Part shown: piece by piece, positions 1 through 39,526 of the stretch
Layout: the number at the start of each line of letters is the position of its first letter
How positions within the stretch are numbered: position 1 is the first letter of the stretch
Source of the DNA: Pirellulales bacterium
GTDB lineage: Bacteria > Planctomycetota > Planctomycetia > Pirellulales > JADZDJ01
NCBI GenBank assembly: GCA_035499655.1
Contig: DATJYL010000026.1
Span: 1-39,526, forward strand
Length of the DNA: 39,526 nt
Direction: 5' to 3'
Position numbers and translations under genes: made by a program
Notes under the pieces: model-generated
Database searches by the model: none
Told to the model about the DNA's origin: nothing
Seen by the model: the letters and a program-made list of their open reading frames with translations, nothing else

Positions 1-531
1 GTGGTAGGCGATGGCGGATCGTTCCCGCTCAAAATCTGCCGGGTACATCGACGGCCGCTCGGCTTCCAGGGAAGTGAGTTGCTTTTCCAGCTTGTCGATT
101 TTGGTTTCGTGCTGCTGTAGATCATCGCTGAAATGTTGGAAGGCACGTCGGGCTGTGGCAACGGCTGAGGCTTTGCGCTCGATGTCGTCTGTCACCGCGA
201 CAAGTTCGGCCGCAATGCGGTTGCCGGCTTCCGTGAGCTTGACCCAAGTAGTACGGCCCTCGTTCTCCATTGCACGTTCGCGGATCAGCAGGCCACGGTG
301 TTCCATGCGGTCCAGGGTGGTTGTGAATTCTGCCCGCTCATCTTGGGTCAGGGGCCGGCCCAGCCAGTTCGTTCCGATCCGGCTCCAAGAGACCCAACCA
401 TCTTTGGCCCGTTCATGCCGATCATTGAGCTTTGACCCGCCACTATCCCGGCGGTGCGAACCTTCCCCGCTGACCGCCAGACTGCGGGCGGTGCGGTAGA
501 CGTTGCAGAGGATGAATTCGCGGGTGTTCAT
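1..531 (-). CDS. Partial winged-helix DNA-binding protein of the integrated element
   Basis: An open frame starts at ATG 531 and runs off the left edge, giving 177 codons with no stop. Residues about 40-110 read like a winged-helix domain: a helix-rich stretch, then the wing-like segment RGLLIRERAMENEGRTTW and KLTEAGNRIA, as in MarR/PadR-type regulators. The visible C-terminal part, from about residue 115, is charged and heptad-like (HETKIDKLEKQLTSLEAE) and probably forms a coiled coil. It is the last minus-strand gene of the element that can be seen here. A perfect palindrome 33 bp upstream of the start could be its operator. I do not recognise a named family; it could be a regulator or a replication-accessory protein. 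Confidence 0.7.
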   Translation of the reverse strand, partial: MNTREFILCNVYRTARSLAVSGEGSHRRDSGGSKLNDRHERAKDGWVSWSRIGTNWLGRPLTQDERAEFTTTLDRMEHRGLLIRERAMENEGRTTWVKLTEAGNRIAAELVAVTDDIERKASAVATARRAFQHFSDDLQQHETKIDKLEKQLTSLEAERPSMYPADFERERSAIAYH

Positions 532-563
532 GGGGCGTTAGTTCACAGCCGGGCGGGTTGGTT

Positions 564-577
564 TTGAAAATTTTCAA
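564..577. promoter_or_regulatory. 14-bp perfect palindrome upstream of the winged-helix gene
   Basis: TTGAAAATTTTCAA is a perfect 14-bp palindrome in an A/T-rich patch ahead of the gene starting at 531. The rest of the 532-732 gap is very GC-rich and includes an imperfect inverted repeat (CGGGAG ... CTCCCG, about 640-695) that could end transcription of the upstream minus-strand genes. An operator for the neighbouring winged-helix protein is an inference from position and symmetry only. Confidence 0.35.
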
Positions 578-732
578 GCAAAAGGAATCGTTTTACAAAA
601 TTTGATTGTTCCCGTGGACACAGCCGGCCGGGCCGGCGGCCGGGAGGACCCGCGAAGCGGTAGCCAGTTCTCCCGCCGGACTGCCAGCGGGCTTATGGGT
701 GGACAGGCATCGTGTCCATTTCGTGAAATTTA

Positions 733-948
733 TTAGGATTGAAAATCTTCACTTTCGATGGCTTGCTCTATCGCAGCCGCGAATTGTTCCGCTGCTTGCT
801 TTGCTTCGTCGATGTCTTCGTAGGGAGTTCGGAGTTTGAGAGTGACGGAGTAGCAACCGTCGTGCTGACGGTCTTCGTTGACAAACGCAGTCACGTCGGA
901 TGTAGTCGCCACGTAGCCATCGCCTTTTCGCAATCGTCTCCAGTTCAT
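733..948 (-). CDS. Small protein downstream of primase, unknown function
   Basis: This 71-residue frame begins 3 bp after the primase stop codon and has a good ribosome-binding site (GAGGTGA, 4 nt before ATG 948). The N-terminal half looks like a small beta sheet (YVATTSDVTAFV, CYSVTLKLRTPY). The C-terminal half is one acidic helix rich in Ala and Glu. No signal peptide or membrane segment is visible. Tight coupling to the primase suggests a role in the element's replication module, but no family is recognised. The strong ribosome-binding site and the spacing argue that the gene is real. Confidence 0.6.
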   Translation of the reverse strand: MNWRRLRKGDGYVATTSDVTAFVNEDRQHDGCYSVTLKLRTPYEDIDEAKQAAEQFAAAIEQAIESEDFQS

Positions 949-951
949 AGG

Positions 952-1914
952 TCACCTCGTTACACGTTTGAGAAACTTTGGGAATGCCCTGCGGAGATAA
1001 CATTGCTCCAGGTGAACATCGGTTAGGTCTTTGCCGGTGGGGAGCGGCAAGCGAATTCCGTGAGGCAGAAAAGACAACAGCCGGGCCGTGGCTTTGTTGC
1101 CGGCGGTGTCACTATCGAAAGCAAAGATGAGCAATGGACAGAGCGATAATGCGGCAACCGTGTCCAGCGAAGCATCGGATGCACTGCCACACGTTACGGC
1201 TTGCACAAGCTGGCCGGCTTCCTGATTGGCCAGCAGCGTGTCGAACTCCCCTTCACACAACAGCACGGGCCGGGCAGGATCGAGAGAGACATCGGGGTAG
1301 AGTGTTCCCTTGCGGCTGCCACGTTCACACTTGTATTTCGGCGGCCAATCGAAACGACGACAGTTGACGGCCCGCAGTTTGCCATGATGAAACCACGGAA
1401 TGGTGATTTGGAAGATGCCGGGAGGATCGACACCTAAGCCCAGCCGTGCGGCTTTGATCGTGGCGTTGCTCAATCCACGGCTACGGAGATAGTTCAAGTG
1501 GTCAGGATCATTCCACAGCGAACGCTCACAGCGGCGGACCATCCGTAGGTGTTGCCGTCGCCAAGCATCGTCGGGAGGTGACTGGCAAGCGGCCAAGCCG
1601 TGGGGTGGTGAAAAACATGGCGTCTTGTCATCTTGGCATCTTGAAATATGACTGTTTTCATTCCCTAAGAGAGAAGAGATATATTCTCTGGCTGTGTGGT
1701 AGGAAAAATCAGGATGTAGTTTTCTGATGAAGTCGATTGCGTCTCCCCACTCACCACAACCAAAACACTTCCACCGTTCCCGGTCTCCGAAAGGAGGAAG
1801 GATACAAAGGGAAGGATTACTGTCCGTGTGGAAGGGACACGTCCACCACGGCCGGGCATCGTGATTGCTTTCCGGTGGGCCAAGTTCAGATTGAATGATG
1901 GGAAGTAAGCTCAT
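952..1914 (-). CDS. DNA primase-like protein, CHC2 zinc finger plus TOPRIM
   Basis: Probable primase of the integrated element, 320 residues from ATG 1914. The N-terminus carries a CHC2-type zinc finger with Cys26, His29, Cys50 and Cys53 (CPFH ... WKCFGCGEWGDAIDFI), followed by a helical linker. A TOPRIM-like fold follows, with the acidic motif CEGEFDTLL and later FDSDTAG, the metal-binding residues expected for RNA-primer synthesis. It lacks the C-terminal helicase-binding domain of cellular DnaG. A longer in-frame start (GTG 2010) would overlap the upstream ATPase gene by 40 bp. ATG 1914 is preferred because the family core begins right after it, although its ribosome-binding site is weak. 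It lies directly downstream of the RepA-like ATPase, so the pair looks like a primase-helicase module. Confidence 0.85.
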   Translation of the reverse strand: MSLLPIIQSELGPPESNHDARPWWTCPFHTDSNPSLCILPPFGDRERWKCFGCGEWGDAIDFIRKLHPDFSYHTAREYISSLLGNENSHISRCQDDKTPCFSPPHGLAACQSPPDDAWRRQHLRMVRRCERSLWNDPDHLNYLRSRGLSNATIKAARLGLGVDPPGIFQITIPWFHHGKLRAVNCRRFDWPPKYKCERGSRKGTLYPDVSLDPARPVLLCEGEFDTLLANQEAGQLVQAVTCGSASDASLDTVAALSLCPLLIFAFDSDTAGNKATARLLSFLPHGIRLPLPTGKDLTDVHLEQCYLRRAFPKFLKRVTR

Positions 1915-1970
1915 TTTTATCTCATGGGAAGACGACAAGACGACAAGGCGCCTTGATTTACCCCACCCTG

Positions 1971-3290
1971 TCATTTGTCGCCTTGGTTCCGTTTCAATTG
2001 CCAAAACCACTTGCTACCCTGTTTGTCAGGTCTCACTCCCAATCTCCCAGTGACTACCCGCTGCAGCGTTCGCCCTGAGAATCCATGTTGCTCGCCTTCG
2101 TCGATAATCGGCTTGGAATGATGCGGCTTGCCATCGCTTAACTTGTCACGCAGGAAGGCAGCGGCTTTGTCCTGCTGTGTTTCCCGGTGGGGACGTTGTG
2201 GGGCTTCACCGAATTGCAAGCCGGTATCCGTGATACAAAAGCCCATCGGCTTCGGCTTACTCCCCAAGTTTTCTTTCACCACGGAGACACGGCGAAACGG
2301 GCTGTCCGGGTCCGGCTTGTCGATGCCAATGGCCGAACGCATCATGGCGTGGATAGCATTGCTACCGCGTGAAGCGTTGGCGGTGATGTCTTCCCCGATT
2401 TGCAGTTTGCGGCTGTGGTGAACGACGGTAATGGCCGTATTAGTCCGCTCGGCAATCTGTGCTAACGGTTGCAAGGCTTGAGCCACACGGCTGCAATTCT
2501 CATCGTGTCCGTGAGCAGTTCGCAGAGCGTCAATCACAACCAAGTGAATGCTTTTGGAACCGATGAGCAATTCGATACGGCGGAGGTGGTCAGGGTTTGT
2601 AATGCAAATTGGTTGGAAGATGTCGGGGAAGGGAAGCAAGATTCGCTTGGGTGGCAGGCCCCAGCGTTTGATCCGCTCCACTGTTTCACCTGTCTTCCCT
2701 TCCGTGTCGCACCACAGAACGTTGTGGGGCTTGCGGGGGCCTAGCTGCCCATCCGGCCATTTGCAGCCCGTGGTGACGGCGTTGATGATGCCACCCAACA
2801 CGAAAGCACTTTTACCGTCTCCCGGCTCTCCGAAAACTTCGCAGCACATACTGTAGGGAATCCAACCCCGCCACAGCCAGCGGACACCCTGTACACTTTT
2901 CATCGCTTCCGACATATCGACGGTCTCCGTGGGACACGGGGAATTTGGTTGGCAATTGGTTAGGTGAAGGTTGAACGTCTTCCGCTGAATTTCCGTGAGG
3001 GATTCTGTGAAGCGGTCGATACGTTGTTGCCGCTTCTTAGGAATCACACGCTCCAGGGCATCCAAAAACTTTCGCTGTTCGGGCGGCAGAGTTTCCACAA
3101 CACCGTTGACGGAATCCCCATGAGATAACTGCTTGATGAACCAAGCGAATTGCGGATCGTCGTACATTGGCAACTGCGTGCAACGGATCGGAACAATGTC
3201 CGTGCCTTGCTTTTGCTTCCGCATGGCAGCAACGAATTGCTGCGTGCTGGGTGGTTGCCGCGTTGATTTGTGCTTTGTAGAATTGGGCAT
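1971..3290 (-). CDS. RepA-like hexameric helicase/ATPase (AAA_25 type)
   Basis: A 439-residue RecA-fold ATPase of the RepA/AAA_25 group, likely the replicative helicase of the element. Walker A is GEPGDGKS at residues 154-161 and Walker B is LVVIDAL at about 250. VVHHSRK (motif H-like) and the SRGSNAI segment follow in family order. Residues 1-130 are a helical N-terminal region and the last 70 residues look like a winged helix (HGFSGRTLQRVV), common in planctomycete members. Start ATG 3290 has a GGTGA-type site upstream. The primase gene follows on the same strand with a small overlap or gap depending on its start, suggesting translational coupling. Confidence 0.85.
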   Translation of the reverse strand: MPNSTKHKSTRQPPSTQQFVAAMRKQKQGTDIVPIRCTQLPMYDDPQFAWFIKQLSHGDSVNGVVETLPPEQRKFLDALERVIPKKRQQRIDRFTESLTEIQRKTFNLHLTNCQPNSPCPTETVDMSEAMKSVQGVRWLWRGWIPYSMCCEVFGEPGDGKSAFVLGGIINAVTTGCKWPDGQLGPRKPHNVLWCDTEGKTGETVERIKRWGLPPKRILLPFPDIFQPICITNPDHLRRIELLIGSKSIHLVVIDALRTAHGHDENCSRVAQALQPLAQIAERTNTAITVVHHSRKLQIGEDITANASRGSNAIHAMMRSAIGIDKPDPDSPFRRVSVVKENLGSKPKPMGFCITDTGLQFGEAPQRPHRETQQDKAAAFLRDKLSDGKPHHSKPIIDEGEQHGFSGRTLQRVVTGRLGVRPDKQGSKWFWQLKRNQGDK

Positions 3291-3352
3291 GTTGATTTAT
3301 CACCGTGAGCCGCTTTCCTTTGCCGGGGGCGGCTTGCGGTGTTTAACGGGGC

Positions 3353-3646
3353 TTACCAGCCGGCCTTCTCCAATTCAAAGTTGGCAGTATCGGTTGCCCG
3401 TTGCCGCTGCTTAGACGTGCGGCTGGTTGGCTGCTCACCATTGCGAGCTGCGGTTGTAGCGGCTGCGAACCGCTCCAGGGCTTCTTTTGACGTGTAGCGG
3501 CGGCCGCCGATTACGACGGTCTCCAATCGAACGCCGCGACATCCACGTTGATACCAACGCCAGAGCGTGCTGACGTTAACCTTGCCCGGCAAAGAGCGGG
3601 CGGCTTGGGATGGTGTGAGCAATTGCTCGGCAGAAATGTCGATCAT
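3353..3646 (-). CDS. DUF1580-type small DNA-binding protein (excisionase-like)
   Basis: A 97-residue protein opening MIDISAEQLLTPSQAARSLP, with KVNVSTLWRWYQRGCRG and VIGGRRYTSKEALERFAAA. This matches what I know of DUF1580, a planctomycete family with a MerR/excisionase-like helix-turn-helix. The C-terminal tail is basic and Ser/Thr-rich. An AAGG ribosome-binding site lies 8 nt before ATG 3646. Its place between integrase and replication genes fits a recombination directionality factor or a regulator of the element; which of the two cannot be decided from sequence. Confidence 0.8.
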   Translation of the reverse strand: MIDISAEQLLTPSQAARSLPGKVNVSTLWRWYQRGCRGVRLETVVIGGRRYTSKEALERFAAATTAARNGEQPTSRTSKQRQRATDTANFELEKAGW

Positions 3647-3712
3647 GGTAGTGCCTTGCAGAGTGTGTTAAACATCTACAAAGCACTCTAATTACTTGAG
3701 CAGGGAAGAAAA

Positions 3713-3741
3713 TTGCACACGAGTGAACAGGCAGTGTGCAG
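3713..3741 (-). terminator. Possible hairpin terminator
   Basis: TGCACAC and GTGTGCA form a 7-bp stem around a 13-nt loop, 22 bp after the end of the gene at 3763-4278 in its direction of transcription, followed on the minus strand by ATTTTC. The stem is short and the T run imperfect. A second T run (GTTTTTC) faces the plus strand. Confidence 0.3.
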
Positions 3742-3762
3742 TTTTTCTGAGCGAAGATTTGC

Positions 3763-4278
3763 CTAGTTTGGCTTAATGGCCCGTGGTCGTCCGTGTTGCC
3801 GTTTGGGAATCTTTGGCAACTTGTTGCGGTTAGCGTATCGAATAGCCGCCTGCTTCGCGGCATTGGATGACCCGAGCGGTTCCCAGTTTTGGTGTTCGTT
3901 CACAATCCTGCGAATTTCTTTATAGGTAGTTCCATCACAGCACTTTTCATAGCAGAACTTATCGCGGGCATCGTTAAGGTTCACTGGCGCCTGTCGGGCG
4001 TTGCGGCGAAGATATCCTTGGATGAGTGCCAGTGCGTCGTCAGGTGTAATATCTTGCTCCAAAGCAAGGTGGTGGTCTGCCGTGGCTTCGTGAATTAATT
4101 CGATCCATTCCCGCCGGGTGGTCGGATACATTCTTCCCCATTTTTGTTCCCAGTCGGCACGATCAGACTTAATGCCCTCGCAGATTTCAGCGAGCCACCG
4201 TTCCAATTCAGGGGAAAGCGGTGTCTGCTCGGGCAAATGCTTGAACTTCTTGCTGGCAATGATGCTAGAGGCAGTCAT
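3763..4278 (-). CDS. Hypothetical protein of the integrated element
   Basis: 171 residues from ATG 4278, which has an AGGTG site 5 nt upstream. A longer frame starting at 4335 would overlap the integrase stop and has no such site. The protein is helical, soluble and charged, with several tryptophans (RWLAEICEGIKSDRADWEQK) and a basic C-terminal tail (IPKRQHGRPRAIK) that could touch nucleic acid. The segment DGTTYKEIRRIVNEH resembles a recognition helix. It sits directly after the integrase on the same strand. No family is recognised; an accessory DNA-binding protein of the element is a guess. Confidence 0.65.
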   Translation of the reverse strand: MTASSIIASKKFKHLPEQTPLSPELERWLAEICEGIKSDRADWEQKWGRMYPTTRREWIELIHEATADHHLALEQDITPDDALALIQGYLRRNARQAPVNLNDARDKFCYEKCCDGTTYKEIRRIVNEHQNWEPLGSSNAAKQAAIRYANRNKLPKIPKRQHGRPRAIKPN

Positions 4279-4331
4279 AGTACACCTACTTGTTATGTGA
4301 AATTTATTAGCTTTTGAAAAACAATCAAGTG

Positions 4332-5558
4332 TCAACCTACCCTGCCGATAACCTCTAAAGCTTTGCCGTGGTCAAGTTCCGCATAAACTTCAGTGATTGC
4401 CGCCGAACGATGGCCCAGCACGATACGGGCCACGTCCAGACCAAATTCTTTGCGGAGATTCGTGGCTGCATTGTGCCTGAGCCGATGGGGACTCCAGCGG
4501 TGGGCTTTTCGCCATTGGCGGGTTTCATCTTCGGTTGCATCTTTGGGTGCCGGGAAAGCCTTATCGCAGCCACGGGCAATTGCTCTAGCGTAGGAGTGGA
4601 CGGAATACTTATTGCCTGGTGTCCACCTTGGTTTGCGTTGTCGATTCGTCCCCGGACGGTTGCCACACGATAGAGCCGTTATTCGTTGGGTATGCCGGAT
4701 GGCTCGAAACTGCTGCACGGCTTCGGCTGGCGAAAACAGGAACGCCGTCAGGTCTGTTTTCAGAAACGGACGCAGTATCGCTTGGGCACGGGGGCCAATG
4801 TAGATCGTGCGACGATGGCCCCGGTGGGCAGTTTTGTGCCTTTCGGGAGTATAGGTCCAAATCCGGCCGCTCGTATCCAAGTCGCCCGTCCGCATGATGA
4901 GCAATTCACCTGGACGGGCAGCAGTCAGCAATTGCAAGTTGATGAGTGCGGCGACGGTGGGCGGAACATGATCTAACACGCCATCGACAAATGCTTGTGG
5001 CACGGGTTTCACTGGGTCCGATTCTTTTGCACCGCTCCGGCCGATCCGCAATCCAGCGACGGTTTGCAATCCGTGATACACGCTGGCTGGGATTAGCTCT
5101 TGTGACCCTGACCATTTGAACATGAGCTTGATTCGCCCGATGTCACGGTTGATGCTTGTGCGGCAGTAGCCTTTGTCGATGAGAGACCCACGCACGGCTT
5201 GCAGAGCCAGAGGGCCAAAGTCTTTGGCTGCAGTATCGCCATAAAGCAATCGCAGCAGACGGCACGCCTTGCGGATGTTATCGACTTCGCAGGTCTGCTG
5301 ACCGTCCGGGCCACGATAGTACGATTCAGCGTAACGCCTGAACCGCTGGATAACCTCAGCCACAGTCAATTCGGCGTTGTCCGCCGGACTGCCGCCGGTT
5401 GCCGCCCACTCGGCGATAAGCCGTTTGTACTCCTGCCGGCTGGCTGCTGAATTGTGCCGGCCAAGATAGCGGTCTCGGCCATTGATTGTGGCAACGGCCT
5501 GCCCGGTGGGCTTGTGAAGGCGATACGACGGAACGCGGGGAAAAGTAACGGTGGACAT
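4332..5558 (-). CDS. Tyrosine-type integrase of the integrated element
   Basis: A 408-residue tyrosine recombinase with the complete catalytic set: Arg215 (TAARPGELL), His358 and Arg361 (SPHRLRHNAAT), His383 (LGHRS) and Tyr392 (ITEVYAEL). Residues about 65-165 form the helical core-binding (SAM-like) domain. The N-terminal 55 residues (YRLHKPTGQAVATINGRDRY) look like an arm-binding domain. Ribosome-binding site AGGAGGT lies 7 nt before ATG 5558. The gene is adjacent to the 3' end of tRNA-Asn, the classical place for an integrase whose attachment site is that tRNA, so it should catalyse insertion and excision of this element. Two inverted repeats lie between its start and the tRNA. Confidence 0.95.
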   Translation of the reverse strand: MSTVTFPRVPSYRLHKPTGQAVATINGRDRYLGRHNSAASRQEYKRLIAEWAATGGSPADNAELTVAEVIQRFRRYAESYYRGPDGQQTCEVDNIRKACRLLRLLYGDTAAKDFGPLALQAVRGSLIDKGYCRTSINRDIGRIKLMFKWSGSQELIPASVYHGLQTVAGLRIGRSGAKESDPVKPVPQAFVDGVLDHVPPTVAALINLQLLTAARPGELLIMRTGDLDTSGRIWTYTPERHKTAHRGHRRTIYIGPRAQAILRPFLKTDLTAFLFSPAEAVQQFRAIRHTQRITALSCGNRPGTNRQRKPRWTPGNKYSVHSYARAIARGCDKAFPAPKDATEDETRQWRKAHRWSPHRLRHNAATNLRKEFGLDVARIVLGHRSAAITEVYAELDHGKALEVIGRVG

Positions 5559-5585
5559 CGTGCGGACCTCCTATGTGGGCCGATT

Positions 5586-5641
5586 CCGGTAGACTACCGG
5601 ATTGTTCGGAACCAACAGGCCGCACTAACGAACGCCGTTAG
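5586..5641. promoter_or_regulatory. Two inverted repeats between integrase and tRNA-Asn
   Basis: CCGGTAG-A-CTACCGG (5586-5600) starts 27 bp upstream of the integrase ATG, and CTAACG-AACGC-CGTTAG (5625-5641) lies 39 bp from the 3' end of the tRNA. The first is well placed for an integrase operator. Either could be an accessory or arm site of the attachment region. Function is inferred from position only. Confidence 0.4.
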
Positions 5642-5679
5642 GTATCCTAATTCCAGGATTCAGCACAACTTACAACTAG

Positions 5680-5752
5680 CTCCCCGAGTAGGACTTGAAC
5701 CTACGACCCAGCGGTTAACAGCCGCTTGCTCTACCAACTGAGCTATCGGGGA
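5680..5752 (-). tRNA. tRNA-Asn (GUU)
   Basis: A complete 73-nt cloverleaf on the minus strand: acceptor TCCCCGA paired with TCGGGGA, D arm GCTC/GAGC, anticodon stem AGCGG/CCGCT around loop CTGTTAA with anticodon GTT, T arm GTAGG/CCTAC around TTCAAGT, discriminator G. CCA is not encoded. The 3' end faces the integrase, so the tRNA 3' half is the probable attachment core. A repeat of that 3' segment is expected at the far end of the element, outside this window. Confidence 0.97.
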
Positions 5753-5777
5753 AAAACTGACGCTATCTACTAATCCG

Positions 5778-5842
5778 CTCCCCCGTCCCAGCGGTTAATC
5801 CCGGCGCGCCGGGACTTGCTCTACCACCTGAGCTATCGGGGA
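5778..5842 (-). pseudogene. Degenerate tRNA-Asn copy with a palindrome in the anticodon arm
   Basis: The acceptor 5' strand and D arm are nearly identical to the neighbouring tRNA-Asn (one T to G change), and the anticodon 3' side TTAACCGCTGGG is kept. The CGGCTG half of the anticodon arm is replaced by the 16-bp palindrome TCCCGGCGCGCCGGGA, and the T arm is deleted so that GGGAC runs into GGGGGAG. It cannot fold as a tRNA. It lies 25 bp upstream of the intact gene on the same strand, so it is a broken tandem duplicate rather than an attachment remnant of the usual 3'-end kind. Confidence 0.85.
5799..5814. repeat. 16-bp perfect palindrome, copy 1 of 3
   Basis: TCCCGGCGCGCCGGGA, identical to copies at 17581-17596 and 19171-19186. 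Here it sits inside the broken tRNA-Asn copy, replacing six bases of the anticodon arm. Three exact 16-mers in 39.5 kb are far beyond chance. Confidence 0.9.
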
Positions 5843-5898
5843 ATGATTTTTTAATGTAATCAAAGACCCGCGAACCGACAAGCAGTCCACCCCTATGC

Positions 5899-5904
5899 TA
5901 CAAT
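5899..5904 (+). promoter_or_regulatory. Extended -10 element, leaderless-type promoter
   Basis: TGCTACAAT ends exactly 6 nt before ATG 5911, so transcription should begin at or next to the start codon. A weak -35 candidate, CCGACA, lies at 5875-5880. The same TANNAT-N6-ATG layout occurs before the genes at 6177, 27579 and 27897. Confidence 0.6.
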
Positions 5905-5910
5905 GCGGGA

Positions 5911-6090
5911 ATGAAAGCCTTGGGCGGCATTCTGTTTATCGCAGGATTGATCGGGCTGCTGGCAAGCATTGCGCCCAGTCTCCATGCTTTTGGAGTAGAG
6001 AAAATCAACCACGTTGCCGTAATGCTTATTTCTTTCCTGGCGATGGTGATTAGCTTGGGCCTGCTTTTCCCTGGGAGAGGAGACAAGTGA
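5911..6090 (+). CDS. 59-residue membrane protein, unknown function
   Basis: A short frame with two predicted membrane segments: GGILFIAGLIGLLASIAP near the N-terminus and VAVMLISFLAMVISLGLLF near the C-terminus, joined by a short loop with charged residues (FGVEKINH) and ending in a basic-acidic tail (PGRGDK). There is no ribosome-binding site. Instead an extended -10 element ends 6 nt before the ATG, which suggests a leaderless transcript. No family is recognised, but the hydrophobic pattern and promoter layout, shared with three other small genes in the window, support a real gene. Confidence 0.6.
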   Translation: MKALGGILFIAGLIGLLASIAPSLHAFGVEKINHVAVMLISFLAMVISLGLLFPGRGDK

Positions 6091-6164
6091 ATCGAACAGC
6101 ACGGCGTCATTTTCCTGCGTTGTAGCCCAGCTACGCACTCTTAGGACACTATCGCCCCATACGT

Positions 6165-6170
6165 TAGAAT
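6165..6170 (+). promoter_or_regulatory. -10 element, leaderless-type promoter
   Basis: TAGAAT followed by the 6-nt spacer GCGAGA and ATG 6177, matching the layout at 5899. A possible -35 (AGGACA, 6143-6148) lies 16 nt upstream. Confidence 0.5.
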
Positions 6171-6176
6171 GCGAGA

Positions 6177-6266
6177 ATGAGTACGATTTTGGCTCCTCTC
6201 CGTCGTCTGCCCATTTGGTTCTGGTTACTTGCTTTTGTAGCGACGTTCGTAGCGCTGTTAATATGA
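6177..6266 (+). CDS. 29-residue single-pass membrane microprotein
   Basis: MSTILAPLRRLPIWFWLLAF and nine more residues form a positively charged N-terminus (RR) and one hydrophobic span of about 18 residues (IWFWLLAFVATFVALLI) ending at the stop. The gene has no ribosome-binding site but has a -10 element placed as in the other leaderless-type small genes. It could be a regulatory membrane peptide. The evidence is the promoter pattern plus the hydrophobic frame, so the call is tentative. Confidence 0.4.
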   Translation: MSTILAPLRRLPIWFWLLAFVATFVALLI

Positions 6267-6267
6267 T

Positions 6268-6510
6268 CTAGCGCACGCCTAAATCTCGCTCCACTTCCTG
6301 CGATTGCTCGCTCACGCCGGCTAAATTGCCCGGCTGGCCCGCCGGACGCAGGTTTTCGCCCCAGTGGGCAAACTCATCGTGAAAGCCATCTCCCATCCAA
6401 TTGACGCTGCCGCAGCCCGAGTTGAACACGACGGCAATCCCCAAGGCCGCGCTTAGCCACGCAAGCCATAACCCATCGGCGATGAACCGTCGAGCAGCGC
6501 CTATGAACAT
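6268..6510 (-). CDS. Small lipoprotein-like hypothetical protein
   Basis: 80 residues with an N-terminal hydrophobic segment (LWLAWLSAALGIAVVFNSGC) that ends in a lipobox-like SGC, then a polar domain: WMGDGFHDEFAHWGENLRP and GVSEQSQEVERDLGVR. Small planctomycete proteins with this layout are familiar to me as hypothetical proteins. The -3 residue is Asn, not ideal for lipidation, so it may be a membrane anchor instead. It is convergent with the microprotein gene, whose stop lies 1 bp away. Confidence 0.65.
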   Translation of the reverse strand: MFIGAARRFIADGLWLAWLSAALGIAVVFNSGCGSVNWMGDGFHDEFAHWGENLRPAGQPGNLAGVSEQSQEVERDLGVR

Positions 6511-6700
6511 GGACTGTTCCCACGAATTTTGACAGCGAAAAGAAGTGAAGAAAGGGACAAAACTCTCTCAAAATCCTATAATTGCGTCCAGATCATTTAC
6601 GACCTTTGAAATTGCCGCAAATTGACGCTGGCTGAGCGAAATTTGCGTGGCCGCGAGACATAATTCAAGTGAACACCGACCACAGACCACTCTATCCGCC

Positions 6701-7390
6701 ATGCTTGATCTGCTTGTTATCGCCCCGCACCCTGACGACGCCGAACTGGGCATGGGTGGCTCCCTGCTGCGTTTCAAGGATCAGGGTTTGCGCGTGGGCG
6801 TGCTCGATTTAACCGATGGGGAGCCGACGCCATACGGCACGCCGGAACTGCGCGCGCGCGAAACCGCCGCCGCCACGGCCATTTTGCAGCTCGATTGGCG
6901 TGAAAATTTGGGGCTGCCCAACCGCAGTTTGGAAGCCACGCTGGAGGCCCGGCGAAAATTGGCCGAAGTGTTTCGCCGCACCAAACCGAAATGGCTGTTT
7001 GCGCCGTATTGGGTCGACGCCCATCCCGACCACGTAGCGGCCACGCAATTGGTGGAGGCGGCGCGGTTCTGGTCGAAGCTCACCAAAACCGACATATCGG
7101 GCGAGCCGTTTCATCCGGCTCGCATTTTTTATTACTGGTGCGTGCATTTGCGCATGATCGAGCCGCCCACGTTTGTGGTCGACATCAGCCCATACTGGGA
7201 GCGGAAGCGTGCCGCCCTGGAATGCTACGCCAGTCAGTTCATCACGGGGCGTCCACAGGAATCACCCACGTTTATCGATCGGGTGCGCGATCAAGCGGCT
7301 TACTGGGGCTGGTCGATCGGTACAAACTACGGCGAGCCTTTCTGGAGCCGCGAGCCGATTGGCGTGACATCGCTGCGCGATTTTGTGTGA
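6701..7390 (+). CDS. bshB1: Bacillithiol biosynthesis deacetylase BshB1 (PIG-L/LmbE family)
   Basis: 229 residues from ATG 6701. The opening MLDLLVIAPHPDDAELGMGG contains the family zinc motif PHPDDAE, followed by DLTDGEPTPYGTPELRARE, NRSLEAT, PYWVDAHPDHVAA with the second zinc His pair (AHPDH), and a C-terminal GEPFWSREPIGV. BshB1 removes acetyl from N-acetylglucosaminyl-malate, the second step of bacillithiol synthesis, in the cytosol. A start at 6647 is possible, but it only adds residues foreign to the family. No other bacillithiol gene is in the window. The last 64 bp overlap the convergent aminotransferase gene. Confidence 0.9.
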   Translation: MLDLLVIAPHPDDAELGMGGSLLRFKDQGLRVGVLDLTDGEPTPYGTPELRARETAAATAILQLDWRENLGLPNRSLEATLEARRKLAEVFRRTKPKWLFAPYWVDAHPDHVAATQLVEAARFWSKLTKTDISGEPFHPARIFYYWCVHLRMIEPPTFVVDISPYWERKRAALECYASQFITGRPQESPTFIDRVRDQAAYWGWSIGTNYGEPFWSREPIGVTSLRDFV

Positions 7391-8607
7391 ACCCGCGGCC
7401 CAGGCCACGTTTTCGGCCAAACGGAAGCAGACACTTCGTCGGCTAAATGACGCAGCTCGAAATCCGGCATTTCGCCGTAACAGGGCAAGTTCACAATCAG
7501 GGGCAACATGGCCTCGGCCATGGTCGCGCGCAATTCGGGGCGATCAGCCGGCGGCGGAACCACGTACAAGCTGTGGGCCCGCGAAGCGTCAAAACCAGCG
7601 TTGAAGAGCCGCAGAATCAATCGATCCGGCTCGTCATGCAGCACCGGAAAGACCCAAAAACTGTGCTCTTTCGATCGCGAGCCGGTGCTGGGCACGGTGG
7701 GGGGCAAGAGCGACAACAATCGCTCGCCGCGCTGTGTGCGGCGCGCCAACGTGCGGCGGTTGAAAAAAGCGATGCGGCGATGCATGAGCGCCAACAGCGG
7801 CGCCGAAGGTTGCCGGCGGATGAGGGGCAGCAATTCCGGACCAGGAAAACCGCGCGTCAAACCGGTGACAAACCGTTCCGGGTCCTGACCTAGCAATCGC
7901 ATGGTCCACACCAAAGCGGCGAACGGCAATCCGTACGACATCAATTTCATCAGGCCGTATTTGAAAACACGCTTGGCAAACGCTTCGCGCAATTGCAGGG
8001 GATATTCCGCTTCCAATTGCCGCATGCGCGACAGCACCTCCGCATCGCGCACGCACAGCAGTGCGCCCCCCAAGGCCGTGGCCGTTTTAATCGTTCCGAA
8101 GCTGAACATCGTGACATCGGCCTGCGGGTGCCCCGTATAATGCCGACCGGCAAACGCTTGGGCACAATCTTCAGCAACGAACAAACCATGTTGCCGGGCA
8201 ACTTCCAAAATGGGTTCCAGCGGTTGCCGTGTGCCGAATAAGTGGGCGACCAAAATTGCCCTGGTACGGGGAGAAACGGCGCGCTCCAAACTTTCCCGAT
8301 CGACCGATAAATCGTCCGGATCCACGTCGACGGGCACCGGTACGAGGCCGTGCGCTTCGATAATCCGGACCATGTCGGGAATGGTAATGGCCGATACCAG
8401 CACCTCGCTCCCCGGCGGCAGTGCCAGGGCTTTCAACCACAGATCGAAGCCGGTGCGCACCGAGAGGCAAGCGAAAGCATCACAGGCGGCGGACCACAGG
8501 TCTTCCAGATCGTCGGCCAATGCGGCCCGATTCCACTGCGTGAGGCAATCGCGCAGTGCGCTGCCCAAATCGGACCAACGAATATCTAACCGCTTACGAA
8601 CCCACAT
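7327..8607 (-). CDS. DegT/DnrJ/EryC1-type PLP aminotransferase
   Basis: 426 residues. Residues 50-180 match the DegT fold: TGFDLWLKALALPPGSEVLV, DMVRIIEAHGLVPVPVDVDP, RAILVAHLFGTRQPL, VAEDCAQAFAG, then SFGTIKTATALGGAL with the probable PLP-binding lysine. These enzymes usually aminate nucleotide-sugar ketones for cell-surface glycans. The substrate here is unknown. The C-terminal 30 residues (KTWPGPRVHTKSR...) are antisense to the end of bshB1, and the last true domain residues probably end before this. No sugar-biosynthesis cluster is adjacent. Confidence 0.85.
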   Translation of the reverse strand: MWVRKRLDIRWSDLGSALRDCLTQWNRAALADDLEDLWSAACDAFACLSVRTGFDLWLKALALPPGSEVLVSAITIPDMVRIIEAHGLVPVPVDVDPDDLSVDRESLERAVSPRTRAILVAHLFGTRQPLEPILEVARQHGLFVAEDCAQAFAGRHYTGHPQADVTMFSFGTIKTATALGGALLCVRDAEVLSRMRQLEAEYPLQLREAFAKRVFKYGLMKLMSYGLPFAALVWTMRLLGQDPERFVTGLTRGFPGPELLPLIRRQPSAPLLALMHRRIAFFNRRTLARRTQRGERLLSLLPPTVPSTGSRSKEHSFWVFPVLHDEPDRLILRLFNAGFDASRAHSLYVVPPPADRPELRATMAEAMLPLIVNLPCYGEMPDFELRHLADEVSASVWPKTWPGPRVHTKSRSDVTPIGSRLQKGSP

Positions 8608-9557
8608 TTTATTTCCTTACGGGTTCATGAATTGGGCGGGCGGCGGAATATATCTTTCGAATCGTCGCGGAAAGCAGTTTTCAAATCCTCCGCGAAAGCA
8701 ACTTTCGTAACCGTCATTGTGTGCTAGCATTCCAAAACTTGCAACGGGAGGGGGCGAACGTTCGAAAGCCAAACCGCGACAGCCGCAAGAACTGTCGCTG
8801 ACCTACCTCTGCGTGTTGACCTGTGACTTCGATACGGGCAACCCGGCCGCTGCCGCGGCAGTTACTTTGCCTAATTATTTTTCGGACTCGGCAGCCCCGC
8901 GTTGATAGCAAGGCTGCAGAGAAACCGTGCAGGATAAGAAAATTAGTTAGAGAAGACAAACCGATTTTGCCGATAACGCGGACGCACCCCGATGGCCGGT
9001 TTACAGCCGGGTTTCGGGACGGCGGGGGCAACCTCTTTCAGCCTGCGGTTATCTCATGATGCGTTTGGCGATAGCCATCGGCGTACTCATCTTAATTTGC
9101 GGTTGAGGCATTTTGCCGCAAAACGGTTAAGGAATTGTCAGACCGCGCTCCGTGTCCGCAGCTGACTAAGATGGCGGCGCTATCGCTCTTGGAACGTAGC
9201 GACGAGGCGGCGGGCGAAGTCCGGTCACTGGCATGTCCTTCTTCAGGGCCCATCATATCGGCCCCGATACCGGCTTGAACAGCACTTTGGAAAAATGATC
9301 CTATTCTCGCGATGATGCCCGAAAAGACGGCTGGCCGGGCAGCATGCAATGCAGCACCGGATTGATTCGCTTCCATTGCTACAACAGCATCGGCGGAATT
9401 CGGATGGCCGTTGTCCGCGCCGGCGAAAGCGGAGTGGTGTCTGGGTGGGCAACAAACCGATAAGAAGCAGTGGCGGCGGTGTCTCGATAGCAGCGGCCGA
9501 CGGATCGACCGCACTGAGAGCAAGCACGCCGGGAAGCCAAATCGGGAGCCACGAACT
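8608..9557. other. 950-bp stretch without a convincing gene
   Basis: It contains a short imperfect direct repeat near 8666-8709 (GCGGAAAGCAGTTTTC / GCGAAAGCAACTTTCG). Frames on both strands are low in protein-like composition, and a 16-residue hydrophobic frame at 9057 is too short to support. The A/T-rich 8860-8960 part could hold promoters. Nothing else can be claimed. Confidence 0.5.
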
Positions 9558-9809
9558 GTGTCGCACGACATCAACGTACTGGCGCTGGTCAAGGGAAACG
9601 AACGGTACATTTTTCTGTACGACGACGCCAGTCGAGCTGAAGCGCTCCGCACGTTGGGACGCTATGCTTCGAACCCGGAATTGAGCTTCTCCTGGTACGA
9701 TGCCGCGGTGCTGAGCCAGAAAATTCGTCAAAGCACCGCCGCAGCGCCCCACAAACCCGTGCGCCGCTTCGAACTGCCGCTGCCTACCGACGTCGACCGT
9801 GAAGAGTAA
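9558..9809 (+). CDS. 83-residue conserved hypothetical protein upstream of xerC
   Basis: GTG 9558 has a GGGAG site 9 nt upstream. The core, DINVLALVKGNERYIFLY, DDASRAEALRTLGRYA and NPELSFSWYDAAVLSQKIRQ, resembles a small soluble alpha/beta protein that I recall from other planctomycetes, always without a function. The proline-rich tail (RRFELPLPTD) looks disordered. A longer frame reaching 9411 adds only low-complexity residues, so the GTG is preferred. It precedes xerC by 63 bp on the same strand and may share its transcript. Confidence 0.65.
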   Translation: MSHDINVLALVKGNERYIFLYDDASRAEALRTLGRYASNPELSFSWYDAAVLSQKIRQSTAAAPHKPVRRFELPLPTDVDREE

Positions 9810-9872
9810 GCTGGGGGTAAGGCCTCTGCGCTTTGACCTGCCGCTGCTTGCCGCCAACAGCCTGCTGCGTCC

Positions 9873-10772
9873 ATGCAAAACGCCATCGAACGCTTTTTGC
9901 AGTATCTGCGCGTCGAGCGAAACGCCTCCGAACTAACGATCAAAAGCTACCGCGAAGATTTGCAGTGCCTGGTGGCGTACCTCACTGAAACCGGGGGCCC
10001 CTGCCCAGCGCCCACGGCCATTAGCACGCTCGACCTGCGTGGTTACGTGGCCAGCCTGCACGAGGCGAATTTCGCCAAGACCACGATCGCGCGCCGATTG
10101 GCTTCGACACGGAGCTTTTTTCGGTTTGGGCAGCGCGAAGGCTGGTCGACGTCAAATCCCGCCAAGCCGCTGCGAAATCCGCGCAAGCCGCGCGACCTGC
10201 CGCACTTTTTGTCCAGCGACGAATTGAACCGACTGCTGGAAACGCCGCCCGCGAATCAACCATTTGGATTGCGCGATCGGGCGCTGCTGGAAACACTGTA
10301 TTCCGCCGGGCTGCGCGTGAGCGAACTCGTGGGCCTGAACGACGACGATCTGGACGCAGCGGCCGGCGTGATTCGGGTTCGGGGCAAAGGGCGCAAAGAG
10401 CGGTTATCACCACTGGGATCATTCGCCGAAAAAGCGATTAGCCGTTGGATGAAGGTGCGGAAGCTGGAAGGGGCATTGGCTCGCCAGCCGCGGCGGCCCG
10501 TATTCACCAATAAATTCGGCCGCCGCTTGACGACACGGAGCGTAGGGCGGCTGTTGGAGAAGTATCTGAAAATGGCGGGGCTCGATCGCCGCACCACCCC
10601 GCACACTTTGCGGCACAGCTTCGCCACGCATTTGCTTGATCGGGGGGCCGATATCCGCAGCGTGCAGGAACTGCTGGGCCACAAAAGCCTGGCGACGACG
10701 CAAATTTACACGCACCTGAGCACCGCCGGCATCCGCAAGGCGTATGAAAAAGCGCATCCGCGGGCAAAATAG
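9873..10772 (+). CDS. xerC: Site-specific tyrosine recombinase XerC-type
   Basis: 299 residues, full length for the family. Catalytic residues are Arg148 (SAGLRVSEL), Lys172 (RGKGRKER), His244 and Arg247 ([10 protein letters not shown]), His270 (LGHKSLATT) and Tyr279 (TQIYTHL). The N-terminal SAM-like domain covers residues 1-90. The ending [11 protein letters not shown] is closer to XerC than to XerD. It resolves chromosome dimers at dif together with a partner recombinase. Its stop codon TAG is the first unit of a heptamer array shared with the next, convergent gene. It is the housekeeping recombinase, unlike the element integrase at 4332. Confidence 0.92.
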
Positions 10773-10826
10773 CGATTAGCAACTAACCCGGCGCAGAATG
10801 GTTGTCCGAGCTAGCCGCTAATCGCT
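10771..10826. terminator. Inverted heptamer array between convergent xerC and response regulator
   Basis: AGCGATTAGC (10771-10780) and GCTAATCGCT (10817-10826) are perfect inverted arms, built from 7-bp units (TAGCGAT, TAGCAAC on one side; GATTAGC, GGCTAGC on the other strand). Each unit carries a stop triplet. The layout suggests a two-way terminator; there is no long T run. Confidence 0.5.
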
Positions 10827-10837
10827 AATTGCTTCTA

Positions 10838-11470
10838 TTACACCAAGCTTTTGCGCACGGCCCACACCGCGGCCTGGGTGCGATCGGTCACGGCGATTTT
10901 ACGTAGGATGTTTTGCACGTGTTCCTTGACGGTTTCCACGCTGATGCCCAACGAACGGCCGATTTCCTTATTGCTTAGCCCGAGTGCAATGTGCCGCAGC
11001 ACTTGCAATTCGCGCTGGGTCAAAGGAATATCTTCGTCGTTACTGCTCTCGCGGGTGGCCATGGTGGCTTGCACGCGTCGCAACTCGCCGGTGCGTGTGG
11101 CGGGTTGGCCGGCGGCGGCCGAGTTAATGGCCGAAACCAACTCGCTCTTCGTGGAGCCCTTGAGAACATAATCGCAGGCGCCTTGGGCGACGGCTCGGGC
11201 CACGTACGTGGGGTTATCGTAAGTCGAAAGCATGACGACTCGTTGATCCGGACGGTCGCGCCGAATTCGCTCCAGGGCTTCCAATCCGTCGGAATCGGGC
11301 ATGCGAATGTCCAACAAAACCACGTCAGGCTTGTGCTTTTTGGTCAGCTTGACCGCTTCATCGCCGCTTTTGGCTTCGGCGACGATTTTAATATCGGTGC
11401 CGCTCAACAAACTGGCCAAACCGCGCCGCACGACTTCGTGATCGTCTGCCACCAACACTTTAACACTCAT
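10838..11470 (-). CDS. NarL/FixJ-family response regulator
   Basis: 210 residues from ATG 11470, with GGAGG 6 nt upstream. An N-terminal receiver domain begins SVKVLVADDHEVVRRG, has the phosphoacceptor Asp in DVVLLDIRMPD, the Thr/Ser switch (MLSTYDN) and the conserved Lys in YVLKGSTKSEL. A LuxR-type helix-turn-helix follows (LTQRELQVLRHIALGLSNKEI, then SVETVKEHVQNILRKI). It should act as a phosphorylation-controlled transcription factor. No histidine kinase is adjacent, so it is an orphan regulator with unknown targets. Confidence 0.93.
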   Translation of the reverse strand: MSVKVLVADDHEVVRRGLASLLSGTDIKIVAEAKSGDEAVKLTKKHKPDVVLLDIRMPDSDGLEALERIRRDRPDQRVVMLSTYDNPTYVARAVAQGACDYVLKGSTKSELVSAINSAAAGQPATRTGELRRVQATMATRESSNDEDIPLTQRELQVLRHIALGLSNKEIGRSLGISVETVKEHVQNILRKIAVTDRTQAAVWAVRKSLV

Positions 11471-11849
11471 GAAATCCTCCCGTGTGAAACCGAGCCAAAC
11501 GCAACTCGCCACAAGCTGCATTCAACCGGCAAAAAAACCGCAGGCATCCGCCGCTTTTCGCGGGCTGTTCAATCATGAAACGGGACGCCTGATGCCCCTT
11601 TCAATACTTTTGGCCTCTGAAAGAATCTGCGTTGATAGTTCCTGTATTAACCGTTTTGGAAAGGGGTAGGCCCAACCCCTCTTCCTCCATCATAAGCAGG
11701 TAAAGGCATATTGAACAGCCTCTGGAGTGCATTTTGTAAGGATGCGGGAAACCGAAGTTCGCGAATACAACATTGCATATCACGGCATCAAACGCCAACT
11801 TTTTTGTTTGACAACGGATGCGGCTCGCAAGAACAAACAGCGCTTGCGT
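11471..11849. other. Gap between response regulator and pheS
   Basis: 379 bp without a convincing gene. A short hairpin (AGGGGT/ACCCCT around TGGGCCT on the minus strand, about 11665-11685) might slow transcription from pheS, but it is not followed by a clear T run. The promoter of the response regulator must lie near 11480-11560. The 65-residue frame at 11601-11798 has no ribosome-binding site and no recognisable content. Confidence 0.4.
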
Positions 11850-12914
11850 TTAGAATTGGCGCAAAAAGCGGACGTCGTTGCGATAGAATTCGCGAATATC
11901 GGCGACGCCGTGTCGACGAGCGCAGACGCGCTCCACGCCCAGGCCGAATGCAAAGCCGGTGACTTCTTCCGGATTGTATCCGACGGCCCGCAGCACGTGC
12001 GGATCGACCATGCCGGCCCCGCCCATTTCGACATAGCGCGTTTTGCCGCCGACGGTTTCCCAGGCCATGTCGACTTCTACGCTGGGCTCGGTGAACGGAA
12101 AAAAAGAGGGGCGAAAGCGAATGTGCACGTCGTGCCCCAAAAAACTGGCCGCGAACAGCCGGAGGACGCTTTTCAAATCGGCCATCGTGACATGCTTGTC
12201 GATCAGCAAGCCTTCGATTTGATGAAACATGGGGTAATGGGTGGCGTCGGCATCGTCGGGGCGGTACACCCGCCCCAGGGAAATGATTCGCACCGGCGGC
12301 GGTTGCTTTTCCATCACCCGAATTTGCACCGTGCTCGTTTGACTGCGCAGCAGCATTGGCCCCGTATTCCCGACATTGGCCGCCGCCAAATAAAAATTCT
12401 CGAGCGGATCGCGAGCCGGATGCGAAGCGGGAATGTTCAGGGCCTCGAAGTTGTGCCATTCGTCCTCGACTTCCGGGCCATCGGCCACGGTGAAGCCCAG
12501 CCGGCCCATGATGTCTTTCAGCTCTTCAATGGTCTGGGTCAGCGGATGCAAGTGCCCCATGAGGAGTGGATAGCGGCCTTTTTCCAATTCCCGTCCGCCA
12601 GGCAGCGTGGGATCGAATAGGGGCGCGCCGGGACTGCTATGCGTCGCCGCCCCGCCGGCTGCCAACCGCTCCTGTGCCGCCGCCAGCGCCGCTTCCAATT
12701 GAGTTTTGACTTCGTTGAAGCGCTTGCCCGCCGCCGGCTTGTCAGACCGTTCGACTTCGGCGAGACGCTGCTGAACAGATTTAAGCAATCCGTTTTTTGC
12801 GCCTAAGAATTCGATTCGCTGGTCTTCGAGTGTGGCAGCATCTTGCGCATCTCGAAAGGCGGCTATGCCTGCTGCAACTCCATTTAATTCACTCAAGAAT
12901 TCATTTAACGTCAT
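11850..12914 (-). CDS. pheS: Phenylalanyl-tRNA synthetase alpha subunit
   Basis: 354 residues, normal for bacterial PheS. The N-terminal coiled coil (residues 1-90) contains [20 protein letters not shown]. The class II core carries [19 protein letters not shown], the motif 2 region [21 protein letters not shown], then [16 protein letters not shown] and motif 3 [11 protein letters not shown]. It joins phenylalanine to tRNA-Phe as an alpha2/beta2 enzyme with PheT. A pheT gene would often follow. Here the next gene downstream on the strand is the response regulator 379 bp away, so pheT must be elsewhere. ATG 12914 has GAGG nearby. Confidence 0.95.
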
Positions 12915-12999
12915 GTGAGGCCTCGCGCTGCCGATGAGCAGATTTCGAGCCTACCACAACCTGTGGATTTGCCGCCAGAGGGCGTTGAGATTAGCGACT

Positions 13000-13485
13000 T
13001 CAGCCCACCCGCGGAGAACTGGCCACAGGAATCATGTCAGGCAGCATTGCCAGCCAAGCGCGAACACGGCCGGGCACATCAACCTCGGTCGGCACTTGGC
13101 CGACGATGCGCAATTGCAGAGTCGAAAGCATGCGGTGCAGCGATTGCAAGCGGCTGAGCGCGTCGGCAAGAAATTGTGCGGTTTCGGCATCGTTCAAATT
13201 GTGGTGCAACAAATCAACGGATTCGGCCGTGCGATGTCGGGTTAATTGCACGAGCCGGCCGCAATGGGCCTTGTAGAGGCGGCCGTTCAGAAAGGCGCGG
13301 CGCAGTTGATTGGCCGCGTTGAACTGATACACGACTTGCTGGCCGAAGAAGAAGCTGGCGGCCCCATCGCGGCGAAAGCCGGCCACAATCGGCTCCTCGC
13401 AGCCCGCGGCCGCCAATTCGACGCGTGCCGCCAAAGCGGTGGCCTGGCGGAGCAAATCTTCGCGGTTTACTTCTTCGCGCGCCAT
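13000..13485 (-). CDS. Conserved hypothetical protein
   Basis: 161 residues from ATG 13485. It opens MAREEVNREDLLRQATALAA, then EPIVAGFRRDGAASFFFGQQ and YQFNAANQLRRAFLNGRLYKA, followed by a helical region (NLNDAETAQFLADALSRLQSL) and a C-terminal beta-like end (RIVGQVPTEVDV). The mixture looks like a small soluble enzyme-like or binding domain. I recall similar planctomycete hypotheticals but no function. It sits between pheS and the HD-GYP gene, all on the minus strand with short gaps, and may be co-transcribed with them. Confidence 0.7.
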   Translation of the reverse strand: MAREEVNREDLLRQATALAARVELAAAGCEEPIVAGFRRDGAASFFFGQQVVYQFNAANQLRRAFLNGRLYKAHCGRLVQLTRHRTAESVDLLHHNLNDAETAQFLADALSRLQSLHRMLSTLQLRIVGQVPTEVDVPGRVRAWLAMLPDMIPVASSPRVG

Positions 13486-13568
13486 CGGCGGAGCTCGGCA
13501 AGGTAAAGCATGGCACATTTCGCAATGCTGCCATTATCACGCGCAGAAAAAGAGGCGCGAAGCAGAAT

Positions 13569-15272
13569 TTACGTGATCAGGGCCAGCTCGGAATCTTCCA
13601 ATTCAGATTCCTCAGTTTTTTCGGTATGCTCAACCCGTGCAACTTTGTCGCGAATCGCGAAGAACGCTTGGATTACCTGCGGATCCCATTGGCAGGCCGC
13701 ACCGTTTTGCAAAATGGCTTCCAATTTTTCGTCCGACATGCCTTTGCGGTACGGCCTGTCACGGGTCATGGCGTCAAATGCATCGGCCACCGCCACGATG
13801 CGGGCGTACAGCGGAATTTCCTGGCCGGCCAATCCCATGGGGTAACCCGACCCGTCCCACGACTCGTGATGATGGCGGACGACGGGCAAGACCTGATCGA
13901 GCTGCTTCAGGTCTTTGAGAATTCGGTATCCAATTTCCGCGTGCAGCTTGATGTGCTCGTATTCGGCGATGGTAAGCTTGCCGGGTTTGCGGAGCACTTG
14001 GTCGTCGATGCCGATCTTGCCGATGTCGTGCAAAAGTCCGCCCAGATACACGGTTTCCATTTCGTGTCGTTTGCAACCGAGTTGGTCGGCGAGCTGGACG
14101 GCGATTTGAGCCACCCGGGTACTGTGCCCACAGGTGTAGGGATCTTTGGCATCGATGGCGGAAGTCAAAGCTTGGACAACCCCGGCGAGAAAATCCGCCT
14201 GTTTTCGGTACAGATCCAAGTTGCCGGCATGAATTCCCAAAATGGTGGCAACGGAGGAAAGCAAGCTAATCTCGGACGATCCAAATTCGCTTTTTTGAAC
14301 TTCGTTGAAGGCGGCCAGCCATCCGAATAGATTTTCGCCTTCCGTAAGCGGCACAATGACCGCTTGCTGGATCGCTGTCAGCGGCCAATTCGCGCCGCGC
14401 GAATCGGCATTAATCACCTGCGGACATTTTTGATCGACCAAATCCAAATGCTCGATCATGCGGCAAAACTGGTACCGGTCGATCGCACTGTGCCCGAATT
14501 GCAAATACGTAGATTGCCGAGAATTGTTTGCCGCGGCTTCGCCCTCTCCTTCCGTGCACGGCAAGAGCTCCAACACAAACCCGTCGGCGGCAATGGCCTC
14601 GGCCAGCCACGAAAGCGCTTTCTGGCCAAGATCTTCGATCGAATCCGATATTTTTAATTTTTGGGTCAGTCCATAGAGCAGGTTGAGCTCTTCGTAGGAG
14701 GCGGACAGGCGGGACGAAAGATCGTGAATTTCGCGCTGCATTTGAGAAGCGCGAAATTCCGAGGCGAAACGCGTAGCCGCCAGTTCCGCCAAGTGCAGCA
14801 GTCGATTGGAATCCCTAGCGCTTTGCCCAGCGGCCCAGAGGCGTGCCTCCTGGGCATCGCCCCCCAGCGAAGTGATCGCGCGCATGATGGTGGCTTCATC
14901 GGCGGAATGAATCAGAAATGTGGCCAGCGCCACATAGCGCGGCGGCTCGTCTTCCACCAAGGGAATGGCGAGCACCACGACGGGGTCTGACTCGGCAATA
15001 TATTCCGCTCGGCCGTTTCGCAATACGGCGCGGCATAGTTCCAGTTGGTTTTGTAGATTACTGCCGGGCAAGAAATCTCCCCGGCATAAACAATCGCCGG
15101 TAACAACATCGAGGACAGAAAACTTGGCGTCGAAACACAACTCCAGCGATTGACACAAGTCCTGCAAGAGGCGGAGCCGATCTCCGGACTTAGTTGGTCC
15201 GGCACCGCGCTCCGCAGGCCCATCGCTATTGTGCGTGGATATTGATTGTATTTTCGATCCGATTTTGCTCAT
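13569..15272 (-). CDS. GAF plus HD-GYP domain protein, putative cyclic-di-GMP phosphodiesterase
   Basis: 567 residues. Residues 1-330 are sensory and contain GAF-like segments (LWLAEAIAADGFVLELL-type core, QQAVIVPLTEGENLFGWLA). Residues 360-545 are an HD-GYP domain: DPYTCGHSTRVAQIAV, LGGLLHDIGKIGI with the HD metal pair, VVRHHHESWDGSGYP with the GYP signature, and VADAFDAMTRDRPYRKG. Such enzymes hydrolyse cyclic di-GMP, and the GAF part probably controls activity. No transmembrane segment is visible, so it is likely cytosolic. ATG 15272 is preferred over GTG 15275. It heads a minus-strand run toward pheS. Confidence 0.92.
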   Translation of the reverse strand: MSKIGSKIQSISTHNSDGPAERGAGPTKSGDRLRLLQDLCQSLELCFDAKFSVLDVVTGDCLCRGDFLPGSNLQNQLELCRAVLRNGRAEYIAESDPVVVLAIPLVEDEPPRYVALATFLIHSADEATIMRAITSLGGDAQEARLWAAGQSARDSNRLLHLAELAATRFASEFRASQMQREIHDLSSRLSASYEELNLLYGLTQKLKISDSIEDLGQKALSWLAEAIAADGFVLELLPCTEGEGEAAANNSRQSTYLQFGHSAIDRYQFCRMIEHLDLVDQKCPQVINADSRGANWPLTAIQQAVIVPLTEGENLFGWLAAFNEVQKSEFGSSEISLLSSVATILGIHAGNLDLYRKQADFLAGVVQALTSAIDAKDPYTCGHSTRVAQIAVQLADQLGCKRHEMETVYLGGLLHDIGKIGIDDQVLRKPGKLTIAEYEHIKLHAEIGYRILKDLKQLDQVLPVVRHHHESWDGSGYPMGLAGQEIPLYARIVAVADAFDAMTRDRPYRKGMSDEKLEAILQNGAACQWDPQVIQAFFAIRDKVARVEHTEKTEESELEDSELALIT

Positions 15273-15358
15273 CACCGTTCCCTGTGCAATCCCATGAGAA
15301 TGTGGGAGTTGCCACGTCGAGACGTAACATCACCCCAAGTTAGACCCGCCTTAGGTTT

Positions 15359-15583
15359 TTGGAACCCGAACGTCCTTCGGACCTTAAATGGCTGTCCATC
15401 TATGGTGGCGAAAGCATTGGGGATGACCCTTCAACACTCTACGTCAAAGGGGGAAACTGGCAAAAGCGATGGGTCAATTCGGAGCATTCTGAGCAATTTG
15501 CTTCTGAAATCAGCGAAATTCCAGCCGCCGAACCGTTTGAGCCAAACGCATTGGAACAACAAGAGGAACCGTTCCAAATGTAA
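15359..15583 (+). CDS. Possible small acidic protein or gene remnant
   Basis: A 74-residue frame from TTG 15359 (LEPERPSDLKWLSIYGGES ... KGGNWQKRWVNSEHSEQF) with an acidic tail. Composition is protein-like, but there is no ribosome-binding site, and a different frame just upstream (from ATG 15293) also looks peptide-like, so it may be a frameshifted remnant. It overlaps an opposing frame at 15510-15725. It lies in the 474-bp gap between the HD-GYP and M50 genes. Confidence 0.3.
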   Translation: MEPERPSDLKWLSIYGGESIGDDPSTLYVKGGNWQKRWVNSEHSEQFASEISEIPAAEPFEPNALEQQEEPFQM

Positions 15584-15725
15584 CAGTCGTGCGGACGGTT
15601 TCGGGTCGATTCTCCAACCCATCCGCTAGGGGAGACCGCAGGTCTGGCGACTCCAGGCACCCCTGGCGAGAACACTGGGCGCAAAAAAGAAGAATTCCAA
15701 CGATGAATGGATGGCGAAAAAACAC
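15510..15725 (-). CDS. Possible small secreted protein
   Basis: 71 residues beginning MFFRHPFIVGILLFCAQCSR, which reads like a short signal or lipoprotein peptide, followed by a polar, Arg/Val-rich remainder with no recognisable domain. It is antisense to the frame at 15359-15583, so at most one is likely real. Neither is well supported. Confidence 0.25.
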   Translation of the reverse strand: MFFRHPFIVGILLFCAQCSRQGCLESPDLRSPLADGLENRPETVRTTVTFGTVPLVVPMRLAQTVRRLEFR

Positions 15726-15746
15726 CTGAGAAGCCAGAGAAAACAG

Positions 15747-16829
15747 CTACGATTGCAACCGATTGCGGTAGCGTGCGCTGACCCGCTGCAGCAAAGAACG
15801 ATCTTCGGGCGAGAGGCCGTGGATCCCCACTTCCTTGACGCGAATTAACACCTCGTCGACGCGTCGTTCTTCATCGGCTTCAATTTCGCGCATCCGCCGC
15901 TCCTTCATTTCTTGTCGCTGTTGCAGCCAACGGCGCATGGGCCCGGGACCGTGCTGGCGGCGCCGCGTTCCAGACGGCTGCTCCAAACTGGTGAAGCCTT
16001 GCGAAAAATCGTAGCCGAACAGATCATCGTCGGCGTCCTCATCGTCGACCCGCTGCACTTCCTGCTGCGAACTGAAGAACAAAAACAGGGCCATCAGCAC
16101 CAGGGGCAACCACATGGGAATGGCGCGAAACTCGTTCGGCGGGTCGCGTAAAATCAAAGCCAGCAAACACAAGACCAGCGCGGTTAACATGCCACTGCGG
16201 CTTACCGTGCGGATAGCGCCCCGATAACCCATCACGGGCCAGAGCAAACTGCGTAGCGCACGGCCGCCATCCAGCATGGGGGCGGGAATTAAATTCACCA
16301 ACAACAATAGCCAGTTGAACCAAAACGCCATTTTGAGGGCGACGATGCCCAGGGGACCGTTAAGCATTTCATCCGGATAGAGCGGATGCAGCAATATCTC
16401 TCCCAGATTGACCTCCTGAAGCATCAGTGCGGGGCCCAAGGCCAATAGCGCCAAAAAATGGACTAAGGGGCCCGCCGCCGCCACGGCGATTTCGCGGTTC
16501 GGCTCACGCGGCATGTTGGGTAAATGCAGTCCACCCAGTGGGCCAAGCACTACCAAGTCGACACTCCCCCCCAACTGCCGAGCCACCAAGGCATGCGCCA
16601 GTTCGTGTAATACCAGCGAAAACAGAAGCACGGCCGAAGCCAGCAATCCATACACCGAGCCGTCTTCCAACGTGCCCGAGTGCAGCACGTGTTCCACCTC
16701 ACGCAGATGAATCAGCTGCGTGGCGAAGTACATCATTCCGACGAACACCAGCAGCAGCGAAGCGTGTACGTAAACCCGCACGCCTCCCCACAGGCCGCAG
16801 TTCAAACTCCATTGGGAATTGTCGCGCAT
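15747..16829 (-). CDS. Membrane M50 (site-2-type) metalloprotease
   Basis: 360 residues with about six membrane spans. The zinc motif HELAH is in LVLHELAHALVARQLGG, and the third ligand region is LVNLIPAPMLDGGRALRS, the classic M50 arrangement. The C-terminal cytosolic part (residues 265-360) is highly charged (MKERRMREIEADEERRVDE) and ends with GLSPEDRSLLQRVSARYRNR, a short helical domain often attached to rhomboid and M50 proteases. It should cut membrane-embedded substrates. It is divergent from the NUDIX gene, with a 149-bp shared promoter region. Confidence 0.92.
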   Translation of the reverse strand: MRDNSQWSLNCGLWGGVRVYVHASLLLVFVGMMYFATQLIHLREVEHVLHSGTLEDGSVYGLLASAVLLFSLVLHELAHALVARQLGGSVDLVVLGPLGGLHLPNMPREPNREIAVAAAGPLVHFLALLALGPALMLQEVNLGEILLHPLYPDEMLNGPLGIVALKMAFWFNWLLLLVNLIPAPMLDGGRALRSLLWPVMGYRGAIRTVSRSGMLTALVLCLLALILRDPPNEFRAIPMWLPLVLMALFLFFSSQQEVQRVDDEDADDDLFGYDFSQGFTSLEQPSGTRRRQHGPGPMRRWLQQRQEMKERRMREIEADEERRVDEVLIRVKEVGIHGLSPEDRSLLQRVSARYRNRLQS

Positions 16830-16899
16830 CGTAGCAGTTCCGGCCGCAACCCTTGGTGCTCAACCGCCCGAATCGTTATCTTAACATCCGCCACCGCTA

Positions 16900-16924
16900 C
16901 TGGCAATAAATTCGCTATTGCTAG
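16900..16924. promoter_or_regulatory. Inverted repeat in the divergent M50/NUDIX promoter region
   Basis: CTGGCAATA and TATTGCTAG (one mismatch) are separated by 7 bp in the middle of the 149-bp divergent intergenic region. It could be an operator shared by both genes; no experimental family is recognised. Confidence 0.35.
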
Positions 16925-16978
16925 CGGTCGATAAAGCAACGCAAACCACCATCCCGGGCGATCTAAGGAGTTCAAATT

Positions 16979-17500
16979 GTGAACGAACCGCGAGAATTAT
17001 TGTTGCAAGCCCGACGATTTCAGGTCGTGCGGATCGCCCATCAAGTGCCGGACGGCACGCTCCACAATCACGAGGTGGTGTTACACCCCGGCGCCGTGGT
17101 AATTCTGCCCTTGGTCGGCCCGGATCGGGTTTGCCTGATAGAAAATTACCGGGTAGCGGTGGGACAAACGTTGTGGGAGTTGCCGGCCGGAACGTTGGAA
17201 CCCGACGAAGACCCTGCCGAAACCGCAGCACGCGAACTCATCGAAGAAACCGGTTACCGGGCTGGTAAAATAGAAAAGCTGACTGAGTTCTTCATGTCGC
17301 CGGGCATTTTGTGTGAGCGGATGCACTTGTTTCTGGCGACCGATTTGCGGCCCGGCTCGGCCGCGCCGGAAGCGGGCGAGGAGATCCAAACCCACGTCAT
17401 GGGCTTGGACCAAGCATTGGCCAAGTGTGACAGCGGCCAAGTGCAAGACGCCAAAACCCTGGCCGGCCTGCTTTGGTACGACCGCCTAAGGCGGAAATGA
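16979..17500 (+). CDS. NUDIX hydrolase, ADP-ribose pyrophosphatase-like
   Basis: 173 residues from GTG 16979, with AAGGAG 8 nt upstream. The Nudix box is complete (GTLEPDEDPAETAAREL then IEETGY; GX5EX7REUXEEXGU), and the following EFFMSPGILCERMHLFLA is typical of ADP-ribose/ADP-sugar pyrophosphatases (NudF-like). It likely hydrolyses ADP-ribose or related nucleoside diphosphates using magnesium. Its stop codon TGA is the first TGA of a TGACCAA heptamer array. It converges on smpB. Confidence 0.9.
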   Translation: MNEPRELLLQARRFQVVRIAHQVPDGTLHNHEVVLHPGAVVILPLVGPDRVCLIENYRVAVGQTLWELPAGTLEPDEDPAETAARELIEETGYRAGKIEKLTEFFMSPGILCERMHLFLATDLRPGSAAPEAGEEIQTHVMGLDQALAKCDSGQVQDAKTLAGLLWYDRLRRK

Positions 17501-17617
17501 CCAATGACCAAGCACCAATGACCAATGAGGGAATGACCAAAGCGGACAAATTCTGCTTGCCTGCTTTCATTGGTCATTGGTCCCGGCGCGCCGGGATGGA
17601 CATTGGTCATTCTCGCT
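17495..17617. repeat. Inverted TGACCAA heptamer array between NUDIX and smpB
   Basis: Units of AATGACC/CCAATGA run rightwards from 17495 to about 17540, and units of TTGGTCA run from 17567 to 17617, so the two halves are inverted and can form a long imperfect hairpin. A copy of the 16-bp palindrome interrupts the right half. The first unit supplies the NUDIX stop codon. Confidence 0.8.
17581..17596. repeat. 16-bp perfect palindrome, copy 2 of 3
   Basis: TCCCGGCGCGCCGGGA directly inside a TTGGTCA heptamer run; left flank CATTGG, right flank TGGACATTGG. Confidence 0.9.
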
Positions 17618-18124
17618 TCATCCGCGCCGCATGGCCCGTTGAATATCGCGCTGGGCCGATTTGTTTTTCAGCACTTCGCGTTTGTCATGCAGCTTGCGTC
17701 CCTTGCAGAGCCCCAGCAGCACTTTTGCCCGGCCTTCGGTGAAATACATTTTGAGGGGAATCAGGGTCAGGCCTTTTTGGGTTGCCCGGGCGGCAAAGTT
17801 TTTGATTTCGCGGCGGTGGAGCAGCAACTTTCGCGGGCGTTTTGGGAGGTGATTTTGCCGATTGGCTTGCACGTACTCGGGAATATCGCAGCCCATGAGC
17901 CAGAGCTCGTTTTTTTGCAGCCGGGCATAGGCTTCTTCCAGCGACATCCGGCCGGCGCGCAGACTTTTCACCTCGCTGCCGACGAGCATGATGCCGCACT
18001 CCAGCGTTTCCAGCACGTCGTACTCGTGCCGTGCTTTGCGATTTTGCGCGATGAGCCGCTCGTTGTCGTGCTCTTTATCGGCGGCGGGTTTTTTGCCGCC
18101 TTTTTTGGAAGGTTTTTTTGCCGT
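17618..18124 (-). CDS. smpB: SsrA-binding protein SmpB, apparent ACG start
   Basis: SmpB binds tmRNA and brings it to stalled ribosomes. The frame holds the family core: NRKARHEY, VLETLECGIMLVGSEVKSLR, SLEEAYARLQKNELWL, then HRREIKNFAARATQKGLTLI and a basic tail (KGRKLHDKREVLKN). The first ATG/GTG-type codon, GTG 18016, would remove the conserved NRKARHEY segment. Upstream the frame stays open, with a Lys-rich leader reading AKKPSKKGGKKP. An AGGAG site (18132-18136) lies 7 nt before an ACG codon at 18122-18124, exactly where family members have Met. No ATG, GTG, TTG or CTG exists in frame in that stretch. With ACG the protein is 168 residues. Either ACG is used or the base is an error. Confidence 0.88.
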   Translation of the reverse strand, partial: TAKKPSKKGGKKPAADKEHDNERLIAQNRKARHEYDVLETLECGIMLVGSEVKSLRAGRMSLEEAYARLQKNELWLMGCDIPEYVQANRQNHLPKRPRKLLLHRREIKNFAARATQKGLTLIPLKMYFTEGRAKVLLGLCKGRKLHDKREVLKNKSAQRDIQRAMRRG

Positions 18125-18228
18125 GACCGTGCTCCTATGCTTCGCGATGAACTGTGTGCGGCGGCCGAATCCGCTTTCCCTGCCGCCGGACGACTGCTAC
18201 AGTTAACTGTCCCCACCCGATTCTTACC

Positions 18229-19167
18229 ATGCAACTGGTCATACTCAATCCCTCAGCCAGTCCAGCCGCTGCCGATTCCGGCGCTGTCCATTCGACCACG
18301 GGCCCGCGACTGCCGCCGTGGCTGAAAAGAAATTTGCCCACGGGGGGCGGATTGCAGTTTACCTCACGGCTGATCGACGATCTGCGCCTGGAAACGGTTT
18401 GCGAAAGCGCCAAGTGTCCCAACCGCCTGGAATGCTGGTCGCAAAAGACAGCCACGTTCATGATTTTGGGGAATGTCTGCACACGCCCCTGCGGGTTTTG
18501 CTCCGTGCCCAAGGGCAAGACGGAAGCCTTGGAACTAGACGAACCCGAGCGCGTGGCCGAAGCCGCGGCTCGGTTGGGTTTGAAGCATGTGGTCATCACC
18601 TCGGTGACCCGCGACGATTTGCCCGACGGCGGCGCCGACCATTTTTACCATTGCGTGTTGGCGGTCCGGGAGCGAACGGGCGCGGCGGTGGAAGTTCTGA
18701 CCCCCGATTTTCTGGGCAAGCCTGGCGCTTTGCAGCGCGTGATGCAAGCGCGGCCCGAAGTGTTCAATCACAACACAGAAACCGTGCCCCGGCTGTACCG
18801 CACGGTGCGCGGCCGTAAAAGCGAATACCGCTGGACGCTGCAACTTTTGCGCGATGCCAAGCGAATCGATTCGCAGGTCAAAACGAAAAGCGGCCTGATG
18901 CTGGGTTTGGGCGAAACCCAGGAAGAGTTGCACGACGTGCTGGCCGATTTGCTGGACGCCGGCTGCGACATGCTCACGCTGGGCCAATATCTGCAGCCCA
19001 CGCCGCTGCACTTGCCCGTGGTGCGTTATGTGCCGCCTGCGGAGTTCGACGAACTGGGCCGCGCCGCCAAAGCCATGGGATTCCGCCGCGTGGCCAGCGG
19101 ACCGTTTGTCCGCTCCAGCTACCACGCCGGAGAAATGAATGTCGAATGTCTAAAGAATGACCAATGA
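18229..19167 (+). CDS. lipA: Lipoyl synthase LipA
   Basis: 312 residues from ATG 18229. Both iron-sulfur cluster motifs are present: CESAKCPNRLECW for the auxiliary cluster and CTRPCGFCSV (CX3CX2C) for the radical-SAM cluster. The substrate region (VFNHNTETVPRLYRTVRG), SGLMLGLGET and C-terminal RSSYHAGE, with its cluster-ligating Ser, follow. The enzyme inserts two sulfurs into octanoyl chains on lipoyl-dependent proteins. The last residues KNDQ and the stop codon are encoded by a TGACCAA heptamer, the same ending as HemG at 28756. lipB is not in the window. Confidence 0.96.
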   Translation: MQLVILNPSASPAAADSGAVHSTTGPRLPPWLKRNLPTGGGLQFTSRLIDDLRLETVCESAKCPNRLECWSQKTATFMILGNVCTRPCGFCSVPKGKTEALELDEPERVAEAAARLGLKHVVITSVTRDDLPDGGADHFYHCVLAVRERTGAAVEVLTPDFLGKPGALQRVMQARPEVFNHNTETVPRLYRTVRGRKSEYRWTLQLLRDAKRIDSQVKTKSGLMLGLGETQEELHDVLADLLDAGCDMLTLGQYLQPTPLHLPVVRYVPPAEFDELGRAAKAMGFRRVASGPFVRSSYHAGEMNVECLKNDQ

Positions 19168-19201
19168 CCATCCCGGCGCGCCGGGATGGTCATTGGTCAT
19201 T
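19156..19201. repeat. 46-bp perfect palindrome: heptamer arms around the 16-bp palindrome
   Basis: Left arm AATGACCAATGACCA, centre TCCCGGCGCGCCGGGA (copy 3, 19171-19186), right arm TGGTCATTGGTCATT: all 46 bp are self-complementary. It includes the lipA stop codon and lies between convergent lipA and the CBM9-like gene, so a two-way terminator or cruciform is possible. Further heptamers (TAATGTC) extend to 19220 and supply the stop of the opposing gene. Confidence 0.9.
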
Positions 19202-19217
19202 TATTCGACATTAGACA

Positions 19218-19883
19218 TTAGTCACATTGGTTCGTGACCAGTTCCAGCGTGCCCCAGGTGCTGGGGTCTTCCTTGTAGGGCAGCGTCGGCGGGCAGCAGA
19301 AAGTGTGTTCGCCGATTTCTCGGTCGATCACGGCCCAGTGAAAACCGAGCTTCGGATGTTCGGCCGGATCGAATCCGGTCAGGGCCGCCGCCGGAATGGC
19401 AATATCCAGGCGATATCCGTCGTTCAGCTTGTGGCACACTGCGCCCAGTGAATCGCGCACCAGCGGCTTGGGATTTTCGCGGGACCGGTTGATGGCGATG
19501 AGTTCCGCGATGGGCTGGGCCTGTTGATATCCGCCGCCGGTGGGCAAAAACACGAACTGATGGCAGAAGCGGCTGGCGCGGTGAATGTTGTGCGTATCGC
19601 GGGTGTCGATCCAGAGATACACGCCGTCGCTGTCGTCGATGCGGCTTTCGCGGCACCAGGGCGGCTGCTTCTTTCCCTGCACGGCAACCGAAAATGCCAG
19701 CCCCTGCTCGCTCCAAGCGGCCCGCACTTGCACGCGCTGCGGTGCATCGTCCAGCTCCGCGAAATTGGGCAGCAGATACTCATCCTCCAAAGTCACTCCC
19801 TTGGGCGTCCACAGCTTCGCCGCCTGCCGGCACGGCACGGCCAAGCGAAACAAAAAACTCGGGGGCAGAAGTTGGTGAGGCAT
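19218..19883 (-). CDS. CBM9-like carbohydrate-binding domain protein
   Basis: 221 residues from ATG 19883. The core resembles the family 9-like/DOMON beta sandwich used for sugar or haem binding: VRAAWSEQGLAFSVAVQGK, SDGVYLWIDTRDTHNIHRAS, RFCHQFVFLPTGGG, YRLDIAIPAAALTGFDP and LGFHWAVIDREIGEHTF. No signal peptide is evident, so it may act in the cytosol or reach the envelope another way. A longer start (19907) would add residues encoded by a heptamer-like stretch and is less likely. Its stop codon lies in a TAATGTC heptamer run. Function beyond ligand binding is unknown. Confidence 0.75.
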   Translation of the reverse strand: MPHQLLPPSFLFRLAVPCRQAAKLWTPKGVTLEDEYLLPNFAELDDAPQRVQVRAAWSEQGLAFSVAVQGKKQPPWCRESRIDDSDGVYLWIDTRDTHNIHRASRFCHQFVFLPTGGGYQQAQPIAELIAINRSRENPKPLVRDSLGAVCHKLNDGYRLDIAIPAAALTGFDPAEHPKLGFHWAVIDREIGEHTFCCPPTLPYKEDPSTWGTLELVTNQCD

Positions 19884-19953
19884 GTGAGAGGTGAGGGGTG
19901 AATTCATGAATCGTAAATGACAAACGTTACTAGCCGGCGGCTATTTGCAACCA

Positions 19954-22900
19954 CTACTCACTCGCCGCCAACTGCTTCTTCCGAAACAGTGGCCGGCCAT
20001 TTTCCTCGGCGGCTTCAATCGTGGCCGCATGTTCCCGCAAAAAGGCCGCTAAATCGCCCCGGTGTAAATGGTCCGAGCTTGTAAACCGCAACTTCATGAC
20101 GTCCACGTCCGTACGGGCAGCTTCAAATTCCGGCTCGGTTCCCAAATCCGCAATCCGCCCCAGCGCAAAGCGCCCCTTAGGACCCGCCAGCGACAATTCC
20201 ACGGCCGCCAATTTTTTGGTCCACACCCGGGCCCACGGCTCGCGCTGCCCTGGCAACAGCAAATTGATCACCTGGCTGTGGTTCCACAAGGCTTGTGCTT
20301 GCGGGGCTGCGGCCAGGAGCATTTCCAACAGTTCTTCCAGCACTTCGGCTTCCCAGGCAATTTTTTTGCCTGGCGGGAAACCCTTTCGCAGCAGATGCCA
20401 CTTGCGGCCCAGCACCGTCCAGGGCATGACCGATTCCGGGTCTTGCTGGGCCCGCTGCGTAATTTTTTTGAAGCCCGCCACCGCCTGCTCGATAAATTCC
20501 CAGAAATGCTGGTGATCGATTTCGTCCAGGGCGTGAACCTTCAATTCCACTTCCTGCCACGGCCCGCGCAGCGTGCGAATTTTCACACGCCGGTCGGTAC
20601 CGTACACGGGCAGTTCGTGAAGTTCGTTCAGCGGCTTCATGCCGAGCCGCGAAATCAACTGGTCGCGGTTGAACGTCGCCTTAGCCATTCGAAATTTCAA
20701 CTTCAACAGCCATTGCTCGCCGGTGATGGCGTGGAGAAACCAGCCGTCTGTTTTTTTGGGGGCGGCGATTTCGACCACGCTGCGGTCGTTCCAGTTTGTG
20801 GGGCTAAACTCGCCGAGTTCTTGAATGCGATCGACCACTTGCTCCAAAATTTTGCCATCCCAGCGGCAGGGTTCGCCGTTGCGGCCCACGCGGTCGACCG
20901 TGTGCCAGCGCGGGCCATCGGCTTCCCACGGCATTTTGGTTTGCTCGCCGACGGCGGCAATTTCCAAATCGCCTTTTCGCTGGGCTTGGGCGGCGGCGAA
21001 ATCGTGCGGCTTGCGTTCTTCATGCGGCCCGGCGGCCAACACCGGGGCGAGCGCGGCGGCGGTGTGAGAGGCAAAAGCAGAAGGCTGAAGGCTGAAGGCA
21101 GAATTTGCGTTGTCGTTTGCTCGCTTGGCCGCTTGAATCTTCCCCTTCTGCTTTCTGCTTTCTGCCTTCTGCGTTTGTATGATTTCCTCCGGCGTCCCCT
21201 CGGCCACGACCTGTCCGCCGCCGGCGCCGGCTTCGGGACCCAAATCGATGACCCAATCGGCGGTTTTGACGACATCCAAATTATGCTCGATCACGATGAC
21301 CGTGTTGCCCAAATCGACCAGCCGCTGCAGCACATCGAGCAACTTGCGAATGTCGTCAAAATGCAGCCCCGTGGTCGGCTCGTCGAGCACGTACAGCGTG
21401 CGGCCCGTGTCAGGCCGGGCCAACTCGGCAGCCAACTTTACGCGCTGGGCCTCGCCGCCGGAAAGCGTATGGGCCGGTTGCCCCAGCCGCACGTAATCCA
21501 GCCCCACGTCGCACAGCGTTTGTAAAATGCGGCGGATTTTCGGAATGTTCTCGAACAATTTGAGAGCCCGGCCGCAGGACATTTCCAGCACGTCGGCAAT
21601 CGATTGCCCATGATACGTCACCGCCAGCGTTTCCGGATTGTAGCGCCGGCCGCGGCAGGTATCGCATTGCACCCACACGTCGGGCAAAAAGTGCATTTCG
21701 ATGCACAACTCGCCGTTGCCTTCGCACGCTTCGCACCGGCCGCCGGGCGCATTGAAGCTGAACCGCCGCGGCGTGTAACCCCGCACTTTGGCCTCGGGCA
21801 ATTGCGAAAACAATTGGCGAATTAAATCGAACATGCCAGTGTATGTGGCCGGATTGCTGGTCGGCGTGTTCCCGAGCGGCTGTTGATCGACCTGGATGAT
21901 TTTGTTGATGTACTCGATGCCGCGGATTTCGTCGTGCAGGCCGGGAATTTCGCCCGCCCGATGGAGCGTGCGCGCCAGCGACTTGCAGAGCACATCTTCG
22001 ATGAGCGAACTTTTGCCCGAGCCGCTGACGCCGGTGATGGCCGTGAGTGTGCCCAGCGGAATGCGGACCGTCAGGTTGCGCAGGTTGTTGTGCCGCGCGC
22101 CGACGATGCTGAGATAATTGATCGGTTCCGCGCTCGTGTTGACTTCACTACCGCCCTGCGCCCGGTCGACACCCGTCGACCGTGCTCGGTTGCTCCTTGC
22201 GGCTAAACGGCGGTTTGTCGGGACGGGAATTGATTTTTTGCCGCTCAAATAGGGCCCGGTCACTGAGCTGCGGCTTTTGCTCACCTCGGCCGGCGTGCCG
22301 TGGGCCACGATTTGCCCACCGAATTCGCCGGCCGCGGGACCGAAATCGAGCAGCCGATCGGCGCTGGCCACGACTTCTTTATCGTGCTCCACCACCAGCA
22401 GCGTGTTTCCCAGATCGCGAAGTTTTTGCAGCGCGCTGAGCAGGCGGCGATTGTCGCGCGGATGCAGGCCGATGGTCGGTTCATCAAGCACGTACAGCAC
22501 GCCGCACAGCCCGCTGCCGACCTGGCTGGCCAAGCGAATCCGCTGCGCTTCGCCGCCGGAAAGCGTGGGCGCCTGGCGACCGAGCGTGAGATATTCCAGT
22601 CCCACGTCGATTAAAAATTGCAAGCGGTTGCAAATTTCGCGGAGCAAATCGCCGGCGATTTTTTTCTCGCTGCCCGTCGGCTTCCAGGCGGAGAAATCGG
22701 CCAGCAATTGATCGAGCGGTTGGCGGCACAGCTCGCCGATGGTTTGATCGCGCAGCCGCACGGCCCCGGCCAGTTGGTTCAAGCGACTGCCGCCGCACAC
22801 CGAGCATTCCACTTCGTCGACCAAATGATCCAACTGCCCACGCATGGTCGGCGATAACCGCGCGGCTTCCTCCAGCGCCGGGTAGAGGCCTTTGTATTGA

Positions 22901-25900
22901 AAACGAAACAGCGGCTGTTCTGGAGCGCCCGCGCTCGCCTGTCGGCTCGCGGCTAAACTTTTCTCTGCCTGCGGCCCGCCGTCTTCTGCCTTCTGCCTTC
23001 TGCTTTCTGCCTTCTGCTCTCCTCTCACCTCAATCCAATCTTCCCCCGCGCCGTGCATGACGATTCGCCGCTCGCGGCTGGTGAGTTGATCGAATGGCAC
23101 GTCGGTGCGCAGCCCCGTCTGAGCGGCCAGCGCGGCTAGCATCTGCTTAAATAGCGGCCGGCTCACTTCCGTCCACAGGGCAATCGCGCCGTCGGCCAGT
23201 GAAATTTTTGGATCGCGGATCAAAGCCGCCGGATTGGCCCCCAACTGCGTCCCCAAGCCTTCGCACTCTTTACACCAGCCGAGCGGACTGTTGAACGAAA
23301 AGCTGTGCGGCGTGAGCGGCTCGAAGCTGCGGCCGCACTTGTCGCAGGCAAAATGCTGACTGTGAACTTCCGTCGGCCAGCGCTGCTCCTGCACGCCATC
23401 GACCGGGAAGCAAATGTGCAGCACGCCTTTACCCAGCGACAACGCCGTTTCCACGCTGCTGGCAATCCGGCTACGAGCGTCACTGCCGGGCCGAACCGTG
23501 ATGCGGTCGACAATCACTTCCACCGCATGCTTGCGGCGGCGGTCAATCGTCGGCGGGGCATCGACGGTGAATGTTTCGCCATCGACCCGCATTCGCTGAT
23601 AGCCCTGCGAACGGATTTCGTCCCACAGCGTTTCGTATTTTTCGCCGACGCGAATGTCCAGCGGGGCCATTAAATACAGTTTGGTGCCCGGCTGCTCGGC
23701 TATGATTTTTTCGATAATTTCGTCCGACGATTGCGTGCCGATGGGGACATCGCACGCCGGACAATACGGCTTGCCCAGCCGGGTGAGCAGCACCCGCAGG
23801 TAATCGTAAATTTCGGTCACGGTGCCGACCGTGGAGCGCGGCGTGTGGCCAAGATTTTTCTGCTCGATGGCAATCGCCGGCGACAACCCCTCGATATGCT
23901 CCAGCTTGGGCTTTTGCATTTGGCCGACGAACTGCCGGGCGTATGCGCTCAAACTTTCCACGTACCGCCGCTGGCCTTCGGCATAAATGGTGTCCATGGC
24001 CAGCGAACTTTTGCCGGAACCGCTTAGCCCGCAGCAGACGGTCATTTGATCGCGTGGGATTTCGACATCGATGCCTTTCAGATTATGTTGCCAGGCCCCG
24101 CGGACCCGGATGGTTTGCTCGCCGAAAATTTCGCCGGCGGATTTTTTGCTCTTACGAGATTTTGGATGAGCCGCAGCGTCGGCAACGCTAGTTTCGCCAT
24201 GCAAGATTGGCCGCAGCGCGACGGCAGTGTGCGAGGCGCTCGGTTCAATTACACTACCGCCCTGCGCTCGGTCGACGCCCGTCGACTGTGCTCGGTTGCT
24301 CCTCGCGGCTAAACGGTTGTCCTTCTCACTGACCACTTCCTCCGGCGTGCCGACGGCCACCACTTCGCCGCCGCCAGCGCCGCCTTCGGGCCCCATATCG
24401 ATAATCCAATCGGCGGTTTTAATCACGTCCAAATTATGTTCGATCACAATCACCGTGTTGCCCAAATCGACCAGGTCGTGCAGCACTTTCAGCAGCATTT
24501 GGATGTCGGCAAAGTGCAAGCCGGTTGTCGGTTCGTCGAGCAAATACAGCGTGCGGCCTGTGCTGCGCTTGACGAGTTCGCGGGCCAGTTTGATGCGTTG
24601 CGCCTCGCCGCCAGAGAGCGTGGGCGAGGCTTGCCCTAGCTTCAAATAATCCAGCCCCACGTCGTGCAACGTTTGCAGTTTGCGGCGGATATCGGGCACG
24701 TTTTCGAAATGCGCCAACGCTTCCTGCACGTCCATTTCGAGCACTTCGGCTATGCTCTTCCCCTTGAACTTCAACTGCAGCGTCTCGCGGTTGAAGCGGT
24801 GCCCATTGCACACCGGGCAAGTCACCCACACGTCGGCCAGAAAATCCATTTCCAGCCGGTTGGAGCCGTTCCCTTCGCAGGCCTCACACCGGCCGCCGCT
24901 TACGTTGAAACTGAAGCGCCCCGGCTTATACCCGCGGGCTTTCGATTCCGGCAGCTTGGCGAACAAATCGCGAATGTCGTCGGCCAGCTTGATGTACGTG
25001 GCCGGGTTGGAGCGCGGCGTGCGACCGATGGGGGATTGATCGATGGCGATGAGTTTGTCGAGGTGTTCCAAACCTTCGATGCGATCGTGCGCTCCCGGAT
25101 TGCCGAGGCCGCCGTTCAAATCGCGATTGAGCGCTTCGGCCAGAATATCGCTGGCCAGCGAGCTTTTGCCGGAGCCGCTGACGCCGGTCACGCAGACCAG
25201 CGCGCCGAGCGGAATTTCGACCGTGATGTTTTTGAGATTGTTGTGGCGGGCGCCGACAATGCGGAGGTGATTTTCACCTGGTGCTGAGCTTCCCTTCCGA
25301 TTAGCTGCTAAACCGCTAGCGGACTTCGCACCGTTGCCATTTGCGCCCAATCCATTCAAATTGATTCGGCGTTGTGACGGAATTTCAATCTTCCGCGTGC
25401 CGTTCAAAAACTGCCCGGTCACGCTGCGCTCGGTGTTGATAATCTTTTCGAGCGGGCCGGCGGCGACTAGTTCGCCGCCGCGCACGCCGGGGCCAGGGCC
25501 GAAATCGATGATCGTGTCGGCCGCCCGCATCGTGTCTTCATCGTGTTCGACCACGACGACGGTATTCCCCTTGTCGCGCAACTGATGCAGCGTATCGAGC
25601 AGCTTTTGATTGTCGCGTGGATGCAAACCGATCGAGGGTTCGTCGAGAATGTACAGCACGCCGACCAGCCCGCAGCCGACTTGGCCGGCCAGACGAATGC
25701 GCTGCGTTTCGCCGCCGGACAGCGTGGGGGCCGTGCGATCCAGCGACAGATAATCGAGCCCCACGTTGACCAAAAATCCCAGCCGCCCGCGAATTTCTTT
25801 CACCGCTTCTTCGGCAATTTTGCGGGCCGTGTCGTCCAAAATCAGCTCGCTGAAAAACTCGGCGGCGTCGCTGACCGCCAGGTTGCACACTTCCGGCAGG

Positions 25901-27369
25901 CAGCGGGCTGGGCGTTCAGCAAATTTCGGATGAGCCGTGGAAATGGTCACACTCCGGGCCTGCGGATTCAGCCGGGCCCCGTGACAGGCGGCGCAGGGCA
26001 TGACGCTCATATATTTTTCCAACTGCCGCTGCTGCATTTTGCTGTTGGTGTTGCGATGCCGCGACAACAACTGCGGAATAATGCCTTCGAAATGCCCGCC
26101 GTATTTCATCCCTTGCGGACCGTTCCGCCAGGTGAAAGTGATATGCTCCTCGCCGGTGCCGTACAGCCAGATTTTTTGCAGCTCAGGCGAAAGCTGCCGC
26201 CACGGCGTCTCCAGCATCGTGCCGTGTTCCAGGCTGTGCAGCCGCTCGACGGTGTCGGCCACGCCCTGATAAATGTGCCGCCGCCAGCGCCCCATGTCGC
26301 GCCACGGACCGACCAACTCAATCGCGCCCTGGGCAAACGATAAATCGGCGTTGGGCACGAGCCGTTCGTCCGCGAAGCTGTAAATTTCCCCCAGCCCATC
26401 GCACTGCGGACACATCCCCTGCGGACTGTTGAAGCTGAACAGTTGCGGACTGGGCGGCTCAAAACTGATTCCGCAATGCGTGCAAGCGTAGTGAGCGGAG
26501 AGAACGAGGTCGGAGTTGTGCTTGGCTAAACGAGCGATTCCCTTGCGGCCTGTCGTGGCAGGCGCGCTCGCCTCACGGCTCGCAGCTAAACCGCCAGCGG
26601 TCTCCGTACTTTCTGTCCCCTGCGCCCTGCCCCCTGCGCCCTTTTCTCCCGCTTCCACCGCCACTACCAACTCGCCGCTGCCCAAGCGCAATCCCAACTC
26701 CACGGCCTCGGCCAAACGGGGCCGCACATTCGGTCCGGCGACCAGCCGATCAATCACCACTTCAATCTGGTGCCGCATCTGCCGGTCGAGCTTCAAATCG
26801 GTCGATAGTTGCACCACGTTGCCGTCGACCCGGGCCCGAGCAAATCCCTGCTTCAGCAAATCCTCGAACAAATCACGGTGTTCCCCTTTTTGAGCCCGCA
26901 CCACTGGGGCCAGCACCAAAAACGGCGTCCGCTCCGGAAGCTGCAAAATCCGCTCGATAATTTGTTCCCGGCTTTGGGCGGTTATCGGCCGGCTGCACTT
27001 CGGGCAATGCCCCTGCCCCACGCGGGCAAATAGCACCCGCAGGTAATCGTAAATTTCCGTAATCGTGCCGACGGTAGAACGCGGATTTTGGCCCGAGCTT
27101 TTTTGTGCGATCGAAATCGACGGACTCAGCCCGGAAATGTGGTCGACTTCCGGCTTGGGCATTTGCCCCAAAAACTGCCGGGCGAAGCTGGACAGGCTTT
27201 CGACATACCGCCGCTGCCCCTCGGCATACAGGGTGTCGAACGCCAGCGAGCTTTTGCCCGATCCGCTAACGCCGGTTAGGCAAATGAGCTGATTCCGCGG
27301 CAGCACCACGTCGACGCCGCGCAGATTATGCTCTCGAGCGCCGCGGATAACGATATCAGGGGCAGGCAT
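19954..27369 (-). CDS. uvrA: Giant tandem UvrA with duplicated C-terminal module
   Basis: A 2471-residue UvrA, about 2.6 times the usual 940. Copy 1 (residues 1 to about 1020) and copy 2 (about 1085-2080) each hold two ABC ATPase sites. Walker [10 protein letters not shown] or GLSGSGKSS lies at about residues 33, 727, 1112 and 1779; each site has a matching LSGGE(T/A)QR signature and Walker B (LDEPS/LDEPT). Each copy has both UvrA zinc modules (for example CPQCDGLG and [10 protein letters not shown]). The protein recognises DNA lesions and loads UvrB. Residues 2146-2310 and about 2315-2471 are two divergent copies of an unknown module: each opens MPW then G..WH, continues with a Trp-rich helix and has WN..S.V. 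Linkers at about residues 240-285, 665-700, 1010-1080, 1450-1485, 1720-1745 and 2065-2110 are low-complexity and encoded by dispersed repeats. ATG 27369 is chosen because the family begins [12 protein letters not shown]; upstream codons come from a repeat. Confidence 0.95.
21075..21172. repeat. Heptamer block inside uvrA (linker to C-terminal modules)
   Basis: GAAGGCT-type units (21075-21105) and CTTCTGC/TTTCTGC units (21143-21172) are inverted relative to each other and read in frame as [11 protein letters not shown] ... [10 protein letters not shown]. The block lies exactly between UvrA copy 2 and the extra C-terminal region. Confidence 0.8.
22147..22210 (+). repeat. 64-bp hairpin repeat, copy A (inside uvrA)
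   Basis: Contains GGTCGAC-ACCC-GTCGACC and ends GCGGCTAAACGG. Differs from copies B and C at only a few positions. On the uvrA strand it encodes [20 protein letters not shown]. Confidence 0.85.
22921..22958. repeat. REP-like repeat inside uvrA
   Basis: Shares CGCTCGCCT, CGGCTCGC and GCTAAAC with the stretch at 26556-26595. Both encode an AASR(Q/E)ASA peptide within UvrA linkers. Confidence 0.65.
22981..23020. repeat. CTTCTGC heptamer array inside uvrA
   Basis: Five consecutive units of CTTCTGC or CTTTCTG type, read on the uvrA strand as [15 protein letters not shown] in a linker of UvrA copy 2. Confidence 0.85.
24253..24316 (+). repeat. 64-bp hairpin repeat, copy B (inside uvrA)
   Basis: Same 64 bp as copy A with four differences, including GGTCGAC-GCCC-GTCGACT. 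It encodes [19 protein letters not shown] in the linker joining the two UvrA copies, a place not homologous to copy A, so the insertions are independent. Confidence 0.85.
26556..26650. repeat. REP-like repeat plus CCCTGC(G/C) heptamers inside uvrA
   Basis: 26556-26595 matches the REP-like repeat at 22921. 26615-26643 is a heptamer run (CCCCTGC, GCCCTGC, CCCCTGC). Together they encode the Gly/Ala/Thr-rich linker in the first UvrA copy ahead of the zinc module. Confidence 0.65.
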
Positions 27370-27381
27370 GTCGCGTTTTTT

Positions 27382-27445
27382 CCGTTTAGCCGCGAGGAGC
27401 AACCGAGCACGGTCGACGGGCGTCGACCGAGCGGAGGGCGGTAGT
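27382..27445 (-). repeat. 64-bp hairpin repeat, copy C (upstream of uvrA)
   Basis: Inverted relative to copies A and B and 12 bp upstream of the uvrA start codon, so its hairpin should lie in or near the uvrA leader. Differs from copy B at two positions. Confidence 0.85.
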
Positions 27446-27566
27446 GCCTTCGTCGCGGAGAGGGTTCGTCCGTGAGCAACACATCATTCTAGCGGTGCAG
27501 CCCGCTGGTGGACACCCCTACACTCACGAATTCGTATAGTGAGTGAATCTGCCCGCGCCCCTCTGC

Positions 27567-27572
27567 TACAAT
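27567..27572 (+). promoter_or_regulatory. Extended -10 element, leaderless-type promoter
   Basis: TGCTACAAT, then GCGGGG and ATG 27579. It is nearly identical to the promoter at 5899 although the downstream genes differ. Confidence 0.6.
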
Positions 27573-27578
27573 GCGGGG

Positions 27579-27824
27579 ATGAGCCAATTGTCGCGTATCC
27601 GCCGACTGCATGCCCTGTTAATCATGGCTGCCGGTTGGGCAATTGTGTTCTTCGTTGTCACGACTTTTGCCGGTCACCATGAATATGGAATTTGGCTTTG
27701 GTGGCTCGGCTGGGGCGTGATCGGCGCTGGGGCCGGCGCATTTCTTTCGTTCACCGTTCGTGGGGCAATTATCGGAGCGGTTGTTTTGGTTGCCTTGCTT
27801 GCTGAGATTCACTACCTAACGTGA
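27579..27824 (+). CDS. 81-residue membrane protein, unknown function
   Basis: Three hydrophobic spans: ALLIMAAGWAIVFFVVTTF, LWWLGWGVIGAGAGAFLSF and AIIGAVVLVALLAEI. The basic N-terminus (SRIRRLH) suggests the start faces the cytosol. A -10 element ends 6 nt before ATG 27579, suggesting a leaderless transcript, and no ribosome-binding site is seen. The GWGVIGAGAGAF segment resembles GWPTLGAGLGFF in the next gene, so the two may be distant paralogues. A start at 27543 exists in frame but would lie upstream of the promoter. Confidence 0.65.
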   Translation: MSQLSRIRRLHALLIMAAGWAIVFFVVTTFAGHHEYGIWLWWLGWGVIGAGAGAFLSFTVRGAIIGAVVLVALLAEIHYLT

Positions 27825-27833
27825 TAGGTCGCT

Positions 27834-27860
27834 ATGAAACTCGCTTCACAATCCGCGATT
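27834..27860 (+). pseudogene. Vestige of a planctomycete MKLRFTIRD-type gene start
   Basis: ATGAAACTCGCTTCACAATC matches a coding start for MKLRFTIRD if one C is restored after ATGAAACTC. That N-terminus is common on small planctomycete membrane proteins. The frame is broken by the missing base and the rest of the gene is gone. Confidence 0.4.
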
Positions 27861-27884
27861 GGGTGCTTTGCAAGGCGAATCGGG

Positions 27885-27890
27885 TATGAT
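27885..27890 (+). promoter_or_regulatory. -10 element, leaderless-type promoter
   Basis: TATGAT, then GAAGGG and ATG 27897. The 6-nt spacing equals that of the three other small membrane genes. Confidence 0.5.
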
Positions 27891-27896
27891 GAAGGG

Positions 27897-28145
27897 ATGG
27901 AAAAGTATCTTAAATGGCTGTCGATATTATCGTGGGTGATTATCGGAGTTGCCCTCTTTTGTGTTTCTAAAGACGGATATCGTGTAGCGCGGGCAACTCC
28001 ATTGATGATTGTCGGCTGGCCGACGCTTGGTGCTGGATTGGGCTTTTTCGCAATACCACGGTCACCAATTGCTGGGGCTTTTTTTGGATTTACATTGCAT
28101 TTGCTTCTACTTTATTTGGCAATCGCCTCACACACGCTCTATTAA
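27897..28145 (+). CDS. 82-residue membrane protein, unknown function
   Basis: Three hydrophobic spans: WLSILSWVIIGVALFC, LMIVGWPTLGAGLGFFAI and IAGAFFGFTLHLLLLYLAI. A longer frame from 27834 would include the broken MKLRFTIRD vestige, so ATG 27897, with its -10 element 6 nt upstream, is preferred. It resembles the preceding gene in size, spans and the central Gly-rich motif, which suggests an old tandem duplication. Confidence 0.65.
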   Translation: MEKYLKWLSILSWVIIGVALFCVSKDGYRVARATPLMIVGWPTLGAGLGFFAIPRSPIAGAFFGFTLHLLLLYLAIASHTLY

Positions 28146-28149
28146 GCCT

Positions 28150-28302
28150 ATGAAACTCCGCTTCACGATTCGTGAGGTCCATTTCGTTGGGACACTACCT
28201 CCTTTCCAAACGCCTTGTCGAAACGAATTTTGTCCTTTATATTGCGGCTTACCACTCACTTACTCACCACTCACTTTTAGCCCGTCCCATGACCATCGAT
28301 AA
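28150..28302 (+). pseudogene. Truncated MKLRFTIRE-type gene start
   Basis: The frame opens MKLRFTIREV, the typical start of a family of small planctomycete membrane proteins (normally followed by a hydrophobic LLWLT-type segment). After ten residues it turns into unrelated sequence with no membrane span, ending inside the next gene and running through a CACTCAC-type repeat (28249-28274). It is read as a remnant. Confidence 0.4.
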
Positions 28303-28636
28303 AAGTCTTCGTGTCCGCCGTGGCAGTGTGAAAGCAGCAAACGTAATGAAGCGCGGCGAGCGCATTTCCAAGCTCAAGGAAGCCGAACGATGGGACGAAA
28401 GCATGTCGGTCCTGGGCCTGCCGAAGGTCAAGGTGCTGCGGCTGACGATGAAGAAGAAAAAGAAGAAGAAGGAAGAGGAAGGGGCCGAGGGAGCCGAAGG
28501 CGCTGCCGCCGCTCCAGGCACCGCCGCACCGCCCGCCGGCGCTGCCGCTGGCGCGAAAGCTCCTGCCGCCGCCGCTAAAGGCGCCGCTCCCGCCAAAGCC
28601 GCCGCCGCCCCAGCCAAGGGCGCCGCGAAGAAGTAA
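28289..28636 (+). CDS. Planctomycete/verrucomicrobial small basic protein with Lys/Ala tail
   Basis: 115 residues from ATG 28289. The first 60 match the small basic protein family (TIGR04137-type): MTIDKSLRVRRGSVKAANVM, KRGERISKLKEAERWDES and VLGLPKVKVLRL. A run of seven lysines, an acidic patch and a 60-residue Ala/Pro/Lys-rich tail follow, as in histone H1-like tails. The family is thought to bind nucleic acid or ribosomes; its role is unproven. It is convergent with hemG across an inverted heptamer array. Confidence 0.85.
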   Translation: MTIDKSLRVRRGSVKAANVMKRGERISKLKEAERWDESMSVLGLPKVKVLRLTMKKKKKKKEEEGAEGAEGAAAAPGTAAPPAGAAAGAKAPAAAAKGAAPAKAAAAPAKGAAKK

Positions 28637-28647
28637 CCGGGGGCAAA

Positions 28648-28767
28648 GCACCAATGACCACACGGAGTGGCGGAGCTAAATCCCATTGACCAATCATATT
28701 CGCTCCGTCATTGGTCATTGGAGCTTGGTTATTGGTCATTCGATTTTTTCATTGGTCATTGGTCATT
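28648..28767. repeat. Inverted TGACCAA heptamer array between small basic protein and hemG
   Basis: CCAATGACCA (about 28651-28660) is inverted to TGGTCATTGG (about 28711-28721), and more TTGGTCA units follow to 28767, where they encode the last residues (KNDQ) and the stop of hemG. Confidence 0.8.
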
Positions 28768-30267
28768 TTTGAAGATCCGCTCCGCCGCTTCTTCGCCGCT
28801 TTTGATGCACTGTGGAATACCCACGCCCTCGTAGGCGTTGCCGGCTAGCGCCAGACCGGGCAATTCGGCCACATGCTGGTTGATGTATTGCAGATGCCAC
28901 AAGTGGCCCAAATGATATTGCGGCATACTCGCCAGCCAGCGGAACACTTGCGACAAGCCGGCGCTGCCGCTGATGCCGAGCAAATCGCGCAGTTCCTCCT
29001 CGGCAGTGCGGCGCAATTGATCGTCGGACAACGCCAGCATTTCCGGCTGGAGCGCCCCGCCCAAAAACACGCGTATCAACACTTTTCCCTCGGGCGCGCG
29101 GCCCGGAAACTTCACGCTGGAAAAACTGGCCGAGAGAATTTTTCGCCGCTCGATGGCCGGCACCACGAAGCCAAAACTATCGAGGGGATGAGCAATTTGC
29201 GAACGATCGTAGCCCAGCACGACAATCGCTGAGCCGGCATATTCCACTTCCGACACTTCCCGCGCCAACTCCGCATTCACGCCTCGCAGCAACTTGCCCG
29301 TGACTGCCGCCGAAGTAGCCAAAATCACGCCGTCGAAAAGCTGGGGTTGTTCCCGCCCCCCGGCAGAGCCGGGGGCTAACTGTTCACTCACCACTAACCA
29401 CTCACTACTCACTTTCTCCTGTCCACTGACCACCGACCACTGACCACTAGCTCTTTCCACCCGCTGCACCGCCGCATTCAATCGCACACATCCAGCCGGC
29501 AACCGCGCGGCAATCGCCTCGACCAAACTACTCATTCCTTCCCGCGGAGCCACAAACATGCTGTACCGCGCCCCGCTGTCTCCCTCTCCCTCTGGGAGAG
29601 GGCCGGGGTGAGGGTGCTGCTCGTTCCCTTTCCGTCTTGCCCGAACTGCCCGCCGCAAACTCCCCCACTGCCGTTCCATTTCCAAATATCGTGGCAGCGT
29701 CGCCGCCAGGCTCAGCTTTTCCGGATCGGCGGTGTAAATGCCGCCGACCAATGGCTGAACCAGCCGCTCAAACGCCTCGCGTCCCAGCCGCCGCCGAGCG
29801 AAACCGGCCACGCTTTCGTCATGCTGATCGGTCCGCGGCGGCACAAATCGTTCGCAAGCCAAACGCAGCTTCCCGCGCCAACTTAAAATCGGCGAGCGCA
29901 TGATCGGTCCCAACCATTTCGGCGACATCAGCACAAATCCCTCGGGTACCCGCTCCAATTTTCCCCGGGCCACGACCATCGCCCCGCGATGGGCCGGCTC
30001 GGTCGGAATGAGTTGATCGGCAAAGCCAATTCGCCGGCACAAATTGACCGCGGCCGGCACGGTGGTGATGAAACTATCGGCGCTTTGCTCGATCAGAAAG
30101 CCATCTTGCCGAACTGTGCGAATCACGCCCCCCAACCGCTCGCTGGCTTCAAACAACACCACCTCGGCCTCTGGCGCAAGCTCCAGCACGCGGTGCGCAG
30201 CCGCCAGGCCGGAAATCCCGCCGCCAATCACGGCAATTCGCTTCGTCGCACTTGTAGCAGCCGACAT
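28756..30267 (-). CDS. hemG: Protoporphyrinogen oxidase (oxygen-dependent, HemY-type)
   Basis: 503 residues. N-terminal FAD-binding motif RIAVIGGGISGLAAAHR, then EASERLGGVIRT, family blocks LVQPLVGGIYTADPEKLSLA and VAPREGMSSLVEAIAARLP, and the C-terminal FAD motif LALAGNAYEGVGIPQCI. It oxidises protoporphyrinogen IX to protoporphyrin IX, the penultimate haem step, at the membrane. Two in-frame repeat insertions are visible: HPHPGPLPEGEGDSG at about residues 215-230 and SGQWSVVSGQEKVSSEWLVV to APGSAGGREQ at about 270-305. Neither is part of the family core. The last residues KNDQ and stop derive from a heptamer array. haem genes are not adjacent. Confidence 0.93.
   Translation of the reverse strand: MSAATSATKRIAVIGGGISGLAAAHRVLELAPEAEVVLFEASERLGGVIRTVRQDGFLIEQSADSFITTVPAAVNLCRRIGFADQLIPTEPAHRGAMVVARGKLERVPEGFVLMSPKWLGPIMRSPILSWRGKLRLACERFVPPRTDQHDESVAGFARRRLGREAFERLVQPLVGGIYTADPEKLSLAATLPRYLEMERQWGSLRRAVRARRKGNEQHPHPGPLPEGEGDSGARYSMFVAPREGMSSLVEAIAARLPAGCVRLNAAVQRVERASGQWSVVSGQEKVSSEWLVVSEQLAPGSAGGREQPQLFDGVILATSAAVTGKLLRGVNAELAREVSEVEYAGSAIVVLGYDRSQIAHPLDSFGFVVPAIERRKILSASFSSVKFPGRAPEGKVLIRVFLGGALQPEMLALSDDQLRRTAEEELRDLLGISGSAGLSQVFRWLASMPQYHLGHLWHLQYINQHVAELPGLALAGNAYEGVGIPQCIKSGEEAAERIFKNDQ
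29357..29450. repeat. Hairpin and heptamer arrays inside hemG
   Basis: CCCCCGGC-AGA-GCCGGGGG (29357-29375) is a perfect 8-bp hairpin. It is followed by four units of CACTCAC/CACTAAC type (29386-29413) and four of CCACTGA/CCACCGA type (29423-29450). All are read in frame on the stop-free strand. Confidence 0.85.
29581..29616. repeat. CCCTCTCCC-type REP repeat inside hemG
   Basis: CCTCTCCC and GGGAGAGG form the core hairpin, followed by GCCGGGGTGAGGGTG. This is a repeat known from many bacteria and typically gives the peptide HPHPGPLPEGEG, as here. Confidence 0.8.
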
Positions 30268-30374
30268 GTTGGTGACCCGTCAAAAATGTAAACCATCGAC
30301 CACGGATGATGGCATTCCTGATGCCACACGTTAAGATAAGCGAAGCTGCGCCACCATTACCACTGGTTTATCTC

Positions 30375-30629
30375 ATGTCCCATTTATTACTTGCCGCTGA
30401 TGTCATTGTGCGCAACGTGTACGATACCGACGGTTATGCCGTCGGTTGGTTTACGCTCTCGCTCATCAACGCCGGACTGGCCCAATCGAAAAACCGTAGT
30501 GCGCTGGGATGGTGGCTCGGCTCACTGTTCATCGGACCGATTGCCACATTGCTCATTGTTGTGCTGCCCAAGCTTCCCACGATACTCCGCCCGGTTCGCG
30601 AAACCCCGACATCAAATTCTACTTCCTGA
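30375..30629 (+). CDS. 84-residue membrane protein, unknown function
   Basis: The frame MSHLLLAADVIVRNVYDTD, GYAVGWFTLSLINAGLAQSK and NRSALGWWLGSLFIGPIATL has two hydrophobic spans and ends in a polar tail. The GWWLGSLFIGPIATLLIVVL pattern is common among small uncharacterised inner-membrane proteins. No clear ribosome-binding site is seen, and starts at 30306 or 30324 remain possible. Divergent from hemG. Confidence 0.5.
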   Translation: MSHLLLAADVIVRNVYDTDGYAVGWFTLSLINAGLAQSKNRSALGWWLGSLFIGPIATLLIVVLPKLPTILRPVRETPTSNSTS

Positions 30630-30659
30630 TCTCCATCGACTTGCTGAAACCGGAAACTC

Positions 30660-31157
30660 ATGGCGCAGCGTAAAAAATCGTGGCGGGAAAAACTGGCCGA
30701 CAGCAAAGACTTGCCCAAAACCGGCCGCATCACGGGCAAAATGTCGAAGCGTTGGGGCACGGGCAACTTCGTCATTCCCGCGCCGCTGGAAGTCGATGCC
30801 CTGATGAAGCGCGTCCCCAAAGGCATGCTAATCACCACCGCCGAAATTCGCGCCGCGCTGGCAAAAAAGCACGGCGTGAATGTGTGCTGCCCGATCACGG
30901 CCGGCATTTTCGCTTGGATTGCGGCCCACGCCGCCGAAGAAGCCGTGACCGATGCCACCGCCAACGCGCGCGGCAAACCCAAAACTACTCCCTACTGGCG
31001 CACGCTGAAAACCGGCGGCGAGCTTAACCCCAAATATCCCGGCGGCATCGCCCGGCTGCGCAAACAACTGGCCGCCGAAGGCCACCGTGTCGTCGCCAAA
31101 GGCAAGCGCTTTTTCGTGGCCGATTATCAAACGCGCCTGGCGAAAATCTCGGCGTGA
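30660..31157 (+). CDS. Alkyltransferase-like (MGMT-domain-like) protein without active cysteine motif
   Basis: 165 residues with a basic N-terminus (QRKKSWREKLADSK). Residues 55-165 resemble the DNA-binding domain of O6-alkylguanine alkyltransferases: PKGMLITTAEIRAALAKK, then VCCPITAGIFAWIAAHAAEE, YWRTLKTGGELNPKYPGG and RLRKQLAAEGHRV. The PCHR active-site motif is not seen, so it may bind alkylated DNA or act as a general DNA-binding protein instead of a methyltransferase. I recall similar proteins annotated as MGMT family. The last codons overlap the frame, but not the start, of the next gene. Confidence 0.6.
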   Translation: MAQRKKSWREKLADSKDLPKTGRITGKMSKRWGTGNFVIPAPLEVDALMKRVPKGMLITTAEIRAALAKKHGVNVCCPITAGIFAWIAAHAAEEAVTDATANARGKPKTTPYWRTLKTGGELNPKYPGGIARLRKQLAAEGHRVVAKGKRFFVADYQTRLAKISA

Positions 31158-31195
31158 TCCCCCAACTCCCGGACACTTTTTTCGGAGAACCATTC

Positions 31196-31636
31196 ATGCT
31201 CACTAAGCGATATTTTGTGATTGCCGTTGCGATGGCGGCGGCAGGCATGGCGTTTTTAGCCGGCCGCAGCGCGGGAATTGCCGCCATGAAAGCCGAGGCA
31301 GCCAACCGCGTGTTCGAAATTCGCACCTACACCGCCGAAGACGGCAAGCTCGACGCCTTGCTGGCCCGCTTCCGCGATCACACCTGCGGGCTGTTCGAAA
31401 AGCACGGCATGACCAGCATCGGCTACTGGGTGCCGCAAGACGAGCCGAGATCGAAAAACACGCTGGTCTACATTCTGGCCCACCCTAGCCGTGATGCCGC
31501 CCGGAAAAACTGGAGCGAGTTCAGCCGCGATCCGGAGTGGCAAAAAGTGAAATCGGATTCCGAAGCCGACGGCAAACTGACGACCAAAACCGAATCGCTC
31601 TTCGTCGACCCGACCGATTTTTCGCCGCTGAAATAA
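31196..31636 (+). CDS. NIPSNAP-family protein with signal peptide
   Basis: 146 residues from ATG 31196 (GGAG 9 nt upstream). Residues 1-35 are a signal peptide or membrane anchor (FVIAVAMAAAGMAFLAGRSA). The mature part matches the NIPSNAP ferredoxin-like barrel: RVFEIRTYTAEDGKLDALLA, FRDHTCGLFEKHGMTSIGYW, and VYILAHPSRDAARKNWSEF. Such domains are found in many planctomycete secreted proteins; the ligand is unknown. It is convergent with the esterase gene. Confidence 0.88.
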   Translation: MLTKRYFVIAVAMAAAGMAFLAGRSAGIAAMKAEAANRVFEIRTYTAEDGKLDALLARFRDHTCGLFEKHGMTSIGYWVPQDEPRSKNTLVYILAHPSRDAARKNWSEFSRDPEWQKVKSDSEADGKLTTKTESLFVDPTDFSPLK

Positions 31637-31667
31637 TCGCGAAATCCGCGGTCCCTTTCCGCCCCGT

Positions 31668-32573
31668 TCACGCCTGCTTCAAAAATCCTTCCGTCTTCAA
31701 AAAATCGTAAAACTGCTGGATGAAGTCGTTGCTCGGCTTGCCGGCGTTGCTCTCGCGCATGCCGAAGCCGTGCGGCGTTTTGGCGTAGATGTGCAGCTCG
31801 GCCGAAACACCGGCGTTTTTCAGCGCCAAATAGTGATTGGCCAGCATCGTTTGAAAGTGGTTGCCATCTTCGTCCCCCACGGCAATGAATGTGGGCGGCA
31901 GGTTCATTTCCTTCGTGATGGTTTGCCCACGAATTCCCAGCGGCCCGGAATAAACCAAGCCCTGAAAATCAGGCCGGGCGGTTTGGCGTTCCACGGGATC
32001 GTCGGCGTCGTCTTTCCCTTTGCCCTGGTTTTCGTCGCCGGCCGCATCGCACACCAAGGCCGCCAGCTCGCCACCGGCGGAAAATCCCAAAATGCCCACC
32101 CGCGCCGGATCAATCCCCCATTCCTCGGCCCGGCTGCGCACTAACCGAATCGCCCGCTGGCCGTCCTCCGTGGGCGCCCCGGGCAGTTTGTAAGGCGAAT
32201 CTTTTTCCCGCGCCAACCGATATTTCAGCACGAAGCAGGCCACGCCGTGATCGGCCAGCCACTGGGCCTCGTTGAGCCCCTCGTGAACCATCCACAATTC
32301 GCGATGCCCGCCGCCGGGCGCAATCACCACGGCCGCGCCGGTCGCTTTATCTTTCGGCGGCAAAAACACCGTCAGCGTCGGATTCTGCACGTTCGTGATG
32401 GTGTACTCGCCGTGCCCTTTGTCCGTTTTCACCTCCGCCATGTCTTTTCGATCTTCAAATCCTGGCACGCCGTTGGGCCACAATGGAATTTGCTGCGGCT
32501 GATCGTCGGCCCAGGCTGTATTCAACACGCCGCACCAAAGCAACAACACGGCCAGCATTCCCAAGAAACGCAT
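31668..32573 (-). CDS. Secreted alpha/beta-hydrolase, esterase-like
   Basis: 301 residues from ATG 32573. The signal peptide is FLGMLAVLLLWCGVLNTAWA. The mature enzyme holds VVIAPGGGHRELWMVHEG (oxyanion-hole region), DPARVGILGFSAGGELAALV with the nucleophile Ser in GFSAGGE, a later Asp in AVGDEDGNHF and His in KTPHGFGMRES, completing a Ser-Asp-His triad. It resembles the acetyl-xylan and other carbohydrate esterases common in planctomycetes. GGAG lies 9 nt upstream. Starts at 32588 or 32861 would add heptamer-encoded residues and are less likely. Confidence 0.88.
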   Translation of the reverse strand: MRFLGMLAVLLLWCGVLNTAWADDQPQQIPLWPNGVPGFEDRKDMAEVKTDKGHGEYTITNVQNPTLTVFLPPKDKATGAAVVIAPGGGHRELWMVHEGLNEAQWLADHGVACFVLKYRLAREKDSPYKLPGAPTEDGQRAIRLVRSRAEEWGIDPARVGILGFSAGGELAALVCDAAGDENQGKGKDDADDPVERQTARPDFQGLVYSGPLGIRGQTITKEMNLPPTFIAVGDEDGNHFQTMLANHYLALKNAGVSAELHIYAKTPHGFGMRESNAGKPSNDFIQQFYDFLKTEGFLKQA

Positions 32574-32598
32574 GATGTTTTTCTCCATGTGAAGAAGT

Positions 32599-32692
32599 GA
32601 GGGGTGATTGGTGAGGGGTGAGTGGTCAGTTGTCATTCGTAAGTGGCAACGCTTTGCAACTGGCCACTGACCACTGACCACCGACCACTCTG
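32599..32692. repeat. Heptamer array upstream of the esterase gene
   Basis: Units GAGGGGT, GATTGGT, GAGGGGT, GAGTGGT, CAGTTGT, CATTCGT, AAGTGGC run from 32602, and CAACTGG, CCACTGA, CCACTGA, CCACCGA, CCACTCT from about 32656. The two halves are partly inverted (GAGTGGTCAGTTG / CAACTGGCCACTGACC). Confidence 0.8.
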
Positions 32693-32695
32693 TCC

Positions 32696-33049
32696 TCACT
32701 GCCCCGTGAGGTTCGGATTCGTGGCAATTGCATAGACAATGAATAAGCACACGGCGGTCATCAGCACCATCGCCACCAAAAACAGTCCATCCGCAAATCG
32801 CTCGGCCCGCAATCGCCGCCGCACCTTTCGATTCCGGATGGCCCAGTACGACAATATGCAAGATGCCAAGAAGATAATCGCATCGATCCCCAGGAAATCG
32901 TCGGCCAGCGTGTTAACCTTCTGCAGCGTGATTACAATCCGTATTAGCCCGATCACCGTCAGGCACACGCCCACCATGGCGGCGGACACGGCAAAAGTAT
33001 GCACGCACAAATCATCTTCCAATGGAATTGTTTCTTTTACATCGCTCAT
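32696..33049 (-). CDS. 117-residue membrane protein, conserved hypothetical
   Basis: From ATG 33049 the protein opens SDVKETIPLEDDLCVHTFAV, then has three hydrophobic spans (AAMVGVCLTVIGLIRIVI, DAIIFLASCILSYWAI and LFLVAMVLMTAVCLFIVYAI) separated by a basic loop (RNRKVRRRLRAERF). I recall proteins of this layout as conserved hypotheticals in planctomycetes and other bacteria. A start at 33064 adds five residues. The 3' end abuts the heptamer block at 32599-32692. Confidence 0.75.
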   Translation of the reverse strand: MSDVKETIPLEDDLCVHTFAVSAAMVGVCLTVIGLIRIVITLQKVNTLADDFLGIDAIIFLASCILSYWAIRNRKVRRRLRAERFADGLFLVAMVLMTAVCLFIVYAIATNPNLTGQ

Positions 33050-33096
33050 GGGAAAGTTCGTCATCCTCTCCGGGCTGGCTTTCCGGATTTGAAGTT

Positions 33097-33258
33097 ATGG
33101 CTGTTCGAAGCCTTTCGTTTGGCGGCACGCGCCCGCATTATGGCCGGAGAAAAGATGCCGGGCAACGGGAGCCCGCCGACACATCTGAGCAGTTGTTCGA
33201 CAAAGATTCCGGTTCTCCGGACTCTCGATATTATTTGCGCAAAGAGATCCCGATCTGA
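33097..33258 (+). CDS. Possible 53-residue polar protein
   Basis: Located in the 304-bp gap between two divergent minus-strand genes. MAVRSLSFGGTRPHYGRRKD, then a strongly polar stretch with DTSEQLFDKDSGSPDSRYYL. No domain, signal or clear ribosome-binding site. Weakly supported; the gap otherwise holds nothing I can name. Confidence 0.25.
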   Translation: MAVRSLSFGGTRPHYGRRKDAGQREPADTSEQLFDKDSGSPDSRYYLRKEIPI

Positions 33259-33353
33259 TGCTCGGGGCTATTGACTGCCTGCCCTCCGGGCCTCGTGCAA
33301 CGTCGCGCCGCGAATCTGAAGCGTTTCAATAAAATTGGGCCACGGTTTGATGG

Positions 33354-34727
33354 CTAGGTGGCGGCGGGATTTCCGCTGGCGGTTTCGCCTTCGGCGGGTT
33401 TTTCGCGTTCTTCCCGGCGGCGGAGGTAGAGCTTGATGGGGACTTCGCTAAACGGCAGCCGTTCGCGGAAGACACCCAACAAATAGCGGCGGTAGGTTTG
33501 CGAAATGCCGGCCGGATTGGAGCAGAACAAAACGACCGTGGGGGGCTCGATGCCGACTTGGGTGGCGAAGAGAATTTTGGGCTGACGATTTTGATAAATC
33601 GGCGGGGGATTGGCATCGATGGCGGCGCGGAGGAGCTTATTCAAATCGGCGGTGGCCACTCGTTGCCGGGCTTGCTTGAACAGCATTTGGGCATGATTCA
33701 ACAGGGCTTTCACATTTTTACCGCTTTGGCCGGTGACGAACGCAATCGGCACATAATGCACGGCGCGAAACGTATCGTAGATGTAATGCACCCATTTTTC
33801 GGTCGGCATGCTTTCGTGGCGGAGGTCCCATTTATTCACGACGAAAATGCAGGGTTTATATTGCTGCGAAATATAATCGCACAGTTGCTTATCGACTTTG
33901 CTGATGCGCTGCGTGGGATCGAAGAACAACAGCACGACATCGGCCCGGCGGACGCTGCGCTGCGCCCGGTGCAGGCTGTAAAACTCCACATCGCTGGCGA
34001 TGCTGCGTTGGCGCTTGAGGCCTGGCGTATCGATGGCGACAAAGGCTCTGCCATCGAGTTCAAAACGCACGTCCACACTGTCGCGGGTGGTGCCGGGCAC
34101 CTCGCTGACAATCATGCGTTCGGCCTGAGCCAGAGTGTTGACGAACGTGCTTTTACCGACGTTGCGGCGGCCGACAATGGCGATTTTCATGTCGGGCTCA
34201 GCGGGCGGGGTGGAGTTTTCCTCCAACGGCGGCGGAAGGCGCTCGATAATCAAATCGAGCAATTCCTCGCGGTGTCGATTTTGCGTCGTGCTGGTGCACA
34301 GCAACTTGCCGCGGCCCAGCTTGTAAAATTCGTCAGCATTAGGGTCAATCGAAACATCGTCCGCCTTGTTCGCAACACAAATGATGGGGGCCTGCACATA
34401 ACGCAAACGCTTGGCCACTTCCTGATCCAGCGGCATGAGGCCTTCGCGGGCATCGACCACCATTAAAATGACCGCCGCTTGTTCCAAGGCGGCGTTGATT
34501 TGTTCCTCGATTTGCGGAGTCAGGTTGTCGGGGTCTTCGAAGCCTAGGCCGCCGGTGTCGACCAACTCGAAATAGCGTCCTTTCTCACAGATTAAATACG
34601 TCATCCGATCGCGAGTGACCCCGGCGGTGGGATCGACAATCGCCAACTTCCGGCGCGCAAGCCAATTGAAGAGGCTCGATTTGCCCACATTTGGCCGACC
34701 CACGATGACGACTTGCGGAAGACCCAT
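33354..34727 (-). CDS. der: Ribosome-associated GTPase Der (EngA)
   Basis: 457 residues with two consecutive G domains, the hallmark of Der. G1 motifs are GRPNVGKSS at about residue 10 and GRRNVGKST at about 190; DTGGLGF and DTPGLKR are the G3 motifs; NKAD and NKWD are the G4 motifs. The C-terminal KH-like domain includes PPPIYQNRQPKILFATQVG and FCSNPAGISQTYRRYLLG. It is needed for 50S subunit assembly. ATG 34727. It is divergent from the sigma-factor gene. Confidence 0.97.
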   Translation of the reverse strand: MGLPQVVIVGRPNVGKSSLFNWLARRKLAIVDPTAGVTRDRMTYLICEKGRYFELVDTGGLGFEDPDNLTPQIEEQINAALEQAAVILMVVDAREGLMPLDQEVAKRLRYVQAPIICVANKADDVSIDPNADEFYKLGRGKLLCTSTTQNRHREELLDLIIERLPPPLEENSTPPAEPDMKIAIVGRRNVGKSTFVNTLAQAERMIVSEVPGTTRDSVDVRFELDGRAFVAIDTPGLKRQRSIASDVEFYSLHRAQRSVRRADVVLLFFDPTQRISKVDKQLCDYISQQYKPCIFVVNKWDLRHESMPTEKWVHYIYDTFRAVHYVPIAFVTGQSGKNVKALLNHAQMLFKQARQRVATADLNKLLRAAIDANPPPIYQNRQPKILFATQVGIEPPTVVLFCSNPAGISQTYRRYLLGVFRERLPFSEVPIKLYLRRREEREKPAEGETASGNPAAT

Positions 34728-34861
34728 ATTGTTAGCGTAACATGGCGAAAAGAATCGTTATAGGAGCGGGCTGTATGCGGCACAAGGAAAGCCGGGTAGG
34801 ATGAATGCCGATCCCACGGACGTGGAATTATACCCCAGGGGCCCTTGGGAAGGCCTGTTCC

Positions 34862-35503
34862 ATGGCGAGCGAAGAAACATCGACAAACGACGAGGCATTG
34901 GCCAACCGTGTGCGCAGCGGCGACAGCCAAGCGTTGGCAGAATTTTTGGTGGCCAAGCATCCACAATTGATGGCCTTTATCGACCGCCGGTTGGGAGCGG
35001 GACTGCGGCGTAAAATCGAGCCGGACGATTTGTATCAGGAAGTCAGCGCCGAGGCGGTGCGTTCGCTGGGGGAAGTCGACTTAACTGATCGCGACCCCTT
35101 CAATTGGTTGTGCCAGGTGGCGGAACGGCGGATTATCGACGCACATCGAAGATTCTTCGGCAGCCAGAAGCGCGATGCGGGGCGAGAAGTTTCCCTCAAC
35201 GCCGCGGGAGGTGGCAGCACCAGCACGACCCGGCCCGGGTTGATAAACATGCTGGTGGCGAGCATGACATCGGCCAGCCAGGCGTTTTCGCGCGATCAAA
35301 AACAATTGCGCATGTTGACCGCATTGGAACAATTACCGGAAGAAAATCGTGAGGCCCTGCGGCTGCGTTATTTGGAAGGCATGCCCTCCAAGCAAATTGC
35401 AGAGAAGTTGGGAAAATCGGACGGCGCGATTCGAGTGATGCTGACGCGCTCGTTGGCCAAGCTGCAGCAGATATTGGGCACGGATACCATTAGCAACGTA
35501 TGA
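34862..35503 (+). CDS. ECF-type RNA polymerase sigma factor
   Basis: 213 residues from ATG 34862. Region 2 is in RRKIEPDDLYQEVSAEAV and DPFNWLCQVAERRIIDAHRR. Region 4 is LEQLPEENREALRLRYLEG, then PSKQIAEKLGKSDGAIRVML. A flexible stretch with GGGSTSTTRPG links them. It directs RNA polymerase to an unknown regulon; no anti-sigma gene is adjacent. The stop is 8 bp before mnmA on the same strand, so the two may be co-transcribed. Confidence 0.9.
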   Translation: MASEETSTNDEALANRVRSGDSQALAEFLVAKHPQLMAFIDRRLGAGLRRKIEPDDLYQEVSAEAVRSLGEVDLTDRDPFNWLCQVAERRIIDAHRRFFGSQKRDAGREVSLNAAGGGSTSTTRPGLINMLVASMTSASQAFSRDQKQLRMLTALEQLPEENREALRLRYLEGMPSKQIAEKLGKSDGAIRVMLTRSLAKLQQILGTDTISNV

Positions 35504-35511
35504 AGGACTGA

Positions 35512-36756
35512 ATGGTGGCACGAGTTGTGATGGCCATGTCGGGCGGAGTCGATAGCAGCGTGGCGGCGGCACTTTTGTGCCGAGCGGGCCACGAGGTGAT
35601 CGGCGTGTTCATGCGGCATGGTGAGGCGCCGGTAGAATCGGAAACAACCGCTTGTGCTTCAAACAGCGCGACACAGGGCGGGCAACTACCGATCGTGTCC
35701 GGACGGCTGGATCACAAGCAAGGCTGTTGCAGCGTTTCGGACGCCGAAGATGCCCGCCGCGTGGCCGAGCAGTTGGGCATTCCGTTTTATGCGCTGAATT
35801 TAAGCGACGACTTTGCGCGAATCATCGATTACTTCGTCGATGAGTACACGGCGGCCCGAACACCGAACCCCTGCGTGATGTGCAACCATTGGCTGAAATT
35901 TGGGAAGTTGTACGATTACGCCGACCGTGTGGGAGCGGAATTTGTGGCCACGGGACATTATGCCCGGGTTGAGAGTTCTGAAAGCTGCAGCCAGATTGAT
36001 GAACCATGGGACATTGGGGCGGCATCTTCACCATTGCTACTGCGCGGACTCGATCCAGCCAAAGATCAATCGTATGTGTTGTTCGGGGTGGATCGCGGAT
36101 ATCTTTCCCGAATGATGTTGCCGATCGGCAATTATCGCAAAAACGAAATCCGGCAGCTGGCCCGCGAATTTGGGCTGCGCGTGGCGGACAAGCGCGACAG
36201 CCAGGAAATTTGCTTTGTGTCCAGCGGCGATCACGCTGAGTTTGTCCGCCGCCGCCGCTTCAACCGCTGCGGATCACGAATTAGTTCTTCTACCACTAGG
36301 GTGGCAAACGAAATGGATGAAACGGAGTCGGCAGGGCCTCTGGATTCGTCAGGGCAAATTGTGCTGGCCGATGGCTCTGTGGTAGGCCAGCATGACGGAA
36401 TCGAAGCGTTCACGATCGGTCAACGTAAAGGATTGGGCGTGGCGATGGGCGAACCGTACTATGTAACGCGCATCGAGGCCGCCAGCCGGCGGGTGTTCAT
36501 CGGTCGGCGGGAAGAATTGGCCCGCAGCGAACTGACGGCCAATCGGGCGAATTGGCTGGTCGATGCGCCCACTGCGCCGTTCCGTGCCTCGGTTCAAATT
36601 CGGTATAACAGCGCGGCGGCGCCGGCGGTCGTGGAACCGTTGGAAAACGGCCAATTCCGAGTGCGATTCGAGGAACCAAGGTATGGCGTCGCCCCAGGGC
36701 AGGCCGCCGTTTGTTATGATGGCAATTATGTGCTTGGCGGGGGCTGGATTGAGTGA
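35512..36756 (+). CDS. mnmA: tRNA 2-thiouridylase MnmA
   Basis: 414 residues from ATG 35512. The P-loop motif is MAMSGGVDSSVAAALL; the first catalytic Cys region is TPNPCVMCNHWLKFG; the second Cys lies in SQEICFVSSGDH. Conserved YVLFGVDRGYLSRMMLPIG and FTIGQRKGLGVAMGEPYYV complete the fold. It thiolates U34 of tRNAs for Lys, Glu and Gln using a persulfide carrier. A roughly 30-residue polar insertion (SETTACASNSATQGG...) after MRHGEAP, and another after RRRRFNRC, lengthen it beyond E. coli MnmA (368 residues). Confidence 0.95.
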   Translation: MVARVVMAMSGGVDSSVAAALLCRAGHEVIGVFMRHGEAPVESETTACASNSATQGGQLPIVSGRLDHKQGCCSVSDAEDARRVAEQLGIPFYALNLSDDFARIIDYFVDEYTAARTPNPCVMCNHWLKFGKLYDYADRVGAEFVATGHYARVESSESCSQIDEPWDIGAASSPLLLRGLDPAKDQSYVLFGVDRGYLSRMMLPIGNYRKNEIRQLAREFGLRVADKRDSQEICFVSSGDHAEFVRRRRFNRCGSRISSSTTRVANEMDETESAGPLDSSGQIVLADGSVVGQHDGIEAFTIGQRKGLGVAMGEPYYVTRIEAASRRVFIGRREELARSELTANRANWLVDAPTAPFRASVQIRYNSAAAPAVVEPLENGQFRVRFEEPRYGVAPGQAAVCYDGNYVLGGGWIE

Positions 36757-36818
36757 ATCGCGATGTCTGCCAACGATCTTGGTTCTGTTAATCTTTGTGC
36801 TCGTTGGAAAAATCGTTC

Positions 36819-36846
36819 TTGCGACACGCGATGCCGCTACTATAAT
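36819..36846 (+). promoter_or_regulatory. Sigma-70-type promoter of floA
   Basis: TTGCGA (36819-36824), 16-bp spacer, TATAAT (36841-36846). Transcription should start near 36853, giving a leader of about 45 nt before floA. Confidence 0.6.
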
Positions 36847-36898
36847 CGCGTGAGATCGATCGTTTACCCGTCCGCTGCTCATCTGGCGATAATTAACT

Positions 36899-37903
36899 AT
36901 GCTGCCGCCCCTCACGCTGTTCGCGCAATTTGACCATCTGCCCGACAATATCGGCCTGTATGTCGTCGGCGGCGTGGTGGCGTTTTTCTTTCTCATTTTC
37001 ATGCTGCTGGTGCTCACCTATGGCAAATTGTGGTTCCAAGCATACATGTCGAATGCCCGGGTCAGTTTGCTAAGCCTGGTGGGCATGAGCTTACGCAAGG
37101 TAGATGCCCGAGTGATCGTGCAGGGCCGAATTATGGCGCTGCAGGCGGGCGTGGGAACCGATCGGCAAACCGGCATCAGCACGCGGCGATTGGAAGCGCA
37201 CTATTTGGCCGGCGGCGACGTGCCGCGTGTCATTCGGGCAATCATTGCGGCACATCGGGCGGACATTGATTTGGATTTTGACCGCGCCGCCGCCATTGAT
37301 TTGGCCGGGCGCGACGTGCTCGACGCCGTGCAAACCAGCGTGAACCCCAAGGTCATCGATTGCCCCGATCCCAATACCAGCCGCAAAAGCACGCTTTCGG
37401 CCATTGCCAAAAACGGCGTGGAATTGAAAGTGAAAGCCCGCGTCACGGTCCGCACCAATTTGCAGCAATTGATCGGCGGAGCGACCGAGGAAACTATTAT
37501 TGCTCGCGTCGGCGAGGGCATTATTACCGCCATCGGCTCGGCGGAAAGCCATTTGAGCGTCATCGAAAACCCGGACCGGATCAGCAAGGCCGTGCTGGAG
37601 CGCGGGCTGGACGCCAACACGGCGTTTCAAATTGTGTCGATTGACATTGCCGACGTCGACGTGGGCGAAAACATTGGCGCTCGGCTGCAGGCCGACCAAG
37701 CGGAAGCCGATACCCGCGTGGCCCGCGCCAAGGCGGAAGAACGGCGCGCGTTCGCCATTGCCCGCGAGCAAGAAATGAAAGCCGCGGTGCAGGAAAATCG
37801 GGCATTGGTCATCAAATCTGAAGCTCAAGTGCCTGTGGCGATGGCGCATGCCTTTCGTGTTGGCAATCTGCACGGAAAAGCAGGAGATAACGGGGCAGCC
37901 TGA
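36899..37903 (+). CDS. floA: Flotillin-like membrane protein FloA, altered C-terminus
   Basis: 334 residues. One membrane span ([20 protein letters not shown]) near residue 30 precedes a conserved SPFH-like body: [20 protein letters not shown], then [38 protein letters not shown] and [20 protein letters not shown]. The C-terminal helix is rich in Ala, Glu and Arg. FloA scaffolds membrane microdomains. Bacillus FloA ends with AMAEALREGNIGVMDYMNMK and a further conserved 15-20 residues. Here the match stops at [12 protein letters not shown] and is replaced by [10 protein letters not shown]. The last 92 bp overlap the convergent PEP-CTERM frame. Confidence 0.88.
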
Positions 37904-38936
37904 TAAAGCGCCGCCATTGCACTAGGAGCCAACACCCCAAAGCAATCCAGGCGAGCAACGCGGCGCTGGGTTCCGGCACGGAAGAGGTTCCGCCGCCGCC
38001 GCCGGCCAGTAAATTCAGCAGCGCTTGCAGGTCGGCGTTGCTGACCACGCCGTCCTGGTTTACATCCGCAATGGCCGTAAACTCCATGCTGGACATATTA
38101 TTGTTGGCCGCTTTGTAGGCGCTTGGGTTGGCCAAGGCTTGCAGCATCAACGGAATATCTGCCGCAGTCTTTTCCCCATCCAGGTTGAAATCGCCGCGCA
38201 TAATGGCGCTGTAAATAGCTAAAGTTGCAGCATCTTGTTGCGTGTAATCTGCATTGCCAGAAAAATTGCCTTGGTTCTTGTCTGAAATCGAAAATACATC
38301 GACCATCGGAATCGTGGTCAATGTCACTTGCGAGCCGTCACTAAGCGTGAAAGGAACCGTAACCGTGAACGAAAAACCATACTCCCCATATGTTGGTCCG
38401 GAGCCAATAAATAATTCCTTGGCCAGTTCGTGAGCATCGTACAACGAAACGCCAAGTCCCGGATCGAACGATGTGTTCCCGTACACATAAGCAAGTCCGC
38501 CTGATGCGCCGGGATATGTGGCCGTGCCAGTGATCGGATTGTAATCCCGGTCATAGATTTGAATGTAGGTACCGTTAGGAGCCGCCGTGGCCTGTGCCAA
38601 TCCATTTGTTCCCAGTATGCCGTTCGAAAAATACAAGGGGCTGGTAATGTTGAACGTAGCGCCGGAATAATCCGGAAATGGACCTGATGTTTGAGCAAAA
38701 CCATGCTCGACATAATAGTATCCGGATGTCAATGTGCTGTTGAAATTCTCAATAAACAGATTCGCCATGGGGGCTGGCGTCTTCAGTTTGGGGTCCAAAT
38801 AATCACTTGCCGACGAGACCAAGATTGTTGTTGGGTCGTAATAATTATCCACGGACAAATTAAAGCCGTGTGCCCAAACCCGCCCAGCCACGATAATCGA
38901 TGCCAATATTATTGAACTGAACGTGATTGCTTTCAT
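37812..38936 (-). CDS. Secreted dockerin-like PEP-CTERM protein
   Basis: 374 residues from ATG 38936 (GGAGGAG 7 nt upstream). Signal peptide [19 protein letters not shown]. Residues 20-250 are a beta-rich domain ([37 protein letters not shown]). Two dockerin-like calcium loops follow: [18 protein letters not shown] and [27 protein letters not shown] sorting tail ([15 protein letters not shown], then WRR) should end the protein. Instead the frame runs on for 28 residues ([11 protein letters not shown]...) into floA. The N-terminal domain is paralogous to the next protein. Confidence 0.85.
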
Positions 38937-38975
38937 ACTAAGCTCCTCCGACCTATTGCATGCCATATGGGAGTG

Positions 38976-39022
38976 AAAAAAGTGTGGCTGGCTCGGCTTC
39001 GCCGACAGCCGAGCCGCCACAC
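38976..39022 (-). terminator. Rho-independent terminator after the partial PEP-CTERM gene
   Basis: GTGTGGC-GGCTCGGC pairs with GCCGAGCC-A-GCCACAC (one bulge, 15-bp stem), followed on the minus strand by TTTTTTC. It lies between the two tandem PEP-CTERM genes, 16 bp after the upstream gene's stop. Confidence 0.85.
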
Positions 39023-39038
39023 GCTTGTGAAATAACAC

Positions 39039-39526
39039 CTAATCACTACCGCCTTTTCGCCGTGATCGGTGTGCGATCAGCAATCCTCCGCCAATTAAAG
39101 CCAGCAAAAATGAAGAGGGTTCTGGGACCAACGCCGCGTAAATTGCTTCCGTTGCGGCGTCCTGCAGGGGAAACGGCGCAAAGGTGGCGAATCCGCCGGG
39201 ATTATCCGGATCGGTGGTGGTGTCAAGTGCGAACACGTCATAAAGAGGTCCCGTGTCAAGCGTCATCCCATTACTAGCAAAGTGAACGAGCACATCGAAA
39301 GCAAAACCGTACTCTCCATATGTCTGAGTAGAGTCGGCAGCCAGATAGATGTCCTTTTCCAATTCGTGATAATAGTAAAGCGACACCCCAAAACCTGTTT
39401 GGAATGAAGTGTTGCCGTAAATGTACACATCGCCGGCGGAAGCTCCGGGATAAGATGGGTCGCCGGCATAAAGGTCGTAAATGTGCACATAGGTTCCCGA
39501 CGAGGCGGGCACGGCTGGACTGGTTC
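39039..39526 (-). CDS. Partial PEP-CTERM protein, paralogue of the downstream gene
   Basis: The 5' end is outside the window; about 162 codons are visible. YPGASAGDVYIYGNTSFQTG, then SLYYYHELEKDIYLAADS and QTYGEYGFAFDVLVHF closely track the previous protein, showing a tandem duplication. It lacks the dockerin loops and ends with a regular PEP-CTERM tail (VPEPSSFLLALIGGGLLIAH, then RSRRKG). Both are likely exported and sorted by an exosortase-type system, which is not in the window. Confidence 0.85.
   Translation of the reverse strand, partial: TSPAVPASSGTYVHIYDLYAGDPSYPGASAGDVYIYGNTSFQTGFGVSLYYYHELEKDIYLAADSTQTYGEYGFAFDVLVHFASNGMTLDTGPLYDVFALDTTTDPDNPGGFATFAPFPLQDAATEAIYAALVPEPSSFLLALIGGGLLIAHRSRRKGGSD

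Follow-up and report, generated by a model that had tools for sequence, protein, structure and literature searches.

A 16-bp palindrome in a tRNA-Asn duplicate of a Pirellulales bacterium: probably a mobile mini-hairpin that spreads by replacing bases

In a Pirellulales genome, the upstream one of two tandem tRNA-Asn copies carries a perfect 16-bp palindrome within its anticodon arm, and this palindrome is probably a non-autonomous mobile mini-hairpin with a replacement type of spread, which has disarmed the duplicate. The element would consist of a TCCCGR/YCGGGA stem closed by a loop of 4 nt, the sequence of which varies from genome to genome. In spreading it would take the place of a short stretch of DNA (4-10 bases in the Planctomycete, a whole 17-nt anticodon arm in Bacteroidales), frequently one that forms a small stem-loop or a part of one. 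For the window, by which we mean the whole stretch of 39,526 nucleotides that was analysed (contig C26 of G000, a 4.54-Mb draft genome that is 97% complete), we infer the following order of events. A tandem duplication would have given two tRNA-Asn genes, the hairpin would have taken over the 5' half of the anticodon arm in the upstream one, and the T arm would have been lost too, leaving a pseudogene on the leader side. The downstream gene, being essential, would have been retained under selection, and the mini-hairpin would be visible in tRNA duplicates because these tolerate it.

If this is true, few mobile DNA units as small as this palindrome have been described, and it is documented by in-frame copies in genes, by empty sites and by tandem arrays in which filled and empty units are adjacent. 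It also bears on an old open question, namely how elements so small can move when they encode no enzyme. The genome-specific loops would be natural tags for tracing donor and recipient, and the recurrence in tRNA duplicates of unrelated bacteria raises the question whether spare copies of tRNA genes are put out of action by an active process.

The tRNA-Asn locus in the window

The features of the locus and the further palindrome copies in the window are given in Table 1. ARAGORN recognised one tRNA gene in the window, tRNA-Asn(GTT), and this was the only intact tRNA-Asn seen in the 97% complete draft. The pseudo-tRNA-Asn lies 90 bases upstream of it in the direction of transcription and was called as a tRNA by neither ARAGORN nor Rfam, which both report the intact copy only; the Rfam scan gave no family other than tRNA above noise. 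Two blocks of the pseudo-copy can be matched to the intact gene: 5815-5843 to 5725-5753 (29 bp, 97% identity) and 5784-5798 to 5704-5718 (15 bp, 93% identity). Between these blocks CAGCCG in the intact copy stands against TCCCGGCGCGCCGGGA in the pseudo-copy, so that 6 bases have become 16. Retained are the 5' acceptor strand, the D arm and TTAACCGCTGGG; the T arm is missing, while an acceptor-like 3' strand, ACGGGGGAG (minus strand), is still present. An earlier note on this DNA had described a tRNA-Asn copy broken by a palindrome and lying where the tRNA leader would run, and both statements are borne out. Given its position between the conserved upstream flank and the functional tRNA, the pseudo-copy would run in the leader, and it is presumably transcribed as part of it; it might, as the note had suggested, also affect the processing of the tRNA. 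A candidate promoter matches 8 of 12 consensus positions, which is below the threshold of the scanning tool and was unreported by the scan; transcription from it, if it is active, would yield a single precursor with both the pseudo-copy and the tRNA.

Table 1. Features of the tRNA-Asn locus and palindrome copies, in positions of the window
Feature	Position	Strand	Remarks
Intact tRNA-Asn(GTT)	5679-5752	-	ARAGORN, Rfam
CAGCCG (tRNA strand CGGCTG)	5719-5724	-	Intact copy: 5' anticodon stem and part of loop
Spacer, 25 bp, pseudo-copy to intact tRNA	5753-5777	-	
T-arm-less pseudo-tRNA-Asn	5778-5842	-	Next to conserved 5' flank, ancestral position
Perfect 16-bp palindrome TCCCGGCGCGCCGGGA	5799-5814	.	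In the pseudo-copy, replaces 5' half of anticodon arm
Possible promoter TTGTCG-17-TACATT	5853-5881	-	Conserved in G001
Tyrosine recombinase (integrase)	4332-5558	-	Starts ~120 bp past tRNA-Asn 3' end
Palindrome copy 2	17581-17596	.	ATTGGTC heptamer array between two convergent genes
Palindrome copy 3	19171-19186	.	Centre of longer inverted repeat of heptamers, just past stop of lipoyl-synthase-like ORF

The orthologous locus of G001, a genome of the same genus, has a single intact tRNA-Asn with an integrase beside it and a 5' flank, ATTTTTTAATGTAATC, that is shared with the window. Because the single gene has this same flank, the pseudo-copy holds the ancestral position, with the intact copy 90 bp farther inward. 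G001 did not provide the exact empty site of the window copy (an intact duplicate), as this genome has one tRNA-Asn and no duplicate. The comparison of empty sites that the earlier note had proposed thus failed at the window locus itself, and it succeeded for other palindrome copies, as described below.

Several other elements adjoin the locus. Genes for an integrase, a DUF1580 protein, an AAA protein and a DnaG-like primase are found at 952-5558, and contig C52 of G000 (L058/L255) has no whole tRNA-Asn gene but a 47-bp 3' half, from the anticodon loop onward, beside the end of an integrase-like ORF. The tRNA-Asn looks like an integration hot spot, and the integrase in the window is a neighbour, outside the palindrome system. 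Further along the window, at 19954-27402 on the minus strand, one ORF of 2482 amino acids resembles two full UvrA (excinuclease ATPase) proteins in tandem fusion.

Distribution of the palindrome and replacement of bases

The palindrome is a dispersed element with a very patchy distribution. There are 3 copies in the window against 0.04 expected (up to two mismatches allowed), a number that no shuffle reached, and in G000 we found 42 exact copies against 0 of a reversed control, and 60 copies of the 14-bp core; its presence elsewhere, already noticed in the earlier note, was thus confirmed. In G000, heptamer arrays (ATTGGTC/ATTCGTC) hold around 18 copies and the repeats R1, R2 and R3 around 16, the other contexts being two tRNA-like sites, and genes. 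The heptamer arrays occur in both orientations at gene ends (window 17500-17620, 19120-19220 and 28700-28800), often between convergent genes, and are possibly bidirectional terminators. On contig C4 of G000 the palindrome sits in a second degenerate tRNA-like sequence just after tRNA-Arg(CCT) (L016:1709), and the same contig carries a tRNA-Gly beside an integrase-type leader.

The number of 16-mers is 42 in G000, 0 in G001, 1 in G002 (same family) and 52 in G006 (other family). Within the order, 380 of the 397 genomes have none. Besides G000, seven genomes from several other families have at least three copies (52, 34, 15, 9, 8, 7 and 3, the 34 in G190). Class-wide sampling showed the 16-mer to be equally sparse, and most of the around 670 genomes examined have zero copies. 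In G006 it is located within TTCAGGG heptamers and other repeats. Decayed copies of the 16-mer were seen as well. A scan of GTDB contigs for the heptamer context of the 16-mer yielded nothing.

Comparison with G001 made clear that the 16-mer replaces 4-10 bases, and no target duplication was seen. An uninserted copy of repeat R1 in G000 reads GAGGA-CAGCCG-CCTCTACA and the filled copies read GAGGA-16mer-CCTCTACA; in the other arm of R1, CGGCTG is replaced by a variant of the palindrome with C..G ends. At two orthologous loci R3 reads GCCG-CGACCG-TTGG in G001, and G000 has GCCG-16mer-TTGG at the one and GCCG-16mer-CCGG at the other. At three orthologous loci within heptamer arrays, GATT or TGCT of G001 corresponds to the 16-mer in G000. 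A 3-bp target-site duplication, as could be read from CATTGG-16mer-TGGTC in the heptamers, was rejected on the basis of these loci, since the apparent 3-bp repeats result from the replacement of 4 bp. The replaced length is variable and no single motif was found among the replaced stretches. The junctions are biased, with a purine before 40 of the 42 copies and a pyrimidine after 38 (27 and 29, respectively, of 31 distinct contexts). Some copies have spread within larger repeats (R1, arrays), and these are not independent events. What remains of the insertion proposed in the earlier note is the entry of a tiny palindromic element into a duplicated tRNA; a simple insertion it was not, considering the bases replaced at many sites relative to G001. 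The possibility raised there that relatives would show the palindrome as ancestral sequence fails as well, since the 16-mer is the derived state at those sites that were compared.

Four genes that contain the 16-mer have clear orthologues in G001: IleRS (L022), CysRS (L026), DusB (L044) and a DUF11-domain protein (L052). All four copies are in frame, in the phase that reads PGAPG, and the net gain relative to G001 is 4, 3, 2 and 3 codons, respectively. The 16-mers are real DNA, under selection.

The same form in tRNA duplicates of other bacteria

To GTDB species genomes we applied a pattern for the anticodon-arm junction combined with any TCCCG-N6-CGGGA hairpin, which also gave several matches unrelated to tRNA. 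Other Pirellulales, and Bacteroidales too, were found to have pseudo-tRNA-Asn or pseudo-tRNA-Arg units with TCCCGR-NNNN-YCGGGA for all or part of the anticodon arm, located upstream of the intact gene. The event in the window is thus not a one-off, as the same hairpin form recurs in other Planctomycetota and in another phylum. In an IMG/VR contig (L187) an intact tRNA-Asn is preceded by three pseudo-tRNA-Asn units of 83 bp in tandem, two with the 16-mer of the window and one with TCCCGATCCATCGGGA; the IMG/VR matches of the bare 16-mer look mostly like chance matches in high-GC phage genes, L187 being the informative one. The 16-mer of the window also occurs in a T-arm-less copy upstream of an intact tRNA-Asn in a Pirellulaceae genome (L196). 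Hairpin-bearing tRNA-Asn units were further found twice in tandem in L205 (Bacteroidetes), once in L199 and twice in G090, and L250 has a pseudo-tRNA duplicate in the same hairpin-replaced state. In G675 three tandem pseudo-tRNA-Arg lie beside the intact gene, with the whole anticodon arm, ACAGCCTTCTAAGCTGT, replaced by ATCCCGAAGCTTCGGGAT, and G676 has tRNA-Arg copies of like form; the arm replaced in Bacteroidales is the whole one of 17 nt. A second hairpin is located in the T arm in L204, L207 and L209. Across the order, an upstream unit of this form was found in 2 of the 397 genomes (G000 and G090), both of which are among the few multi-copy genomes.

Most genomes with the tRNA form also carry dispersed hairpins of the family. 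In genomes chosen solely for the tRNA form we counted 80, 31, 21, 23, 50, 16 and 29 occurrences of TCCCGRNNNNYCGGGA, the reversed pattern giving 0-1 (80 vs 1, 31 vs 1, 50 vs 0 and 29 vs 0 in the control pairs). Few dispersed hairpins were found in G672, G677 and G674, likewise chosen for the tRNA form, and L200/G115 has the tRNA form without the dispersed family (3 vs 3 in the control). The loops are genome-specific, for example CAAG and TGAA in G675 and GTAC in G676. In G675 a tandem array unrelated to tRNA, with a unit of 103 bp (L312, G675:C14:35000-37800), consists of one empty and five filled units. The empty unit reads CGGCAGTTTAG-CAAACTG-CTGG, and CAAACTG is replaced by a 16-mer in the filled ones, in which two of the loops differ. 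This array is a natural record of hairpin filling and amplification.

Alternative explanations, mobilisation and known elements

The pseudo-tRNA units might instead be functional leader hairpins, in which an extended stem-loop capped by TCCCGR-NNNN-YCGGGA would control the transcription or processing of the tRNA precursor. Consistent with such a role, the units sit between upstream flank and intact gene in both Planctomycetota and Bacteroidales, and those that lack the T arm fold as one long hairpin-capped stem-loop, with folding z-scores of -6.0 (L205), -4.4 (L199), -4.2 (L250), -2.9 (L187), -2.2 (L196) and -2.0 (window). Moreover, the 3' part of the L205 unit, GAGCTAATGAGGAA, is a near-exact complement of the 5' part of the tRNA, TTCCTCAGTAGCTC. 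We nevertheless consider a leader function unlikely: the upstream units are rare (the 2 of 397 genomes given above), their lengths and 3' ends differ, the window copy folds modestly, and identical hairpins are found in heptamer arrays and genes, where a leader role does not apply.

An element encoding a GIY-YIG endonuclease that targets tRNA-Asn could also make pseudo-copies, the hairpin being a scar or a shield that protects the spare copy from re-cutting. Such an ORF separates an intact tRNA-Asn from a 3' remnant with the hairpin in L197, L206 and L217/L251 (G115), and stands directly before a hairpin-bearing tRNA-Asn remnant in L204; the L206 ORF has its stop codon within the tRNA fragment, which resembles the arrangement of a homing element that has entered the D loop. 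However, the window locus lacks such a gene (G000 has its matches on C88, C42 and C129, whereas C26 has none and carries an integrase at this place), the gene was not found in the genomes richest in palindromes, and the copies in tRNA-Arg, heptamers, repeats and genes would go unexplained, which makes this origin quite improbable. We regard the GIY-YIG gene at tRNA-Asn loci as a separate element that possibly cooperates.

That the palindrome is a protein-binding site under selection, like a Noc-, SlmA- or parS-like chromosome marker, would fit a perfect and invariant 16-bp palindrome with around 40-60 copies in G000 and G006. It is hardly credible considering the zero copies in the same-genus genome, the replacement of bases inside repeats and genes and the variable loops of related hairpins elsewhere. 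Finally, an assembly or library artefact, which the earlier note had mentioned and by which a constant palindrome is joined in at hard-to-assemble repeats, is largely refuted and retains the slightest of chances: every multi-copy genome examined is a fragmented draft and repeats hold many of the copies, yet the in-frame PGAPG in the essential genes for IleRS, CysRS and DusB makes an artefact unlikely, decayed copies exist, the Bacteroidales loops are genome-specific, and the same 16-mer occupies the same tRNA position in independent assemblies, namely the IMG/VR contig and a separately deposited Pirellulaceae MAG.

As to how the mobile mini-hairpin would spread, the replaced stretch was often all or part of a small stem-loop (anticodon arm, T arm, R1/R3 arms, GCAGTTT-AGC-AAACTGC, and CGG-CAAT-CCG in DusB), which suggests a hairpin-for-hairpin exchange on single-stranded DNA; the heptamer sites GATT and TGCT show no obvious stem-loop. 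The element would thus move as a folded single-stranded hairpin; template switching from one hairpin to another where the lagging strand is exposed is one possible route, and the action of a nuclease or transposase another. The flanks of the 42 copies in G000 were not more self-complementary than mismatched flanks, and the same was found for G006; no large hairpin need therefore have been there beforehand. Two candidate mobilisers were rejected. The RAYT/REP-type Y1 transposase is equally common in zero-copy genomes (13 in G001, 11 in G017), and the small GIY-YIG nuclease does not track copy number, as its genes were not found in G006 (52 copies) or G190 (34 copies). One palindrome copy, on contig C141 of G000, lies near a Y1 gene, inside a REP-like hairpin. 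It is conceivable, and we suggest it tentatively, that these hairpins form a class of mobile DNA in which a stem-loop of 16 nt, with TCCCGR conserved in its stem, is the entire unit. This class, present in at least two phyla, would change places with stem-loops already there (repeat hairpins, or the T and anticodon arms of spare tRNAs), and would do so by a mechanism other than transposition.

An open-literature search gave no account of the TCCCGR mini-hairpin or of hairpin-disarmed tRNA duplicates, although this does not prove their absence from the literature. By description, the nearest known kind would be the small dispersed repeats (SDR) of Nostoc. Elhai and co-workers are said to have reported these in 2008 as dispersed, mobile sequences of ~21-27 nt in tandem heptamer and other repeats, and we know of no enzyme for them. 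Like the SDR, the 16-mer is tiny, dispersed and found in ATTGGTC/ATTCGTC arrays with orthologous empty sites; it differs in being shorter (16 nt), in replacing bases, in the conservation of its TCCCGR stem across phyla and in its recurrence in the anticodon arms of duplicated tRNAs. Rickettsia palindromic elements (RPE) are ~100-150 bp long and lie in frame within protein-coding genes. The mini-hairpin resembles them in its in-frame copies compatible with function (four of four orthologue-checked genes), but with 16 bp that replace bases and add 2-4 codons it matches them neither in size nor in consensus (for the genus Rickettsia see PMC2635572). REP/REPIN sequences with RAYT transposases, which are known from Planctomycetes too (PMC3116915, PMC3733652), are likewise short, palindromic and dispersed, whereas the mini-hairpin is 16 nt only, shows no GTAG or CGTC end tag in 42 aligned copies and lacks an association with RAYT, as Y1_Tnp counts do not follow palindrome counts. 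MITEs share the non-autonomous state and the inverted repeat, but the mini-hairpin has neither a target-site duplication nor internal sequence. The GC-rich palindromic and double-hairpin elements of organelles are also short GC-rich hairpins that proliferate across a genome (PMC7235400, PMC4524435); by contrast, the mini-hairpin is bacterial, has a fixed length of 16 nt and a conserved stem, and replaces bases.
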